A DNA stretch of 64,000 nt from assembly GCF_000226215.1 (NCBI RefSeq), contig NZ_AGFF01000007.1:310001-374000 (forward strand). The letters are read 5' to 3'. A program made the position numbers and the translations under genes. Shown here in pieces: positions 1-64,000 of the stretch; position 1 is the first letter of the stretch, and each line of letters opens with the position of its first letter. The stretch comes from Dietzia alimentaria 72. GTDB taxonomy: Bacteria > Actinomycetota > Actinomycetes > Mycobacteriales > Mycobacteriaceae. The notes beneath the pieces were generated by a model, which did not search any database, had not been told where the DNA came from, and was given only the letters and a program-made list of their open reading frames with translations.

Positions 1-42
1 TACTTCAACGCGATGCGTCTGCGGACGAAGTTCTTGGGCTGA
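1..42 (+). CDS. C-terminal end of an unidentified protein (partial)
   Basis: Reading from base 1 gives 13 codons ending in TGA at 40-42 (last residues RTKFLG). It is the tail of a gene that begins before the window. The gene converges on echA19, with 19 bases between the two stops. Too little is left to name the family; the neighbourhood suggests lipid or sterol metabolism, which is inference only. Confidence 0.5.
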   Translation, partial: YFNAMRLRTKFLG

Positions 43-61
43 GCCACGCCGGGGCGGGTGT

Positions 62-868
62 CTACTCGCCCCGGAAGGTGGGCCTGCGCTTCTCGGCGAA
101 GGCGCGCGGGCCCTCCTTGGCGTCGACAGAGGCGAAGACGCGGCCGCCGATCTCGGCGTCCACCACGAACGCCTCCTCCTCGTGCATCCCCTCCGTGCGG
201 CGGATGGTCTCGAGCATCCCCTGCACGGCCATCGGGCCGTTGTCGACGATCAGCCCGGCGAGTTCGAGCGCCTTCTCCAGCGCCGCGCCGTCCTCGACCA
301 CGTGACCGATCAGCCCGAATCGTTCGGCCTCCTCGGCGGTGACATGACGACCGGTGAGCAGGATGTCCATGGCAATCGTGTACGGGATCTGCCTCGGTAG
401 GCGCACCGCGGACCCGCCCAGCGGATACAGACCCCACCGAGCCTCCGAGACGCCGAACCTGGCCGAACGTCCGGCCACGCGGATGTCGGTGCCCTGCAAA
501 ATCTCGGTCCCGCCCGCGATGGCCGGGCCCTCCACCGCGGCGATGAGCGGCTTGGTCAGTCGTCGTCCCTTGAGCAGCGCGGGCAGGCGGGTCAGGTCCC
601 AGCCGCCGCTCGCGAACCTGTCGCCCGGCGCCGTCTGGTTCATCGACTTGAGGTCCGCGCCCGCGCAGAAATATCCACCCGCGCCGGTGAGGACGCACGC
701 GCGGATCTCCGGGTCGGAGTCGACCAGGTCCCAGGCGGCCTCCATGCCGCGCATCATCGGCCCCGACAGGGCGTTGCGGGCCTCGGGGCGGTTCATGGTG
801 ACCACCAGGACGTGCCCGCGGCGTTCGGTGAGCAGGTGCTGGTCGTCAGGGGTGACAGCGCTGGACAT
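62..868 (-). CDS. echA19: Enoyl-CoA hydratase/isomerase (crotonase family), EchA19-like
   Basis: A 268-residue crotonase-fold protein, expected to hydrate an enoyl-CoA double bond in the cytoplasm. The oxyanion-hole segment [12 protein letters not shown] is near residue 65. The two glutamates normally used for catalysis are found in [11 protein letters not shown] and in [10 protein letters not shown] chose the ATG at 868 because GGAGG lies four bases before it; a longer reading to 931 would start inside the putative KstR operator. The gene is divergent from fadD19, as Rv3516 (echA19) is from Rv3515c (fadD19) in M. tuberculosis, where EchA19 hydrates a sterol side-chain enoyl-CoA. The family is certain; assignment to EchA19 rests on this pairing and is good but not proven. 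Confidence 0.82.
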
Positions 869-923
869 TGAGCCTCCGAAATTCATTGGTGTGGCCGAAA
901 TCACGCGATCGGCATCGGCTGAA

Positions 924-937
924 CGTAACACGTTCTA
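924..937. promoter_or_regulatory. Putative KstR operator between echA19 and fadD19
   Basis: The 14-mer cgtaacacgttcta carries the AAC-nn-GTT core of the known KstR motif (TNNAACNNGTTNNA), with one mismatch at the first position. It lies 10 bases before the fadD19 start codon and 55 bases before that of echA19, so one bound dimer could repress both genes. KstR is the TetR-family repressor of the cholesterol regulon; its gene is not in this window. Confidence 0.75.
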
Positions 938-947
938 ATTTAGAGCC

Positions 948-2585
948 ATGGCCTACACCATCGGAGATCTCGTCGAGCACGCCGTCGACCGCGTGCCGGA
1001 CCGCATCGCCTTGATCCAGGGCGACCGCTCGCTCACCTACGCGGAGGTCGAGGACCGGGCCAACCGGCTCGCGCACCACCTGCAGTCTGTCGGCGTCGGC
1101 CCGGGCGACAAGGTCGCGCTCTACAGCCGTAACACCATCGAGGCTGTTGAGGCAATGATCGCGATCTTCAAGATCCGGGCGGTGATGATCAACGTCAATT
1201 TCCGCTACGTGGCCTCCGAGCTGCAGTACCTGCTGGAGAACTCCGACGCGGTCGCGGTGATCCACGAACGCCGCTACTCCCAGACCCTCGCCGCGGCGCT
1301 TCCTCAAACTCCGCAGGTGCGTCACTGCCTGGTGGTGGAGGACGGCAGCGAAGCACCTAGCCCGGTCGTGCCCGAGGGCGTCACCGTCGCCCACTACGAC
1401 GAAGCCCTGTCCGAGCAGTCGCCCGAGCGGGACTTCGGCGACCGCTCCAACGACGACCTCTACATGCTCTACACCGGCGGCACCACCGGGTCGCCGAAGG
1501 GCGTGATGTGGCGGCAGGAGGACGTGTTCATGGTCCTCGGCGGCGGCATCGACTTCCTCACCGGCGAACCCATCGAACACGAGTGGGTTCTCGCGGACCA
1601 GGCCGTGGACGCGGGACCGATGGTGAGTGCGGCACTGCCGCCACTGATCCACGGAGGCGCCCAGTGGGCGATCCTCATGGCGGTGTTCAACGGGCGCACC
1701 AGTGTGCTCGTGCCCGAGTTCGATCCCGCGGCCGTCTGGCAGGCCCTGACCGAGCACGGGATCAACCTCATGTTCATCACCGGAGACGCCATGGCGCGCC
1801 CGCTGATCGAGGCCTGGGATCCGCAGAAGTACGACTCGTCGTCGTTGCTCTATCTCTCCTCCTCCGCGGCGTTGTTCTCGCCCGCGGTCAAAGACCAGTT
1901 CATCGAGGCGTTCCCCAACGCCATCATCTCCGACTCGGTCGGCTCCTCCGAGACCGGTTTCTCCGGCATGGCGATGGCGGAGAAGGGCAAGACCCACACC
2001 GGTGGTCCCCGGGTGAAGATCGACGGGCAGACCACCGTCCTGGACGACGACGGCAACGAGCTCGCACCCGGGTCCGGGGTCGTCGGCAAACTCGCGCGCG
2101 CCGGGCACATCCCGATCGGCTACTACAAGGACGAAGCCAAGTCTGCGGCCACCTTCCCGACCTACAACGGCATCCGCTACTCCATCCCGGGCGACGACGC
2201 GCGGGTCGAGGAGGACGGCACCGTGACCGTGCTCGGGCGCGGATCGGTGTCCATCAACACCGGCGGCGAGAAGGTCCACCCAGAAGAGGTCGAGGCCGCG
2301 CTCAAGACGCACCCCGATGTGTACGACGCCCTGGTGATCGGCCTGCTCGACGAGCGGATGGGTCAGAAGGTCGCTGCCGTGCTCCGGACCCGCGACGGCC
2401 GGTGCCCGCCGGTCGAGCAGCTCAACGAGGTCGTACGCTCCGAGATCGCCGGCTACAAATGCCCGCGGGCGCTGTGGGTGGTGGACGAGGTCAAGCGCAC
2501 GCCCGCCGGGAAGCCCGACTACCGGTGGGCCGCAGAGGTCGCCGCGTCCCGCCCCGCGGATTCCAGCCAGGAGGTCCGCAGGTGA
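948..2585 (+). CDS. fadD19: Steroid side-chain acyl-CoA synthetase, FadD19-like
   Basis: A 545-residue ANL-superfamily (AMP-binding) enzyme that activates a carboxylate with ATP and CoA. The P-loop-like A3 motif YTGGTTGSPKGVMW is near residue 175. SDSVGSSETGFSG is the A5 region, and KRTPAGKPDYRW near the C terminus supplies the catalytic lysine. The overall pattern, including NVNFRYV, PERDFG and FITGDAMARPL, is what I recall of FadD19. FadD19 forms the CoA thioester of C26/C27-oxidised cholestenone at the start of side-chain beta-oxidation. The start is the only ATG near the KstR-like site and no strong ribosome site is visible, so a short-leader or leaderless transcript is possible. The last codons overlap the next gene. 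Confidence 0.85.
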   Translation: MAYTIGDLVEHAVDRVPDRIALIQGDRSLTYAEVEDRANRLAHHLQSVGVGPGDKVALYSRNTIEAVEAMIAIFKIRAVMINVNFRYVASELQYLLENSDAVAVIHERRYSQTLAAALPQTPQVRHCLVVEDGSEAPSPVVPEGVTVAHYDEALSEQSPERDFGDRSNDDLYMLYTGGTTGSPKGVMWRQEDVFMVLGGGIDFLTGEPIEHEWVLADQAVDAGPMVSAALPPLIHGGAQWAILMAVFNGRTSVLVPEFDPAAVWQALTEHGINLMFITGDAMARPLIEAWDPQKYDSSSLLYLSSSAALFSPAVKDQFIEAFPNAIISDSVGSSETGFSGMAMAEKGKTHTGGPRVKIDGQTTVLDDDGNELAPGSGVVGKLARAGHIPIGYYKDEAKSAATFPTYNGIRYSIPGDDARVEEDGTVTVLGRGSVSINTGGEKVHPEEVEAALKTHPDVYDALVIGLLDERMGQKVAAVLRTRDGRCPPVEQLNEVVRSEIAGYKCPRALWVVDEVKRTPAGKPDYRWAAEVAASRPADSSQEVRR

Positions 2586-3694
2586 GCATCCGCACGCCTC
2601 TGACGGAGCAGTTCCGCATCGACTACCCGATCTTCGCGTTCACCCCGTCCAAGGCGGTGGCGGCTGCGGTGACCCGTGCCGGCGGCATGGGCGTGCTCGG
2701 CTGCGTGCGCTACAACGACCCGGCCGAACTCGACGAGGCCCTGCACTGGATGGACGAGAACACCGACGGCAAGCCGTACGGAGTGGACATCGTCATGCCC
2801 AACAAGGTGCCCACCGAGGGTACGACGAGCGACCTCGCCGGAATGATCCCGGAGGAGCACAAGGCCTTTGTCTCCCGCGTTCTCGACGACCTGGGGGTGC
2901 CGCCGCTCAGCGGCGACGCCCGGGCCGACGCCGGGGTGGTGGGCTGGCTGCATTCCGTGGCTGAGGCCCATGTAGAGATTTCGCTCGAGCACCGCCCCGT
3001 CCTCATCGCCAACGCGCTGGGGTCTCCGCCCGAGCACATCATCGAGCGGGCGCACGGCAAGGGAGTGAAGGTGGCCGCGCTCGCCGGGGCGAAGAAGCAT
3101 GCCCTCGCCCACGTGGCCAGCGGCGTCGACATCGTGATCGCCCAGGGCGGCGAGGCCGGGGGCCACACCGGTGAGGTCGCCACCATGGTGCTGCTGCCGG
3201 AGATCGTGGCTGCTCTGGATGGCCGTGCACCCGTGTTGGCCGCGGGCGGCATCGGCGGTGGCTCGCAGGTCGCCGCGGCGATCGGCATGGGTGCGCAGGG
3301 CGTGTGGATGGGCTCGCGCTGGCTCACCGCGGCCGAGTACGGCGACGACGGCGGAATCCACGCCATGCAGCAGGCACTGGTCGCCGCCAGCAGCGCCGAC
3401 ACCGTCCGCAGTCGCATCTACTCCGGCAAGCCCGCCCGTCTGCTCAAGACCAGGTGGACCGAGGCGTGGTCTGCCGAGGACGCCCCCGATCCGCTGCCCA
3501 TGCCGCTGCAGAACGTGCTGGTGGCGGAGGCGCACCAGCGGATCTCCGCCGCGCACGACCCGGAGGTGGTGGCGATGCCGGCCGGACAGATCATCGGGTC
3601 GCTCGATGCCGTTGTGCCCGTGGCCGAGACGATGGCGCAGATCGTGGCCGAGTACGAGGCGGCCGTCGAGCGGCTGCGCGGCACGCTGGGCTGA
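2582..3694 (+). CDS. Nitronate monooxygenase family FMN-dependent oxidoreductase
   Basis: A 370-residue TIM-barrel flavoprotein of the 2-nitropropane dioxygenase/nitronate monooxygenase family. The signature QGGEAGGHTGEV, which includes the catalytic-type histidine, and the phosphate-binding segment AAGGIGGGSQVAAAIG followed by GVWMGSRWL are both present. It starts at GTG 2582, overlapping the fadD19 stop (GTGA), so the two genes should be translationally coupled. Homologues occur in actinobacterial sterol-degradation regions, where the true substrate is often unknown and may be an acyl-CoA rather than a nitronate. I infer an accessory role in side-chain catabolism. Confidence 0.8.
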   Translation: MSIRTPLTEQFRIDYPIFAFTPSKAVAAAVTRAGGMGVLGCVRYNDPAELDEALHWMDENTDGKPYGVDIVMPNKVPTEGTTSDLAGMIPEEHKAFVSRVLDDLGVPPLSGDARADAGVVGWLHSVAEAHVEISLEHRPVLIANALGSPPEHIIERAHGKGVKVAALAGAKKHALAHVASGVDIVIAQGGEAGGHTGEVATMVLLPEIVAALDGRAPVLAAGGIGGGSQVAAAIGMGAQGVWMGSRWLTAAEYGDDGGIHAMQQALVAASSADTVRSRIYSGKPARLLKTRWTEAWSAEDAPDPLPMPLQNVLVAEAHQRISAAHDPEVVAMPAGQIIGSLDAVVPVAETMAQIVAEYEAAVERLRGTLG

Positions 3695-3787
3695 GTGCAC
3701 GCCTCGGCTGCTCCCGCCTCCACTCCTGCCCCCTGCCCACCCCGCCCCAGCTCCGCATATGCGGCAATTCCGTCGGCTCGGCTCGCC

Positions 3788-3859
3788 AAGTTATGCACTC
3801 TCGCGGTCAACCGGGCGGACCTTACGCGGCAAATTGGCGACTGGCGGAGTGCATAACTT
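3788..3859. repeat. 72-bp palindromic repeat element, copy 1
   Basis: The ends aagttatgcactc (3788-3800) and gagtgcataactt (3847-3859) are perfect 13-bp inverted repeats, and the inner part is also partly palindromic. A second copy lies at 4971-5042 in the opposite orientation. By my ungapped hand alignment about 57 of 72 positions agree. No ORF is carried. The 5' flank (3757-3778) contains atgcggcaatt, resembling the centre of the element, perhaps a relic of a further copy. Confidence 0.8.
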
Positions 3860-3947
3860 TTCCGGAGCTGCTGTTGAGGCGAGGGGCCACGGTCAGTCTG
3901 CTTCCCGTGGGGCGCGGGCGTCGCCATCTCAGAAGGGTGCTCCACCG

Positions 3948-4841
3948 TCACGCGGCCAGCGGAACCCCGCGGCGTCTCAGGGCTGCGCGCACCTGCTCCA
4001 GGAACTCAGCGCGATGGTTCTGCAGAATGTCGTATGTCACGACGATCACCTCCCATCCCTCCGCACGAAGTCGGTTGAGCCGGTGGACGTCGCGCCGGTG
4101 TCTGGATGGATCGAGGTGGTCGTACCCGTCGTACTCGATCGCGACCTTGGCGAATTTGTGCCCGAGGTCCACGGTGTAGCCCAGACGCGGGACGTGAACT
4201 TGCGACTCGAAACCGGTGATTCGGGCCTCTGCCAGGACGAGCCGGGTCCTGGTCTCCATCGGGGATTCCGACTGGGGGTCGGCGGCTCGCCAGGCATTCC
4301 ATGCTCGACGGATACCCCACGTTCCCGCGAGATGTGTCAGTGTCCGCTCGAGACTCGCCAGATCGAATCCTTGTGAATACATGCCCTCGAGCGCGATGAC
4401 CGCCTCTTCGAACGGCAGGAATCGAGCGAGGTCGAACGCGGTCCAGCGCACCGAGGTCACTGACACGCCCCTGACCTCCACGAGAGCGCCTTCCGGGACG
4501 CTCTCGTATCTCCTGACTACCAACCCTTTTCGTCGGCGGGCGGCTCGCCCGATCCACAGTTCAGGCTGGGCATGGCCCGGGGCGGTGAAGCCGTGGAGTG
4601 CCATGGCGGACCAGCCGCACAGGGCGGACCCGGGGTACAGACGTTGGAACGCGATTGAGCGACTCGCGATGTCGCCGTCGGATCGCCTGTCGAGCCAGAG
4701 GCCGTCGGCGACCTGCACGTGGAGGCGATCCCGGGCGCCCCGGCTCAACCCGGCGACCTCGTGTCCGAGTCTGCTGTGTGTCAGCGCGGGATGTGGCGTG
4801 GTGGAAGGGATCGTACGTGTGGGCCATCGGCGATATGTCAT
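3948..4841 (-). CDS. DUF559 (Vsr-like endonuclease fold) domain protein
   Basis: About 297 residues. The N-terminal half (for example SALCGWSAMALHGF) resembles the AbiEi-type DNA-binding/antitoxin-like region often joined to DUF559. The last 100 residues match DUF559: an ETRTRLVLAEA helix, then YTVDLGHKFAKVAIEYDG, H, and RLRAEGWEVIVVTYDIL. This is the D...E-x-D-G-x-H pattern of Vsr-like nucleases. Such genes are common in Actinobacteria and mostly uncharacterised. The start is uncertain: TTG 4874, ATG 4850 and ATG 4841 are possible and none has a clear ribosome site. It sits alone between two inverted palindromic repeats and opposite in direction to the genes on both sides, which suggests it arrived as an accessory unit. 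Confidence 0.65.
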   Translation of the reverse strand: MTYRRWPTRTIPSTTPHPALTHSRLGHEVAGLSRGARDRLHVQVADGLWLDRRSDGDIASRSIAFQRLYPGSALCGWSAMALHGFTAPGHAQPELWIGRAARRRKGLVVRRYESVPEGALVEVRGVSVTSVRWTAFDLARFLPFEEAVIALEGMYSQGFDLASLERTLTHLAGTWGIRRAWNAWRAADPQSESPMETRTRLVLAEARITGFESQVHVPRLGYTVDLGHKFAKVAIEYDGYDHLDPSRHRRDVHRLNRLRAEGWEVIVVTYDILQNHRAEFLEQVRAALRRRGVPLAA

Positions 4842-4970
4842 GCACGTCATCGTCGGCCACGGCATCTTGCTCAACCGTCGGTTAGGCCGGGTTTGCGGCC
4901 GAACCTGTGGAGGGGGGCGGGCCTGTGAATTACGGGCTGTCGACGGCTAGTACGCGGTCGAGGGGCAGGG

Positions 4971-5042
4971 AGTTTATGCACTCCCGCGGTCGACAACTTG
5001 CCGCATAAGCTCCACGCGGTTGACGGCGAGAGTGCACAAGTA
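4971..5042. repeat. 72-bp palindromic repeat element, copy 2 (inverted)
   Basis: The reverse complement of this segment aligns without gaps to 3788-3859 at about 79 percent identity by hand count. The arms contain ttatgcactc (4974-4983) and gagtgcac (5030-5037), and the centre holds cttgccgcataag. The right edge abuts the codons where homology of the following gene to uracil-DNA glycosylases begins, so this copy may have removed that gene's 5' end. Confidence 0.8.
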
Positions 5043-5056
5043 TCGAACGCGGCCGT

Positions 5057-5872
5057 GTGCCGTATGCGGATCCGCAACTCGGCGGGGTTGGAGCTCGCGT
5101 GCTGGCGCTTCTCGATAATCCGTCAACGAAAGCCGAAGCCGGAACCGGATCGGGACTGCTGAGCCTTGAGAACGATGATCGGACTGCAAAAAACTGCGCG
5201 GCGTTCTATAACGATCTCGGGTTGGGGCCCGAGCTGTTCGTTCACTGGAACGTAGCACCGGCGCCGATACGCGGTGACAAGAACTCCGGCTCGTCAAACG
5301 ACGAGCGAGAACGTGGGGCTGTGTGGTTGAGGCAGGTAGTGGCATTGCTAACTGATCTGGAGGTCGTGCTTCTGATGGGAGATGGCGCCCGCGACGGCTG
5401 GAGGCGTGCGGGGTTGACGCTGCCGGGAGTGGTGATACCCGAGGGTGTGCCACACCCGTCGCAGCGAGGACTCAATAACAACAGCGGCCGGGTCAGACTT
5501 CGCCGAGCACTTCTCCAAACAAAAAATGTGCTCGAGGGGCGCACGACGGCTCCGAAAGCGGCGCTGGCACGGAAAGCGGCGCTGGCACGGAAAGGGTCTT
5601 CGGCCCCTGCCCCGTCGGGGCGATGGGCATGGTGGCCCACGTTCGAGCACTATTGCGCGCCGGGGTCGACCCCTCGAGGCGTGTCCTCAGACTTCAAGAG
5701 AGTCGAGCGAGCGATCGATCACGCAGATATACCCAGGAACAAGTGGGGCGTCATCGCGAGACGTTCCGGCTCAGACTGGACCCTCTTATCACGACGTGAA
5801 GACGGCAGGACAGTCGACCTGGCCGACTATCAAGTGGCCAAGTACGACGGAGCGCGAGCAGGCGGCCCTTGA
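5057..5872 (+). CDS. Uracil-DNA-glycosylase-superfamily-like protein, probably 5'-truncated
   Basis: A 271-residue frame from GTG 5057. Residues 1-160 resemble a UDG-superfamily branch. They include PYADPQLGGVGARVLALLD, the GSGLLSLENDDRTAKN segment, WNVAPAP, and the late motif VPHPSQRGLN (the HPS-x-R type). Relatives normally have a further N-terminal part. Here the homologous frame extends upstream only to about 5040, then hits a stop (TGA 5021) within the palindromic repeat, and there is no ribosome site. Residues 160-271 are unrecognised and include a tandem AALARK-AALARK duplication. Base composition is less GC-rich than in the neighbours. It may be a decaying gene; activity is doubtful. 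Confidence 0.5.
   Translation: MPYADPQLGGVGARVLALLDNPSTKAEAGTGSGLLSLENDDRTAKNCAAFYNDLGLGPELFVHWNVAPAPIRGDKNSGSSNDERERGAVWLRQVVALLTDLEVVLLMGDGARDGWRRAGLTLPGVVIPEGVPHPSQRGLNNNSGRVRLRRALLQTKNVLEGRTTAPKAALARKAALARKGSSAPAPSGRWAWWPTFEHYCAPGSTPRGVSSDFKRVERAIDHADIPRNKWGVIARRSGSDWTLLSRREDGRTVDLADYQVAKYDGARAGGP
5558..5593 (+). repeat. 18-bp perfect tandem duplication
   Basis: The unit gcggcgctggcacggaaa occurs twice in direct succession, adding six residues (AALARK) in frame within the UDG-like gene. This suggests recent slippage in a segment under little constraint. Confidence 0.9.
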
Positions 5873-5992
5873 GGTAACCTCGGTCCAGTCCCTCCGGGCA
5901 ATCAACTCGCTTTGCGGACCCGCGACTTGGATTCGTGACTCGTTCCAGTGGGCATGCGATATTTGCGGACCGCGCGGGGGCGTGGTCATGAT

Positions 5993-6595
5993 CTACTGGC
6001 CGCCACCCTGCCGCTCGGCGAACTCGTCCACCAGTCCCTGTACCGCCGCCCGCACCACGGCCCGCTGCTGCTCCGCGGTGAACACTCCCGTGTTGATGGT
6101 CGACGTGGTGCCCAGGCCAGCCACGAGGGCGAACAGGGAGCGGGCGAGCGCGGAGACGTCGGACGCCGCGGCATCGCGTGGCACCACCGGGGTGAGGTGG
6201 CGAGCGAGGGCCGCCTCGTTGTCTGCGACGTAGTTGCGTAGCACCGCGGACAGTCGTTCGCTGTTCATGCTGGCCGCCTGGAACGCGGTGAGGACGCGCC
6301 AGAAGCGCTGCGTTTCCTCCGAGCGCGGCAGGCTCTCGGCCGCGTTGTCGATCCACTCCTCCAGGGACTCGGACGGCGATCCCAAGTGGGTGGTGAGATC
6401 GCTCAGCGCGGCGAGCAGCGCCGCCTCGAGTAGGTCTTCCTTGTCCACGTAATAGTGCGAGATGTACCCGGTGGTCGATCCGAGATGCTGGGCGATCTTG
6501 CGCATCGACACGCTGTCCAGGCCGCCGGCGGCCACCAGGTCGCACGCGGCGCTGGCGATCTCGCGTCGGTTCGACTCGGTTCCGGTACTGGCCAT
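5993..6595 (-). CDS. TetR-family transcriptional regulator
   Basis: About 200 residues. The N-terminal helix-turn-helix runs from NRREIASAACDLVAAGG through VSMRKIAQHLGST to GYISHYYVDKEDLLEAAL, as in TetR/AcrR proteins. The C-terminal ligand domain is not specific. I prefer ATG 6595 (MASTGTES); the frame stays open to 6721, but the extra N-terminal residues do not look like TetR. The gene is divergent from the acyl-CoA synthetase at 6811, and the 215-base interval carries a palindrome suited to a TetR dimer. It probably represses itself and that synthetase in response to an acyl-CoA or lipid, by analogy with other FadR-type TetR proteins. Confidence 0.85.
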   Translation of the reverse strand: MASTGTESNRREIASAACDLVAAGGLDSVSMRKIAQHLGSTTGYISHYYVDKEDLLEAALLAALSDLTTHLGSPSESLEEWIDNAAESLPRSEETQRFWRVLTAFQAASMNSERLSAVLRNYVADNEAALARHLTPVVPRDAAASDVSALARSLFALVAGLGTTSTINTGVFTAEQQRAVVRAAVQGLVDEFAERQGGGQ

Positions 6596-6734
6596 GGTCG
6601 CAGGTGTCCTCACGATCGCGTGTGCTTCGGTCTCTCTCCGGGCAAGGGACTTCGCGCGCACCGGGTCGTGCGCAATGTACCCCGTTCCTTGTGGTGTGGA
6701 ACACACTGGGTTAGAGTCCACGGCGAGCCGTCAC

Positions 6735-6759
6735 ACAACAGTTGTTATGTCGCTGTTGT
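6735..6759. promoter_or_regulatory. Candidate operator of the divergent TetR regulator
   Basis: acaacag (6735-6741) and ctgttgt (6753-6759) are perfect 7-bp inverted repeats around an 11-bp spacer, and acaacagttgt is itself nearly palindromic. The site lies between the tetR gene and the acyl-CoA synthetase, 52 bases before the latter's GTG. Assignment is by position and symmetry only. Confidence 0.45.
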
Positions 6760-6810
6760 CCACCATCTCATGGCGTCGTTCCAGCCGCCAGCAATCATGA
6801 GGAGTCCGTC

Positions 6811-8541
6811 GTGAACGCCGACGAGAGCCGTTACCAAGCACCCACCGTCGAGCCAGAGAACGTCGAACGGATGCTGCCCGAGGAAGTGGCAGCCCAGCGC
6901 ATGACGTTCGCCGACGTCCTGGACCGCCGGCGCGGCGATACCCGACCCGGGTTGCTGTTCGAGGACGAGCGCTACACCTGGGATGAGGTGATCCGGGAAT
7001 GCGAGAAGCGGGCTGTGGTGCTCAGCCGGCTTCGGCGGACCGACCGGCCTTTCCACGTGGGTGTGCTGCTGGAGAACGTGCCCGACTACATCTTCCTCAT
7101 CGGCGGCGCTGCCCTGTGCGGGGCAACGATCATCGGCATCAACCCCACCCGCCGGGGTGCCGAACTCGCCGGCGATATCCGTGGAGTGGACTGCGACCTC
7201 ATCGTCACCGACTCCGAACAGGCGCAACTCCTCGACGGGCTCGACACCGGCGTGGACGCCGATCGCGTGCTCTCCGTCGACAGCCCACAGTGGCAGGAGG
7301 CGGTAGCCGCTGCCGCAGACGCCGAGCTTCCGGAGATCGACGCGGCCAACGACCCGGCCACTCAGCTGCTGCTGACGTTCACGTCCGGCTCGACCGGCGC
7401 GCCCAAGGCGGTCATCTGTAGTACCGGCCGGTTGGCAGGGCTGGCCGCCATCAACCACCTGTCGTTCGTCCGAGACGACGTCACCTACAACTCGATGCCC
7501 CTGTTCCACGGCAACGCGATCATGTCCTGCTGGGCGCCGTCGGTGTTCACCGGCGCCACCTTCAGCATGCGGCGCAAGTTCTCCGCCTCCGGATTCCTGC
7601 CCGACGTCCTCAAGTTCGGCGCGACATTCTTCAACTACGTGGGCCGCTCGCTGGCGTACATCCTCGCGATGCCCGAGTCGCCAGAGGAGCGGCAGACCCG
7701 GCTGCGTCTGGTGTTCGGCACGGAGGCCTCGCCGCACGACCGCGACGAGTTCGAGCGCCGCTACGGGACCCGCCCCATCGAGAGCTACGGCTCATCCGAG
7801 GGCGCGGTCGTCATCAGCCTCACCCCTGACTCCCCGCGGAACGCCCTGGGCAAGGCCCCCGAGTTCATGGACGTCTGCGTTCTGGACGCCGAGGGCAACG
7901 AGTGCCCGCGCGCCGAGTTCGACGAAAACGGGCGTCTGCTCAACCCGGACGCGGCGATCGGCGAGATCGTCAACCGCACCGGGGCGGCGATGTTCGAGGG
8001 GTACTACCGCAATCCCGAGGCCACCGCGGACCGGATCGAGGGCGCCGCCTACCGTTCCGGCGACCTGGGCTATCGCGACGCTGACGGGTTCTTCTACTTC
8101 GCCGGCCGGGCTGGCGACTGGCTGCGCGTGGACAGCGAGAACTTTGCCGCCGCTCCCGTCGAGCGCATTCTGGCCCGCTTTCCCGGAATTGCGTTGGTGG
8201 CGGTCTACCCGGTCCCGGACCCGCGCACGGGCGACCAGGTGATGGCCTCCATCCAGATGGTGCACGGGCACCGGTTCGACCCCGAGGCGTTCGGCCGGTT
8301 CCTGTCCGAGCAGGCGGATCTGGGCACCAAGTGGGCCCCGCGCTTCGTGCGGGTCGTGGACTCGATCCCGGTCACCGCGACGCGCAAGATCGACAAGAAG
8401 GATCTGCGCCGCCAGTCGTGGACCGTCGAGGACAGCGTGTACCTGGGTGACACCAAGACGCTGACGTACCGCCGACTCGACGACGACGACAGGGACGCCC
8501 TGCTCGCCGAGTACGACCTCTATGGGCGCTCGCCGGCATAG
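6811..8541 (+). CDS. Acyl-CoA synthetase (AMP-binding), FadD17/FadD1-like
   Basis: A 576-residue ANL-family ligase. It has the A3 motif TFTSGSTGAPKAV, the SYGSSEGAVV (A5) segment, SGDLGYRDADGFFYFAGR, and the C-terminal lysine in TATRKIDKKDL. It shares distinctive runs with the FadD17 homologue at 11016-12737 (GINPTRRGAEL against GLNPTRRGAAL, and SAMPLF/SMPLFH), so the two are paralogues. GTG 6811 is favoured because tgaggag lies six bases upstream. It is controlled, presumably, by the divergent TetR. The substrate is likely a sterol-derived or medium/long-chain acid; the exact one cannot be read from sequence. Confidence 0.82.
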   Translation: MNADESRYQAPTVEPENVERMLPEEVAAQRMTFADVLDRRRGDTRPGLLFEDERYTWDEVIRECEKRAVVLSRLRRTDRPFHVGVLLENVPDYIFLIGGAALCGATIIGINPTRRGAELAGDIRGVDCDLIVTDSEQAQLLDGLDTGVDADRVLSVDSPQWQEAVAAAADAELPEIDAANDPATQLLLTFTSGSTGAPKAVICSTGRLAGLAAINHLSFVRDDVTYNSMPLFHGNAIMSCWAPSVFTGATFSMRRKFSASGFLPDVLKFGATFFNYVGRSLAYILAMPESPEERQTRLRLVFGTEASPHDRDEFERRYGTRPIESYGSSEGAVVISLTPDSPRNALGKAPEFMDVCVLDAEGNECPRAEFDENGRLLNPDAAIGEIVNRTGAAMFEGYYRNPEATADRIEGAAYRSGDLGYRDADGFFYFAGRAGDWLRVDSENFAAAPVERILARFPGIALVAVYPVPDPRTGDQVMASIQMVHGHRFDPEAFGRFLSEQADLGTKWAPRFVRVVDSIPVTATRKIDKKDLRRQSWTVEDSVYLGDTKTLTYRRLDDDDRDALLAEYDLYGRSPA

Positions 8542-8560
8542 AGCCAGCGTATCCAGCCTC

Positions 8561-8680
8561 AGTCGCGCTGCCCCTCTGACTTGCCCCTCTGACTTGCGCT
8601 GCCGGTATGGTCCCGACCCGCAGCGTGAGTCGGGTGTATCCGTACATTCGGCCAGCGCGAGTCAGGGAGGCAGCGTAAGT
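8561..8680. repeat. Long imperfect inverted repeat with a 13-bp tandem duplication
   Basis: cccctctgacttg occurs twice in tandem (8571-8583 and 8584-8596). If one copy is removed, the left arm from 8561 pairs with 8651-8680 at about 23 of 30 positions. Inside it, cccgac and gtcggg form a second small hairpin (about 8612-8632). It follows the acyl-CoA synthetase stop and faces the small membrane-protein gene, so it could end transcription from both sides. It may also belong to a dispersed palindromic family, since gcagcgtgagt-like ends recur at 34214-34302. Confidence 0.5.
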
Positions 8681-8778
8681 GACGGGGCTTGTGCTGGCAC
8701 GCCGCTCGGAGGAGGCGGACTCGTCGTCGTCACCATCTCCGGCCGGGCAGCCGCCGGCGGTGGCAAGGCGAGCCCGCG

Positions 8779-9027
8779 TCAGCCCAGGCCGAACAGCCTG
8801 CCGATGAGTCCGAGGGCCATCAGCAGCACGACCAGGATGATGACCGCCAGCACGACGTAGACCCCGATGCGTGAGTTGGTCTTGGTCGGGCTCTGCCCCG
8901 TCCGCGCACTGTCGGAGGCCAGGGAGGTGGAATCCGAGTCCGGCGTCTGCGGGCCGGTGGGCGAGCCGCCAGCGTCGAGGTCGGGGGAGTCGCTGGGGTC
9001 CGGGTCGGGCGGGGGCGTGGTGGTCAT
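8779..9027 (-). CDS. Small single-pass membrane protein, DUF6480-like
   Basis: 82 residues: a Pro/Asp/Ser-rich, unstructured N-terminal half (TPPPDPDPSDSPDLDAGG), then one hydrophobic segment (GVYVVLAVIILVVLLMALGL) near the C terminus. The PDPDP-x-x-PxLxxGG opening resembles DUF6480 proteins, whose function is unknown. ATG 9027 begins the compositionally coherent protein; a longer frame to 9255 would overlap the ohr gene. It is divergent from ohr. Confidence 0.6.
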   Translation of the reverse strand: MTTTPPPDPDPSDSPDLDAGGSPTGPQTPDSDSTSLASDSARTGQSPTKTNSRIGVYVVLAVIILVVLLMALGLIGRLFGLG

Positions 9028-9118
9028 GCCCCACTTTCCCACGGATTCCTCAAGCGACGCAGCGAACGGGCGTACGTTTGGCGATGCGAGCACGCCCACC
9101 CAAAGGAGGAGAACTGCT

Positions 9119-9544
9119 ATGGCGGATCCGTTGTACACCGTTGAGGCCCTGTCGACCGGAGGTGGCCGTGATGGCCACGTCGCCACCAGCGACGGGTCGA
9201 TTGATCTGGAGATGGCTCCACCCAAGGAGCTCGGCGGCTCGGGCGAGGGCAACAATCCCGAGCAGTTGTTCGCCGCAGGCTATGCGGCCTGCTTCCTCTC
9301 GGCTCTGCAGAGTGCCGCGCGGATGAAGAAGGTCAAGATCGACGGCGCCTCGGTGGGTGCCCGGGTATCGCTCGTGCCGGCAGGGGAGAGCAGCATCGAG
9401 CTAGCCGTAGAGCTCGAGGTGGTCATCCCCGATCTCGATCGCGAGCAGTCCGACGAGTTGGCCAAGCAGGCGCACGAGCTGTGCCCCTACTCCCGGGCCA
9501 CCCAGGGCAACATCGAGGTCAACGTGACTGTGTCCGAGGACTGA
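9119..9544 (+). CDS. ohr: Organic hydroperoxide resistance protein (Ohr/OsmC family)
   Basis: 141 residues, the usual Ohr length. The peroxidatic cysteine lies in AAGYAACFLSAL and the second one in HELCPYSRAT, the spacing typical of Ohr, which reduces organic peroxides with dihydrolipoamide as partner. A strong ribosome site (aaaggagga) precedes ATG 9119. The next gene overlaps by one base (TGATG), implying a two-gene unit with the hydrolase. No OhrR regulator is visible nearby. Confidence 0.9.
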   Translation: MADPLYTVEALSTGGGRDGHVATSDGSIDLEMAPPKELGGSGEGNNPEQLFAAGYAACFLSALQSAARMKKVKIDGASVGARVSLVPAGESSIELAVELEVVIPDLDREQSDELAKQAHELCPYSRATQGNIEVNVTVSED

Positions 9545-10287
9545 TGACCGACCTCGTCTTTCTCCCTGGCCTGCACGGCGACGCGCAGTCGTGGGACCCG
9601 GTCTTGCGCGCGCTGCCTGGCGATCTGACCGCCACGGCCCTGGATCTGCCGGCTGTGCCCGACCTCGACGCGCTCGTCGATGAGGTGGCCGGGCAGATCG
9701 CGACCGGCAGCGTCGTCGTCGGGCACTCCCTCGGCGGGGTGGTGGCCATGCACCTCGCCGAGCGGCACCCCTCCCTGCTCACCGGCCTCGTTTTGGTGAC
9801 CGCGCCTGTGGGTGCGGAGGACCCGGAGTCTGCCAGCGCGCGCGCCGCCCGGGCTGCGGGCCTGAGCGCGGAGGCATACGAGGAGATCGCGCTCGACGGC
9901 ATGGAGGCGGTCTACTACGGCGACCGCGGCCGGGATCCGAAGGTCAGGGCAGAACGGCTTCGGGCCGCGCACGGGTACGGCCCAGACCGGTTCGCAGCGC
10001 ACTCGGTGGCTCTGGGCCGACGCCCCGACCGCAGCACGTTCCCGGCGCAGGCGCCCTGCCCGGTGTTGATCGTGGGGGCGTCACACGACCAGGTGGTGCC
10101 CACCGCCGAGCAGCGCCGCTGGGCGGGAGCGAACGGTGCCCAGACTGTGGGCGCAGCGACCGCTGGCGGCGACGTCGCCCCCGTGGCCTACGTCGAGATC
10201 GCGCCGGCCGGACACATGGTCCCGGTGGAAGCACCGGAGAACGTGGCCGAGGCCATCAGCGACTGGCTCGTCGCGATCACGGGCTGA
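9544..10287 (+). CDS. Alpha/beta hydrolase
   Basis: 247 residues. FLPGLHGDAQSW is the oxyanion-loop segment, GHSLGG carries the nucleophile serine near residue 63, and a terminal histidine occurs in APAGHMVPVE. The fold is clear but the substrate is not. The start ATG overlaps the ohr stop by one base, so expression is coupled to peroxide defence. Confidence 0.8.
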   Translation: MTDLVFLPGLHGDAQSWDPVLRALPGDLTATALDLPAVPDLDALVDEVAGQIATGSVVVGHSLGGVVAMHLAERHPSLLTGLVLVTAPVGAEDPESASARAARAAGLSAEAYEEIALDGMEAVYYGDRGRDPKVRAERLRAAHGYGPDRFAAHSVALGRRPDRSTFPAQAPCPVLIVGASHDQVVPTAEQRRWAGANGAQTVGAATAGGDVAPVAYVEIAPAGHMVPVEAPENVAEAISDWLVAITG

Positions 10288-10307
10288 TACCGCGGCGGAT
10301 TCGAGGT

Positions 10308-11000
10308 GTGAGCGTGCAGCAGGCAGAGTACGACCACGGAGCTCCGAGCGATCGGGACACCTTCTGCGAGGCGCCCGCGGCCTACATCGTGGAGACTTAT
10401 TTTGTTCTCCGGCTGGTGATCGCCGGCGGGGCACTGGCACTGCCGCCGGCACTACTGGTGTGGGCAGGTATCGATCCTGCCGTGGACTTTGTGAATTCGA
10501 TCAGCGCCTTCTATTACACGCCGGCTCGCGGCCTGTTCGTGGGCACCCTGGTGGCGATCGGCGTCGCGCTGGTGGCGTACCGCGGATACACGCGCGGTGA
10601 AAACCGACTGCTCAACGCTGCGGGAACCCTGGCGATCGTCGCGGCGTTGTTCCCGACCGAAGACCCCGGATTGCCCGGATTGGACGCGGCCAACGTCATC
10701 CACGTCCTCGCAGCGGCGGCCTTCTTCATCCTGGCCGCGCTGTCGATCTTCTTCTACGGGCAGTCGACCGTCGGTTCGATCCCGAAGCCGGCGCAACAGC
10801 GCGGGTATCGAGCCGTGTACCGGGTCCTCATCGTGCTGGTCTTGTTCTTCCCCGCACTTTCGCTGCTGCTCGCCTGGTTGGCGGACTCCACCATGGCGCT
10901 GTTCCTCGTGGAGACCGCCGCGCTCTACGCGTTTGCGACTTTCTGGATCGTCAAAACCTACGAGCTGTCACAGTCGCACGCTGAGGCCAGGGTGGTGTGA
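10308..11000 (+). CDS. Uncharacterised integral membrane protein
   Basis: 230 residues with about five to six hydrophobic segments. Conserved-looking parts include SISAFYYTPARGLFVG and NAAGTLAIVAALFPT, which I associate with a family of bacterial membrane proteins without known function. The start is GTG 10308, or possibly GTG 10314. It follows the hydrolase by 20 bases in the same direction and converges on fadD17. Confidence 0.65.
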   Translation: MSVQQAEYDHGAPSDRDTFCEAPAAYIVETYFVLRLVIAGGALALPPALLVWAGIDPAVDFVNSISAFYYTPARGLFVGTLVAIGVALVAYRGYTRGENRLLNAAGTLAIVAALFPTEDPGLPGLDAANVIHVLAAAAFFILAALSIFFYGQSTVGSIPKPAQQRGYRAVYRVLIVLVLFFPALSLLLAWLADSTMALFLVETAALYAFATFWIVKTYELSQSHAEARVV

Positions 11001-11015
11001 TGACCCGCCACCGTC

Positions 11016-12737
11016 TTAGGCGCGGGCGTACTCCTGTGACCCGTGCACGCGCACCCAGACGTCGTCGCCGGCGGGCTCCGTGCCGCGGTCGACCAGGTCT
11101 CGGGCCCGGAACTTGAAGCTCGCCGTGCGGGGCAGCGCCGAGGTCACCCGCAGCAGGGACGGCCACTGTTTGGGTCCCAGATCAGGCTGGGCTGCGAGGA
11201 ACTCGCCGAATTCGCTGACCACGTCTTCGCGCGAACCCGCGACGCCGTCGCCGCCACCCAGCACTATCGCCGCGGCCACCGCGTCGCCGATGGCGCCCGG
11301 ACCGCGCACCGCGTCCGCCGGCACGGCGTATACGCCCACCTCGGCCACATCGGGATGGCGCCGCAGGATGCGCTCGATCGGGGCGGCGGCCAGGTTCTCA
11401 CCGTCCACCCGCATCCATCCGCCGGAGCGGCCGGCGAAGTAGACGAACTCGTCGTCGTCGACATACGCCAGATCGCCGGTGTGGAACCGTCCCCCGCGCA
11501 TCCTCTCGGCGTCGGCGGCCGGGTCGCCCCAGTAGCCCGCGAACAGCCCCGGCCCGTCGGCCACGAGCTCGCCCACGGCCTCGTCGGCGTTGACCAGGGC
11601 GCCGTCCGCAGAGAAGTGTGCGCGGGAACACTCGGCGCCTGTCTCCACATCGATGATCCGTACGCCCGCGGGCAGCGGGCCGAGCGCGGCGTCCGGCGTG
11701 TCGGGGGTACGGGTTATGGATAGGCCGCCCTCGCTGGAGCCGAAGCCATCGACCACGGTCACGCCGAACCGCCGCGCGAACTCGTGGCGGACATCCGCCG
11801 GGGCCTCGTTGCCGTAGACCACGCGCATGGGGTTCTGGGCGTCGTCGTCGCGCTCAGCGGTGGCGAGGATGTAGGACAGCGGCGCGCCCACGTAGTTGGC
11901 GAAGGTACAGCTGTAGCGGCGTACGTCGGCCAGCCAACCCGAGGCGCTGAAGTGACGGCGCTGCGCGATCGAGCACTGCGCGAACAGCGACATCGGCCAC
12001 GCCACCATCACCGCATTGGAGTGGAACAACGGCATGGCGCTGTACACGCAGTCGTCCGGGCCCATGCCGAACCGCTCGGCGAGCATCCGCGACGGCACCG
12101 AGATCTTGAACTGGGTGATGCGCACGGCCTTGGGATCGCCGCTGGTGCCGGAGGTGAACACGAGAGCCACCAGATCGTCCGGGCCGGTGGGTACGGTGGC
12201 GGGATCGGGCAGGCTGGTGTCGGCGTGGCGGTCCAGCAGCACAGCCCACTCGGGAGAGTCCACGGAGATCACCGGCACACCGGGGTCGAGGCCGTCGAGG
12301 AGCGGCTCGTTCGCCGAGTCGGTGAGGATGACCGCGCAGTCGGCCAGTGTGGCGTCGCGCAGGAGCGCCGCGCCGCGCCGCGTCGGGTTGAGCCCGGCCA
12401 CGACCAGCTCCGAGCAGGCCGCCGCGCCGAGCAGGTGGAGGTACTCGGGTGTGCCCGCCATAAGCACACCCACGTGGGCATGGGCAGGCCGCGCACCGGG
12501 GTTGTTTGACGATGACGACGACGAGGTCATCACTTCCCGCAGCGCGGCGATCCGCACCGCGATCTCATCGACAGCCTGCGACCACGGCGTGAACTCGCCG
12601 TCGGCCCAGATGCCGCGGTCGGCTACGTCGTTGAGGGCGCGCACCGCGTCGGCTACCGAGATGAACGGGTCTGCCGCCACGTCCGCGATCGTCCGCACGC
12701 GGCGGGTAGACGCGGTGGAATCTGTGGTGTTGCTCAT
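11016..12737 (-). CDS. fadD17: Acyl-CoA synthetase FadD17-like
   Basis: A 573-residue ANL-family ligase with VFTSGTSGDPKAV (A3), GFGSSEGGLS (A5), HTGDLAYVDDDEFVYFAGR and a C-terminal lysine in RTASFKFRARDL. A run of six serines near residue 72 and the acidic stretch in the sequence look like surface loops, not errors. It is the last gene of fadE26-fadE27-fadD17, overlapping fadE27 by four bases (ATGA). The order matches Rv3504-Rv3506 of M. tuberculosis, where FadD17 activates C24 steroid side-chain acids. Assignment rests on strong context plus family features. Confidence 0.85.
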   Translation of the reverse strand: MSNTTDSTASTRRVRTIADVAADPFISVADAVRALNDVADRGIWADGEFTPWSQAVDEIAVRIAALREVMTSSSSSSNNPGARPAHAHVGVLMAGTPEYLHLLGAAACSELVVAGLNPTRRGAALLRDATLADCAVILTDSANEPLLDGLDPGVPVISVDSPEWAVLLDRHADTSLPDPATVPTGPDDLVALVFTSGTSGDPKAVRITQFKISVPSRMLAERFGMGPDDCVYSAMPLFHSNAVMVAWPMSLFAQCSIAQRRHFSASGWLADVRRYSCTFANYVGAPLSYILATAERDDDAQNPMRVVYGNEAPADVRHEFARRFGVTVVDGFGSSEGGLSITRTPDTPDAALGPLPAGVRIIDVETGAECSRAHFSADGALVNADEAVGELVADGPGLFAGYWGDPAADAERMRGGRFHTGDLAYVDDDEFVYFAGRSGGWMRVDGENLAAAPIERILRRHPDVAEVGVYAVPADAVRGPGAIGDAVAAAIVLGGGDGVAGSREDVVSEFGEFLAAQPDLGPKQWPSLLRVTSALPRTASFKFRARDLVDRGTEPAGDDVWVRVHGSQEYARA

Positions 12738-13918
12738 GCTGAATGCTCCCAGGGGTCGCCATCGGTGGCCAGCACGTCGCCAAGGTCGATCAGTTGCCGG
12801 GTTGCGCCACCCAGGCGGAACTCGGAGGCCTTGGCGGCGAGGAAGTAGCGGTGGAGGGGTTCGGACCGGTCGAGGCCCACGCCGCCGTGGATGTGAACTG
12901 CGCTGTGCGCCACGCGGTGGCCGGCGTCGCAGGCCCAGAAGTGGGCGGACGCCACCGCGGAGCGGGCGGCTGCGGTGACAGTGGCTGTGCCGGCGTGCTG
13001 TGCACTACACGCGTCGAGTTCGTAGGCCGCGCGCAGCGTGGACAGGCGCACGGCGTCCACGTCGATCAGTCCGTCGGCCAGTCTCGCGGCGACGGCTTGG
13101 AACGACCCGATGGGCCGGCCGAACTGGTGGCGGGTCGACGCATAGGCCGCTGTCCGCTCGAGGGCAGCCTCAAGCACACCCCACTGGTACGCGGCCAAAT
13201 GGACGCGGCGGCGCAGGGCGTCGAACTGCTGCGTTGCAGCGGACACCGACGGGAGCGAGTTGCCCGCGGAGAACTCGTAACCGGCGTTCGGTGCATCCGG
13301 ATCGCGATCGGCCAAGGGGAGGTACATCGGGGCGCCCTCGACGATCCCCGCGCAGGAGAAGTCCACCGGTACGGTCCGCTCGATCCGGACGGTGCTCGCC
13401 GCGGTGGCGGTCGCGACATCGCACACCCAGAGCAGGGGGTGGTCCGGGAACGGTGCGGGCGAGACCAGGACGTCGGCGATCGGGGCCCAGTCCACTTCCG
13501 CTCCGCGATGCACCTGACCACCGGCCACCGCCGCGATCTCGCGGCCCTCGGCCACCGCGGTGGAACGCCCGGTCAGGCCTGCGTCGTCGAGTAGGTGCGC
13601 GGCGCGGATCGCGGGCGACAGGGGGACAGGTGCGAGGACGCGGCCGAGCTCCCGCAGCACTAGCGCCTCGCCTACCACCCCGAGCCCAGCGCCACCGAGC
13701 CGCTCGGGCGCGAGCGCCGCAGGCACGCCGGCGCGGACCAGCTCCTCCCAGTAACGGGCGTGGAACCGCGCGGTGGAGCGGTCGGCGCCGCCGGATTCGG
13801 TGCCGGGACCGAAGCGGGCGTCGAGCTCCCGCAGGGAGTCGTCGGTGACCAGTTGCTCGCCCATTCGGCGGACGAGGCCCGCCAGCTCTGTAGCGGTGTC
13901 GTCGACGGAAAAATCCAT
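12734..13918 (-). CDS. fadE27: Acyl-CoA dehydrogenase FadE27-like (ChsE5 subunit)
   Basis: 394 residues of acyl-CoA dehydrogenase fold. It retains HQFGRPIGSFQAVAARLAD and IHGGVGLDRSEPLHRY but lacks the glutamate placed as a catalytic base in its partner, as expected for the ChsE5 half of the FadE26-FadE27 alpha2beta2 enzyme. In mycobacteria this pair oxidises steroid-CoA side chains. The gene starts two bases after fadE26 stops and overlaps fadD17, so the three should be co-translated under the KstR-type site at 15214. Confidence 0.85.
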   Translation of the reverse strand: MDFSVDDTATELAGLVRRMGEQLVTDDSLRELDARFGPGTESGGADRSTARFHARYWEELVRAGVPAALAPERLGGAGLGVVGEALVLRELGRVLAPVPLSPAIRAAHLLDDAGLTGRSTAVAEGREIAAVAGGQVHRGAEVDWAPIADVLVSPAPFPDHPLLWVCDVATATAASTVRIERTVPVDFSCAGIVEGAPMYLPLADRDPDAPNAGYEFSAGNSLPSVSAATQQFDALRRRVHLAAYQWGVLEAALERTAAYASTRHQFGRPIGSFQAVAARLADGLIDVDAVRLSTLRAAYELDACSAQHAGTATVTAAARSAVASAHFWACDAGHRVAHSAVHIHGGVGLDRSEPLHRYFLAAKASEFRLGGATRQLIDLGDVLATDGDPWEHSA

Positions 13919-13919
13919 G

Positions 13920-15191
13920 TCAGCGCTCCTTGCTGGGGGTGCTGGGCGGGCGGGGAGTGCTGGCGGCCGTGACCCGGGGAGCAGGCGGTAGCCCGAGGCC
14001 GGCAGTGGCGATGATGTCGCGTTGCACCTCGTTGGTGCCGCCGCCGAAGGTGAGGATGAGCGCGGAGCGGTGCAGCCGCTCTATGCGGCCGTGCAGCGCG
14101 GCCGTGGGGGAGTGCGCGCGCTGATTGCCCGACGAGCCGAGCACCTCCATGAGTAGACGGTAGGCCTCGCAAGCGGTCTCGGTGCCGTACACCTTGGTCG
14201 CGGACGCGGCGATGCGAGTGGGTGCGGCCGAGCCTGCGCTGACGATCTCCCAGTTCCGCAGCGCCAGATACTCGGCCATGGCGTGCACGCGCGCCAGGTG
14301 GGTGCGCACCCACTCGTGTTCGATCACGGTGCCGCCGCCGGGCAGACCCACATCCGCCGAGGGCGTCTCCCGCGACCATCGCAGCACCTGCCGCAGCGAG
14401 GCCTGCAGGGGCGCGGCCGAGGTGAGCGCGACACGTTCGTGGTTGAGCTGGTTGGTCATGAGCGGCCAGCCACCGTGTTCAGGGCCGACGAGGTTGCTCG
14501 CCGAGACCACCACGTCCTGGTAATAGGTGGCGCTGGTATCGGGACCGGCCATGGTGTGCACGGGAGTCCACGAGAAACCGTCGGCGTCGGTGGGAACGAC
14601 GATCATCGAGATGCCCTTGTGGCGCGGGGCTTCCGGGTTGGTGCGGGCCGCCAGCCAGATCCAATCGGCGTAGGCGACCAGCGACGTCCACATTTTCTGG
14701 CCGTTGATTCGGTACACATCCCGCCCCTCGTGCTCACCGGTGCCCGCCTCGCGGACCGCGCGGGTTCGCAGGGAGGCCAGGTCGGTGCCCGAATCGGGCT
14801 CGGAGTAGCCGATGCCGAAATGTAGCTCGCCACGACTGATACGCGGGAGGAAGTAGTTCTTCTGGTCGTCGGAGCCGAACGCCATGATGGTCGGTGCGAC
14901 CGAGTTGATGGTAAGGAACGGGACCGGGACGCCGGCGATCGCAGCCTCGTCGGTGAAAATCAACTGGTCGATCATCGGGCGGCCCTGGCCGCCGTACTTC
15001 TCAGGCCAGCCCAGCGTCAGCCAGCCGTCGTGGCCCATCTCCGCGACGATCTCGCGGTAGGCGTTCCCGTAGCCGTACTCGCCGGTGGTCGAGGTGAAGG
15101 CCGCGCGGCGTTCGGGGGTCATCAGCGCCGCGAAGTACTCGCGTAATTCGTCCCGAAGGCGTTCCTGGCCCGGGGTGTAGCTGATGTCCAT
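13920..15191 (-). CDS. fadE26: Acyl-CoA dehydrogenase FadE26-like (ChsE4 subunit)
   Basis: 423 residues. The FAD-domain segments GIGYSEPDSGTDLASL and NGQKMWTSLV and the C-terminal FGGGTNEVQRDIIA are intact. The likely catalytic base is Glu252 in LNHERVALTS, matching the position known for ChsE4. ATG 15191 (MDISYTPGQ) is chosen because it gives the usual family N terminus; the frame remains open to 15221 inside the operator. Divergent from fdxD-hsd4A, as in the mycobacterial cholesterol locus. Confidence 0.88.
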   Translation of the reverse strand: MDISYTPGQERLRDELREYFAALMTPERRAAFTSTTGEYGYGNAYREIVAEMGHDGWLTLGWPEKYGGQGRPMIDQLIFTDEAAIAGVPVPFLTINSVAPTIMAFGSDDQKNYFLPRISRGELHFGIGYSEPDSGTDLASLRTRAVREAGTGEHEGRDVYRINGQKMWTSLVAYADWIWLAARTNPEAPRHKGISMIVVPTDADGFSWTPVHTMAGPDTSATYYQDVVVSASNLVGPEHGGWPLMTNQLNHERVALTSAAPLQASLRQVLRWSRETPSADVGLPGGGTVIEHEWVRTHLARVHAMAEYLALRNWEIVSAGSAAPTRIAASATKVYGTETACEAYRLLMEVLGSSGNQRAHSPTAALHGRIERLHRSALILTFGGGTNEVQRDIIATAGLGLPPAPRVTAASTPRPPSTPSKER

Positions 15192-15213
15192 ATGCCCTAT
15201 GCTCTTCGTCGGG

Positions 15214-15227
15214 TGGAACACGTTCTA
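15214..15227. promoter_or_regulatory. Putative KstR operator between fadE26 and fdxD
   Basis: tggaacacgttcta fits the KstR consensus TNNAACNNGTTNNA at every fixed position. It is 22 bases from the fadE26 start and 73 from that of fdxD, well placed to control both directions. Confidence 0.8.
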
Positions 15228-15300
15228 GTGTCGTGGTTCACATAGTATCGGACCATCCCCGGGGCCAGAGAGGCTACGGGACTTGGCAAGGAGGACCGGC

Positions 15301-15495
15301 ATGAGGATTGAAGTGGATCCCGACCGCTGTGAGGGGCAGGCCGTGTGCGTGGGCCTCGCGCCCAAGGTTTTCGAGCTGAACGACGACGACGAGATCGTTC
15401 GCGTCATCGTCGACGAGGTGCCGGAAGAGCACCAGAAGCGAGCTCTCAAGGCCGTGGAGAAGTGCCCGATGGCAGCACTGAAGGTTGCCCAGTGA
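15301..15495 (+). CDS. fdxD: Single-cluster ferredoxin FdxD-like
   Basis: 64 residues with CEGQAVC near the N terminus and a later CP (EKCPMAAL). The C-x5-C...CP pattern lacks a fourth ligand, typical of 3Fe-4S or mixed-cluster ferredoxins that serve cytochromes P450. The ATG at 15301 has a strong AAGGAGG six bases upstream, which excludes the in-frame TTG at 15283. It overlaps hsd4A by four bases. No P450 gene is in the window, so its partner must lie elsewhere. Confidence 0.88.
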   Translation: MRIEVDPDRCEGQAVCVGLAPKVFELNDDDEIVRVIVDEVPEEHQKRALKAVEKCPMAALKVAQ

Positions 15496-16430
15496 GCGCC
15501 GGGGTGGAGCGCAGGGCGCTGGATCAGGACCTCTCGCTCGATGGCCGGGTCGCAGTTGTCACCGGATCCGGTTCCGGGCTCGGTGCTGCCGAGGCCGTGG
15601 AGCTGGCCCGTTCGGGCGCGGCGGCGGTGGTCATCAACGACATTCGGTCCTCCGACGACACGGACGCGGTGATCGCGGACATCGAGGCCGCGGGCGCCAA
15701 GGCTGCTCTCGTGGTGGGCGACGTCTCCGAGCGCGAGACCGCCGACGCCATGATGGCCGAGGCCATCAAGCTCGGCGGTCCCCACGTGGTCGTCAACAAC
15801 GCGGGCATCACCCGCGACAAGATGCTGTTCAACATGTCCGACGAGGACTTTGACGCGGTGGTCAAGGTGCACCTCCGCGGGCACTTTCTCCTCACCCGCA
15901 ACGCGGCCGCGCACTGGCGCGCCGAGGACAAGAAACGCAGCGAGGGAAGCGCTCCGATCTACGGTCGGCTCATCAACACCTCGTCCGAGGCCGGACTGTT
16001 CGGCCCACCCGGGCAGGCCAACTACGGCGCCGCCAAGGCCGGCATCACCGCGCTCACGCTCTCGGCGTCGCGGGTGCTGGGCCGGATCGGCTGCACGGCC
16101 AACGCGATCGCCCCGCGCGGACGCACCGGCATGACAGAGGCTGTGTTCGAGGACTGGGACGAGTCCAAGGGGCCGGACCCTCTGTCGCCGGACCGCGTCG
16201 CGGACCTGGTGTCGTACCTCGCGTCGCCGTCCGCCTCCGAAGTCAGTGGGCAGCTCTTCGTGGTATACGGAGGCATGGTTGCGCTCGTGGAGGCCCCGGT
16301 TGTCGAGCGGCGGTTCGACGCCGAGGGCGGCGTGTGGGATCGCCGTACGTTCGCGGACGCTGTCTCGGATCACTGGTCCGGAAGGCCCGAGGGCAAGTCG
16401 TTCTCGGCCGCGGAGATCATGAAGCTCTGA
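15492..16430 (+). CDS. hsd4A: Short-chain dehydrogenase Hsd4A-like (steroid side-chain beta-oxidation)
   Basis: 312 residues of classical SDR. Features in order are the cofactor loop TGSGSGLG, NNAG with ITRDKMLFN, serine in INTSSEAG, and YGAAKAG with the catalytic Tyr and Lys. The long C-terminal tail (VYGGMVALVEAPVVERRF) is a feature of Hsd4A, the 17-hydroxysteroid / 22-hydroxyacyl-CoA dehydrogenase of cholesterol side-chain degradation. It starts at GTG 15492 over the fdxD stop (GTGA), and a strong terminator follows. Order fdxD-hsd4A-yrbE4A matches Rv3503c-Rv3501c. Confidence 0.87.
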   Translation: MSAGVERRALDQDLSLDGRVAVVTGSGSGLGAAEAVELARSGAAAVVINDIRSSDDTDAVIADIEAAGAKAALVVGDVSERETADAMMAEAIKLGGPHVVVNNAGITRDKMLFNMSDEDFDAVVKVHLRGHFLLTRNAAAHWRAEDKKRSEGSAPIYGRLINTSSEAGLFGPPGQANYGAAKAGITALTLSASRVLGRIGCTANAIAPRGRTGMTEAVFEDWDESKGPDPLSPDRVADLVSYLASPSASEVSGQLFVVYGGMVALVEAPVVERRFDAEGGVWDRRTFADAVSDHWSGRPEGKSFSAAEIMKL

Positions 16431-16441
16431 TATCGAGCAGG

Positions 16442-16481
16442 AACCCCCGCCGCGCGTCGACCGTTAAGCGCGGCGGGGGTT
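16442..16481 (+). terminator. Rho-independent-type terminator after hsd4A
   Basis: aacccccgccgcgc (16442-16455) and gcgcggcgggggtt (16468-16481) form a perfect 14-bp stem with a 12-base loop. Only a short T-rich tail follows, as is common in actinobacteria. It separates fdxD-hsd4A from the mce4 operon. Confidence 0.8.
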
Positions 16482-16557
16482 GTCCTCGAGGGGCGGGCGA
16501 TCGTGTTAGATTGCCCGCACGCAAGTAGGGGCACCGATTGGGGGTAATCGGAAGTTC

Positions 16558-16587
16558 TTGCTAATAAGAACGTGTTCTAGCTAGTGT
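16558..16587 (+). promoter_or_regulatory. Putative mce4 promoter with embedded KstR operator
   Basis: The 14-mer aagaacgtgttcta (16566-16579) has the AAC-nn-GTT core of the KstR motif with one outer mismatch. It lies between a possible -35 (TTGCTA, 16558-16563) and a possible -10 (TAGTGT, 16582-16587) spaced 18 bases apart. The operator call is fairly strong; the hexamers are tentative. Two small hairpins (about 16493-16519 and 16535-16551) lie just upstream. Confidence 0.65.
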
Positions 16588-16667
16588 GTAAGCCGCGTCA
16601 CACCGAGTCGGTCACTTGTTCAGGCCGGGTGCGGCGGGGGGCGCTTTATTAACAGGAGGGGGGCGCC

Positions 16668-17432
16668 ATGGCGAAAATTCTCGATGCGCCACTCAGGGGA
16701 GTAGGCGACTTCTTCGCACTGACTCTGGACACGTTCGTCTCGTTCCCGTCCATCGTGCGACAGGGCCGCGAGTTTGTTGAACAATCCTGGTTCATCGCCA
16801 GGGTGTCCATGCTCGCGACGGTGCTGGTGGCAATACCTTTCACGGTTCTGGTGAGTTTCACGCTCAACATCCTCCTACGTGAAATCGGTGCAGCCGACCT
16901 CTCAGGAGCTGGTGCCGCACTCGGAGCCGTTACGCAGGTGGGCCCAATGGTGACAGTGCTCATTGTCGCAGGAGCAGGGGCCACGGCGATCTGTGCCGAC
17001 CTAGGTGCGCGGACCATTCGCGAGGAGATCGACGCCATGGAGGTCCTGGGCATCGACCCGGTGAAGCGGCTGGTCGTTCCGCGGGTCGCTGCGTCGACCT
17101 TCGTCGCACTGATGCTCAACGGCCTGGTCATCACGATCGGGATCCTCGGTGGGTTCCTGTTCTCCGTCCTCCTTCAAGGGGTCAACCCGGGAGCGTTCGT
17201 CAACGGAATTACGTTGCTCACGGGCTTCGGGGAACTCGTCCTGGCGCAGATCAAGGCGGGAATGTTCGGCATGCTGGCGGGCCTGGTCGCCTGCTACAAA
17301 GGTCTTTACGTTCGTGGCGGCCCGAAGGACGTGGGCAACGCCGTGAACGAGACCGTGGTGTTCGCGTTCATGTCCCTCTTCGTCGTCAATACCGTGCTCA
17401 CCGCGGTCGGAGTTAAGGTGCTGGGGGCGTGA
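16668..17432 (+). CDS. yrbE4A: YrbE4A, Mce4 ABC-transporter permease
   Basis: 254 residues of the MlaE/YrbE permease family with about five to six membrane segments. The cytoplasmic coupling motif reads REEIDAMEVLGIDPVKRLVVPR. With YrbE4B it forms the inner-membrane channel of the Mce4 sterol importer; the ATPase (MceG) is encoded elsewhere. The ribosome site aggagggggg precedes the ATG. First gene of a ten-gene operon. Confidence 0.93.
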   Translation: MAKILDAPLRGVGDFFALTLDTFVSFPSIVRQGREFVEQSWFIARVSMLATVLVAIPFTVLVSFTLNILLREIGAADLSGAGAALGAVTQVGPMVTVLIVAGAGATAICADLGARTIREEIDAMEVLGIDPVKRLVVPRVAASTFVALMLNGLVITIGILGGFLFSVLLQGVNPGAFVNGITLLTGFGELVLAQIKAGMFGMLAGLVACYKGLYVRGGPKDVGNAVNETVVFAFMSLFVVNTVLTAVGVKVLGA

Positions 17433-17433
17433 G

Positions 17434-18285
17434 ATGACCGTCATCGAGACCACCCGGTTCCCGCGATTGTCACGGGCCGGCCACAGGCTGGGCGGCGGCT
17501 TCGACAACCTGGGAGATCACGCGCTTTTTTTCTGGCGCGCGCTGTTGTCCACCCCCCGAGCGCTGACCCAGTACCCCAAAGAGACTCTTCGGCTCATCGC
17601 CGAGATCGCGATGGGCACCGGTGCCCTGGCGGTCATCGGGGGCACGGTCGTGATCGTCGGTTTCCTCACCCTCGCCACCGGTGGCGTCATCGCCGTCCAA
17701 GGTTTCTCCTCACTTACCGACGTCGGGGTCGAGGCTTTGACCGGCTTTTTCGCGGCGTTCATCAACGTTCGGATCGCAGCACCGGTTATCGCCGGGATCG
17801 GCCTGGCCGCCACCATCGGCGCCGGAGCGACCGCTCAGCTCGGCGCCATGCGCGTCTCGGAGGAGATCGACGCTCTCGAGGTGATGGCCATCGACTCGAT
17901 CACGTACCTTGTCTCGACGAGGATTGTGGCCGGAATGATCGCGGTCATCCCGCTGTATTCACTCGCCGTAATCGCATCCTTCCTGGCCAGCAGGTTCGCC
18001 ACCGTGAGCATCTATGGACAGTCCGGAGGCGTGTACGACCACTATTTCTCGACGTTCCTCATCCCCTCGGACATCCTCTGGTCATTTGTGCAGGCCATCT
18101 GCATGGCCATCACGATCATGCTCATTCACACGTACTACGGCTACAACGCCGCAGGCGGACCCGCAGGAGTCGGTTCCGCGGTCGGTAACGCCGTCCGCAC
18201 TTCACTTATCGCCGTCGTCACCGTGACCCTCCTCGTCTCCCTCGCCATCTACGGCGGAGACGGCAACTTCAACTTGTCGGGCTAG
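17434..18285 (+). CDS. yrbE4B: YrbE4B, Mce4 ABC-transporter permease
   Basis: 283 residues, the second MlaE-type permease. The coupling motif is SEEIDALEVMAIDSITYLV, and the hydrophobic pattern is the same as in YrbE4A with a longer N terminus. It starts two bases after the yrbE4A stop. Probably forms the permease heterodimer with YrbE4A. Confidence 0.93.
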   Translation: MTVIETTRFPRLSRAGHRLGGGFDNLGDHALFFWRALLSTPRALTQYPKETLRLIAEIAMGTGALAVIGGTVVIVGFLTLATGGVIAVQGFSSLTDVGVEALTGFFAAFINVRIAAPVIAGIGLAATIGAGATAQLGAMRVSEEIDALEVMAIDSITYLVSTRIVAGMIAVIPLYSLAVIASFLASRFATVSIYGQSGGVYDHYFSTFLIPSDILWSFVQAICMAITIMLIHTYYGYNAAGGPAGVGSAVGNAVRTSLIAVVTVTLLVSLAIYGGDGNFNLSG

Positions 18286-18295
18286 GGGGAGAGAC

Positions 18296-19534
18296 ATGGC
18301 CAGAACTGTGAGTCAGAGCGACACCGTTCCCAAACGGATCGCCGCTACCGGTTTGATCCTCTTCATCGTGACGGTGGTGGTGCTCTCGCTGCTGTTCTTC
18401 GTCCGCGCGTTTGACAGCCGGGTTCCTTTGACGGTGGTCAGCGACAGATCTGGGCTCGTGATGGAGGCTGACGCCAAGGTGCGCTCGCGTGGGGTGGAGA
18501 TCGGTAAGGTCACCGAGATCCGCCAGGAGCTGGGCGGTGCCGTGATCGAGGTCGAGGTGGACCCTGTAGCGCTCGAGGGTGTCCCCGCCAACTCGATCGT
18601 GTCCATCAGTTCCAACACGATCTTCGGTGCGAAATCTGTCGAATTCCAACCCCCGGCCGATCCCTCCCCGGAAGCGCTCGAGAGCGGAGCGGTAGTCCCG
18701 GCTTCATCGGTGACTGCTGAGATCAACACTCTGTTCGAGGACCTCACAAATTTGCTGACCGCGCTGGAACCCGAGAAGCTCAACGCCACGCTCGGCGCTC
18801 TGGCAGGTGCGTTGGATAATCGTGGCGATCAACTCGGCCAGACCCTGGCCGACCTGGACTCGTACCTGATGGAGATCAATCCGCAGATCGAAACACTGCA
18901 ACGTGACCTGGCCAAGGGTTCACGTGTAGCCAATCTGTACGCCGACGTCACCCCGGACCTCATGCGACTCCTGGACTCCGGAACCGATGTGGGAAACAAC
19001 GTGGTGGCCAATCAGGCTAAGTTCGAACAGCTTCTCGTCTCCGCAATCGGCACGGGGGAGACCGGTAAGCGCCTTCTTGCGGAAAACGGGAACGAGCTCG
19101 TCAAGGCCCTCCAGGACTTGCGCGCGTCGACCAGTCTGATGGCCGAGTATTCCCCCGCGCTCAGCTGCATGATCATCGGTCTTAACAGCGGCGCCGAGGC
19201 CGCAGGTCAGGCGTTTGGTGCTAAGAACCAGCCGGGATTGACCTTCAAGGCCGGATTCCAGCAGGGGGCGCGGGCTTACGACAACCCTAAAGACCTGCCG
19301 AAGGTGAACGCGAGTACAGGTCCCAACTGTTACGGACTGCCGTTCCCGGAGCCCGGCACGCATGCGCCATTCGTCGTTACGGATACCGGATCGAACGTCA
19401 TGGAGGGTATGCCCAACGTGTTCACCTCGCGTAACGAGCCACTCCTCGGGCCACTCAAGCCGTCAGAGCCGGGTAAACCTGCGCCCCCGACGCTTCTTCA
19501 GGTCATGCTCGGTGACACGGGAGCCACCCCGTGA
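18296..19534 (+). CDS. mce4A: Mce4A substrate-binding protein
   Basis: 412 residues: an N-terminal membrane anchor (about 20-42), an MCE/MlaD domain (SRGVEIGKVTEI region), then the helical Mce domain and a Pro-rich tail. By analogy with the Mce1 complex, six such subunits (A-F) assemble into a tube carrying lipid or sterol across the periplasm. It shares an ATGA-type junction with mce4B (GTGA at 19531). Confidence 0.9.
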   Translation: MARTVSQSDTVPKRIAATGLILFIVTVVVLSLLFFVRAFDSRVPLTVVSDRSGLVMEADAKVRSRGVEIGKVTEIRQELGGAVIEVEVDPVALEGVPANSIVSISSNTIFGAKSVEFQPPADPSPEALESGAVVPASSVTAEINTLFEDLTNLLTALEPEKLNATLGALAGALDNRGDQLGQTLADLDSYLMEINPQIETLQRDLAKGSRVANLYADVTPDLMRLLDSGTDVGNNVVANQAKFEQLLVSAIGTGETGKRLLAENGNELVKALQDLRASTSLMAEYSPALSCMIIGLNSGAEAAGQAFGAKNQPGLTFKAGFQQGARAYDNPKDLPKVNASTGPNCYGLPFPEPGTHAPFVVTDTGSNVMEGMPNVFTSRNEPLLGPLKPSEPGKPAPPTLLQVMLGDTGATP

Positions 19535-20586
19535 CCGCGGGACGCGTTGCGGCGTCGAACGCCCGCAAGACGGTTATAAAACTCGTGGTCTTCGCGGTCG
19601 TCATGTTGGTCGTGCTCGCCGGGCTCCTCGTGGTGTTCAGCGAGTATCGATCGGGGGAATACACGAAGTACAACGCTGCCTTCACCGACGTCTCGGGTCT
19701 GGAATCCGGTGACAAGGTGAGGATCGCGGGCGTCGAGGTGGGCCGAGTGAAGAAGGTCTCGCTCGAGGACGGAAACACCGCAGCAGTCGCTTTCACCGTT
19801 GCGGGAGACCAGAGCGTCCACCGCAGTACCGAAGCGGTTGTCCGGTACGAGAACCTCACGGGTGACCGATACCTGGAACTGAAGCGAGGCGAGGGGGACC
19901 AGTCGTCTCTCGATCCGGGCGGCATGCTGCCCATCTCGCAGACAACACCGGCCCTGGATCTCGACGCCCTTCTCGGCGGCTTCCGGCCGTTGTTCAAGGC
20001 ACTCGAGCCGGGGCAGGTCAACCAGCTCTCCGAGTCCATCGTGCAGGTGTTCCAGGGAGAGGGGGGCAACGTCCAGGATCTGCTGGCGTCGACGTCGTCG
20101 CTCACCGGCGCACTCGCCGACAGGGATCAGCTCATCGGTGACGTCATCAGCAACCTCACCGGGGTGCTCACGACCGTCGCCGACAACCAGGAGAATGTCG
20201 ATTCCATCGTCGTCAACCTCCAGGAACTCATCTCCGGTCTCGCACGAAACGCGGGGCCGCTGGGCGAATCGGTCTCGCGGCTCAACGACACGAGCAAGAA
20301 TATGACGACCCTGCTCGCCGACGTACGACCCCCGCTCCGTGAGGATGTGGCCCAGCTGGATCGGGTCGCGCAACTTATCAACGACGACGAGCCCTACGTC
20401 GAAAGCGTCATCAACCGGCTGCCATCCGACTTCGAGAAGATGAGCCGTCTCGGTGTGTACGGCAGCTTCTTCAACTTCTACCTCTGTGGAGTGATTGTCC
20501 GAGTGACCAGCCCGGTCACCGGTCAGGACGTCTTCCTCCCCCAGTACGAACAGACGACGGGCAGGTGTGCGTTCCCCGATGAGTGA
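19531..20586 (+). CDS. mce4B: Mce4B
   Basis: 351 residues with a GTG start overlapping the mce4A stop. It has an N-terminal hydrophobic anchor (LVVFAVVMLVVLAGLLVVF), an MCE domain (KVRIAGVEVGRVKKVSLE), the helical region and a cysteine-containing end (FYLCGVIVRV) seen in MceB proteins. The stop lies inside the first codons of mce4C. Confidence 0.9.
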   Translation: MTAGRVAASNARKTVIKLVVFAVVMLVVLAGLLVVFSEYRSGEYTKYNAAFTDVSGLESGDKVRIAGVEVGRVKKVSLEDGNTAAVAFTVAGDQSVHRSTEAVVRYENLTGDRYLELKRGEGDQSSLDPGGMLPISQTTPALDLDALLGGFRPLFKALEPGQVNQLSESIVQVFQGEGGNVQDLLASTSSLTGALADRDQLIGDVISNLTGVLTTVADNQENVDSIVVNLQELISGLARNAGPLGESVSRLNDTSKNMTTLLADVRPPLREDVAQLDRVAQLINDDEPYVESVINRLPSDFEKMSRLGVYGSFFNFYLCGVIVRVTSPVTGQDVFLPQYEQTTGRCAFPDE

Positions 20587-21727
20587 AAAGTCCGAGGGCG
20601 CTCCGCTGAAGGCGCCAAAGGGTCAGCTGCGATTCCGCGACCGCAGTTCGCGGGCAATCGGGATCTGGGGGATCCTTGGTTGCGTGGTGCTGCTGGCTGT
20701 TGCACTCAACTACGACCGCATCCCCTACGTGAACGGAAAAAAGAACGCCACGGTGTACGTGGCCGACGCCGCCGGCCTCAACAAGGGTGACGAGGTCCAG
20801 GTGGCGGGTATGAAGGTTGGTGACGTCCAGAACATCTCTCTCGACGGTGATCGCGTCGAGGTCAAGTTCAGGCTCAATACGAACGTCGACCTGGGTTCGG
20901 ACACGTCTGCGCAGATCAAGACCGACTCCATCCTGGGGCGCCGCGCGCTCGCCGTGTTCTCGGATGGGCGGGGCGAACTGCCCGACTCCACCATTCCCAT
21001 CGAGCGCACCTCCGTTCCGTATTCGCTGACGTCCGCACTCGAAGAACTCAGCACCACGGTCGAGGAGATGGATACCGACAAGGTCGACGAGGCGCTGACT
21101 ACTCTCGCAGCGACGATGGAGAAGGCGTCGCCCGAGGTGAAGGGCGCAGTAGACGGGATAACGCGGCTGTCCCGGTCGCTCAACACCCGCGACGAGGCAC
21201 TGCGGAATCTCCTCGACAAAGCGGCTGGGACGACGGACGTCCTCGGTAAGCGCAGCGATCAGCTCAATCAGCTCATGGTCGACGGGAACACGCTGTTCAC
21301 CGAGCTCGACCTCCGTCGGCGCGCGATCAGCGAACTCGTGATAAACATCGACTCCCTGGCTCGTGAGCTCTCGGGAGTGGTCCAGGACAACGAGGCGCAA
21401 CTCGGACCGGCGCTGGACAAGTTGGAAAAGGTCTCCGATCTGCTCATCCGCAACAGGGACGACATTGATCTGGGCCTGCGCCGGATTGTCCCGTACTCCA
21501 CCGCGCTCGGCGAGGCCGTCGCGTCGGGGCCGTGGTTCAACGCCTACATCTCGAACCTGTCTATCGGCCAGTACCCGCAGACGATTCTCCGCGATCTCAT
21601 GCCACTGATCGACGACCGCATCAAACCTGAGCCGGGGCTGGTGCGCGAGCCCACGATGCCGGGCATCCCCGAATTGACCATCACGGACGAGTTCCCCGGA
21701 TGGGGAGCAGAGAGGAAGCCCCGATGA
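20579..21727 (+). CDS. mce4C: Mce4C
   Basis: 382 residues. An N-terminal membrane segment is followed by an MCE domain containing GDEVQVAGMKVGDVQNISL. ATG 20579 overlaps the mce4B stop by eight bases (ATGAGTGA) and is preferred to an in-frame ATG at 20567. The C-terminal helical domain is of ordinary length. Confidence 0.9.
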   Translation: MSEKSEGAPLKAPKGQLRFRDRSSRAIGIWGILGCVVLLAVALNYDRIPYVNGKKNATVYVADAAGLNKGDEVQVAGMKVGDVQNISLDGDRVEVKFRLNTNVDLGSDTSAQIKTDSILGRRALAVFSDGRGELPDSTIPIERTSVPYSLTSALEELSTTVEEMDTDKVDEALTTLAATMEKASPEVKGAVDGITRLSRSLNTRDEALRNLLDKAAGTTDVLGKRSDQLNQLMVDGNTLFTELDLRRRAISELVINIDSLARELSGVVQDNEAQLGPALDKLEKVSDLLIRNRDDIDLGLRRIVPYSTALGEAVASGPWFNAYISNLSIGQYPQTILRDLMPLIDDRIKPEPGLVREPTMPGIPELTITDEFPGWGAERKPR

Positions 21728-22980
21728 CCCGTGTTCTCAAGCCGATCGCGGTCGTCGCGGTGATCGTTCTCATCGTCGCTGCGGCCTGGTACGTCTTCTC
21801 TGGGAAAACCAAGACCATCACCGCCTACTTCGCCTCCACCAAGGGCGTCTACGAAGCCGACACGGTTCGTGTGCTCGGTGTCCAGGTGGGCACCATCTCC
21901 TCGATCGAGGCGGAGAACGGTCAGTCCAAGGTCACCATGAAGATCGACCGCGACCTCGCGGTGCCCGGGGACGCCAACGCCCTGCTGGTCGCGCAGTCGC
22001 TCGTCGCCGAGCGCTTTATCCAGCTCACCCCCGTCCACTCGGAGGGGCCGGTGCTCGAGGACGGTGACTCCATCCCGATCGACCGGACCGCGGTCCCGGT
22101 CGAGTGGGACGGGGTCAAAGAGCAACTTCTCAAGCTGTCCTCCGCGCTCGGCCCCACGGAGGATGACCCGGATGGTGCGTTGAGCAGCTTCGTGGACTCA
22201 GCGGACGCGATGCTCGACGGAAACGGTTCCGACGTCCGCGAGGCGCTCAATGAGGTCTCGCACACGATGTCAGTGCTCTCCGACGGACGCGAAGACCTGT
22301 TCACCACGTTGCGCAATCTTCAGCTGTTCGTCAGCGCCCTGTCGGCAAGCGAAGAACAGATCGTCTCGTTCGGCGGAAAGCTGGCCAACGTCTCTCAGGT
22401 GCTGGGTGACCAGACGGGCGACATCGACGCCGCGCTGAAGGACCTCGATCTGGCCGTGACGGACATCAACCGATTCCTCGACGCCAACGGCACTCGGGTC
22501 ACCACTGCGGTGGACAAGCTCGGGCAGGCCACTCAGGTGGTGCGGGACCGGCGCAAGGACCTGGAGAACCTGCTCCACGTGGCGCCCACAGCGACGTCGA
22601 ACTTCTACAACATCTACCGGCCGTACCAGGGCACCCTCAACGGCGTGCTCGCCTTGAACCAGATGTCCAATCCCACCAACTTCATCTGTGGCGCGATCGC
22701 CGGGCTCGCCAACAACACGGCTGAGTCCGACGCGCAACTGTGCGCCGAGTACATGGGCCCGCTGTTCAACTCGCTCACTTCCAACTACCCGTACGGAACC
22801 GTTGTTCCGCCGATCACCCCGACGGCTGAGCCGGACCAGATCGTTCAAGGGCAGAAGCCGGGAACCCAGACCCCGAATGGGGTTCAGCCACCGGCTGACC
22901 GGCCCGACCCCCTGATCAACGTCGTCAACAATGGCGACGACCTCACCGCGAACCTGCTGGCCACCGGAGGCACCCGATGA
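21724..22980 (+). CDS. mce4D: Mce4D
   Basis: 418 residues with an N-terminal anchor (VVAVIVLIVAAAWYVF) and an MCE domain with DTVRVLGVQVGTISSIEAE. The C-terminal portion is Pro-rich. ATG 21724 overlaps the mce4C stop (ATGA). Part of the Mce4 sterol-transfer tube. Confidence 0.9.
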   Translation: MTRVLKPIAVVAVIVLIVAAAWYVFSGKTKTITAYFASTKGVYEADTVRVLGVQVGTISSIEAENGQSKVTMKIDRDLAVPGDANALLVAQSLVAERFIQLTPVHSEGPVLEDGDSIPIDRTAVPVEWDGVKEQLLKLSSALGPTEDDPDGALSSFVDSADAMLDGNGSDVREALNEVSHTMSVLSDGREDLFTTLRNLQLFVSALSASEEQIVSFGGKLANVSQVLGDQTGDIDAALKDLDLAVTDINRFLDANGTRVTTAVDKLGQATQVVRDRRKDLENLLHVAPTATSNFYNIYRPYQGTLNGVLALNQMSNPTNFICGAIAGLANNTAESDAQLCAEYMGPLFNSLTSNYPYGTVVPPITPTAEPDQIVQGQKPGTQTPNGVQPPADRPDPLINVVNNGDDLTANLLATGGTR

Positions 22981-24230
22981 CCCGCGATGAACGACGCACT
23001 AACCGGCTACTCGCGAGCGGAGCTCTCGGCGCCGCGATACTCATCGCCGGCACGGGCTGCGGCTGGCAAGGCCTGAATTCGCTGCCGCTGCCCGGAGCGC
23101 AGGGCAACGGGGACGGTGCCTACGAGGTCACCATCCAGATGCCCAACGTCACCACGATCACACGCAACTCTCCGGTTCGCGTCAACGATGTCAACGTCGG
23201 CTCGATCACGTCGATCGAGGCCCACGACTACACCGCGATGGTCACAGTCTCCCTCAACGAGGACGTCCGACTGCCCGCGAACGCCTATGCGAAGATCGGG
23301 CAGACCAGCCTCCTCGGCTCACAACACCTGGAACTCTTCCCGCCTCCGGAGCAAAAACCGGTGGGCACGCTCGTCGACGGCGACGTGATCCCGCTGGAGC
23401 GGGCAGGGGTCTATCCCACCACCGAGCAGACCCTGTCCGCGTTGTCAGTGGTCCTCACAGACGGTGGCCTCGCGCAGTTCGACACCATCGCCAGCGAGCT
23501 CAACTCCGCCCTTGATGGCCGAGAGGTCCAGGCCAAGGACGTCATCTCGCAGCTCAAGACCACGGTGGGGGGCTTGGATGATCAGCGCGCCGACATCATT
23601 GCCGCCATGGACGGGCTGGACCGACTCGCGCGTCAGGTCAACGAGCAGAACGACACTCTGGCTCGCGCATTGTCGGATATGCCAGAGGCGCTGCAGCTGG
23701 TGAACGATCAGAAGCAGGAACTCACCACCGCTCTGGTCTCCCTGGGCGACTTCGGAAACAAGGCCAACAAGATCATCGAGGCCGGCGGTGGTCAGAACCT
23801 CGTCGACAACCTGTCCGACCTCACCCCCGTGCTGGAAGAACTCGCAGCCAGCGGCCGCAACCTCACCAGAGTCCTGCAGATCCTCATTACCTTCCCGTTC
23901 CCGCAGTCGGGTATCGACAACTTCCTTCGCGGCGACTACGCGAACCTGTATATCGATGCCGACCTGACCATGCCCCGGATGGCGGAAACTCTTCTCCTGG
24001 GGACGGAATTCGGAAATCGCATGTCAGGGCTTGAGGGATACGTGGGCCTGGCGCCCAACCCGTTGGCGAGCGCTGATCCGTACTCACTCGACATTCCGCG
24101 TCCGCCTGAACTCGAGCCGGGGGCTCCGGCTGCCTCCGCAGACCCCGGGCTGGGCGGTCAAACCGACTTACTCGCGCCGCCCGCGGAACCCGCCACACCA
24201 GACACCCCGGTCGAGGAAGGTCCCCGATGA
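22977..24230 (+). CDS. mce4E: Mce4E lipoprotein (LprN-like)
   Basis: 417 residues. The signal peptide ends in IAGTGC with the likely lipidated cysteine at residue 28. The GWQGLNSLPLPG sequence that follows is characteristic of MceE lipoproteins. The MCE domain contains SPVRVNDVNVGSITSIE. It overlaps mce4D by four bases. The lipobox has glycine at -3, which is less usual. Confidence 0.9.
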   Translation: MTRDERRTNRLLASGALGAAILIAGTGCGWQGLNSLPLPGAQGNGDGAYEVTIQMPNVTTITRNSPVRVNDVNVGSITSIEAHDYTAMVTVSLNEDVRLPANAYAKIGQTSLLGSQHLELFPPPEQKPVGTLVDGDVIPLERAGVYPTTEQTLSALSVVLTDGGLAQFDTIASELNSALDGREVQAKDVISQLKTTVGGLDDQRADIIAAMDGLDRLARQVNEQNDTLARALSDMPEALQLVNDQKQELTTALVSLGDFGNKANKIIEAGGGQNLVDNLSDLTPVLEELAASGRNLTRVLQILITFPFPQSGIDNFLRGDYANLYIDADLTMPRMAETLLLGTEFGNRMSGLEGYVGLAPNPLASADPYSLDIPRPPELEPGAPAASADPGLGGQTDLLAPPAEPATPDTPVEEGPR

Positions 24231-25645
24231 CCCGTTTCGTCAAGATCCAGTTGGCGATCTTCTCGATCGTCACCGTGATCGGGCTGACCGTCATGTCGGT
24301 CGTCTACCTCAAGATCCCGACTGTTCTCGGGTGGCAGCGCACCGACGTCGCGCTCGAAATGCCGGACACCGGTGGGTTATACGAGAACGCCAACGTCACG
24401 TACCTGGGCAACGTCATCGGTCGCGTGGACGCTGTCACACTCAAACCGGGCCACGTCGTGGCAGATATGCACTTCGATTCCGGTGCGGAGGTACCGGACA
24501 ACGTTCGGGCGGAGGTGCGTAGCGTCTCGGCGATCGGTGAGCAATACGTCGACTTCGTTCCGCAGGGGGAACCGGAGGGAACCCTCGCCAGCGGAACGGT
24601 CCTCGGATCGGACCGTGTGGATATGCCGCAAGACATCGGTCCTGTACTTGACCAGGCGACCGCTCTCATGGCCTCCATTGACAACGCACATCTGAAGAAC
24701 GTCATGTCTGAGGCCTTTGACGCGTTCAACGGCTCCGAGCGGGATCTGCAGCAGTTCCTCGATTCAGCGCAGCTTCTCCTCGACGAGGCGCAGCGCAACA
24801 CGGGCGTGACCCAGAAGCTCATCGCTGATGCCGAGCCCGTTCTCGACTCGCAGTTGCGCTCGTCTGATTCGATTCGTGCGTGGACCCGCAATCTGGCGGA
24901 CATCACCGACCAGCTGCGCACGAACGAACCACAGCTCACCTCGCTCATGCAGCGGGGTCCGGACTCGCTGGGCCGTGTCACCAAGGTGCTCAACGACCTC
25001 CAACCCACGATGCCCGTTCTGGTCGCCAATCTGGTCAGCGTGGGAGAGGTCGGCGTGGTCTACAACCGGTCGATCGAACAGGTACTGGTCCTCTACCCGG
25101 CGCTGGTGTCCGGGCTATTGACCGCGATCGACGGCGCCAAGGACACCAACCAGATCAAGGTGGACTTCAACCTCCAGATCAATGACACTCCTCCGTGTAC
25201 GACCGGGTTCCTCCCGGCCGCCGATCGGCGATCGCCCGGGGACCTGTCGGTTCCCTCCCAGATCAACGGCCTGTATTGCAAGGTCCCGCAGGATTCACAG
25301 ATCGCCGCGCGTGGTGCGCGCAACCTCCCGTGCATGGAGTACCCGGGCCGGCGCGCCGCCTCACCGGACGAATGCGCGGTCAACAACTACACCCCGCGCG
25401 GCTCGAACCCGCCGGATACCTCCGAGGTTGGCCCTCCCGGAAATAATCCAGGTGCGTACAACGTGCGGCCCTCCTCCGCGACCGGTGACCGTGAGATCAC
25501 CACCTCGGCCGCGGTGTACGACCCGGCGACCGGCGAGTACGTCGGCACGGATGGGAAGACGTATCGCCAGCAGAACCTGGGTACTGTGGCAAAGTTGCCC
25601 GCAGACGCGAGCATGGCTGATGTCCTCACGAATGGAGTGGCCTGA
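24227..25645 (+). CDS. mce4F: Mce4F
   Basis: 472 residues, the longest subunit here, as usual for MceF. It has an N-terminal anchor, an MCE domain (ANVTYLGNVIGRVDAVTL), the helical domain and a cysteine-containing C-terminal extension with NNYTPRG. ATGA overlap with mce4E. Last of the six MCE subunits. Confidence 0.9.
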   Translation: MTRFVKIQLAIFSIVTVIGLTVMSVVYLKIPTVLGWQRTDVALEMPDTGGLYENANVTYLGNVIGRVDAVTLKPGHVVADMHFDSGAEVPDNVRAEVRSVSAIGEQYVDFVPQGEPEGTLASGTVLGSDRVDMPQDIGPVLDQATALMASIDNAHLKNVMSEAFDAFNGSERDLQQFLDSAQLLLDEAQRNTGVTQKLIADAEPVLDSQLRSSDSIRAWTRNLADITDQLRTNEPQLTSLMQRGPDSLGRVTKVLNDLQPTMPVLVANLVSVGEVGVVYNRSIEQVLVLYPALVSGLLTAIDGAKDTNQIKVDFNLQINDTPPCTTGFLPAADRRSPGDLSVPSQINGLYCKVPQDSQIAARGARNLPCMEYPGRRAASPDECAVNNYTPRGSNPPDTSEVGPPGNNPGAYNVRPSSATGDREITTSAAVYDPATGEYVGTDGKTYRQQNLGTVAKLPADASMADVLTNGVA

Positions 25646-25647
25646 CT

Positions 25648-26190
25648 GTGCCAGTGAAGAACCCTGACCGACGCGGTGGCCCGTCCGGCCTCGTGGTGGT
25701 GGCGACAGTCATCGCGGTTCTCGCGCTGATAGCGGCGCTCGTAGCGGGCGGACTGTGGCTGTCCGAACGCGGCAAGGCCGATTCCGTTCGAGCGGAACGT
25801 GCCTCGGCTACGGAGCTCGACGCAAACTATCGCGACTTCGCGAAGGGCGTCATGACCGACCTGATGACTATTCGTCAGGACACGCTCAAAGAGGATGTAG
25901 ACAAGATTGTCGGCAAGATCGAGGGCGACTTCTCCGAGCAATTCGCCCCACGGCGTGACTCCTACGAGGAGGTCGTCAAGACCACCAAGGTCGCGGCGGA
26001 GGGCACCGTGAGCGCGGCGGCGGTAGAAACATCGGACCCAGAGCAGGCACAGGTCATCATGGCAATCGATCAGACTATCGCGAATCCACGGTCGAAGGAT
26101 GGCGAGGATCGCCAGTACCGGATCCGAGTAACGGTCAACCGGCACGACGACGGCGTCATGAAGGTGTCGGGGGTGAACTTCATCCCGTGA
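25648..26190 (+). CDS. mas4A: Mce4-associated membrane protein Mas4A
   Basis: 180 residues: a short cytoplasmic start, one membrane helix (about 14-37), and an exported domain. It begins with GTG two bases after the mce4F stop. Mas proteins flank mce operons and are thought to support Mce complex stability; this corresponds to Rv3493c by position. Confidence 0.8.
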   Translation: MPVKNPDRRGGPSGLVVVATVIAVLALIAALVAGGLWLSERGKADSVRAERASATELDANYRDFAKGVMTDLMTIRQDTLKEDVDKIVGKIEGDFSEQFAPRRDSYEEVVKTTKVAAEGTVSAAAVETSDPEQAQVIMAIDQTIANPRSKDGEDRQYRIRVTVNRHDDGVMKVSGVNFIP

Positions 26191-27014
26191 GCAACGACTA
26201 CAAGGATGAGATGCCCGGGGCCACAGAGTCCTCCAGCGGTCCGGGAGGTTCGGACATCCGAAGCTCTCGCCGGGCGCAGCGTGCAGCCGAACGTGCAGCG
26301 CGCACACAGCGCAAGGCCGACGCGGCCCGGCAGCGCGCCGTTGACGCAGCCCGAGCGGGGGGTCTCTTTGAGGGCATGGATGCGATGCCGCAGACCGATG
26401 CTTCGCCGACCGGTCGCCAGAGCGCACAGCGTCCGCCGCATGGGGGCGATGATGCAGGGAAACCACAGCCCGTGCCGCACGGAGAGAGCACGGACGCGGA
26501 GTCGCCCGCGACTCCGGGTTGGCTCGTCCCGGTTCTCGCCGCCGCGACGGTGATCTTTCTCGTTCTCGCCGGATTAGCGACGTGGGGGTACATCGAAGCC
26601 CGCGACGACACGGCGCTCGAGCAGGCCATCGCGGCCGCCCCGCAGGACGCCACGAACGCCGCTCGCGACATCACCACCCAGATGTTCAGCTACGACCATC
26701 AGACGGTGGATGCCGACCTCGCAGCGGTCCGGGAACAGCTCACCGACCCGGCGTTGTCCGAGTTCGTCGAGACGTCGATGCCCGCCGTGGCCTCCGCAGC
26801 CAAGCAGCAGGAAGCCACAGTCTTTGCGACGGTCGCCGCAGCGGCGACTGAAAAAGTTGTGGACGAAAACCACGTGACGGTGCTCGTGATGCTCAACCGG
26901 ATGGTCTCGACCAAGGATGAGCCGAAAGCGGCCAGCTCGGCCTCACGGCTACTCGTCGACATGGTCCGTGGTGACGACGGGCAATGGAAGCTGGGCAAGC
27001 TCTCGTCACTGTGA
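26187..27014 (+). CDS. mas4B: Mce4-associated membrane protein Mas4B
   Basis: 275 residues. A basic, Ala/Arg-rich N-terminal helix (SRRAQRAAERAARTQRKADA) likely forms a cytoplasmic coiled coil. One membrane segment (about 112-132) is followed by an exported NTF2-like domain. It starts with GTG over the mas4A stop (GTGA). Equivalent to Rv3492c by position; ends the operon and converges on otsA. Confidence 0.8.
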   Translation: MSNDYKDEMPGATESSSGPGGSDIRSSRRAQRAAERAARTQRKADAARQRAVDAARAGGLFEGMDAMPQTDASPTGRQSAQRPPHGGDDAGKPQPVPHGESTDAESPATPGWLVPVLAAATVIFLVLAGLATWGYIEARDDTALEQAIAAAPQDATNAARDITTQMFSYDHQTVDADLAAVREQLTDPALSEFVETSMPAVASAAKQQEATVFATVAAAATEKVVDENHVTVLVMLNRMVSTKDEPKAASSASRLLVDMVRGDDGQWKLGKLSSL

Positions 27015-27043
27015 GCGGGAGCGGCGCGGCGATGCCGTGAGAC

Positions 27044-28498
27044 TCAGCTATCGTCCCCGGACGTGGCGTCGAGGGTGTCGAAGAATCTCCGTGCCCACTT
27101 GTGGACGTCGTTGCCGAGCACTTGCCGACGGAGTGCCCGCATCCGGCGGCGTCGATCTTCGGCCGGGTCGTTGATGGCGGCCATGATGGTGTCCTTGACA
27201 CCGTCGAGGTCGTGCGGATTGCACAAGTAGGCCTGACGTAGTTCAGCGGCGGCGCCGGCGAACTCGGAGAGCACCAGCGCGCCCTCGCCGTCGGTACACG
27301 TGGCCACATACTCCTTGGCCACCAGGTTCATCCCGTCGCGCACCGGCGTGACCAGCATGATGTCAGCGGCCGCGTAGAACGCCGTCAGCTCCGTCTTGGG
27401 CACGGGACGGTGGATGTAGGTCACCACTGGGTGCCCGATTTCGCCGAACCGCCCGTTGATTCGGCCGACGGACTCCTCGATCCGGGACCGCATGATCTGG
27501 TACTGCTCCACTCGCTCACGGCTCGGCGTGGCCAACTGCAGGAGTGTCACATCCGCGACGTCAAGACGCCCCTCTTCAAAAAGCTCCTCGAGCGCGCGCA
27601 AGCGGACGTCGATCCCCTTGGTGTAATCCAGACGATCCACGCCCAGCATGAGGATCTTTGGAGATCCCAGCTCCTCGCGTAGTCGGGCGGCGCGGGTGAG
27701 CGTCTCACGCTTGCGAGCGAATCGGTCGACTGCAGCGGAATCGATGGAGATGGGGAAAGCACCCACCCGAACCCGGCGGTCGTCGACGCGGATCTCGGAG
27801 GCACGCCCCCGACCCGAGCGCAGGCGCCAGGAGGGATGGCCGCGCAGACGGTTGGCGAGGATGCGGAAATTGTCCGCGCCGCCGGACAGGTGGAAGCCGA
27901 CCAGGTCGGCCCCCAGCATCCCCTCGACCAGTTCGGTCCGCCACGGCAGCTGCATGAACAGCTCCACGGGCGGGAACGGGATGTGGAGAAAGAACCCGAT
28001 GGTCAGGTCGGGACGCAGTTCGCGGAGCAACTTCGGCACGAGGAGGAGTTGATAGTCCTGCACCCACACCGTGGCTCCGTGCGCGGCAGCGTCGGCGGTG
28101 GCCTCGGCGAACCGCGTGTTGATCTCCCGGTAGGAGTTCCACCACTCGCGGTGGTACTCGGGCGGCACCACCACGTCGTGGAAGAGCGGCCACAGCGTGG
28201 CGTTGGAGAAGCCCTCGTAGTACAGCTCGACATCACGGGTGGAGAGGGAGACTGAGTGCAGCCGTATGCCGTCGGCCTCAGAGGGTTTGGGCGCCGCATC
28301 CGGAACACCGGGCCAGCCGACCCAGGCGCCGGAGTTGGCCTTGAGGATTGACTCGAGCGCGGTGACGAGGCCACCGGGGCTCGCCTTCCAGGTCTCGTTG
28401 CCGTCGGCATCATGGACCAAGTCGACGGGGAGACGATTTGCGACGACGACGAAGTCGGCTCCCGCGTCTGTGGGCTCGTGCCCGGTCTCACCCGTCAT
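27044..28498 (-). CDS. otsA: Trehalose-6-phosphate synthase OtsA
   Basis: 484 residues, GT20 family: UDP- or ADP-glucose plus glucose-6-phosphate gives trehalose-6-phosphate. Recognisable parts are [64 protein letters not shown] and [18 protein letters not shown] 28498 has GGGAGA upstream, so the longer in-frame reading is not used. otsA also follows mce4 in M. tuberculosis (Rv3490). Trehalose is needed for trehalose mycolates and osmoprotection. No otsB is in the window. Confidence 0.95.
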
Positions 28499-28529
28499 CC
28501 AGGTTCTCCCTGTGCTGTCGTGGGGACGG

Positions 28530-28715
28530 TTACTCGTCGTCCGCGGGTTCCTGGGGCTCGGGGCCGACCCCCAGCATGTCGAGGAGCATGCGGCACTCCT
28601 CGGCGTCGGCCGCGTATGAGGCCACGATCCGGCGGGCCTGGAACGCGGTCTCGTCGGCGACCGGCTCGAGTTCGTCGATCGCGGGCTCCGGGCTTGCAGC
28701 GGCAGTCGATGCCAT
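28530..28715 (-). CDS. Small conserved protein between thrE and otsA
   Basis: 61 residues, acidic, no membrane segment. The core [27 protein letters not shown] looks helical and conserved. AGGAGG sits six bases before ATG 28715, so it is surely translated. A short gene occupies the same position beside otsA in corynebacteria and mycobacteria. Function unknown; it may act with OtsA. Confidence 0.75.
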
Positions 28716-28785
28716 GGGTGTCCTCCTGTGGTCGGTGTGGACCGCAGCCCTGTTGAGGGTCCTGCCGTCCTCATGTGATTCTACG

Positions 28786-30186
28786 TCACTGGTCGGCGGC
28801 GGCGGACCGGCGCAGATTTCGGGTCACCCACTCACCGAACACGACGCCGGCCGCCAACGCCACCGCGATCGCCAACGCCTGGAACATCAGGCCGAGGCCG
28901 ATGCCGGTCTGATCGCTCGTCAGGGCCGACAGTCCGCGGTACACCGACAGTCCGGGCAGGAACGGGGTGATTCCGGCGATCGTCACGACCAGGGGCGGGA
29001 CCGTAGCGATACGAGCGAGAATGCCGCCCACCAGACCCATGAAGCAGGCCGCGAGGGCGGAGCCCACGACCAGGCCGAGACCCGTCGACAAGGTGACCTG
29101 GTAGATGAGCATGCCCATCGAGCCGACGGCCGCCGCGAGCAACGTCGCCCGCACGGTCGCGTAGCTGGCCACCGCGAACCCGGCGGAACCGACTCCGGCC
29201 GCGAATACAGCCACCACAAGCTCTGCATTCCCGGTGATTGACGGGTCGATCGGGGGAGGCGACATCCCTAGACGAGCGAATAACGCTAGGGCGATGGAGA
29301 TGCCGCCGAGCACGCCGCCGGTGAGGATCATCGTCTCCACACCGCGCCCGGCTGACGTGACCGGAAACCCGGTGATGGCGTCCTCAATCGCGCCGACCAG
29401 GGTGAGCCCGGCGAGTAGGACAATGATGCCCGCTGCCACGAGTTGCGACGGTTTGATCTCGATGAAGACGTCGGTGAGGACCACATACGCCAGGAGGGCC
29501 CAGCCTGCGGCGATGAACCCCCCCACGACCTGCTGGAAGAACGTGGGCAGACGATGTCTGTCCAGGAACCGGTTGGAGTACATCAGCCCGAACGTCGAGA
29601 CCATGGAGATCAGACCGGCCAGTGGGCTGCCGCCGAGCTGGATGACGATCGCGCAGCCCAGCATCGCCCAGCCCAGGACGGCCACCCGGAACGAATGCGG
29701 GTGCGGGGAGGAGACGATCGCCTCGACCTCGCTTGCCGCCTGGTCGATCGTGAGCTGTCGTCGCACTATGAGGTCGATGAGCCTGGCCACACGCGTCACG
29801 CGGGTCATGTCGACCGTGCGGTAGTTGATCACGCGGAGGACCGAGATCGGAGGACGTCCGCGGCGACGGTTGACGCCGATCGTCATGGCGGTAAAGGTGA
29901 CCTCCACGGTCGCGCCCGGCAGACCGAATGCGGCGGCTACGGATTCCGCCTGTGCGACGGTGTCCGCCGCGCCCTCCCCGGAGGACAGGAGGATTCCGCC
30001 GATCTCGAGGGCGAGGTTCAGGACGTCGGTGACGGCGCCGTCGTCGTCGAGATCGACCGGGGCCATGGGCGACAGAGGTGGCTCGACAGCCAGGTCCATC
30101 GCCGATTTACGAACCCCGAGCCACGCTAGTGGGCGGGTGAGGGGCGCCAGTGCGTCTCGGGTCTCCACGCTGCACACCGTAGTCAA
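28786..30186 (-). CDS. thrE: Threonine/serine exporter ThrE
   Basis: 466 residues. The N-terminal soluble half (LNLALEIGGILLSSGEGAAD) carries the conserved ThrE/DUF1212 motif. The C-terminal half has about ten hydrophobic segments, including TPFLPGLSVYRGL. ThrE exports threonine and serine using the proton gradient. The thrE-small gene-otsA order is the same as in Corynebacterium glutamicum. The GTG/ATG near 30186 is the likely start. Confidence 0.88.
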   Translation of the reverse strand: MTTVCSVETRDALAPLTRPLAWLGVRKSAMDLAVEPPLSPMAPVDLDDDGAVTDVLNLALEIGGILLSSGEGAADTVAQAESVAAAFGLPGATVEVTFTAMTIGVNRRRGRPPISVLRVINYRTVDMTRVTRVARLIDLIVRRQLTIDQAASEVEAIVSSPHPHSFRVAVLGWAMLGCAIVIQLGGSPLAGLISMVSTFGLMYSNRFLDRHRLPTFFQQVVGGFIAAGWALLAYVVLTDVFIEIKPSQLVAAGIIVLLAGLTLVGAIEDAITGFPVTSAGRGVETMILTGGVLGGISIALALFARLGMSPPPIDPSITGNAELVVAVFAAGVGSAGFAVASYATVRATLLAAAVGSMGMLIYQVTLSTGLGLVVGSALAACFMGLVGGILARIATVPPLVVTIAGITPFLPGLSVYRGLSALTSDQTGIGLGLMFQALAIAVALAAGVVFGEWVTRNLRRSAAADQ

Positions 30187-30244
30187 GAGCCCGGCGGGCG
30201 GTCGGGTTAGGATGTGTGTCGGCCCCCGCTTCGACGGTGGCCCC

Positions 30245-30317
30245 GCTGGAGTGGCGCAATTGGTAGCGCACCCGACTTGTAATCGGGCGGTTGCGAGTTC
30301 AAGTCTCGTCTCCAGCT
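30245..30317 (+). tRNA. tRNA-Thr (anticodon TGT)
   Basis: Acceptor stems GCTGGAG and CTCCAGC pair fully. The anticodon arm is CCCGA-CTTGTAA-TCGGG, giving TGT. The T-loop reads GTTCAAGTC. Discriminator base T; the CCA end is not encoded. 73 bases. Confidence 0.95.
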
Positions 30318-30340
30318 CAACTAACTATGTGAAATCCCGT

Positions 30341-30360
30341 CAGGAAGGTCGGCCTTCCTG
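30341..30360 (+). terminator. Hairpin after tRNA-Thr
   Basis: caggaagg and ccttcctg form a perfect 8-bp stem around tcgg. It lies 23 bases after the tRNA and before the next small gene; a weak terminator or processing signal is likely. Confidence 0.5.
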
Positions 30361-30415
30361 CGTTACTATCCGATCAGTTCGCACCATCGACGGCGACGAT
30401 AGGAGAGTCGGAACC

Positions 30416-30613
30416 GTGAGCATGAACGCCGCACACACCGAAACGATCCACGAGGGAGTCGGCAGGTTCGGCGTCGACGTCGAGGTGTTTCAGGAGTACG
30501 GCGAAACCTGGGTGATCCTTCGTCAGGGTGCGGTCGAGATCTCGGTTCGTCCCGAAGATGCCCGTGGCATCGCGGACGCGCTATCCGAGGCCGCGGACTA
30601 CGCCGACGAGTAA
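30416..30613 (+). CDS. Small conserved hypothetical protein
   Basis: 65 residues from GTG 30416, with aggag about ten bases upstream; ATG 30422 is the alternative. The protein is acidic and soluble, with two strands followed by a helix (SVRPEDARGIADALSEAADY). No function recognised. It follows the tRNA hairpin and precedes two NTF2-fold genes in the same direction. Confidence 0.6.
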   Translation: MSMNAAHTETIHEGVGRFGVDVEVFQEYGETWVILRQGAVEISVRPEDARGIADALSEAADYADE

Positions 30614-30630
30614 TACACCGGAAGTTACCT

Positions 30631-31056
30631 GTGAGTAGACTGAACCTAACATCGGCCGTCACCCAGGGAGTCCCAGTCGAGATGGAGCAGTCGCCGGTCG
30701 AGATCGCCACAGCGTGGATGAACGCGCTCGTGGCGGGCGACGCCCATACCGTTATCAGCCTGTCCTCGCCCACTCTGATCTACACGACCGGGCAGGTCAG
30801 AAGATACGTGGGCCACCAGGGCGTTCACGACATGGTCTCGGATGTGCGAAGGCTGTCCGGGTTTCTCGTGATCTCGCTCCAAGGCGAGATTCTCGAGCGG
30901 GACGGTGTGGTCGCGCTCCGCAGGGTCGAGCGGTACACGATTCCCAGCGGAGGCTTCGAGATTCGCGCGTGCTCCTTCGTCGAAGTCGAGGACGGGGTCG
31001 TCACGCGGTGGGCAGACTACAAGAGCATGAAGAGCATCGACGAGATCGTCGGCTGA
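30631..31056 (+). CDS. NTF2-like (SnoaL/limonene-epoxide-hydrolase fold) protein
   Basis: 141 residues. PVEIATAWMNALVAGD begins the typical fold and RWADYKSM ends it. In limonene-1,2-epoxide hydrolases the catalytic triad is R-x-D plus a D in WxDYxD. Here the corresponding residues look like R-V-E and the D of WADY, so activity is uncertain. GTG 30631 (ggaag six bases before) or ATG 30682 may be the start. Paired with a related gene 33 bases downstream. Confidence 0.6.
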   Translation: MSRLNLTSAVTQGVPVEMEQSPVEIATAWMNALVAGDAHTVISLSSPTLIYTTGQVRRYVGHQGVHDMVSDVRRLSGFLVISLQGEILERDGVVALRRVERYTIPSGGFEIRACSFVEVEDGVVTRWADYKSMKSIDEIVG

Positions 31057-31089
31057 TGGTGTCGCCGATCCGACTGCGCGGGGAGCGAT

Positions 31090-31482
31090 ATGAGTGAGTG
31101 TCAACCGTCGGCGGAGGGGCCGGGCAAGGTCGCCAGGAAGTTGATCGAGGCCGCGTTCTCGAATGACTTCGAGACCGCCAGAGAACTCTGCGCGCGGGAC
31201 CTGGTCCTCAACATCGAGAGCATCCAGACCGTCAGGGGACACGACGGGTTGCGTCAGGTCATGGAATTCAATGCTGAGTTCTCCACCGACGTGAGCGTTG
31301 AGATCCACCACGTGCTCGAGTCGGGGGACACGGCTGCTATAAACCGCACCGTTAACTTAACTATCGCCGGTACCCCTCTCACGCTGGAGGTCGGTGCGTT
31401 CTTCACCCTGAGGGACGGGCTAGTCACCGAGTGGACTGACTACCAGGACATGCAGAAAGTCTCACGCGCGCTCGGGCATTGA
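31090..31482 (+). CDS. Limonene-epoxide-hydrolase-like NTF2-fold protein
   Basis: 130 residues. RKLIEAAFSNDFETARELCA and VTEWTDYQDMQKV match the ends of the LEH/SnoaL-like domain. The D of WTDYQD is kept, but the R-x-D pair appears as NRTVNL, so the second acidic residue is missing. It may bind a hydrophobic ligand without hydrolysing epoxides. Same direction as its paralogue upstream. Confidence 0.65.
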   Translation: MSECQPSAEGPGKVARKLIEAAFSNDFETARELCARDLVLNIESIQTVRGHDGLRQVMEFNAEFSTDVSVEIHHVLESGDTAAINRTVNLTIAGTPLTLEVGAFFTLRDGLVTEWTDYQDMQKVSRALGH

Positions 31483-31527
31483 CTGCGGGCGGCTAAGAAC
31501 CCAGGTGGGTCGGCGAACCCGCACTAC

Positions 31528-31956
31528 TCACGCCTCGGGGACGAACTCACCGTGACCGAGCTGACGAAGTTCCCTCCGGATGGTCTCGGCCGCAGCGTCC
31601 GATTCCGCGGCTGGGGCGTCGGGATTCGCCAACGACAGGTCGAACCCGGACATGTCGTTGGCGGGGAAGACGTGAATGTGAGTGTGCGGGACCTCGAATC
31701 CGGCGATCAGGTAGCCGGCACGGACCGCGTCGAAGCCCTTCAGTACGGCCTGGCCCACGGCCTGGGCGACTTCGTTGAGGCGGGTGAGCAGCGCGGGCTC
31801 GAGATCGGTCCACTTGTCGATCTCCTTGCGTGGGACCACAAGGGTGTGGCCCGCCGCTACCGGGGCGATCGTGAGGAACGCGACTACCTCGGGGTCCTTC
31901 CAGACGAAGCGGCCCGGTAGTTCTCCGGAGATGATCTTGCCGAAAACCGATGTCAT
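31528..31956 (-). CDS. HIT-family hydrolase
   Basis: 142 residues with the histidine triad HTHIHVFP and the upstream GHTLVVPRKEIDKW. HIT proteins hydrolyse nucleoside phosphoramidates or dinucleotides. The C-terminal tail (after about 115) is variable. Single gene, converging on the LEH-like pair and divergent from the TetR gene. Confidence 0.9.
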   Translation of the reverse strand: MTSVFGKIISGELPGRFVWKDPEVVAFLTIAPVAAGHTLVVPRKEIDKWTDLEPALLTRLNEVAQAVGQAVLKGFDAVRAGYLIAGFEVPHTHIHVFPANDMSGFDLSLANPDAPAAESDAAAETIRRELRQLGHGEFVPEA

Positions 31957-32084
31957 ACGATTAGACTACAGATTCCGGCTATCGGGAAGACTTGGTTCCG
32001 TGGTAGTACGGGGCCTGATGGGTCAACGGCCGTTCACGCCCGTGGCGGTATCTGGTCCCCTCACCAACGCGAAGGAGCATCGAC

Positions 32085-32789
32085 ATGGTCGCGACAAGTG
32101 TTCCGACAGCAGAGGGCGCGCTGAAGAAGAAGTCCTATCACCACGGCGATCTGAGGAACGCGATCATCCAGGAGGCCACGGTCCGCGCCCGGCACTCGGG
32201 TGAGAAGGCGATCGTCCTACGAGAAATCGCCCCGCAGATCGGAGTCTCGGCGACCGCCGCGTACCGACACTTCGCGAACCGTCAGCAGTTGGTCGAGGAG
32301 GTCTCCCGACAGGGCTTCGCCGAGATGGGTAACCGCGTCATCGTTCCCGGGGTCCCCGCGCGACACGACAATCCGGCGCTGGCAGCCCTCGTGGACCTGC
32401 GCAATGCGGCCGTCGGCATGGTGGAGTTCGCGGTCGCGGAACCAACGTGGGCACGGATGATGGTGGAGAACATGGCGGGCTCCGAGCTCGTCGCGGAGCA
32501 GGCGGGCAAGGTCCGTGCGTTCCTCCAGGAGATCATCGAGCGGGGTGTCGACGCCGGAACCTTCCGCGCGGGCACGCGCATAGAAGACCAGCGCGCTTTC
32601 TGGGTAGCTGTCGACGGGCTCTCCGTGCATGCCATGTTCGGTGTGCATGCGAATGACTCGGCAGAGGCCGGGTGGGCTGCCGGTCGCACCATCGACCTCT
32701 GTATGACGGACATGCTCACCGATGAGGGTCGCCGGCTCCGCGACGATGCCGCGCTCGGGGGCGGTATCGTCACCGAACTGCCGCGCTGA
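32085..32789 (+). CDS. TetR-family transcriptional regulator
   Basis: 234 residues. The HTH runs from KSYHHGDLRNAIIQEA through LREIAPQIGVSATAAYRHFANRQQL, with a C-terminal domain of the WHG type (about 100-210). aaggag precedes ATG 32085. It is divergent from the HIT gene and upstream of purD; its target cannot be read from the sequence. Confidence 0.85.
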   Translation: MVATSVPTAEGALKKKSYHHGDLRNAIIQEATVRARHSGEKAIVLREIAPQIGVSATAAYRHFANRQQLVEEVSRQGFAEMGNRVIVPGVPARHDNPALAALVDLRNAAVGMVEFAVAEPTWARMMVENMAGSELVAEQAGKVRAFLQEIIERGVDAGTFRAGTRIEDQRAFWVAVDGLSVHAMFGVHANDSAEAGWAAGRTIDLCMTDMLTDEGRRLRDDAALGGGIVTELPR

Positions 32790-32896
32790 GCAGGAGCCCC
32801 ACCGTCGCCGACGCGAACGTGTGCGCGTTGATGTTGGGGGGCCGCGGGGTGATCTTGCCGGGCCAGATGGGGTCGTGTCGCGTGCGGGGCTAATGT

Positions 32897-34159
32897 ATGC
32901 ATGTGCGCATTCTCGTGATCGGTTCCGGTGCCCGTGAGCACGCCATCCTCGTCGCCCTCGCTGCGGATCCAGCGGTGACGGACCTCCACGCCGCGCCGGG
33001 TAATCCCGGCATGGTGCAAGCGACGTGTCATGACGTCTCAGTGACTGATCCCGCCGCTGTCACCGCGCTCGCACGGAGGATCGAATCAGATCTCGTGGTG
33101 ATCGGCCCCGAGGTTCCCTTGGTGGCGGGCGTGGCCGACGCTCTTCGTGCGGCCGGTATCGCGGTGTTCGGGCCATCCGCGGAGGCCGCCCGTATCGAGG
33201 GATCCAAGGCTTTCGCCAAGGACGTGATGGCCGCGGCGGGCGTCCGCACAGCGCGCGCCGAGATCGTCGATTCTCCCGCGGATCTCGACGATGCCCTCGA
33301 CCGCTTCGGCCCCACGTGGGTGGTCAAAGACGACGGGCTCGCGGCGGGCAAGGGAGTCGTGGTGACCCCCGATCGGGCGGCTGCCCACGCCCACGCGTTG
33401 TCCTGCCTGGACGACGGCCATCCGGTGCTCCTGGAGTCGTTCCTCGATGGCCCCGAGGTGTCCCTGTTCTGCCTGGTAGACGGCGAGACGGTCGTACCGC
33501 TCCTGCCGGCCCAGGACCACAAGCGCGTAGGCGAGGGCGATCGTGGGCCCAACACCGGGGGTATGGGGGCCTACACTCCTCTGCCCTGGCTGCCGGAGGG
33601 CATGGTCGAGCGGATCGTGACCGAGGTCTGTGAGCCGGTGGCCCGCGAGATGGTCGCCCGTGGGTGCGGGTTCTCCGGACTGCTGTACGCGGGTTTGGCG
33701 ATCACCGCCGAGGGGCCCGAAGTGGTGGAGTTCAACTGTAGATTCGGCGACCCCGAGACCCAGGCGGTTCTCGCACTGCTGGAGTCCCCGCTGGGTGAAA
33801 TCCTGAACGCGGTGGCCACCGGCCAGCTCGCGGGGCAGCCGCCTTTGGTGTGGAGGGACGGATCTGCAGTGACCGTGGTGTTGGCGGCTGAGCACTATCC
33901 GGCCACGCCGCGTCGGGGCGATCTCGTCGAGGGTTCAGAGCAGCCCGGTGTCTTCCATGCGGGCACCTCGCGGGACTCCGAGGGCCGCTTGGTCTCGGCG
34001 GGAGGTCGCGTGCTCTCCGTCGTCGGCACCGGCGACGATCTGGCGGGAGCGCGTGCAGAGGCGTATCGGATACTCGACGGCGTGTTGCTCCGGGGCGGGC
34101 ATTTCCGACGCGACATCGGGCAGGCAGCCGAAGAGGGACGCATCAGCATCCCCGGCTGA
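32897..34159 (+). CDS. purD: Phosphoribosylamine-glycine ligase PurD
   Basis: 420 residues, ATP-grasp. [12 protein letters not shown] opens the N domain, APGNPGM follows, and [14 protein letters not shown] and [12 protein letters not shown] are the family signatures. Second step of purine synthesis. Start ATG 32897, with an alternative GTG two codons later. The other pur genes of the window lie far downstream, so the pathway is dispersed. Confidence 0.95.
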
Positions 34160-34213
34160 CTCTCTCGGCCACGCGCGGGCACTCTCGTACATCCAGACAG
34201 CGCATCCGCCACC

Positions 34214-34302
34214 ACTCACGCTGCATTCCCGGCTTACGCTGGGGAAATGGACGATAATCGGCCCATAAACTGCCAGAAATCGGACAAGCAGGCAGCGTGA
34301 CT
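34214..34302. repeat. Palindromic-ended intergenic segment
   Basis: actcacgctgc (34214-34224) and gcagcgtgact (34292-34302) are inverted repeats matching at 10 of 11 positions, about 67 bases apart. The interior is A/T-richer than the surroundings. The gap between purD and idi (34160-34369) has no other feature. The ends resemble gcagcgtgagtc at about 8620. Confidence 0.4.
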
Positions 34303-34369
34303 CGCGGAGCCAGCACAACTCCCAGCGGGTGCGCTGGCGACGTGTCCGCGCCGCCCTGGAGCCGGATAC

Positions 34370-34930
34370 TCAGCGGGCGTAGAGATCCATTTGCGGCACC
34401 TGCGCCACCATCCAGGGGCTGAATACGAACGGGGTGGCGTCGACGGACGTTCGGATGTCCTCGGGCCGGGCCCAGTGATGGGCGCAGACCTCCTCCGGTC
34501 GCGGGTGGAGATCGCCTCGGATCCGCGCGGTGAACACGGGGCAGATCTCGTTCTCCACGATCCCTGAATCGTCGACGGCCAGGTAGCGGAAGTCCGGGAT
34601 CGCGGGCTCAATCGAGTCGACGCGTGCGCCGAGTTCTTGTTCGGCCCGGCGCACAATCGCGTCGGTCACATTCTCGCCGGGGGCAGGGTGGCCGCAGAAT
34701 GAGTTGGTCCAAATTCCCGGCCATGTCAGCTTGCTCAGCGCGCGCCGACTGAGAAGGACGCGCCCGTCGTCGTCCACCAGGTGGCACGAGAAGGCCAGGT
34801 GGAGCGGTGTCTCGCTGGAGTGGATGACGGCCTTGTCGGCGGACCCGATGGCCTGGCCGTCTTCGTCGAGGAGCACCACCAGTTCAACGTCGCCGGAAGT
34901 GGTGGTGGGGGCGTCGGAGTGCGGTGACAT
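34370..34930 (-). CDS. idi: Isopentenyl-diphosphate delta-isomerase, type 1
   Basis: 186 residues, Nudix fold. TNSFCGHPAPGE carries the catalytic cysteine, and ENEICPVF the catalytic-type glutamate. Interconverts IPP and DMAPP for isoprenoid (menaquinone, decaprenyl carrier) synthesis. ATG 34930 or GTG 34939 may be the start. It follows the acyl-CoA dehydrogenase by 42 bases on the same strand. Confidence 0.93.
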   Translation of the reverse strand: MSPHSDAPTTTSGDVELVVLLDEDGQAIGSADKAVIHSSETPLHLAFSCHLVDDDGRVLLSRRALSKLTWPGIWTNSFCGHPAPGENVTDAIVRRAEQELGARVDSIEPAIPDFRYLAVDDSGIVENEICPVFTARIRGDLHPRPEEVCAHHWARPEDIRTSVDATPFVFSPWMVAQVPQMDLYAR

Positions 34931-34972
34931 GGTGCCCACACTAGGCGTTCGGTGGAGGCGGGGCGCCGAGTC

Positions 34973-36112
34973 TCAGTTGGTGAGGCCGCGAGCGATCACC
35001 AGCCGCTGGATTTGGTTGGTGCCCTCGAAGATCTGGGTGATCTTGGCTTCGCGCATGTACCGCTCGGCCGGGAACTCGCGGGTGTAGCCGACACCGCCGA
35101 GCACCTGGACCGCGTCCGTGGTGACCTTCATGGCGGCGTCGGTGGCAGTGAGCTTGGCGATCGAGGCCTCGCGTGAGTACGGGCGGCCGGCGTCCTTGCG
35201 GCGGGCGGCGTCGAGGTAGGTGGCGCGGGCGGAGCCGACGGCCGCGGCCATGTCGGCTAGTAGGAAGCCCAGTCCCTGGTGGCCGATGATGGTTTTGCCG
35301 AACGCCTCCCGCTCGTTGGCGTAGGCCACGGCGTCGTCCAATGCCCTCTGGGCGATGCCCGTGGCAACAGCGGCGATGCCGAGGCGGCCGGAGTCGAGGG
35401 CGGAGAACGCGATCCTCAGGCCGTCGCCCTCGGCGCCGATCAGGCGGCCGGCGTCGATCCGTGCCCCCTCGTACGAGGCAGTGGTGGTGGGCACGCCGTT
35501 GAGCCCCATCTTGTCCTCGGGCTTGCCGAAGTGCAGGTTCTCCGTGTCGCCCGGGACGAGGAGGCAGGAGATACCTCCCGAACCATCTCCGGTGCGGAGA
35601 AAGGTGTTGTAGACGTCGGCGACCCCGCCGTGGGTAATCCACGACTTGGTGCCGGTGACCACGTACTCGTCCCCCTGCCGCTCGGCCCGACACCGCAGCG
35701 CCGCCGCATCAGAACCCGCCTGGGGCTCCGACAGTGAGTACGCCCCGATCTGCTCACCGGCGAGCATTCCCGGCAGCCACTCGGCCTTCTGCTCGTCGGT
35801 GCCGACCGTGGCCAGGGGGAAACAGGACAGTCCGTGGACGCTGGTCGCCACCGCGACAGCTGCCCACCGGGCACCGAGCTCCTCGAGCACCTGCAGGTAC
35901 ACCTCGTACGGCTGGTCGCCGCCACCGAACTCCTCCGGGTAGGGCAGGCCGAGCAATCCGACTTCGCCGAGCTGGGCGAACAGCCCCTCCGGGTAGGTGT
36001 GGTTGCGCTCGTGCTCCGCGGCGACGGGCTCCAGGAGCTTGTCCGCGACGTCGCGGGTCATCTCTAGCAGCTCGTACGCCTCGTCGGTGGGGAGCAGTCG
36101 ATCCACGGCCAT
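34973..36112 (-). CDS. Acyl-CoA dehydrogenase
   Basis: 379 residues, full-length. SLSEPQAGSDAAAL and KSWITHGGVADVYN are the FAD/substrate segments. ITQIFEGTNQIQRLVI at the C terminus holds the catalytic glutamate found in short/medium-chain type enzymes. It resembles the widespread FadE25 type. Probably co-transcribed with idi; divergent from the acyl-CoA synthetase at 36258. Chain-length preference unknown. Confidence 0.88.
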   Translation of the reverse strand: MAVDRLLPTDEAYELLEMTRDVADKLLEPVAAEHERNHTYPEGLFAQLGEVGLLGLPYPEEFGGGDQPYEVYLQVLEELGARWAAVAVATSVHGLSCFPLATVGTDEQKAEWLPGMLAGEQIGAYSLSEPQAGSDAAALRCRAERQGDEYVVTGTKSWITHGGVADVYNTFLRTGDGSGGISCLLVPGDTENLHFGKPEDKMGLNGVPTTTASYEGARIDAGRLIGAEGDGLRIAFSALDSGRLGIAAVATGIAQRALDDAVAYANEREAFGKTIIGHQGLGFLLADMAAAVGSARATYLDAARRKDAGRPYSREASIAKLTATDAAMKVTTDAVQVLGGVGYTREFPAERYMREAKITQIFEGTNQIQRLVIARGLTN

Positions 36113-36257
36113 GGGGTCCTCCGGTTGCGTGCAGGTGTTCTCGCCTTCTCATTAGAGTGCACGCGGTCGCACCGGAAGTGCCAGCCCCGAAAGCGGGGGT
36201 GCCCGTCGGTGGGTGGTGGTGGCGGTCAGTCCGACCTCTACGCCAGACTCTGGTGGT

Positions 36258-37889
36258 ATGACCCAGAACACCGCGTCCACGCCCCTGTCCCCGGAGCAGT
36301 TGCTGGCTGTCTACGACGTCCCCGGCGCGAGTGCCGCGGAGTTCCTCTGTGACCGTCACGATCCGTCGGCGGTCGCCTTCACGGTGATCGACGCCGACCT
36401 CTCCGGTCGGGACATCACCTACGGCGAGCTGAAGACGGAGAGCGAGAAGGTCGCCGCGGCCCTGGCGGAGCTCGGGGTGGGCGAAGGCGACAGGGTGGCC
36501 ACACTCATGTCCAAGTCGGTGGATCTGGTCTTCACCCTCATGGGAATATGGCGCCTGGGTGCCGTGCACATGCCGCTGTTCACCGCCTTCGCATGGCCGG
36601 CCATCGAGATGCGGCTGAACGGCGGCGACGCCAAGGTCATCGTCTCGGACGCCGACCAACGCGGCAAGATCGAGAAGACCCAGGCACCAGTCGTGGTGGC
36701 CGGTCTGGCCGACTGCCCCGAGGCCCGCGAGGGCGACATCGACCTGGCGACCCTCGTAGCTGCGCAGAAGCCCGGCCGTGCGGCCGCGGTCACCGGACCC
36801 GAAGCCGGAATGGTCATGCTGTTCACCTCTGGCACCACCGGAAATCCCAAGGGTGTCGTGGTGCCGGTCCGCGCGCTGGCCGCGTTCCACCAGTACATCG
36901 AGACCGGTCTGGACGTCCGTCCCGACGACGTGTTCTGGAACGGTGCCGACCCGGGCTGGGCATACGGTCTGTACTACGGCATCCTCGGACCGCTGACGGT
37001 CGGTCGCCGAAGCCTGCTGCTGCACGCCCGTTACTCACCGGAGCTGGCGTTCGCGGTCCTGCAGTACTTCCACGTCACCAACTTCGCGGCAGCGCCGACC
37101 GTCTATCGGACGATGCGAGCCAAGAAGGACATCGCGCCCACGGGTGTGCGCCTGCGCCGCGCCTCGGCAGCCGGTGAGCCGCTCACGCCCGAGGTCATCG
37201 AGTGGTCGATCGAGCAGTTCGGTGTGGAGGTCCGCGACCAGTACGGGCAAACTGAGCACGGCATGTTCATCATCAACCCGTGGCACGACTCGCTCCGAGA
37301 GGACGTCCGCCCCGGGTCCATGGGTGTGCCGCTGCCGGGTTGGTCGTGCGCGGTCCTGGCCGCTGATGCGGACGAACCCGCCGAGGTGGGCGAGATGGGT
37401 CGGGTGGCGATCGACGTTCCCGCCAGCCCGCTCATGTGGTTCACCGGTTACCACGAGGCCCCGGAGAAGACCGCCGAGCGGTTTAGTCGGGACGGCCGTT
37501 GGTACTACACCGGTGACGCTGCCAAGCTCGACGACGACGGGCACTTCTACTTCTCGAGTCGCGATGACGATGTGATCATCATGTCGGGCTACCGCATCGG
37601 GCCCTTCGACGTGGAGTCGGTCCTGGCCAAGCACGCAGACGTCCTGGAGTCCGCCGTCATCGGTGTCCCGGACGAATTGGCCGGTGAGGTCCTCGAGGCG
37701 TACGTCGTCCTGCGTGACGGCGTGGCGGGAGACGCAGAGAAGGAATCCGAGCTGCAGAAGTGGGTCAAGACCGAGTTTGCCGCGCACGCGTTCCCGCGCC
37801 GTATCCACTTCAGCCGTGAGCTGCCCAAGACGCCTTCCGGAAAAATTCAACGATTTTTGTTACGGAAGGAACGCGCGGGGCAGGAGTGA
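36258..37889 (+). CDS. Acyl/acetyl-CoA synthetase (AMP-binding)
   Basis: 543 residues, ANL family. MLFTSGTTGNPKGV (A3), ADPGWAYGLYYGIL, RDQYGQTEHGM (A5), YYTGDAAKLDDDGHFYFSSR and KTPSGKIQRF (catalytic lysine) are present. GADPGW and the TPSGKIQR ending place it nearer acetyl-CoA and medium-chain (ACSM-type) synthetases than FadD19 or FadD17. ATG 36258 starts the protein after a shorter in-frame upstream extension. Divergent from the acyl-CoA dehydrogenase. Confidence 0.85.
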   Translation: MTQNTASTPLSPEQLLAVYDVPGASAAEFLCDRHDPSAVAFTVIDADLSGRDITYGELKTESEKVAAALAELGVGEGDRVATLMSKSVDLVFTLMGIWRLGAVHMPLFTAFAWPAIEMRLNGGDAKVIVSDADQRGKIEKTQAPVVVAGLADCPEAREGDIDLATLVAAQKPGRAAAVTGPEAGMVMLFTSGTTGNPKGVVVPVRALAAFHQYIETGLDVRPDDVFWNGADPGWAYGLYYGILGPLTVGRRSLLLHARYSPELAFAVLQYFHVTNFAAAPTVYRTMRAKKDIAPTGVRLRRASAAGEPLTPEVIEWSIEQFGVEVRDQYGQTEHGMFIINPWHDSLREDVRPGSMGVPLPGWSCAVLAADADEPAEVGEMGRVAIDVPASPLMWFTGYHEAPEKTAERFSRDGRWYYTGDAAKLDDDGHFYFSSRDDDVIIMSGYRIGPFDVESVLAKHADVLESAVIGVPDELAGEVLEAYVVLRDGVAGDAEKESELQKWVKTEFAAHAFPRRIHFSRELPKTPSGKIQRFLLRKERAGQE

Positions 37890-37944
37890 TCCGGGAGTGA
37901 ATTGGGTCTAGCCACCGTGGGCCGAAGTCTATAAGTTCGCAGCT

Positions 37945-39405
37945 ATGACGCTCGCGGCCCGTGCACGGCTTCTCGCAGCGGCGGCGCTCGTCGTCGTCGT
38001 TCCCCTCGCCTCGGCGACCACCACCGCAACGGCCGCCGCCAACCCGGTGATCTCGTCGGTCGCGCCCGATCCGTCTGTCCAGCGGGGGCCTGACGGGGCG
38101 TTCCACGTCTATGCGACCTCGGACGACTGGGCGGACGGGGCCGGGCATCGGCTCGTCCCCCATTTCCGGTCTTTCGACCTGGTGGAGTGGGAGTACGTGG
38201 GCGACGCGTTTTCCGCCCTGCCCGCCTGGGCCGGGCGCGGAGCGTTCCTCTGGGCCCCCGACGTCCATATCACCAACACCGGCGCCGCGGTCATGTACTA
38301 CACGACCGGGGGATCCGCGCCGTGCATCGGCCGCGCCTCCGCGCCGGGCATCGAGGGGCCGTGGAGCCACGACGCCGCGCCGATCGTCTGCTATGGCGCA
38401 GCGAAGCCGTACCAGGATCTGGACCCGATGGACCCCGAGGTCGTGGTCACCGATGACGGTCCGGTCATGCTCATGGGCAACTTCGAGGGAATCCATGCGG
38501 TGCCGATGACCACCGACGGGACAGCGCTGGACGGCGACCCCGTTCTCGTCGCCGGCAGGGGAGTGGAGGCGCCGGCCGTGGTTGCCAGAAACGGGTTCAC
38601 GCACCTGTTCACCAGCGCCGGGCTCTGCTGCGACGGCGAGGCGTCGCAGTACCGCGTGCTCGGCGGGCGTGCCGAGGGGCTGTTCGGGCCGTACGAGGAC
38701 CGAACCGGGCGAGCGCTGGTACAGGGGCCGGGTGCAGCACTTCCGGGTGACGTTGTCCTGCGCGGCAACACTGACTGGGTCGGGCCCGGCCACGTCGATG
38801 TGGCCACCGATGATGCCGGACAGGACTGGATGCTCTACCACGCCGCGCCCCGCGGCAACGCCGTGCTACCCAACGGTGTCCAACGGCGCTACATGATGCT
38901 CGACCGCCTGGACTGGGTGGACAATTGGCCGGTAGTCGGTGTGGATGGGACGCCGTCCTCGACGCGAGAGACTGACCCCGCCGTGAACTTACCCGTCCGA
39001 CTCAGCGCGGCGGGAGAGGCCGAATTGCGGCGGGGCGACGACGGCGAACTGCTCGACCTCTCCGTGCGGGTCGACTCCACCGGCGCCGCGTACTCCGGCC
39101 AGCTGAAGGCCACCATCACCGGGCCCGACAAGTTGCGGCGCCAGCTGCCCATAGTCACAGACTCCGGAGACCTGCAATCCTTACCGGTGACAGTCTCCGC
39201 CGGTAATTCGGTGGACCGGGCACTGACCCTGAGGCCGGCCGCGCCACTGGCCCCGGGCCGCTACGAACTCGTAGTGTCGATCGGTCCTGCCGACGGCGCA
39301 GCGCAGGAACTGGCAGTGTTCGGACTCCTGGTGGCCCCTGACGGCACGCTCTCGCTCGGATCGGGCGCACTCGGCTCGGCACCGTTGGGTTCGCTCGGCA
39401 GCTAA
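37945..39405 (+). CDS. Secreted GH43-like five-bladed propeller protein
   Basis: 486 residues. An Ala-rich signal peptide is cleaved near ATAAA/NP (about 32). The propeller domain (about 35-340) has the GH43-type acidic residues: D in APDPSVQRGPDG, D in DPMDPEVVV and E in VEAPAVVARNG. LWAPDVH is also typical. A C-terminal domain of about 120 residues is unassigned, ending in a Gly/Leu/Ser tail. GH43 enzymes cleave arabinosides, xylosides or galactans. In a mycolic-acid organism, remodelling of wall arabinogalactan is an attractive but unproven role. Confidence 0.7.
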   Translation: MTLAARARLLAAAALVVVVPLASATTTATAAANPVISSVAPDPSVQRGPDGAFHVYATSDDWADGAGHRLVPHFRSFDLVEWEYVGDAFSALPAWAGRGAFLWAPDVHITNTGAAVMYYTTGGSAPCIGRASAPGIEGPWSHDAAPIVCYGAAKPYQDLDPMDPEVVVTDDGPVMLMGNFEGIHAVPMTTDGTALDGDPVLVAGRGVEAPAVVARNGFTHLFTSAGLCCDGEASQYRVLGGRAEGLFGPYEDRTGRALVQGPGAALPGDVVLRGNTDWVGPGHVDVATDDAGQDWMLYHAAPRGNAVLPNGVQRRYMMLDRLDWVDNWPVVGVDGTPSSTRETDPAVNLPVRLSAAGEAELRRGDDGELLDLSVRVDSTGAAYSGQLKATITGPDKLRRQLPIVTDSGDLQSLPVTVSAGNSVDRALTLRPAAPLAPGRYELVVSIGPADGAAQELAVFGLLVAPDGTLSLGSGALGSAPLGSLGS

Positions 39406-39421
39406 ACGGATGAACCGGGAG

Positions 39422-39444
39422 GGGATCACCAATAGTCTGATCCC
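39422..39444 (+). terminator. Hairpin between the GH43-like and DASS genes
   Basis: gggatca and tgatccc form a perfect 7-bp stem with a 9-base loop, 17 bases after the stop. A weak terminator is possible; no T-run follows. Confidence 0.4.
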
Positions 39445-39496
39445 ACAGCACCCCGTTGGGAGGCCTCGGGGTCGGTGAATCGCCGAGGAGATCGCT

Positions 39497-41134
39497 ATGG
39501 GAACCGACGAGCACGATCGTCCTGACGGTCGCAAGATGGTGATGGCCCCGCATCTGACGGGGTTGGACCCTGACCCGGACCGCGGCATGGAGGTCGACCA
39601 GAAGTCGCCTGGAGAACTTGACGAGGCGGTGCCGCGGGGCGAGTTCCTCCGCAGTGTCATCGGCACCGTCGCCGGCCTGGCGGTGGCCCTGATCGTGTAC
39701 CTGGTGATGCCGGGCGATCTCGAGCACAATGCGCGGCTCACCGCGGCGGTCGCGGTGCTGCTGGGCATCTGGTGGATGACCGAGTGCATCCCGATCCCGG
39801 CGACCGCCCTGGTTCCGCTCATCGTCTTTCCGGTGCTGGGGGAGGACATCTCGGTCAACGACGTGGGCGCCGAGTACGGCAACAACATCATCTTCCTGTT
39901 CATGGGCGGGTTCCTCATCGCGATCGCCATGCAACGCTGGAACCTGCACCGGCGGATCGCCCTGCTCACGGTGCGCGCTATGGGCACGCGGTCGACGCGG
40001 GTCGTGGCCGGTTTCATGATCGCCACAGCCTTCCTCAGCATGTGGGTGTCCAACACCGCGACGGCCGTGATGATGCTGCCGATCGGTGTGTCGGTGCTGA
40101 TGCTCGCCTCTGAGCTCGGATCCGAATCGGCGATGCCGAAGATCGATGCGTCGGCTGATCCCACGTCGGATTCGGTCAAGGAGGCGGTGATCCGGTCCAA
40201 CTTCGGAACCGCGCTAATGCTGGGTATCGCGTACGCCGCGTCAGTCGGGTCGCTGGCGACGATCATCGGCACCCCGCCCAACACCCTGCTGGCCGGGTAT
40301 CTGGAGAGCGAACACGGAATCGAGCTCGGATTCGGGCGGTGGATGCTCGTCGGACTGCCGTTGGCGGTGGTCATGCTTGTCATCACCTGGTTCCTGCTGA
40401 CCAAGGTCCTGTTCCGGCCCGAGATCGAGGAGATCCCCGGTGGACGCAAGCTCTTCGACGACGAACTGAACAAACTCGGCCGCACTTCCTCCGGCGAACG
40501 CCGCGTGCTCGCGGTCTTCATCGCCGCCGCGGTCGCGTGGGTGGCGGTGCCGCTGGTGTGGGAGGACGCGCCGATCTCGGACGCGGGCATCGCGTTGGTG
40601 GCCGGGCTGGTGCTGTTCCTGGTGCCCGCGGGTACCGCGCGGGGGGTACGGCTGCTCACCTGGGAGGCGGCGCTCAAGCTGCCCTGGGGTGTGCTGCTGC
40701 TGTTCGGTGGCGGATTGGCGCTGTCGGCGCAATTCTCCGGGTCCGGGCTCACCGACTGGATCGGTGAGCAGTCTTCCGCTCTGGGCGGCCTTCCGGTCAT
40801 CCTGCTGATCGTCGTGGCAGCCGGCGGGGTCCTCCTGCTCACCGAGCTGACCAGCAACACCGCGACAGCGGCCACCTTCCTCCCCGTGGCCGGTGGTGTC
40901 GCCCTCGGGCTCGACCTCAACCCGATGTTGCTCGCCGTCCCGGTGGCGCTCGCCGCGACCTGCGCGTTCATGCTTCCGGTCGCGACCCCGCCCAATGCGA
41001 TCGCTTACGGCTCCGGGTACGTGACGATCGGCCAGATGATCCGCGGTGGGGTGTGGCTCAACCTCATCGGGCTGATCGCCATCACCACGGTCACCATGAC
41101 GCTGTTGGTGTGGGTGTTCGGGTTGACCCTCTGA
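39497..41134 (+). CDS. DASS/SLC13-family sodium-dicarboxylate symporter
   Basis: 545 residues with about eleven to twelve membrane segments. The two SNT motifs (WVSNTATAVMMLP and LTSNTATAATFLP) and the PP motifs (IGTPPNTLLAGY, VATPPNAIAYGS) bind sodium and carboxylate in this family. The hydrophilic N-terminal 50 residues are longer than usual. Likely imports succinate, malate or related acids. Confidence 0.9.
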   Translation: MGTDEHDRPDGRKMVMAPHLTGLDPDPDRGMEVDQKSPGELDEAVPRGEFLRSVIGTVAGLAVALIVYLVMPGDLEHNARLTAAVAVLLGIWWMTECIPIPATALVPLIVFPVLGEDISVNDVGAEYGNNIIFLFMGGFLIAIAMQRWNLHRRIALLTVRAMGTRSTRVVAGFMIATAFLSMWVSNTATAVMMLPIGVSVLMLASELGSESAMPKIDASADPTSDSVKEAVIRSNFGTALMLGIAYAASVGSLATIIGTPPNTLLAGYLESEHGIELGFGRWMLVGLPLAVVMLVITWFLLTKVLFRPEIEEIPGGRKLFDDELNKLGRTSSGERRVLAVFIAAAVAWVAVPLVWEDAPISDAGIALVAGLVLFLVPAGTARGVRLLTWEAALKLPWGVLLLFGGGLALSAQFSGSGLTDWIGEQSSALGGLPVILLIVVAAGGVLLLTELTSNTATAATFLPVAGGVALGLDLNPMLLAVPVALAATCAFMLPVATPPNAIAYGSGYVTIGQMIRGGVWLNLIGLIAITTVTMTLLVWVFGLTL

Positions 41135-41182
41135 TGTGGGTGGCTGGCCCGCACTTCTCACGGCGGCGCTAGCGTCGGGTGC

Positions 41183-42358
41183 ATGACCGTCGCACGTGAA
41201 CCCTCCCTCCGGTCGGCCGTCGAGCCGTTCCACGTCATGAGCGTCCTGGCCGCGGCGGCCCGGCGGCAGGAGACCCACGGGGATGTGATCTCCCTCTGCG
41301 CGGGGCAACCCTCCACCCCTGCCCCCGGCCCAGTGCTGGCCGCCGCCCACCACGCTCTCGACACGGAGATCCTGGGGTACACCGAGGCGCTCGGCATCCG
41401 GCCCCTTCGCGAGGCGATAGCCGGGTATCACCGGCAACGGGATGGCGTGAACGTGAACGCTGACGACGTCGTCGTCACCACCGGCTCCTCCGGCGGCTTC
41501 ACCGTGCTCTTCCTCGCCGCGTTCGACCCCGGAGACACCGTCGTCATGGCGCGCCCCGGGTACCCCGCCTACCGCAACACCCTTCAGGCACTGGGCTGCC
41601 AGGTCCGCGAGATCGCGTGCGGACCCGAGACCCGATACCAACCCACGGTCGCGCAACTCGACGCAGTCACGTCGGAATTAGGCCACGCGCCTGCCGGGCT
41701 CATCGTCGCCAGTCCCGCTAACCCCACCGGCACGATCATCGACGCGGGAGAACTCGCGGCGCTCGCACGCTGGTGTGAGGCAAACGGCACGCTTCTGGTC
41801 AGCGACGAGATCTACCACGGCGTCACCTACGGCCGCGAGTGCGCGAGCGCCTGGGAGACCAGCCGCGAGTCGGTGGTGATGGGGTCGGTGTCCAAATACT
41901 TTTCCATGACCGGCTGGCGGATCGGCTGGATGCTGCTCCCGGCGTACCTGCGCGATCCGGTGGACAGGCTGATCGGCAATCTCACCATCTGCCCGCCCGC
42001 AGACGCGCAGTTCGCCGCAGTGGCGGCGTTCACCCCGGGGTCAGCCGAAGAACTGGACGGCCACGTGAAGCGGTACGCGCGCAATCGCGAGCTGGTTTTA
42101 CGCAGGCTCGGGGAGCTGGGAGTCGAGGAGGTGGCGCCGCCGGACGGCGCCTTCTATGCCTACTTCGACGTCTCCCGCTGGACCCACGACTCGGTGGCGT
42201 GGTGCGCAGAGATTCTCGAGCGAACCGGTGTGGCGCTGACCCCGGGAGTCGACTTCGACACGGTCGACGGGACGCACACCGTCCGATTGAGCTTCGCCGG
42301 GGGGACCGCCGAGCTCGCCGAGGCCATGGACCGGCTCGAATCGGTTCTGCTGAGATAG
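41183..42358 (+). CDS. Class I/II PLP-dependent aminotransferase
   Basis: 391 residues, fold-type I. ASPANPTGTIID, SDEIYHGV and the PLP lysine in GSVSKYFSMTGWRIGW are present, with a C-terminal arginine in THTVRLSFAG. Related to aspartate/alanine-type aminotransferases. Substrate uncertain. Same direction as purB, with a small ORF between. Confidence 0.88.
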   Translation: MTVAREPSLRSAVEPFHVMSVLAAAARRQETHGDVISLCAGQPSTPAPGPVLAAAHHALDTEILGYTEALGIRPLREAIAGYHRQRDGVNVNADDVVVTTGSSGGFTVLFLAAFDPGDTVVMARPGYPAYRNTLQALGCQVREIACGPETRYQPTVAQLDAVTSELGHAPAGLIVASPANPTGTIIDAGELAALARWCEANGTLLVSDEIYHGVTYGRECASAWETSRESVVMGSVSKYFSMTGWRIGWMLLPAYLRDPVDRLIGNLTICPPADAQFAAVAAFTPGSAEELDGHVKRYARNRELVLRRLGELGVEEVAPPDGAFYAYFDVSRWTHDSVAWCAEILERTGVALTPGVDFDTVDGTHTVRLSFAGGTAELAEAMDRLESVLLR

Positions 42359-42417
42359 GCGCGAGGGCCCCATAGGTACCGGTCCCGCGGGCGGTCCCGG
42401 GAGGCTACCGTCGGCCC

Positions 42418-42561
42418 ATGGGTTCCACAGAGATCATCACGAACATCGTCTACTTCGTCAGGCCGTGGCTGCTGCTACAGGCACCGCTCACGGTAGAGCA
42501 GGTCTACCTCAACGCCCGCGAGATCCTGGCCGGCTCGACCGGCGGCGCGGTGATCTCCTGA
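42418..42561 (+). CDS. Possible small protein upstream of purB
   Basis: 47 residues from ATG 42418 to TGA 42559-42561. The sequence begins MGSTEIITNIVYFVRPWLLL and has a hydrophobic N-terminal half with a soluble end. gggagg lies 13 bases before the ATG, rather far. It fills the gap before purB neatly, with GC-rich third positions. No family recognised. Confidence 0.45.
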   Translation: MGSTEIITNIVYFVRPWLLLQAPLTVEQVYLNAREILAGSTGGAVIS

Positions 42562-42583
42562 CCGGGCTGCGATACTGGGGTGT

Positions 42584-44014
42584 GTGACCGTCAAGCCGCG
42601 CATCTCCAACGTCCTCGCCTCGCGCTACGCGAGCGCCGACCTGGCCACCCTGTGGTCCGCCGAGTACAAGATCGTGCTCGAGCGTCAGCTGTGGATCGCG
42701 GTGCTTCGCGCCCAGCGTGACCTCGGCATCGAGGTGCCCGACGGGGTGATCGAGGCCTATGAGGCCGTGGTCGAGGAGGTCGATCTGGACTCGATCGCCG
42801 ACCGTGAGCGGGTCACCCGCCACGACGTGAAGGCGCGCATCGAGGAGTTCAACGCGCTCGCCGGTTACGAGCACGTGCACAAGGGCATGACGAGCCGGGA
42901 CCTCACCGAGAACGTCGAGCAGCTACAGATCGTTCGCTCGCTGGAGCTCGTGCGCGACCGCGGTGTGGCCGCCGTCCGCCGTCTGGCAGAGCACGCCGTC
43001 GCCCACCGCGACACCGTGATGGCCGGGCGCAGCCACAACGTCGCGGCCCAGGCCACGACCCTCGGCAAGCGATTCGCTTCTGCGGCCGACGAGCTGCTCG
43101 GGGCTCTCGAGCGGGTGGAATCGCTGCTGCAGCGCTATCCGCTGCGCGGCATCAAGGGCCCTATGGGCACGGCCCAGGACATGCTCGACCTTCTCGGCGG
43201 AAACGCCGCCCAACTGGCGGAGCTTGAGAACCGGATCGCCGAGCACCTGGGCTTCTCCCGCACCTTCGACTCGGTCGGCCAGATCTACCCACGTTCCCTG
43301 GACCACGAAGTCGTCTCCGCGCTGGTGCAGCTGGGCGCCGGGCCGTCGTCCCTGGCCCACACCATCAGGCTCATGGCCGGGCACGAGCTCGTCACCGAAG
43401 GTTTCCAGCCCGGCCAGGTGGGCTCGTCGGCCATGCCGCACAAGATGAACACCCGCTCCTGCGAGCGGGTCAACGGTCTTCAGGTGGTGCTGCGCGGGTA
43501 CGGCTCGATGGCGGCTGAGCTCGCGGGTGCGCAGTGGAACGAGGGTGATGTGTTCTGCTCCGTGGTCCGTCGCGTGGCCCTGCCTGACGCGTTCTTCGCG
43601 CTGGACGGCATGTTCGAGACCTTCCTGACTGTGCTCGACGAGTTCGGTGCGTACCCCGCGGTGATCGATAAGGAACTCCAGCGGTATCTGCCATTCCTGG
43701 CCACCACCAAGGTCCTCATGGCCGCGGTGCGCGCGGGGGTCGGCCGCGAGGTCGCTCACGAGGCGATCAAGGAGAATGCCGTCACCGTCGCACTGGCCAT
43801 GCGCGAGGAGGGCCGCGAACCCGACCTCATCGATCGCCTCGCCGCCGACGACCGGCTGCCGCTGGACAAGGCCGCGCTTGAGGAGGCATTGGCCGACCGC
43901 GCCGCGTTCGTGGGCGCGGCCGCCGACCAGGTCGACGCGGTCGTGGCGAGGGTCGAGGCGCTGGTGGCGCGGCACCCGAAGGCGGCGGGATATGCGCCGG
44001 GTGCGATTCTCTGA
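42584..44014 (+). CDS. purB: Adenylosuccinate lyase PurB
   Basis: 476 residues of the fumarase/aspartase superfamily. The signature loop GSSAMPHKMNTRSCER and the segment HKGMTSRDLTEN are intact. Converts SAICAR to AICAR and adenylosuccinate to AMP. Starts at GTG 42584. Converges on nuoN, with 22 bases between stops. Confidence 0.95.
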   Translation: MTVKPRISNVLASRYASADLATLWSAEYKIVLERQLWIAVLRAQRDLGIEVPDGVIEAYEAVVEEVDLDSIADRERVTRHDVKARIEEFNALAGYEHVHKGMTSRDLTENVEQLQIVRSLELVRDRGVAAVRRLAEHAVAHRDTVMAGRSHNVAAQATTLGKRFASAADELLGALERVESLLQRYPLRGIKGPMGTAQDMLDLLGGNAAQLAELENRIAEHLGFSRTFDSVGQIYPRSLDHEVVSALVQLGAGPSSLAHTIRLMAGHELVTEGFQPGQVGSSAMPHKMNTRSCERVNGLQVVLRGYGSMAAELAGAQWNEGDVFCSVVRRVALPDAFFALDGMFETFLTVLDEFGAYPAVIDKELQRYLPFLATTKVLMAAVRAGVGREVAHEAIKENAVTVALAMREEGREPDLIDRLAADDRLPLDKAALEEALADRAAFVGAAADQVDAVVARVEALVARHPKAAGYAPGAIL

Positions 44015-44036
44015 CCGCGCCCGGGGCCCGGTGGGG

Positions 44037-45470
44037 CTAGGGAAGCAGGAGCTCCCACAGCAGTCCGCCACCGATCCCCAACGCGAGGATTCCGCCCGCG
44101 CCGACGAGGGCGGTGAGGTACCCGGACCGCCGCACAGTCGCGCTAGTACCCGACCCGCCCGCGGCGCGGTCGGGTGTGAAGGCGGGGGCCAGCCAGCGCA
44201 GGTAGTAGAACAGGCTGGCCACGGTGTTCACCGCTGCCACCACCGTGAGCCAGGCGAACCCGCCGTCCCAGGCCGCCGAAAAGGTGGTGAGCTTACCGAG
44301 GAACACCGCCGTCGGCGGAGTCCCCACCAGGCTCAGCAGGCTGACGGCCAACGCCACCGCAAGCAGTGGGTTCCGGCTCACCAGCCCCCGGTAGTCCGAT
44401 AGCACACGGAGTTGGGGCACCGCGGCGATCACCGCGAACGCGGTGATGTTGGTGACCGCGTACCCCGCCAGATAGAGCAGCAGTGAGGGTGCCGCCAGGT
44501 CACTGAGCCCAGCGACCGCGACTGGCAGCAGGAGGTAGCCGACCTGGCTGATCGTCGACCAGCCCAGTAGTCGACGCGGATCGTCCTGCAAGAAGGCGGC
44601 GAGGTTGCCCAGAGTCATCCCCACGGCCGCCAGGACCGCGACGAGCATCGACCATTCGATGCCGGGGGAGACCTCCTCGAGAAACCGGTAGATCGCGATC
44701 ATCCCGCCGACCTTGGGCACCGTGGTCGCATAGGCGGCCGCCCAGGTGCTCGCCCCCTGCGCGGCATCGGGCACCCAGTAATGGGCGGGCACCGCCCCGG
44801 CTTTGAACAGCAGACCGCCGAGGACGGCCACGACGCCAAACGCGATGATCACCGGGGAGACGGCGGGCAGGGCACGCGCGAGCTCGTCGTACTCCGTGGC
44901 TCCGCCGGCGCCGTACAGGACGGTCACCCCGAGGAGAAGTCCGACACCGAACAGGGCACCGAGCAGGTAGGTCTTCAGGGTCGCCTCGGCGGATTTCGAG
45001 GTGCGGCTCAACCCGATGATCGCGTACAGCGGAATGCTGGCCAGGAAGAAGCCGACGGTCAGCACCAGCAGGTCGGTGGCACCGGCCATCACGAGGGCCC
45101 CGAGGGCGGCGAGCAACAGCAGCGAGTAGGCCTCGCTCTCGCGCTCGTGACCGCGTAGTTCATCGATCCCGAGGGTGATGACCAGCAGGGTGGCTCCCGC
45201 GATGATGAGGGCCGCCACCGAGGTGGGCGTGTCCACGGCGAACGTGTCGGAGAATACGCGCCGGGGTGATCCGGCGAGCGCGGCGACCGCGGCCGCGGCG
45301 CTGCCCAGCAGGGCGGTGATGGCGATCAGGCGCGCGACCAACTGCCGGTGGCGGGCCAGGAACGACCCCGTCAGCAGGGTGAGCACGGCGCCGGCGAACA
45401 GCGCGAGAGCCATCGCCATCGCCAGCGAATCGGAGGCCATGTTCATGCCGGTGGTCATCTGCGCGTCCAT
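44037..45470 (-). CDS. nuoN: NuoN-like antiporter subunit of a complex-I-like system
   Basis: 477 residues with about fourteen membrane segments. The half-channel lysine is kept in GLLFKAGAVPAHYWVPD. The normally conserved glutamate of helix 5 (E133 in E. coli NuoN, within GIELISLPL) is replaced: here the segment reads VGFFLASIPLYAI. Last gene of the nuoA...N-type cluster, one base from nuoM. Assignment as NuoN is by position in the order L-M-N and overall pattern. Confidence 0.85.
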   Translation of the reverse strand: MDAQMTTGMNMASDSLAMAMALALFAGAVLTLLTGSFLARHRQLVARLIAITALLGSAAAAVAALAGSPRRVFSDTFAVDTPTSVAALIIAGATLLVITLGIDELRGHERESEAYSLLLLAALGALVMAGATDLLVLTVGFFLASIPLYAIIGLSRTSKSAEATLKTYLLGALFGVGLLLGVTVLYGAGGATEYDELARALPAVSPVIIAFGVVAVLGGLLFKAGAVPAHYWVPDAAQGASTWAAAYATTVPKVGGMIAIYRFLEEVSPGIEWSMLVAVLAAVGMTLGNLAAFLQDDPRRLLGWSTISQVGYLLLPVAVAGLSDLAAPSLLLYLAGYAVTNITAFAVIAAVPQLRVLSDYRGLVSRNPLLAVALAVSLLSLVGTPPTAVFLGKLTTFSAAWDGGFAWLTVVAAVNTVASLFYYLRWLAPAFTPDRAAGGSGTSATVRRSGYLTALVGAGGILALGIGGGLLWELLLP

Positions 45471-46955
45471 CTAGCGGCTGACCAAGTGCGTCACGGTCAC
45501 GGCGGCGGGCTCGATGACCGCGAGCAGTGGCCCGGGGACCACCCCGATGACCAGGGAGAGCAACAGCAATCCGCCGATGGGTACGGCCTCGTGCACGCGG
45601 ACATCGGCGAAACCGACCGAGCCGCCCTGCGGCGGGCCGGCGAGGATCGCCTGCACGGCGCGGAGCAGGACGGCGGCCATGAGGACGATCCCCGGAAGCG
45701 CGATCGCCGCGAACGCGGTGACGCCGATACTGCCGGTGAAGATCTGGAACTCGGCGATGAAGCCACTGAAGGCGGGAATGCCCAGAGAGGCGAACGCCGC
45801 CACGGCGAACAGCCCGGCGTAGCGGGGCGCGGTCGACGCCAGCCCGCCGAACCGCGACATCTCGTAGGTCCCCGCACGATCGCGGAGCAGCCCGGCCAGC
45901 AGGAACAGCGCGGCCGTGATGAGGCCGTGGCTGACCATCTGCACCATCGCCCCGGTCACGGCGATCTCGCGGGCCCGGGTCGCCGAATCGACCAGGATCC
46001 CGGCCGCGCCGACCGCGAGGACGATGTAACCCATGTGGTTGACCGAGGTGTAGGCGACCATTCTCTTGACGTCGCTCTGCGCCAGCGAGACGAGGGCGCC
46101 GTAGAGCACGGAGACGATGCCGACCGCGACGATCACCCACGCCCAGGCTTGCCACGCCTGTGGGAGTAGTGGCATCGCGATGCGCACGAACCCGTAGGTC
46201 CCCATCTTCAGCAGCACCCCGGCCAACACCGCCGAGCCGACGGCGGGAGCGTCGGTGTGCGCGGGCGGCAGCCAGGTGTGGAACGGGACGGTCGGGGTCT
46301 TGACGGCCAACCCCAGCAGGATGGCGGCCATCACCAGCCCCCCCGCCAGGCCGCGGCCAGCGAGTGGGTCGGCGCGCGCGAGTTCGACCATATCGAAGGT
46401 GTGTGGGTCGGCGGCCAGGTACAGACCGATGAACCCGAGCAGTAGCGCCAGCGAGCCGAGGAAGGTGTAGAGGAAGAACTTCAGGGCCGCTCGGCGCGCG
46501 TTCCCATGACCCCAGCCGGCGATGACGAAGTACATGCCCACGATCGACAGGTCAAAAAAGACGAAGAACACCAACAGGTCCTGGGCGGCGAACAACCCCA
46601 GGCACGTCGTCTGTAGAGCGAGTAACAGTCCGGCCTGGCCCCGGGGCCGGTCACGTTCACGAAGTGCGTAGATCGCGCACGCGAAAAAGACGATGTTGGT
46701 CAGCGCCACCAGCGGAAGTGACAAGCCGTCCAGCCCGACGTGGTAGCTGCTGCCCACCGTGGGCATCCACTCCAGTCGCTCCTCGAATGCCAGGGTCCCG
46801 CCGCCCTCGTGGCCGGCCCACAACCACACGGTCAGTCCGAGCTCGGCAGCGGTGACCGCGATCCATCCCCACCGCGCCACGACCCGGGCCGATGCGGGGA
46901 GGGCGGCGATCGCCAGCGCGGCGATGAGGGGAAGGAAGATGACGACGCTGAGCAC
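45471..46955 (-). CDS. nuoM: NuoM-like antiporter subunit
   Basis: 494 residues, about fourteen membrane segments. VKTPTVPFHTWLPPAHTDAP is a classic NuoM sequence with the channel lysine. The helix-5 acidic residue, glutamate in E. coli NuoM (E144), appears as aspartate in FFDLSIVGMYF. Separated from nuoL by two bases. A proton-translocating module of the membrane arm. Confidence 0.9.
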   Translation of the reverse strand: MLSVVIFLPLIAALAIAALPASARVVARWGWIAVTAAELGLTVWLWAGHEGGGTLAFEERLEWMPTVGSSYHVGLDGLSLPLVALTNIVFFACAIYALRERDRPRGQAGLLLALQTTCLGLFAAQDLLVFFVFFDLSIVGMYFVIAGWGHGNARRAALKFFLYTFLGSLALLLGFIGLYLAADPHTFDMVELARADPLAGRGLAGGLVMAAILLGLAVKTPTVPFHTWLPPAHTDAPAVGSAVLAGVLLKMGTYGFVRIAMPLLPQAWQAWAWVIVAVGIVSVLYGALVSLAQSDVKRMVAYTSVNHMGYIVLAVGAAGILVDSATRAREIAVTGAMVQMVSHGLITAALFLLAGLLRDRAGTYEMSRFGGLASTAPRYAGLFAVAAFASLGIPAFSGFIAEFQIFTGSIGVTAFAAIALPGIVLMAAVLLRAVQAILAGPPQGGSVGFADVRVHEAVPIGGLLLLSLVIGVVPGPLLAVIEPAAVTVTHLVSR

Positions 46956-46957
46956 GT

Positions 46958-48871
46958 TTACCTCACGATCAACACGAGTAGGAGGGCGGCGGAGCCGCCG
47001 ATGACGGCGTGGACGTAGTAGTGGTGCAGTTGGCCGGTCTGCACCCGGGGGACCCGCGCACCGAGTTCGCGGGCGCCCCGGGCGAAGCCCTCCACCGCGC
47101 CGTCGACCACGTGAGTGTCAACGGACGCGAGGCGCTGACCCGCGCGGGTGGTCGCTGCCGCGGTGGCGACGACGACGCCGTCGACGGCCCCGTCGTCGAG
47201 ACGGGCCAGTTGCGAGGCCGCCGCCGTCACCGTGGAGCCGGTGGCGTGGACGGCGCGGTCGAGGCCGCGGTCGTCGACGCGGGCCAGCGCACCGGCGAGG
47301 GCGAGGGTCGGCCGGGTCACCAGCGTGCTCGTGGCCCGACCCAGCCCGAGCCACCGGGACGCCCACGCCGGTTCCGGCGTCCCGAACCGGAATACCAGGC
47401 CGACGACAACGAGCGCCAGCGCCGCCGAGGCGACCAACTCGATGGCCCCCGGGGCCGGTGGGGCCTCGAGCCCGATCGCGTCCGTGACGGGGCCCGCCAC
47501 CGCGGGTAGGACGAGCAGTCCGAGGACGCCGGCACCGGCCGTGAGCGGAACGAGCGGGAGCTGCTGCCACACGGTGATCTCACGAGTGCCCGCGGTCTCG
47601 GTGTCGTACGCGGGGTGCTCCGCGATCGCGTCCCACGCGACGAGCAGTATCTTTCCCGCATACGCGGCTGAGAGCCCGGCGGCCGCCAACCCCACCACGT
47701 ACAACGCCGGCGCGTCGGCGAGAGCGGCGGCGAGGGCGTGATCCTTGGTCGCCCACAGCGACAGCGGCGCCACGCCGGCCAGGCTCAGCGCACCTACCGT
47801 GAACATCGCGCCCGTGACTGGCCACCGCCGGGCGGCACCCCGGAGCGCGTCGAGTTTCTTGGTGCCCAGCGCCGAGAGCCACGCGCCAGCCACCAGGAAC
47901 AGCAGAGCCTTGGTCGCGGCGTGGGCGAGCAGATGCGCGGCGCCGCCAGCGACCGCGCCCAGCCCGGCGGCGAGCACGACGAATCCCAGCTGGGCCGCGG
48001 TCGACGCGGCGAGCACCTGTTTGAGATCGCGCTGCGCCACCGCGACCGCGCCCATCAGCAGCGCGGTGCCCGCCCCGATCCACGCGCTCACGGGGCCGGC
48101 CCATCCGGTCGCCTGGAGCAGCGGCGCGGAGCGCAGCAGCAGGTAGCCGCCCATGGCGACCATCGCCGCCGAGTGCAGGAGCGCGCTGACCGGGCTCGGG
48201 CCCGCCATCGCCCGCGAGAGCCAGAACGAGAAAGGCAGCTGCGCGGCCTTCCCCAGAGCGGCCACGAGGACCCCGGCCGCGACGACATCGCGGTAGCCCG
48301 GCGGGAGCTCGCCCAGACCGTCGATCGACAGCGTGCCCCCGCCCGCTAGTGCTGCGCCCGCGGCCAGGTATAGGCCCAGGTCGGCGGTACGGGTGGTGAG
48401 GAAGGCGGTGAGGCCGGATGAGACCCGATCGGGGTCGGCGTGGTGAAAACCGATCAACGCATAGGACGCGGCTCCCATCACCTCCCAGGCGAACAGCAGG
48501 GCCGGGAGGGTGGTGGCCGTCGCGGTCGCCATCACCGCAGCGAGGAAGATCAGCATCAGCCCGTGGAACCGCGACCGCGGGACCATGCCCTCGGCTGCGG
48601 CATAGCCGATCACCAGCAGGGACACCGCCGCCACCGCGACCACCACCGGGGCGGACAGGCCGTCGACGGCGAGGCTGAACGTGCTGCCCGCTACGAACGG
48701 TGCCGCGACCGAGGGTTCACCGGCGGCGACCGCGAGCGCGAGCCCGAGAACAACGGCGGCCGTCGCCACCGCCACCGGAACCGCGACGCGCTCGAGCGCC
48801 CGGCCGCCGAGTGCCAGTAGTGCGCCCAAGGCGGCGGGGACGGCGACGACGGCCCAGAGCAGCGCGGTCAT
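46958..48871 (-). CDS. nuoL: NuoL-like antiporter subunit
   Basis: 637 residues. FAWEVMGAASYALIGFH keeps the helix-5 glutamate. LGKAAQLPFSFWLSRAMAGP keeps the lysine, although the usual H/Q-TW portion is altered, and PVSALLHSAAMV keeps the histidine. The C-terminal TGQLHHYYVHAV precedes the last helix, as in true NuoL with its lateral helix. ATG 48871 overlaps nuoK (ATGA); the long upstream extension of the frame is not coding. Confidence 0.9.
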   Translation of the reverse strand: MTALLWAVVAVPAALGALLALGGRALERVAVPVAVATAAVVLGLALAVAAGEPSVAAPFVAGSTFSLAVDGLSAPVVVAVAAVSLLVIGYAAAEGMVPRSRFHGLMLIFLAAVMATATATTLPALLFAWEVMGAASYALIGFHHADPDRVSSGLTAFLTTRTADLGLYLAAGAALAGGGTLSIDGLGELPPGYRDVVAAGVLVAALGKAAQLPFSFWLSRAMAGPSPVSALLHSAAMVAMGGYLLLRSAPLLQATGWAGPVSAWIGAGTALLMGAVAVAQRDLKQVLAASTAAQLGFVVLAAGLGAVAGGAAHLLAHAATKALLFLVAGAWLSALGTKKLDALRGAARRWPVTGAMFTVGALSLAGVAPLSLWATKDHALAAALADAPALYVVGLAAAGLSAAYAGKILLVAWDAIAEHPAYDTETAGTREITVWQQLPLVPLTAGAGVLGLLVLPAVAGPVTDAIGLEAPPAPGAIELVASAALALVVVGLVFRFGTPEPAWASRWLGLGRATSTLVTRPTLALAGALARVDDRGLDRAVHATGSTVTAAASQLARLDDGAVDGVVVATAAATTRAGQRLASVDTHVVDGAVEGFARGARELGARVPRVQTGQLHHYYVHAVIGGSAALLLVLIVR

Positions 48872-49170
48872 CGCGACAGGTCCGTGGCCATGTCGGTCAT
48901 GTCCGCTCCGCGCACACGGTGGTAGAGAATCGCCACGGCGAATCCCATTGCCATCTCCACGGTCATTGCGGCCAGGATCACCAGTAGCAGCACCTGCCCC
49001 TGCGGTACGGGAGCCAAGTACCACCACATCGCTGCTGCCGCCAAGATGATGCCGTTGATCATCAGCTCCAGGCCCATCATGATCATCACCACGACCTGCT
49101 GGGACAACGCGCCATAGAGACCGACGGCAAACAGCGCCGCAGCCACCACCAGAACGGTTTCGAGCGTCAT
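48868..49170 (-). CDS. nuoK: NuoK-like subunit
   Basis: 100 residues, three membrane helices. Both conserved membrane glutamates of NuoK are kept, in MIMMGLELMINGI and in AAMTVEMAMGFAV. Four-base overlaps with both neighbours. Suggests the proton-coupling E-channel is functional. Confidence 0.92.
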   Translation of the reverse strand: MTLETVLVVAAALFAVGLYGALSQQVVVMIMMGLELMINGIILAAAAMWWYLAPVPQGQVLLLVILAAMTVEMAMGFAVAILYHRVRGADMTDMATDLSR

Positions 49171-49760
49171 CGGCCCAGTCCTCCGCGCCGGGAATCCTGT
49201 GCGGGGCGGCGCCGCAGGTCGTCGCCGAACCGCTGATACCGGCCGCTGGGCAGCGTCAGGACGAGGCCGGCCACGATCGTCGCGAAAAGGACCGCGCCGA
49301 CCGTCATCATCACCAACATGTGTGGGCCCATGATCGCCTCGCCGAGCGCCGCTGTCCGGTCTGCCCGCGGCCCGGGCAACTCGCGACTCTCGGCGGGCCA
49401 GGGGACGAGCACGGCGCCCGCGGCTAATGCCAGGAAGACTGCAACCGAGATCCCCACGGCGCCCTTGTTGTTGTGCACCATGCTCATGGGCATCAGGGCC
49501 GGGTTCATCCCCATGAGCATGATCATGAAGATCGCCATGATGGCCATCTCCATCACCATCATCAACACGGTAATGAGGCCGATGTAGTCAAGCCTGAGCA
49601 GCAGCACGGCGCCGCCGACCGCGACGAACGAGATCGCGAGTGCGTAGGTCGCCCGGGCCATGGAGTCCACGCGGAACACCGCGATCCCTGCGACCACCGC
49701 GATAACGGACAATATCCAGAACGCGATGGCTTCCGGCACGGACGCATCAGGTACGGGCAC
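49167..49760 (-). CDS. nuoJ: NuoJ-like subunit
   Basis: 197 residues, five membrane helices. Helix 3 region LLRLDYIGLITVLMMVMEMA corresponds to the canonical NuoJ pi-bulge helix but carries an added acidic residue and an unusually methionine-rich run afterwards (about twelve methionines in 45 residues). Lies three bases after nuoH. Confidence 0.88.
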   Translation of the reverse strand: MPVPDASVPEAIAFWILSVIAVVAGIAVFRVDSMARATYALAISFVAVGGAVLLLRLDYIGLITVLMMVMEMAIMAIFMIMLMGMNPALMPMSMVHNNKGAVGISVAVFLALAAGAVLVPWPAESRELPGPRADRTAALGEAIMGPHMLVMMTVGAVLFATIVAGLVLTLPSGRYQRFGDDLRRRPAQDSRRGGLGR

Positions 49761-49763
49761 GGC

Positions 49764-50696
49764 TCACCCTCCTAGGACAACGACGGATACGACGAGCAGC
49801 TGGACCAGGGCCACCGGCAGCAGGATCAGGAACCCGACTTCGGCGAACCGGTCAGGTCGGATCGCCGGTAGGAGACGGCGCAGGCCGACAAACACGGCGA
49901 GCAGCGCGACGGACTTCATCAGCGTCCAGACCCAGGCCGGCAGCAGGGGGCCCGCTCCGCCGCCCAGGAACAGCGTCACAGCGAAAGCGGCCCCGGCGGT
50001 GAGCAGCGCGTAGCGACCGGCGAGCAACAGCAGCCGGTCCACCCCGGACAGCTCGCTCAGCACACCCCCGGACAGATCCGCACCTGCCGGCGTGGAGAAC
50101 GGCCCCCACACCGAGAACGCGATCACGCTCACGCAGAACACGAGGAACGCCACCGGCATCCAGACAACGAACCACAGGTCCTGTTGAGCCAGCACGATGT
50201 CGCCCACCCGCAGACTGGCGGCGGCCACGACAGGTGCGGTGAGCGCGAACATCAGGGGCAGCTCGTAGGACAGCGCCTGCGCGAGGAAGCGATATCCGCC
50301 GATCAGCGAGTGCGCGCTGTTCGCCCCCCATCCGGCCAGCCACACGAGCGCCCAGATCGCCACGTCCATCGCGTTGAACCAGACCACGCCTGCGGGCATA
50401 TCGGACAGGGTCCACACGCCGAAAGGTATGACTGCGATCTTGAGGAGGGCGACGACGACGAGGCCGGCACCACCGACACGCCACAGCACGAGGTCGGCCG
50501 AGACCAGACGTCTGCGACGTTGCCGGAGCAGCCGTGCGGTCTCGTCGAATGGCCTGAGCAGTCCCGCAACCATGGGCGCTCCGACGGATCGTCGCCTGGC
50601 CGCGCCGTCCACGCACGCACCCGCGGTGGCGAGGACGAGGACCAGCGCGGCCGCCGGGACAGCCCACCCCGCTCCGACCTCGATGATCTCAGACAC
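49764..50696 (-). CDS. nuoH: NuoH-like subunit, divergent in the quinone region
   Basis: 310 residues with about eight membrane segments. SLIGGYRFLAQALSYELPL is well conserved. The N-terminal R-x-QxRxGPNRVG-type loop is replaced by an Arg-rich RQRRRRLVSADLV. The PFDLPEAExEL motif that lines the quinone path reads PFSTPAGADLSGG, losing the glutamates. Overlaps the NuoB/D-like gene by eight bases. The changes suggest altered quinone or partner contact. Confidence 0.85.
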   Translation of the reverse strand: MSEIIEVGAGWAVPAAALVLVLATAGACVDGAARRRSVGAPMVAGLLRPFDETARLLRQRRRRLVSADLVLWRVGGAGLVVVALLKIAVIPFGVWTLSDMPAGVVWFNAMDVAIWALVWLAGWGANSAHSLIGGYRFLAQALSYELPLMFALTAPVVAAASLRVGDIVLAQQDLWFVVWMPVAFLVFCVSVIAFSVWGPFSTPAGADLSGGVLSELSGVDRLLLLAGRYALLTAGAAFAVTLFLGGGAGPLLPAWVWTLMKSVALLAVFVGLRRLLPAIRPDRFAEVGFLILLPVALVQLLVVSVVVLGG

Positions 50697-51846
50697 GGTC
50701 GCGCTTCTTCGTGCGCAGCAGCGGAGCGCACCCTGCGACGACCATCCGCGCCGACGCGATGTCCAAGCCCACGACGCGTTCGGCGAGAGAGGCGGGTGAG
50801 GACGGTGTCACGGGCCGAGGCGTGGAGCCGGCGTCGAGTATGTGCTGCGCCTCTCGCAGCCAGGACGCAGGTCGGGTGAACAGGTTGACCTCGGAGCCCC
50901 CGTGATCCGGCACCGCAAGCCCTCGCAGCGCCCACCGCAGGCTGCGGCTGCGACTGATCCGATCGGCGGTTCTACCGATGTCGCCCGCGCAGCGAGCCGT
51001 GGAGTCCGAGCCAAGCAGCGCGTCCCGGTGTCGTCGCGCGGCATCCGCGGCCGCGTCCCAGCCCGCCACGGTCAGCAGCCGTGCGGCGTCGTCGCAGTAC
51101 CGGGCGGCGTGCCATCGAGGGGCGACGTCGTCGTCGTCGGAGGGCCGGTCGTCGTCGCCGCGGCGGGTGGGCTCGTGGTCGGCGTCGGACCACTCGGCGT
51201 CGGCGGTGACGATCAGGTCGCCGTTGAGGGTGCACCGCAGCACGAGCGTTGCCGGCCAGTGTGCGAGGACGGGCCCGAGGGGGACCGTCAACGCGTCGAG
51301 TGTGAGCCCGTCGTGGTCTTCGGACTGCTCGGCCAACGCTATGCCGTTCGGCGCCATCTCCATGTCATCGTGGTCCGTGTGGCTGTGGTCCATATCGCCG
51401 TGGCCCATTTGCTCGTGACCCGTGCTGACGTCGTTCGCCTCGTCGCCGTCGTCGTTCCCCTCGTCGTGAGTCCCCGGGTCATTCTCGGGTTCGGGAGGGC
51501 CCGGGGGGCGGTCGCGTGTGTCGCGGCGTTGCTCGTAGTCGTCGGCGAGAAGCTGCGCGGCTTGGGCCAGAGCGAACTCCACACCCGTCGGCGAATGTAC
51601 GGATGCGCGCGCGCGTGGGCCCGGCATCTGTTCCCACACGCGGTCGATCGCGGCCGTCAGCTGCGGGCCCGGGTTGCCGCACACGAGCAGGATGTCGGCC
51701 TCTGCTGGGGAGAGGGCCGCGCTCCACCCGCGGCCCGTCAGCGCGCGTTCGGTAAGCATGCGTAGGCGCGCCGAGCCGGGGCTCTCCACCACGAGGACGT
51801 GCGCAACCCGGACCGCGCGGCGCGCCAACAGCGTTCCTATACCCAC
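50689..51846 (-). CDS. NuoB/NuoD-like fusion protein without iron-sulphur ligands
   Basis: 385 residues from GTG 51846 (gagaggggg upstream; ten-base overlap with nuoA). Residues 10-85 resemble NuoB: SPAEADILLVCGNPGP then IDRVWEQMPGPRARASV align with the DVxIVxG...YDQMPEPxWVxSMG part. The CC pair, the later C and the CP that bind cluster N2 are absent. Residues 105-180 are acidic and His-rich (GHGDMDHSHTDHDD). Residues 185-215 (GPVLAHWPATLVLRCTLNGD) recall the NuoD start (GPQHP...LRLVLELDGE) without the quinone-site histidine. The C terminus is weakly NuoD-like. Positioned exactly where nuoB-nuoC-nuoD normally lie. Homology is inferred by eye and needs profile searches. Confidence 0.6.
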   Translation of the reverse strand: MGIGTLLARRAVRVAHVLVVESPGSARLRMLTERALTGRGWSAALSPAEADILLVCGNPGPQLTAAIDRVWEQMPGPRARASVHSPTGVEFALAQAAQLLADDYEQRRDTRDRPPGPPEPENDPGTHDEGNDDGDEANDVSTGHEQMGHGDMDHSHTDHDDMEMAPNGIALAEQSEDHDGLTLDALTVPLGPVLAHWPATLVLRCTLNGDLIVTADAEWSDADHEPTRRGDDDRPSDDDDVAPRWHAARYCDDAARLLTVAGWDAAADAARRHRDALLGSDSTARCAGDIGRTADRISRSRSLRWALRGLAVPDHGGSEVNLFTRPASWLREAQHILDAGSTPRPVTPSSPASLAERVVGLDIASARMVVAGCAPLLRTKKRDRV

Positions 51847-52187
51847 CTCAGCGCCCCCTCTCGCCAGGCCCACACGACGCCGACCATGAGCACGCCGAGG
51901 AACACGAACATCTCGACGACCGCGCTGATGCCGACGTCCGCCACGACGACCGCCCACGGGTACATGAAGAGCATCTCCACATCAAATGCGAGGAACAGCA
52001 CGGTGAGCGGGTACCAGCGCGCGTGGTACCGGGACAGGGCGTGTTCGCTGGGGCGCCAACCGGACAGGAACGGCAGTGACGTCAACGGTTCAGAGGCGAC
52101 GGCAGCGCGCCGCGCGACCACGTAGAGCAGGAGAACCAGGACGAAGGACGACGCCAGCATGGCGAACGCGCCCAGGTATGTGCCCAT
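51837..52187 (-). CDS. nuoA: NuoA-like subunit
   Basis: 116 residues, three membrane helices. RYHARWYPLTVLFLAFDVEM followed by LFMYPWAVV is the canonical NuoA signature, including the acidic pair. aaaggag precedes the ATG. First gene of the cluster; 90 bases separate it from the multicopper oxidase upstream on the same strand. Confidence 0.9.
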   Translation of the reverse strand: MGTYLGAFAMLASSFVLVLLLYVVARRAAVASEPLTSLPFLSGWRPSEHALSRYHARWYPLTVLFLAFDVEMLFMYPWAVVVADVGISAVVEMFVFLGVLMVGVVWAWREGALRWV

Positions 52188-52243
52188 ATTTCGAGCTCCT
52201 TTCGTTGCCGAGCGGCTTGTCGAGCGTAAACACTGCGAGGGGT

Positions 52244-52253
52244 CGACATGTCG
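52244..52253. promoter_or_regulatory. Short palindrome upstream of nuoA
   Basis: cgacatgtcg is a perfect 10-bp palindrome in the 90-base gap between the copper oxidase stop and nuoA. It could be an operator for the cluster; there is no other support. Confidence 0.25.
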
Positions 52254-52277
52254 GATAGTCGCAGATATCCCGCAGCG

Positions 52278-53771
52278 TCACCGGGCCAGAATCGTGCCCA
52301 TCATCCCGAGGTCCTCGTGGTCCAGAATGTGGCAGTGATAGACGGTGCGGCCGACGATGTCGCCGAACGCGACGCGGACGGTGACGCGGCCGAAAGCGGG
52401 GATGTTGACCACGTCCTGCCAGATGGGGCTAGCGCCCTCGTCGACGACCTGCATAGGCCAGACATGCAGGTGCATCGGATGGTCCATGGGGCCGGTGTTG
52501 GTCAGGGTCCATTCCTCCACAGTTCCGGAGCGGACGGTGATGTCGGTCCGGCCCGCGTCGAACTGTTGATCGTTGATGGTGAACGACATCATTGATCCGC
52601 GCCCACGCGCGCCATCCCTCATCCCGCGGGCTCCTCCCATGCCCATGCCGAATGCGAGGGTCCGCGTTTGAGTGACGGGCTCGGTACGCAGATCCCGTAG
52701 AGCGGGGCCCGTGGGTACGGGGTCGAGAGCCGCTGCCGCGGTCCCGGTGACCTCCAGATCGACGAGCTCGATCGGCTCGTCGCGTGTGCTGGGGGCGCCG
52801 GCCATAGGGCCGCCCATCATGCCGGGCATGGTGCCACGATTCACCGGGGTGGCGAGCAGGATGGAGATGCCTCGGCGGGTCTCCACGAGCAGATCGACCC
52901 TGTTGCCGGGAGCGAGCGTCACGTCGGTGACGTCGACCGGCCGGGCAAGGCGACCGGTGTCACGGCTCAACAGGCTGAGTGTCTGACCATCTAGGGTCAA
53001 ACGTAGGTAGCGCGACGGGCAGGCGTTGACGATCCGCCACTGCTCCCGCCCACCCGGCGCTGCGGTCGCATGGGGCCGGACCTGGCCGTTGACCAGGACG
53101 GTCTGGCCCTCGCGGCCCATCATTTTCTCCGGCGGAGACGCGGCAGCCGGGTTGCCGTTCCTGTCGAGGGTGATGTCGGAGATGACCAACGTGCGCTCTC
53201 GGGAGACCGGTACAGGGACGGGGTCCTCGACGATGATCGCCCCGTAGAGCCCGGCGGCGAGTTGGTCGGCGACATAGCCGTGCAGGTGTGGGTGATACCA
53301 GAATGTGCCGGGTGGGTGGTCGTCCGGCAGGACGAACTCGTAGTCGAAGCTCCCGCCGGGATCGATGCTCACAAACGGATTGTCGCCGTTGTCTTCGGGC
53401 GAGACATGAAGTCCGTGTACGTGCAGGTTGGTTGGCGCATCGAGTTGATTGGCCAGGGATACGCGAAGCGTATCTCCAGCTCGCACCCGCAGGGTCGGGC
53501 CGGGCAGAGTGCCGTTGAACGCATGCACGTCCGCGTTCCGACCGCCGATTCTGACCCGTGCGGTGGCGGCCACCAGGCCTATCTCGAGCACGCCGTCGCG
53601 ACTGGCCAGGACGTCCGGTTCCAGGAGGTCGTCGTCGGTGCCGGTGAAGCCACCACCGGACGTGGTGTCGCCCTCACGGGCAGTCCACCACAGGCCTGCC
53701 CCGCCCACGGCCGCCGTGCCGGCGCCTGCGAGCCCGACGGCGAGGAGTTGCCGGCGTGTCAGTTGGCTCAC
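52278..53771 (-). CDS. Tat-exported multicopper oxidase
   Basis: 497 residues. The twin-arginine signal LTRRQLLAVGLAGAG is at the N terminus. The four copper motifs are NLHVHGLH, TFWYHPHLHG, HPMHLHVWPM and HCHILDHEDLGMMG, so the T1 and T2/T3 centres are complete. Methionine/glycine-rich loops (GTMPGMMGGPMAG, MGMGGARGM) resemble those that bind Cu(I) in CueO and mycobacterial MmcO. Likely a copper-detoxifying cuprous oxidase outside the membrane. ATGA overlap with the SHOCT gene upstream. Confidence 0.92.
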   Translation of the reverse strand: MSQLTRRQLLAVGLAGAGTAAVGGAGLWWTAREGDTTSGGGFTGTDDDLLEPDVLASRDGVLEIGLVAATARVRIGGRNADVHAFNGTLPGPTLRVRAGDTLRVSLANQLDAPTNLHVHGLHVSPEDNGDNPFVSIDPGGSFDYEFVLPDDHPPGTFWYHPHLHGYVADQLAAGLYGAIIVEDPVPVPVSRERTLVISDITLDRNGNPAAASPPEKMMGREGQTVLVNGQVRPHATAAPGGREQWRIVNACPSRYLRLTLDGQTLSLLSRDTGRLARPVDVTDVTLAPGNRVDLLVETRRGISILLATPVNRGTMPGMMGGPMAGAPSTRDEPIELVDLEVTGTAAAALDPVPTGPALRDLRTEPVTQTRTLAFGMGMGGARGMRDGARGRGSMMSFTINDQQFDAGRTDITVRSGTVEEWTLTNTGPMDHPMHLHVWPMQVVDEGASPIWQDVVNIPAFGRVTVRVAFGDIVGRTVYHCHILDHEDLGMMGTILAR

Positions 53772-54019
53772 CCCGGACCTTGGTCGAGGTTGTGTAGACG
53801 TTCCCGGTACTCGTCGGTGCTCAGCTCTCCGCGCGCGTACCGCTCATCGAGGATGCCTAGTGGACCCGCGCGGTGGTCCTCTCCCGGGGGATGTGCGCTG
53901 CGGCCACCCGTTAACGCCTTCATCACCACAGCCGCGACCACCACTGTTCCCAGAATCAGCAGGACCCAGAACACCCATGACCAGCTCATGCCGAAGTTCA
54001 TCCCGTGGCTTCCCATCAT
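53768..54019 (-). CDS. SHOCT-domain single-pass membrane protein
   Basis: About 83 residues. A Met/His-containing start (MMGSHGMNFGMSWS) may bind metal. One membrane helix follows (VFWVLLILGTVVVAAVVM), then a C-terminal SHOCT motif (GILDERYARGELSTDEYRER). ATG 54019 is preferred among three tandem ATGs because ggagg lies six bases away. It overlaps the multicopper oxidase gene by four bases; a copper-response role is inferred. Confidence 0.75.
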   Translation of the reverse strand: MMGSHGMNFGMSWSWVFWVLLILGTVVVAAVVMKALTGGRSAHPPGEDHRAGPLGILDERYARGELSTDEYRERLHNLDQGPG

Positions 54020-54198
54020 CATGATCCTCCGCAGCAGACTCCATCGTTCAACAATCCACGTGTCAGGCTGGCAGACGATCACGCGCGTTCGTGTGGAGAT
54101 CGTGTGAAGGTCTGCTCAAGATCTCGCCCCCGAGACGTGCACCCTCCGGGTCGTCGAAGTGCGGAATTCGGGCGCTGGAGGCGGCTAGTGTGACGCCC

Positions 54199-55062
54199 AT
54201 GCGAGAGACTTTGATCCCCGTCCCCGGCACCGGCGGTCTGCAACTGGCCGTACATCGTGCCAAGGACCCGCGAGCGCTGCTCCTGCTGGTCCACGGATTC
54301 GGTGAGCACTCGGGCCGCTACGGCCGGACCATCGAGTTCCTGCAGGGTCGCGGGATCACCGTCGCGGCTTACGACCTCCGCGGCCACGGCACTGCGCCCG
54401 GACCGCGGGCCAAGGTCGCGATGGAAACCCATATTGAGGACAACCTGGCTGCACGCGATGCGCTGGTCGAGTGGAGTCGTTCTGCAGACGCCAACGGTGC
54501 AGACGCTCTTCCGAGACTGCTCATGGGCCATTCGATGGGCGGACTGATAGCCGGCGAGTCCGCGCTCCGTCGCCCCTGGGACCTCAAGGGGCTCGTGCTG
54601 TCGTCCCCGGGTCTCGTCGTGGGTGAGGACACCCCTGCGGCGCTGAGAGCCGTGGCACCGGTGATCGGCCGACTTCTGCCGTTCCTGCCGGTGGAGAAGT
54701 TGGACGCGCGAGAGATCTCCCGTGTCCCCGAGTACGTCGAGGATTACAACACCGACCCCCTGGTCCATCACGGGGGAGTTCCCGCACTGTCGGCGGGAAC
54801 ACTGCTCGCGGGGGGCCGTCGGCTGCTCGAGCGTTCACCCGCGCTCCGTCTGCCCACGCTCGTGCTCAACGGCGGAGCGGACACCATCACCTCCCCGACG
54901 GGCGCGCGCCGGTTCGCCCAGGTCGCGGGATCGGCCCACGACCCGAGACCGGAGATCACCTATCGGGAGATCGAAGGTGGCAAGCACGAATTGTTCAACG
55001 ACCTGTGCGCCGACGAAGCGTACGCGGCGCTGGGGGAGTGGCTTGACGCCCGTCTAGGTTGA
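54199..55062 (+). CDS. Monoacylglycerol-lipase-like alpha/beta hydrolase
   Basis: 287 residues. [11 protein letters not shown] is the oxyanion/lid signature of monoglyceride lipases. GHSMGG carries the serine nucleophile, [10 protein letters not shown] the aspartate and GGKHELFND the histidine. Probably hydrolyses monoacylglycerols or short lipids in the cytoplasm or at the envelope (compare Rv0183). Divergent from the copper-oxidase operon, upstream of purC. Confidence 0.87.
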
Positions 55063-55100
55063 CCTCCGGCGGCCATCGCGGTCCGACTACGCTGGCCGTC

Positions 55101-55994
55101 ATGCGACCCGAGCTCTCTTCCTACCGCCATCTCGCCGCGGGCAAGGTGCGCGAACTCTATGAGATCGACGCCGAGACCCTGCTTCTCGTGGCCACCGACC
55201 GGATCTCCGCGTATGACCATGTGCTGGACACGCCGATCCCGGACAAGGGCCGGGTACTCACCGCGATGAGCGCCTACTTCTTCGACGCCCTCGACGTGCC
55301 CAACCACCTGGCGGGTCCATTGGATGACGAGCGGATTCCCACCGAGGTCCTGGGCCGGGCGATGGTGGTGCGCCGCCTCGACATGGTCCCGGCAGAGTGT
55401 GTGGCCCGCGGCTACCTGACGGGCTCGGGCATGGTCGAGTACCGCGCGTCGGGCACGGTGTGCGGCATCGAGCTCCCGGAGGGTCTGGTCGAGGCCAGCC
55501 GCCTGCCCGAGCCGATCTTCACCCCTGCCACCAAGGCCGCGGTGGGCGACCACGACGAGAACATCTCTTTCGATCAGCTCGCAGACATCGTCGGCGCCGA
55601 TCTGGCCCAGCGCCTGCGCGCGGCGACGCTGGACATCTACTCGAGCGCCGCCGAGATGGCATCAGCTCGCGGCGTGCTGCTCGCGGACACGAAGTTCGAG
55701 TTCGGCGTGGCGGACGACGAGTTGATCCTGGCTGACGAGGTGCTGACCCCGGATTCTTCGCGCTACTGGCCCGCCGACGTCTACGAGGCGGGTCGCGTCC
55801 AGCCGAGCTTCGACAAGCAGTTCGTGCGCGACTGGCTCACCGGCGCGGACTCAGGCTGGGCCAAGGGGTCGGATTCGCCACCGCCCCCGCTTCCCGCGGA
55901 AGTTGTCGATGCCACGACGGCCCGGTACATCGAGGCCTACGAGCGCATCTCGGGCTTGTCCTTCTCTGACTGGATCGGGAGCGAGAACGCATGA
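55101..55994 (+). CDS. purC: SAICAR synthetase PurC
   Basis: 297 residues. [31 protein letters not shown] and LADTKFEFG are the family motifs. Joins aspartate to CAIR. ATG 55101 removes a short non-conserved extension. Overlaps ptrB by four bases (ATGA), the same purC-ptrB order as Rv0780-Rv0782. Confidence 0.95.
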
Positions 55995-58204
55995 GCAACT
56001 CTGACTTCGCGGCGAAGGCCGCCACCCCCACACCGCCGGTGGCCGAGCGTCGCCCGCACACCCGTGAGCACCACGGGCGGGTCTTCGTGGACGACTACGA
56101 GTGGTTGCGCGACAAGGACTCCGCGGACACGATCGCCTACCTCGAGGCCGAGAACGCCTACACCGACGCCATGACGGCGGATCTGAAGCCGTTGGAGAAC
56201 GCGGTCTACGAGGAGATCCGCTCGCGGGTGAAGGAGACCGACATGTCGGTCCCGGTCCGCGCCGGTGGTTGGTGGTATTTCTCGCGCACGGCTGAGGGGA
56301 GCTCTTATGCGCAGCACTGCCGTGTTCCGGTGCCGGCTGAGTTCATAACGGATGCCGCCGACCCCGCGGGTTGGGTGCCGCCCGAGGTCTCGCCCGGTGT
56401 GGAGCTCCCGGGCGAGCAGCTTCTGATGGACGGCAACGTCGAGGCTGCGGGACACGAGTATTTCGCGCTCGGCGCCTTCTCCGTCAGCCACGATGGTCGA
56501 ATTCTCGCCTGGGCGTCGGACACGGAAGGCGACGAGCGGTACACCCTGCGTTTCCGCTCGCTGGATCCGGAGGTCACCGCGCCTGACGAGGAGATCCCGG
56601 GCATCGCGGCAGGGGTGACGTGGTCCCGCGATGGCCGGTACGTCTTCTACGTGACGGTGGATGAGGCATGGCGACCCGACACTGTGTGGCGTCACCGATT
56701 GGGCTCGTCGAGTGACGACGACGACAAGGTGTTCCATGAGCCCGACGAGTCCTACTGGATCGGGGTGGGCGAGACGCGGAGCGAGAAGTTCCTGCAGATT
56801 GCGGCGGGGTCCAAGATCACCACAGAGGTGTGGTGTCTGGACTCGTCCGATCCGGCGGGTGAGTTCTGGTGTGTCCGGCCGCGTGAGGAAGGCGTCGAAT
56901 ACGACGTCGAGCACGCGGTCATCGGCGGCGAAGACCGGTTCCTCATCACCCACAACGCGGGGGCGCCCAACTCCACTGTGGTCGAGGCTCCAGTCGGTCC
57001 TGTGGACAAGGACTTCCGAGAGCTGAACACTCTTGTGCCACATCGCGAGGACGTGCGCATCGAGGGCGTCGACGCGTTCGCGCGCGTGCTGGTGCTCGGT
57101 TACCGCGAGGGCGCGCTCCCACGGTTCGCTCTGATGCCGCTGGATCCGGATTCGACCGCTGGCGTGGGGGCCTACTCCGAGTTCGCCCCGGTGGAGTTCG
57201 ACGAAGAACTGTTCACCTCGGGCCCGGGAGCTAACCCCGAGTGGGATTCGCCGGTGCTTCGCTACGGCTTCGGCTCGTTCGTGACTCCCGGCCGCATCTA
57301 CTCGCTCGATCTTGCATCAGGGGAGCGGACCTTGCTGCGTGAGCAGGAGGTGCTGGGCGGCTACGACCCGAGCCGATACGTGCAGCGCCGTGACTGGGCG
57401 GTCGCCGAGGACGGGACCCGAATCCCGATCTCGCTCGTGATGTCGGTCGACACCGCCGCGCGCGTGGACGCCGGCGAGCAGGTCCCCACGCTGCTCTACG
57501 GATACGGCTCGTATGAGTCGAGCATCGACCCGGGCTTCTCCGTGGCGCGGCTGTCCCTGCTCGACCGCGGAATGGTCTTCGCCGTGGCCCACGTGCGGGG
57601 CGGCGGCGAGATGGGCCGCCTCTGGTACGAGAACGGCAAGAAGCTCTTCAAGCGGGCCACCTTCACCGACTTCGTGAACTGCGCTCGGCACCTGGTGGGC
57701 TCGGGGCTCACGGCCCCGGACCGGCTGGTGGCAGAGGGGGGTAGCGCAGGTGGTCTGCTCATGGGCGCGGTGGCCAATCTCGCGCCGGAGTTGTTCGCCG
57801 GCATCCAGGCAGGTGTGCCTTTCGTGGACCCGCTCACCTCGATCCTCATGCCTGAGTTGCCGCTCACGGTGATCGAATGGGATGAGTGGGGCGACCCGCT
57901 GCACTCCGACGAGGTCTACGACTACATGGCTTCCTACTCGCCGTACGAGAACATCGAGGCCAAGGACTATCCGTCGATCCTGGCGGTGACCTCGCTCAAC
58001 GACACCCGGGTGCTCTACGTGGAGCCCGCCAAATGGGTGGCCAAACTGCGCGCGGTATCGACCTCGGCCAACTCGGCGGATCGCCCGGTTCTTCTGCGCT
58101 GCGAGATGAGCGCCGGCCATGGCGGCGTTTCCGGACGCTATGAGCGGTGGCGCCAGACGGCCTTTGAGTACGCCTGGACCATTCACACCGCAGGCGCGGT
58201 CTAA
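55991..58204 (+). CDS. ptrB: Oligopeptidase B / prolyl-oligopeptidase family serine peptidase
   Basis: 737 residues, S9A family. An N-terminal propeller (about 75-420) begins after DDYEWLRDK. The peptidase domain has [28 protein letters not shown] (nucleophile), the Asp in [12 protein letters not shown] and the His in [10 protein letters not shown]. Cleaves short peptides, by family after Arg/Lys. It is intact here, whereas M. tuberculosis carries ptrBa and ptrBb as two ORFs. Confidence 0.93.
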
Positions 58205-58231
58205 GAAGGCAATCCCAGTAGGCTGCGTCAC

Positions 58232-58735
58232 ATGAGCAACGACATCGGCAGCGTCCACAACATCGAGTTCACGACCATCGACGGCGAGACCGCGTCCATG
58301 GCTGACTACGCGGGCCACGCGGTCCTGGTGGTGAACGTGGCCAGCGAGTGCGGCCTGACGCCGCAGTACGAGGGCCTGCAGGAATTGGCCGACGACTACC
58401 GCGAGCGCGGCTTCTTCGTCCTGGGTTTCCCCTGCAACCAGTTCATGGGCCAGGAACCCGGCGATGAGGACACCATCAAGGAGTTCACCTCCGGCAAGTA
58501 CGGAATCACCTTCCCGCTCGCCGCCAAGGTGGACGTCAACGGTCCCGAGCGGCATCCGCTCTACGCGGAGCTCACCAAGGCCGCTGACGCCGACGGTGAG
58601 GCCGGCGACGTGCAATGGAACTTCGAGAAGTTCCTGCTCTCCCCGGACGGCAAGGTGGTCGGCCGCTTCCGCCCCAAGGTGGAGCCGGGCGCGACTGAAC
58701 TCATCGACGCCATCGAGGACGTCCTCCCGGTCTGA
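58232..58735 (+). CDS. Glutathione-peroxidase-family peroxidase
   Basis: 167 residues. NVASECGLTPQYEGLQ holds the peroxidatic cysteine; GFPCNQFMGQEPG and WNFEKFLL complete the active site. The resolving cysteine of thioredoxin-dependent members, expected in FCxxxYG, is replaced (EFTSGKYGITFP). It may use another thiol such as mycothiol. 27 bases after ptrB. Confidence 0.88.
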   Translation: MSNDIGSVHNIEFTTIDGETASMADYAGHAVLVVNVASECGLTPQYEGLQELADDYRERGFFVLGFPCNQFMGQEPGDEDTIKEFTSGKYGITFPLAAKVDVNGPERHPLYAELTKAADADGEAGDVQWNFEKFLLSPDGKVVGRFRPKVEPGATELIDAIEDVLPV

Positions 58736-58840
58736 TCCGCTGAGCGTTCGGTCCTCCGCCCGCCTGCGGGTAGGATCTTTACCTGAGCCCCGGCCCGTCC
58801 GGGACCGTTCCGCGTTTTCACCGATCGAGGAGTTCCCACC

Positions 58841-59095
58841 GTGGCCCGAGTCGTCGTCGAAGTCATGCCCAAGGCCGAGATCCTCGACCCCCAGGGGCAG
58901 GCGATCCACCGCGCTCTGGGCCGTCTGGGCCACGCTGGCGTCACGGACGTTCGCCAGGGCAAGCGGTTTGAACTCGAGGTGGCCGACGACGTGTCGGATA
59001 CCGAGCTCGAGGAGATCGCCTCCACGCTCCTGGCCAACACGGTCATCGAGGACTGGAAGGTCGTCCGCGTCGACACCGCCGAGGTGGCCTCGTGA
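58841..59095 (+). CDS. purS: FGAM synthase subunit PurS
   Basis: 84 residues. [19 protein letters not shown] and [11 protein letters not shown] are typical. The GTG start is preceded by gaggag. PurS bridges PurQ and PurL in the formylglycinamidine ribonucleotide synthase. GTGA overlap with purQ. Confidence 0.93.
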
Positions 59096-59772
59096 CGGCC
59101 CGGATCGGCGTCATCACCTTCCCCGGGACGCTCGACGACGTCGACGCGATGCGCGCTGTATCCCGTTCGGGCGCGGAGGCCGTGTCACTCTGGCACGCCG
59201 ATGCTGACCTGAAGGGCGTCGACGCCGTGGTGGTACCCGGGGGCTTCTCCTACGGCGACTACCTGCGCTGTGGCGCCATCGCTTCGCTGGCCCCCGTCAT
59301 GGGCGAGGTCATCACGGCTGCCAAGGGTGGGATGCCCGTGTTGGGCATCTGCAACGGCTTCCAGATCCTGTGCGAGGCAGGACTGCTGCCCGGCGCGATG
59401 GGCCGCAACCGAGACATGCACTTCATCTGCCGCGACGAGTGGCTCCGCGTGGAGAACACCAGCACTGCCTGGACCTCACGATTCGAGCAGGGCGCGGAGA
59501 TCCTCATTCCGCTCAAGTCCGGTGAGGGCCGTTATATAGCGTCCCCCGAGACTATCGAGCAGTTGGAGGCCGAAGGGCGCGTCGTGTTCCGTTATTCAGG
59601 CGACGCACCGAACGGCTCCACCAACAACATCGCCGGCATCGCTTCGGAGAACGGTCGCGTCGTGGGACTCATGCCGCACCCCGAGCACGCGATCGACCCG
59701 CTTACCGGACCGTCCGACGACGGGCTGGGGCTGTTCCTGTCCGCTCTGGATTCGGTCGTCGCCGCGGGTTAA
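59092..59772 (+). CDS. purQ: FGAM synthase glutaminase subunit PurQ
   Basis: 226 residues, class I glutamine amidotransferase. [17 protein letters not shown] and the nucleophile elbow [11 protein letters not shown] are present, with [11 protein letters not shown] near the end. Supplies ammonia to PurL. Followed by a strong terminator, so purSQ is separated from purL by one gene. Confidence 0.95.
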
Positions 59773-59789
59773 GAAACAGTGTGCATATC

Positions 59790-59823
59790 GAGGGCCCGCC
59801 CGGAATCGTCCGGGCGGGCCCTC
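59790..59823 (+). terminator. Strong hairpin terminator after purQ
   Basis: gagggcccgcccgga (59790-59804) and tccgggcgggccctc (59809-59823) form a perfect 15-bp stem with the loop atcg. It begins 17 bases after the purQ stop. No clear T-run. Confidence 0.85.
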
Positions 59824-59882
59824 ACCCTTCGTTCGAGGGCCGGGACGGAGGCAACTTCAACCCAATGCGGTAGAACAATGGG

Positions 59883-61088
59883 ATGACCGCTTCCGATCAG
59901 TCCACCTCCGCAGACAAGTCCACACGTCAGTTTGACATCGTTCTCTACGGTTCGACGGGTTTCACCGGGGGGCTCGTGGCCGACTACCTGATGCGCAACA
60001 TGCCCGAGGGGGGCTCGTGGGCGGTGGCGGGGCGCAACCGCACCAAGCTGGATGCGCTGGCGGCCAGACTTGCGGCAGAGATGCCGGATGTCCCGGCGCC
60101 GGGCATTGTGGTGGCCGACACCGAGGACCGCACCTCACTCGATGAGATGGCCGGTTCTGCGCGGGTGGTCATTACAACCGTGGGCCCGTACCTCGAATAC
60201 GGTGAGCCCCTTGTGGCCGCCTGCGCAGAGGCGGGAACAGACTACGTGGACCTGACCGGCGAGCCTGAGTTCGCGGACCGCATGTACCTCGCGTACCACG
60301 ACACCGCGGTGGCTTCCGGTGCGCGGATCGTCCACGCCTGTGGCTTTGATTCAATTCCCCACGACCTCGGCGTGTTCTACACAATGAAACAGGTCCCGGA
60401 GGGAGTGCCAGTGGCGGTGTACGGCGCCGTCCGTGCCAACGCGCAGTTCTCAGGCGGGACTTTCCACTCGGCGATCGGGCAGTTCGCTCGTCTGCGTGAA
60501 GCCGGCCGAATAGCCAAGCAGCGACGCGAGAAGCAGGGCCGAGCCGACGGTCGGCGCATCAAGGCGGTAGGCGGAAAGCCGCACCGCGACGAGGTGCTGG
60601 GGCGCTGGCTGGTTCCGCTGCCCACTATCGACCCACAGATCGTGTTGCGGTCTGCGGCCGCCCTGGACAGTTACGGTCCGGACTTCACCTACTCGCACTA
60701 CGCGTCACTCGGCTCACCGGTGATGGCCGCGACCGCGGTGACGGGGGTGGGTGCGCTCGCACTGGGCGCGCAGGTCGGCCCCATCCGTTCACAGCTGCTC
60801 AAGCGGATAGACCGCGGCTCCGGACCCAGCGACTCCCGCCGCGCCCGCTCGTCGTTCGATGTCACCTTTGTCGCCCTGGCCGGCGGCCGCCGCGTCGTCA
60901 CCCGGGTCTCCGGGGGTGATCCCGGATACACGGAGACGTCCATGATGATCGCCGAGTCCGCACTGTGTCTGGCGTTCGACGACCTGCCCGCGAAGTCCGG
61001 TCAGGTCACCACCGCGGAGGCGATGGGGGACTTCCTCCTCGAGCGCCTCGAGCGGGGTGGACTGACCTTCGAGGTCCTGTCCACCTGA
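59883..61088 (+). CDS. Trans-acting enoyl reductase / saccharopine-dehydrogenase-like protein
   Basis: 401 residues. [15 protein letters not shown] is the Rossmann start, then [35 protein letters not shown] and [11 protein letters not shown]. This is the pattern of mycobacterial Rv2449c and of the trans-acting enoyl reductase Rv2953. Such proteins act on lipid acyl chains in some species; the substrate here is not known. Inserted between purQ and purL. Confidence 0.82.
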
Positions 61089-61152
61089 TGCGGGGTGTGG
61101 CCGACGAGGGAGTAGATTCGCGGGGCGGAAGAAGCCGACTAGACTCTGCGCC

Positions 61153-63453
61153 GTGACCACTCCTGTCGATTCCACCGCGAACGCCGCCGCCACCCCCGAC
61201 CTGGAGCAGCCGTGGGCCGAGCTCGGCCTCAAAGAGGACGAGTACGCCCGGATCCGCGAGATCCTCGGCCGACGCCCCACTGACGCGGAACTGGCCGTCT
61301 ACTCCGTCATGTGGTCCGAGCACTGCTCGTATAAGTCCTCCAAGGTGCACCTGCGCTACTTCGGTGAGACCACGACGGAGGAGATGCGGTCCTCGATGCT
61401 CGCCGGTATCGGCGAGAACGCCGGCGTGGTGGACATCGGTGACGGCTGGGCGGTGACCTTCAAGGTTGAGTCCCACAACAGCCCCTCGTACATCGAGCCG
61501 TACCAGGGTGCGGCGACCGGCGTGGGCGGGATCGTCCGCGACATCATGGCGATGGGCGCCCGCCCGGTGGCCGTGATGGATCAGTTGCGATTCGGCCCCG
61601 CCGACGCCGATGACACCCAGCGTGTCCTTCCGGGCGTGGTGGCGGGGATCGGCGGTTACGGCAATTGCCTGGGGCTTCCCAATATCGGTGGCGAGACGGT
61701 CTTCGACTCCTCGTACGCCGGTAACCCGCTCGTCAACGCTCTGTGTGCCGGGGTCATGCGGGTCGAGGACCTGCACCTCGCGTTCGCGTCCGGAAAGAAC
61801 AACCGCATCATCTTGTTCGGCGCCCGCACGGGTCTCGACGGAATCGGCGGTGTCTCGGTCCTGGCCTCGGAGAGTTTCGCCGTCGACGAGGACGGAGTCC
61901 CGGTCAAGCCCCGCAAGCTTCCCAGCGTTCAGGTGGGCGACCCGTTCGCGGAGAAGGTGCTCATCGAGTGCTGCCTCGAGCTTTACCGTGACGACCTCGT
62001 GGTGGGCATCCAGGACCTCGGCGGTGCAGGCTTGGCCTGTGCCACGTCCGAGCTCGCGGCCGCGGGCGACGGGGGCATGCACATCGTCCTGGACAACGTC
62101 CCGCTGCGCGCCGAGGGGATGACCGCGGCCGAGATTCTCTCGAGCGAGTCGCAGGAGCGGATGTGTGCTGTGGTGGCGCCGGAGAACGTCGAGGCGTTCA
62201 TGGAGGTGTGCCGTCGCTGGGACGTGCTGGCCAGCGACATCGGCGAGGTCACGGACGGCGACAATCTGACCATCGAGTTCCGGGGTGAGATCGTCCTGGA
62301 CGCGCCGCCGAGCACGATCGCCGACGAGGGCCCGGTGTATGAGCGGCCAGTTGAGCGGCCCGCCGACCAGGACGCCCTCCAGGCGGATACCACGGCGAAC
62401 CTGCCGCGTCCGTCCACCGGTTCAGAGCTGCGGCAGACGCTGTTAGACATGGTCTCCAGCCCGGCACTCTGCTCGCGCGCTTTCATCACCGAGCAGTTCG
62501 ACCGTTACGTCCGCGGCAACACCATCCTCGCCGAGCACGCGGACGGCGGGGTGCTGCGACTCGACGAGGAGTCCGGCCGCGGTATCGCGCTGTCGACCGA
62601 CGCCTCGGGCCGCTACACGCAGCTGGATCCGTACACCGGTGCCCGCCTCGCGCTGGCGGAGGCGTACCGCAACGTCGCCGTCACCGGCGCCACCCCGGTC
62701 GCCGTGACCAACTGCCTCAACTTCGGTTCGCCTGAAGACCCGGGGGTCATGTGGCAGTTCCGTGAGGCCGTCCACGGGCTGGCTGACGGGTGCGCCGAGC
62801 TGGGCATCCCCGTCACCGGCGGCAACGTGTCGTTCTACAACCAGACCGGCACCACTCCGATCCTTCCGACCCCCGTCGTGGGCGTTCTCGGTGTGATCGA
62901 CGACGTGGCCCGCCGCACCCCCACCGCGTTCGGGGACACCCCGGGCGAGAGCATCTATCTACTGGGCGAGACCCGCGATGAGCTTGACGGTTCGATCTGG
63001 GCCCAGGTCGCCCACGACCATCTCGGCGGCACGCCCCCGGTGGTCGACCTGAAGTGGGAGGCCACGCTCGCTCGGATCCTCGCCACCGCGTCCAAGGACG
63101 GTCTCATCTCCGGCGCCCACGACCTGTCGGAGGGCGGCCTCGCCCAGTCGCTGGTCGAGTCGGCGCTGGCGGGGGAGTGCGGTATCCGTGTGGTCCTGCC
63201 GGGGGACGCCGACCCGTTCGTGTGGCTGTTCTCCGAGTCTGCTGGCCGCGTCGTCGTCTCGGTCCCGCGCGGCGAGGAGATCCGTTTCCAACAGATGCTC
63301 ACCGCCCAGTCCATCCCGCACACGCGCGTCGGCGTGACCGACACGGATGCGGGCACGTTCGAGGTGCAGGGGCAGTTCACGCTGACCACCGAAGAGCTTC
63401 GTGCAGCGCACGAGGGCACATTGCCCGCCCTGTTCGGAGTGGACCCCGTCTGA
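61153..63453 (+). CDS. purL: FGAM synthase large subunit PurL
   Basis: 766 residues, the small-type PurL that works with PurS and Pur[49 protein letters not shown] and [14 protein letters not shown] are conserved. GTG start at 61153. ATP-dependent conversion of FGAR to FGAM. Confidence 0.95.
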
Positions 63454-63476
63454 TCGACCGGTAGGCGGGCGAGCCG

Positions 63477-64000
63477 ATGCGTGATCTCCGCAGGCGCGAG
63501 CGCGTCCTGGCAGTGGTGCTGGCCGGCACCGCCGGCTTTGTGGACGCCGTGGGCTTTCTCGTTGTGGGCGGGTACTTCGTCTCGTTCATGAGCGGCAACT
63601 CCACCCGCATGGTGGTGGACCTCGCGGAGGGAGACTTCGCGGGGGCCGGCATCGCCGCTGTCGTCCTGGTGTCGTTCTTCCTCGGCGCGGTCGCCGGTGC
63701 ACTGGTTACCCGCCGTCGTAACCTCGATGACCGGCCCGCGGTCCTTTTGCTGGTCGCCGTGCTCCTGGTGACGTCGCTGGCACTGCACTGGATGACGTCC
63801 GCGGCAGTACTGGCGGTCCCGCTGTCGATCGCGGTGGCCGCGGCCTCGATGGGTGCCATGAACTCGGTATTCCATTCCCGCGGCGAGGTCTCGCTGGGCG
63901 TCACCTATATGACGGGTGCGGTGGTCAAGTCCGCCCACCGACTGGTCGACGCGCTGGCCGGCGGCTCGTGGGCTCCCTATCTGCAGCAGGTGGCGTTGTG
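63477..64000 (+). CDS. DUF1275 (YoaK-type) membrane protein, partial
   Basis: The first 174 codons are in the window and the frame is open at the edge. ATG 63477 gives MRDLRRRERVLAVVLAGTAG, then FVDAVGFLVVGGYFVSFMSG, the DUF1275 signature (VDAxGFL...FVSFMSGNSTR). Four to five hydrophobic segments are visible. Function unknown. Confidence 0.8.
   Translation, partial: MRDLRRRERVLAVVLAGTAGFVDAVGFLVVGGYFVSFMSGNSTRMVVDLAEGDFAGAGIAAVVLVSFFLGAVAGALVTRRRNLDDRPAVLLLVAVLLVTSLALHWMTSAAVLAVPLSIAVAAASMGAMNSVFHSRGEVSLGVTYMTGAVVKSAHRLVDALAGGSWAPYLQQVAL

Follow-up and report, generated by a model that had tools for sequence, protein, structure and literature searches.

A probably redox-free complex I relative genetically linked to copper genes in Actinomycetota

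Introduction

The coupling of electron transfer to pumping in complex I (NDH-1, encoded by nuoA-N) is a long-standing question. Redox-free use of NuoL/M/N-type channels is familiar from the Mrp antiporters, and the Dab-type CO2 concentrating complexes are redox-free relatives of complex I that probably draw on the proton-motive force for work other than redox chemistry. Copper exporters belong to other protein families, such as the P1B-type ATPase CopA and the RND system CusCBA; methionine relays are present in CusA, and domains of the heavy-metal-binding (HMBD) type occur in some of these exporters.

In the accessible sections of two papers, a "partial NDH-1 operon" is described for Salinispora, with seven nuo genes (PMC3314556), and for Kocuria, with genes named nuoAHJKLMN and one nuo copy in Kocuria polaris CD08-4 (PMC6002675). 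There the operon is interpreted as pumping sodium or protons in the service of marine adaptation, and neither a further fused gene nor a link to copper is mentioned (PMC3314556, PMC6002675).

The locus described here comprises the same seven nuo genes and one additional gene, termed X, in the order A-X-H-J-K-L-M-N. It lies in a 64,000-nucleotide stretch of the genome of Dietzia alimentaria 72, referred to as the window. The correspondence to the reported operon is seen directly in K. polaris CD08-4, whose locus (L107) carries the full set of eight. The original prediction, made from the DNA letters of the window, had regarded the system as the best candidate in the window for an undescribed one; this does not hold for the seven nuo genes, and it stands for X and the copper link as far as the accessible sections of the two reports go (PMC3314556, PMC6002675). 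No copper-linked nuo cluster was found in the titles and abstract openings of the matches listed in a literature search with subscription papers and preprints outside its scope.

Results and Discussion

Organization of the gene cluster

The cluster occupies positions 44037-52187 of the minus strand as eight open genes. Two further genes upstream on the same strand, encoding a SHOCT-domain protein and then a multicopper oxidase, probably form the start of the transcription unit. The features are as follows:

53768..54022, minus strand, small methionine-rich membrane protein with a SHOCT domain (PF09851, E 1.5e-6), probably the first gene of the transcription unit
52278..53771, minus strand, multicopper oxidase with three Cu-oxidase Pfam domains
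51837..52187, minus strand, NuoA-like (PF00507, E 2.8e-25)
50689..51846, minus strand, X, a fusion of NuoB-like and NuoD-like parts (profile comparison and predicted fold)
49764..50696, minus strand, NuoH-like (PF00146, E 3.8e-46)
49167..49760, minus strand, NuoJ-like (PF00499, E 5.4e-12)
48868..49170, minus strand, NuoK-like (PF00420, E 1.7e-11)
46958..48871, minus strand, NuoL-like antiporter subunit (PF00361, E 2.2e-46)
45471..46955, minus strand, NuoM-like antiporter subunit (TIGR01972, above cut-off)
44037..45470, minus strand, NuoN-like antiporter subunit (PF00361, E 5.5e-51)

The operon is intact and tightly packed, with gaps from A to N of -10, -8, +3, -4, -4, +2, and 0 bases. The SHOCT gene overlaps the multicopper oxidase gene by 4 bases, and the latter ends 90 bases upstream of the NuoA gene. 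The best NCBIfam profile for the oxidase is CueO (E 1.5e-52), at 179 bits and thus below the cut-off of 525. Among the locus proteins, Pfam recognizes A, H, J, K, L, M, and N; for X, neither Pfam nor NCBIfam gives a match at E 0.001, and NuoC, E, F, G, and I are all missing from the scanned set. The eight-gene arrangement put forward in the original prediction is thereby borne out in its open frames, order, and families.

The NADH module (NuoE, F, and G) is absent from the cluster proteins in the profile scan. A genome-wide profile search (3.35 Mb, 39 contigs, completeness 99.99%) extended to NuoB, NuoD, and NuoF, with NuoC, E, G, and I looked for among the scanned proteins, and yielded no match to PF01058, PF00346, or PF01512. 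A complete nuo operon elsewhere in the genome, for which the original prediction had proposed a search, is therefore very unlikely and was rejected. An ordinary NADH:quinone oxidoreductase, already discounted in that prediction, is excluded by the missing NADH module and the missing genomic NuoF. An assembly artefact was likewise rejected, because the same gene set and order recur in 102 of 114 loci; ten of the other loci are cut by contig ends, and two have a split frame.

The NuoH proteins of the cluster form a separate clade with 100/100 support, so that a deep clade with a fixed gene set, as anticipated, is indeed present. Relatives outside Actinomycetota were sought among plasmids and 80 of 245 matches listed. 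In the NuoH search, of whose 170 records 40 were listed, all listed matches of at least 55% come from Actinomycetota, and the 15 plasmids that carry X all belong to Actinomycetota genera. A methionine-rich NuoJ was detected in 35 of 396 sampled Actinomycetota genomes. The hosts include mycobacteria from sputum, with plasmids among the carriers, soil strains, Nocardioides, and Arthrobacter (for example Arthrobacter sp. FB24), and some genomes have two copies among the matches listed. At present, the cluster genes are mostly annotated as NADH dehydrogenase subunits.

The fused NuoB/NuoD-like protein

The single odd protein that the original prediction placed at the position of NuoB and NuoD is a fusion of parts resembling the two by profile and predicted fold. 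Its start codon is most probably the GTG at 51846, rather than a start at 51957, and the protein consists of a NuoB-like part (residues ~1-112), a linker rich in His, Met, and Asp (~113-170), and a shortened NuoD-like part (~170-382). The relationship to NuoD was found through longer X proteins (f32-type) and the predicted fold; a comparison of the 95-sequence X alignment with NuoD in hhalign reached a probability of only 2.3, and in Foldseek alone no match fell below E 0.001 (best 1.8e-3). X evolves rapidly, with a mean column identity of 22%.

Neither of the two redox sites expected of such a protein is retained. The NuoB-like stretch aligns, yet the four-cysteine set for cluster N2 is lacking; no invariant or near-invariant cysteine occurs among 15 and among 95 X sequences, and 4 of 112 complete sequences have no cysteine at all, which leaves no Fe-S relay. 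The histidines of the NuoD quinone-site motif GPQHPxxHG are absent, this segment reading GPVLAHWPATL in the X of the window and GPLFPGLPxGL in f32-type proteins. The linker is rich in His and Met (at least 10 such residues in 40) in 72 of 96 X sequences versus 0 of 22 canonical NuoB and NuoD pieces, some of them partial or repeated. An HMBD lies between the two halves in 5 of 95 sequences (best E 2.1e-27). Counting against a copper reading, 24 of the 96 X proteins have no His/Met-rich linker, including the distant group L148-L157 and L160.

Proton channels and methionine rows

Most of the channel residues of complex I are kept. NuoL retains E144, K229, H254, K305, H338, K342, and K399 in 91 of 91 copies. 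In NuoM, K234 (90/91), K265 (89/91), and E407 (88/91) are conserved, and E144 is present as Asp in 83 of 91; in NuoN, K158 (88/91), K247 (89/91), and K395 (90/91) are conserved, K217 is kept in 65 of 91, and E133 is lost. The acidic residues of NuoK and NuoA that had suggested that ion transport is still intended are confirmed as E36 (94/94) and E72 (92/94), both channel glutamates, and as E71 (96/96), aligned to E. coli E81; the channels of L, M, N, and K taken together favor the same suggestion. In NuoH, the residues that we take to belong to the E-channel persist (E228 in 92/94, E220 as Asp in 86/94), and those that we assign to the quinone side, D213, E216, R291, and E71, are mostly changed.

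Superimposed on this framework is a marked enrichment of methionine in NuoJ, NuoK, and NuoA. At eleven NuoJ positions all 94 cluster copies have Met, as against 0-1 of 29 complex I copies, and the Met content of NuoJ averages 9.4% (6.9-11.9, n = 94) versus 3.0% (0.6-5.0, n = 28) in canonical proteins, with no overlap of the ranges. With helix bounds taken from a weak AF2 model (mean pLDDT 71, pTM 0.52), helix 3 (residues 58-85) contains M67, M68, M72, M75, M79, M83, and M85, the loop that follows contains M92, M94, and H96 (H96 in 94/94), and helix 5 contains M144 (85/94), M148, and M151 (82/94); M34 is a further position. The arrangement of the helix 3 methionines on one face is not significant (p 0.058). 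Near the channel glutamates of NuoK are the clade-specific M29, M31, and M69 (94/94) and M73 (91/94), none of which occurs in 27 canonical copies. NuoA has M72 and M75 in 96 of 96 copies versus 0 of 9 canonical ones, and the further clade-specific H49 and H55. The enrichment does not extend to H, L, M, and N, whose Met content is below that of the 3-4 canonical copies used for comparison.

Structural and phylogenetic relationship to known systems

Compared to complex I, subunits A, H, J, K, L, M, and N are the same in kind and order, and NuoB- and NuoD-like domains are present within X. The main differences are that the cluster lacks the NADH module, the conserved Fe-S cysteines, and the quinone-site histidines, and that it has a metal-binding-type insert in X and methionine rows in J, K, and A. 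An identity as an Mrp-type device, one option in the original prediction, was not upheld: in a quick tree, L, M, and N branch with NuoL, NuoM, and NuoN, respectively, apart from the Mrp-type sequences, and the cluster still has A and H together with B-like and D-like subunits. Two other antiporter clusters in the Dietzia genome are labelled Mrp-type. A group 4 [NiFe] hydrogenase or formate hydrogenlyase (Hyf, Hyc) was also rejected, because the CxxC ligands for Ni-Fe are missing, X has no conserved cysteine for Ni-Fe or Fe-S, and L, M, and N branch with Nuo rather than Hyf/Hyc proteins. The Dab-type complexes presumably share with the cluster the use of the proton-motive force by a redox-free complex I relative; their gene set differs, and no DabA-type match was found among nine locus proteins scanned. 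The cluster resembles the copper exporters CopA and CusCBA in its copper loci, CusA in its methionine rows, and some of these systems in its HMBD-type domains, but its subunits are of complex I families rather than P-type ATPase or RND proteins.

Copper genes adjacent to the cluster

Copper-linked families, which were picked for being frequent near the cluster and include DUF305, DUF326, and a BNR lipoprotein that are copper-linked by association only, flank 62 of the 96 nonredundant loci, as compared with 1 of the 40 control regions. At least two such families are observed in 43 of 96 loci (1 of 40 controls), and a strict set of P-type ATPase, HMA, CsoR, and multicopper oxidase gives 52 of 96 (1 of 40). 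Among 12 further loci outside the choice of families, 10 are copper-linked at a looser threshold. By family, HMA/CopZ genes flank 28 of the 96 loci, P-type ATPase genes 24, CsoR and multicopper oxidase genes 19 each, DUF326 genes 18, CcdA genes 11, and TlpA-like genes 9; SHOCT genes flank 14 (0 of 40 controls). On Curtobacterium plasmid pC1a, CsoR-type, HMA, and P-type ATPase genes are present and the ATPase gene ends ~80 bases before nuoA, and in locus L323 the P-type ATPase, CsoR, HMA, and A-N genes are consecutive on one strand. Against this, 34 of 96 loci have no copper-linked gene in the fetched flank, which in 21 of them is at least 10 kb long. Overall, the link to copper is well supported as one of genetic linkage.

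In the window, the multicopper oxidase, with its SHOCT partner, is the sole nearby copper gene. The palindrome TACCC-N5-GGGTA, which we take to be the copper-operator consensus, is absent from the 5' end of the operon, and its 17 matches in the window (up to 2 mismatches; 14.3 expected) are at chance level. Two CsoR-type genes lie elsewhere in the Dietzia genome.

Proposed function and alternatives

We put at roughly 55% the probability that the cluster encodes a redox-free complex I relative in copper or soft-metal homeostasis, most likely a Cu(I) translocator driven by the proton-motive force. NADH cannot be what drives or gates the system, which fits the unknown partner suggested in the original prediction, and the evidence has come to favor a soft metal in that role. 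From gene content and residue patterns we infer the metal, the direction of its transport, and the coupling. At the cytoplasmic face, X, possibly loaded by CopZ, would take up Cu(I) and deliver it to the rows of methionines within the core of A, J, and K; protons entering through L, M, N, and the E-channel would force the metal outward, with ion flow driving the core rather than the reverse. Outward transport is the most likely direction because the company of the cluster is CsoR, CopZ, CopA, and multicopper oxidase. We give even odds to the stronger reading of a new class of metal pump, an electron-free complex I in reverse, in which Cu(I) crosses the membrane along the rows of NuoJ, K, and A, powered by protons that flow through the three antiporter subunits and through the E-channel, and the fused NuoB-NuoD protein acts as the loading head. 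We know of no metal-sized path in the complex I core, so the metal conduit is hypothetical.

The methionine rows would fit either direction of transport, and the same machine could work inward, as a copper importer driven by the proton-motive force or as a loader of extracytoplasmic cuproproteins. Multicopper oxidase, CcdA, and TlpA-like genes near the cluster are in keeping with such a role, but the neighbors are mostly those of efflux, storage, and repression (CsoR, P-type ATPase, HMA/CopZ, DUF326) and the enrichment of CcdA and TlpA-like genes is not significant (p 0.11 and 0.28), which makes this direction distinctly unlikely. Unlikely too, if a shade less so, is an antiporter in which X senses copper and opens or closes a flow of protons (or Na+/K+), restoring ion gradients during metal stress without transporting the metal. 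Its appeal lies in the mostly intact channels, the metal-rich X, and the antiporter activity of Mrp-like machines; it leaves the eleven invariant Met columns of NuoJ, and those of K and A, unexplained. The location of X in place of the redox subunits, and the multicopper oxidase adjoining the cluster in the window, could also indicate a copper redox enzyme, in which a Cu(I)/Cu(II) couple in X would trade electrons with quinone or some other donor to power proton pumping. With the quinone-site histidines and several quinone-side residues of NuoH lost, and no conserved cysteine for an Fe-S relay, we consider such an enzyme very improbable.

A sodium/proton pump that supports a saltwater lifestyle, the function put forward for Salinispora and Kocuria, draws on a phylogenetic association with marine isolates in the accessible sections of those reports (PMC3314556, PMC6002675). 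It is poorly matched by hosts such as sputum mycobacteria, soil strains, Nocardioides, and Arthrobacter, by the adjoining copper-linked genes, and by the lack of redox subunits that could energize a primary pump. Sodium, moreover, is not a thioether-binding ion, and we see very little room for this account. The missing redox subunits and the fast evolution of X might suggest a decaying, functionless remnant of complex I; this was rejected, and is hardly credible, because most channel residues are kept in >90% of copies, the gene set and order are fixed across the phylum sample, and the cluster is carried on plasmids and, among the matches listed, in two copies by some genomes.

The Cu(I) translocator, if real, would add a proton-driven engine to known bacterial copper handling and would mean that a site without redox chemistry is able to drive the coupling machinery of complex I, a point of direct relevance to how redox chemistry and pumping are coupled. 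With pumping parts mostly intact, no electron path, and a metal-binding-type subunit in place of the quinone site, this natural relative is a clean test object, in which anything that happens where B, D, H, A, and J meet has to drive the same ion channels or be driven by them. It is widespread in Actinomycetota, including the plasmids of sputum mycobacteria.

Gene organization and host genome

The eight-gene, complex I-like cluster predicted from the sequence is borne out, with all frames open and seven of them named by Pfam; the eighth, X, is a fusion of NuoB-like and NuoD-like halves. Gaps within the nuoA–nuoN span range from −10 to +3 bases. The two genes directly upstream overlap each other by 4 bases, and the second ends 90 bases before nuoA.

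54022-53768, minus strand, small SHOCT-domain protein, directly upstream of the multicopper oxidase gene
53771-52278, minus strand, multicopper oxidase (Pfam), directly upstream of nuoA
52187-51837, minus strand, nuoA, open frame, Pfam match
51846-50689, minus strand, X, open frame, no Pfam name
50696-49764, minus strand, nuoH, open frame, Pfam match
49760-49167, minus strand, nuoJ, open frame, Pfam match
49170-48868, minus strand, nuoK, open frame, Pfam match
48871-46958, minus strand, nuoL, open frame, Pfam match
46955-45471, minus strand, nuoM, open frame, Pfam match
45470-44037, minus strand, nuoN, open frame, Pfam match

This copper unit (54022-44037) is flanked by purD (32897-34159, Pfam) on one side and a purL-like AIRS protein (61153-63453, Pfam) on the other, with an adenylosuccinate lyase-like ORF (42584-44014, named by eye) beside it; the surrounding purine genes (32897-63453) suggest insertion into a purine region. 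Elsewhere in the window, at 16668-27014, lies a set of mce genes for Mla-type lipid uptake; it encodes one MlaE permease along with five MlaD/Mce proteins and would fit a mycolic-acid-type actinobacterium.

As suggested alongside the original prediction, a separate full nuo operon was sought by family searches, which gave no NuoD, NuoF, or NuoB match in the Dietzia alimentaria 72 genome (3.35 Mb, 39 contigs, completeness 99.99%); ordinary complex I is therefore very probably absent from this strain. Of the 14 genomes with X in the order sample, 13 have NuoD and only the window's own does not, so in those 13 the cluster is an addition to complex I and not a replacement. Two further antiporter clusters, labelled Mrp-type, are found in the D. 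alimentaria genome.

Distribution and phylogeny

Of 101 genomes of the order, 14 (counting that of D. alimentaria 72) encode a relative of X, and a contig scan yielded 245 encoded relatives. The best 80 of these 245 were kept, and they span Mycobacterium, Mycolicibacterium, Micromonospora, Nocardioides, Cryobacterium, Arthrobacter, Dietzia, Gordonia, Modestobacter, Kocuria, and other genera. Together with the window, 15 loci from the order, and 18 from a phylum sample, they make up the 114 loci compared; some genomes appear twice under different names, and 96 nonredundant loci are left once X copies of at least 85% identity are removed. The exact order A-X-H-J-K-L-M-N is seen in 102 of the 114; contig ends cut 10 (among them L152, which ends in an additional NuoA-like piece), and L or M is split over two frames in 2. 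When 396 phylum genomes were searched with a profile of the cluster NuoJ, 36 places in 35 genomes matched with E-values no worse than 1.2e-49; the match ranked after them (E 6.5e-21) and weaker ones are presumed to be ordinary NuoJ. At L320, the one of the 36 that diverges most, all eight genes and the methionine pattern described below are present as well.

The expected separate clade with a shared gene set is recovered: in the NuoH tree (25 cluster rows, 11 canonical), the cluster rows are split from the canonical ones by a branch supported at 100/100. Cluster L, M, and N each form single groups in a 91-row tree built by a quick method (SH-aLRT 98, 100, and 99). In that quick tree these groups join NuoL, NuoM, and NuoN, respectively, apart from Mrp-type rows and Hyf/Hyc, a placement that does not support an Mrp-type identity.

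Two copies per genome are observed in Mycobacterium sp. WUMAC-067, M. gordonae CTRI 14-8773, and Arthrobacter echini P9 and AM23 (locus pairs L056/L060, L068/L124, L077/L086, and L080/L102). In an Ornithinimicrobium plasmid copy (L215), the frames of X, H, K, L, and the neighboring P-type ATPase are in pieces, reflecting either pseudogenes or sequencing errors. The X proteins of L148-L150, L155-L157, and L160 share a Gly/Met-rich stretch (GVGPxGxGGEGMMGG-like) in place of the His-rich linker.

Copper-linked neighbors

Genes around the 114 loci were grouped into families with no preselection, and the families were named by eye, some by Pfam. The commonest are DUF305, P-type metal ATPase, HMA/CopZ, CsoR, BNR-type lipoprotein, multicopper oxidase, ArsR, and DUF326, names consistent with plasmid annotation. 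One or more of seven copper-linked families are found in the flanks (10.8 kb on average) of 62 of the 96 nonredundant loci, compared with 1 of 40 controls, each an arbitrary 20 kb stretch from a genome that bears the cluster; two or more flank 43 of 96, compared with 1 of 40. A strict set (P-type ATPase, HMA, CsoR, and multicopper oxidase) gives 52 of 96 and 1 of 40. Because the families were picked for being frequent near the cluster, 12 further loci were examined at a looser threshold, and 10 have at least one such family, L320 by its BNR protein only. At 16 of 96 loci, nuoA is preceded on its own strand by a copper-linked gene whose end is no more than 200 bases away. Annotated copper genes lie by the cluster on Curtobacterium pC1a, Arthrobacter FB24 plasmid 1, Pseudonocardia pPA12743CP, and M. 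avium pMAH135; the annotation of a Rhodococcus pyridinivorans plasmid has none within 14 kb. In 34 of 96 loci the fetched flank holds no copper-linked gene, 21 of these having at least 10 kb of flank.

DUF305, BNR-type lipoprotein, and DUF326 recur beside 27, 16, and 18 of the 96 loci (for example, L077:7928-8623, L096:6143-7066, and L160:8371-8778) and may be partners of the cluster.

Methionine rows and channel residues

Conserved methionines usually mark Cu(I)/Ag(I) handling, as in CTR and CusA proteins. NuoJ of the cluster averages 9.4% Met (6.9-11.9, n = 94), compared with 3.0% (0.6-5.0, n = 28) in canonical copies from genomes also bearing the cluster. Eleven columns (M34, M67, M68, M72, M75, M79, M83, M85, M92, M94, and M148 in the window) are Met in 94/94 cluster copies and in at most 1 of 29 canonical ones, E. 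coli having been added for column counts; M81 is shared by the two groups. Of the eleven, seven fall within one predicted helix (58-85), with M92, M94, and H96 placed in the loop that follows. In NuoK, M29, M31, and M69 (94/94) and M73 (91/94), all absent from 27 canonical sequences, lie near both channel glutamates. NuoA contributes M72 and M75 (96/96), H49 (90/96), and H55 (94/96), each 0/9 in canonical copies. Composition does not explain these methionines, since cluster H, L, M, and N have less Met than canonical sequences (four for H, three each for L, M, and N).

Residues with presumed complex I roles were scored in E. coli numbering. NuoL keeps E144, K229, H254, K305, H338, K342, and K399 in 91/91. 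NuoM keeps K234 (90/91), K265 (89/91), and E407 (88/91), with E144 replaced by Asp in 83/91; NuoN keeps K158 (88/91), K247 (89/91), and K395 (90/91), K217 in only 65/91, and has lost E133. The acidic residues of NuoK (E36, 94/94; E72, 92/94) and NuoA (E81, 96/96; E102, 92/96) are retained as predicted. NuoH keeps E228 (92/94), with E220 as Asp (86/94), and has mostly lost D213, E216, R291, and E71; NuoJ Y59 is Met and NuoK R25 is Gln in 94/94. In these alignments, the proton machine is mostly kept and the quinone side is not.

Proposed function

With the electron path absent, X cannot drive pumping by redox as in complex I, and the original prediction that the cluster is no ordinary NADH:quinone oxidoreductase is supported. 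The kept channels, metal-binding head, and methionine rows, taken together, speak for metal movement driven by ions: X would bind Cu(I) and hand it to the A-J-K core, and protons entering via L, M, N, and the E-channel would drive it across the membrane, presumably outward because of the company of CsoR, CopZ, and CopA. We place copper involvement at a probability of about 0.85. That the metal itself is transported seems reasonably likely, and proton-driven export is only slightly favored. On the present evidence, silver or a different soft metal would fit as well as copper.

The cluster belongs to the complex I superfamily, as a variant whose function is probably new. As an undescribed system it stands in part: the seven nuo genes were already published, in Salinispora, where they were named a second partial NDH-1 operon with a proposed role in sodium or proton movement for marine life (PMC3314556), and in Kocuria as nuoAHJKLMN (PMC6002675). 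One Kocuria strain of the latter paper, K. polaris CD08-4, carries locus L107. A copper link was not found in the literature among the matches listed; the word copper is absent from the main text of PMC3314556, and in PMC6002675 it is not tied to these genes in the 12 passages covered of 18. Plasmid annotation calls X "hypothetical protein" or "DUF4779", NuoL "proton-conducting transporter", and most other cluster genes subunits of NADH-quinone oxidoreductase or complex I; metabolic models built automatically may therefore assign these strains an extra complex I in error.
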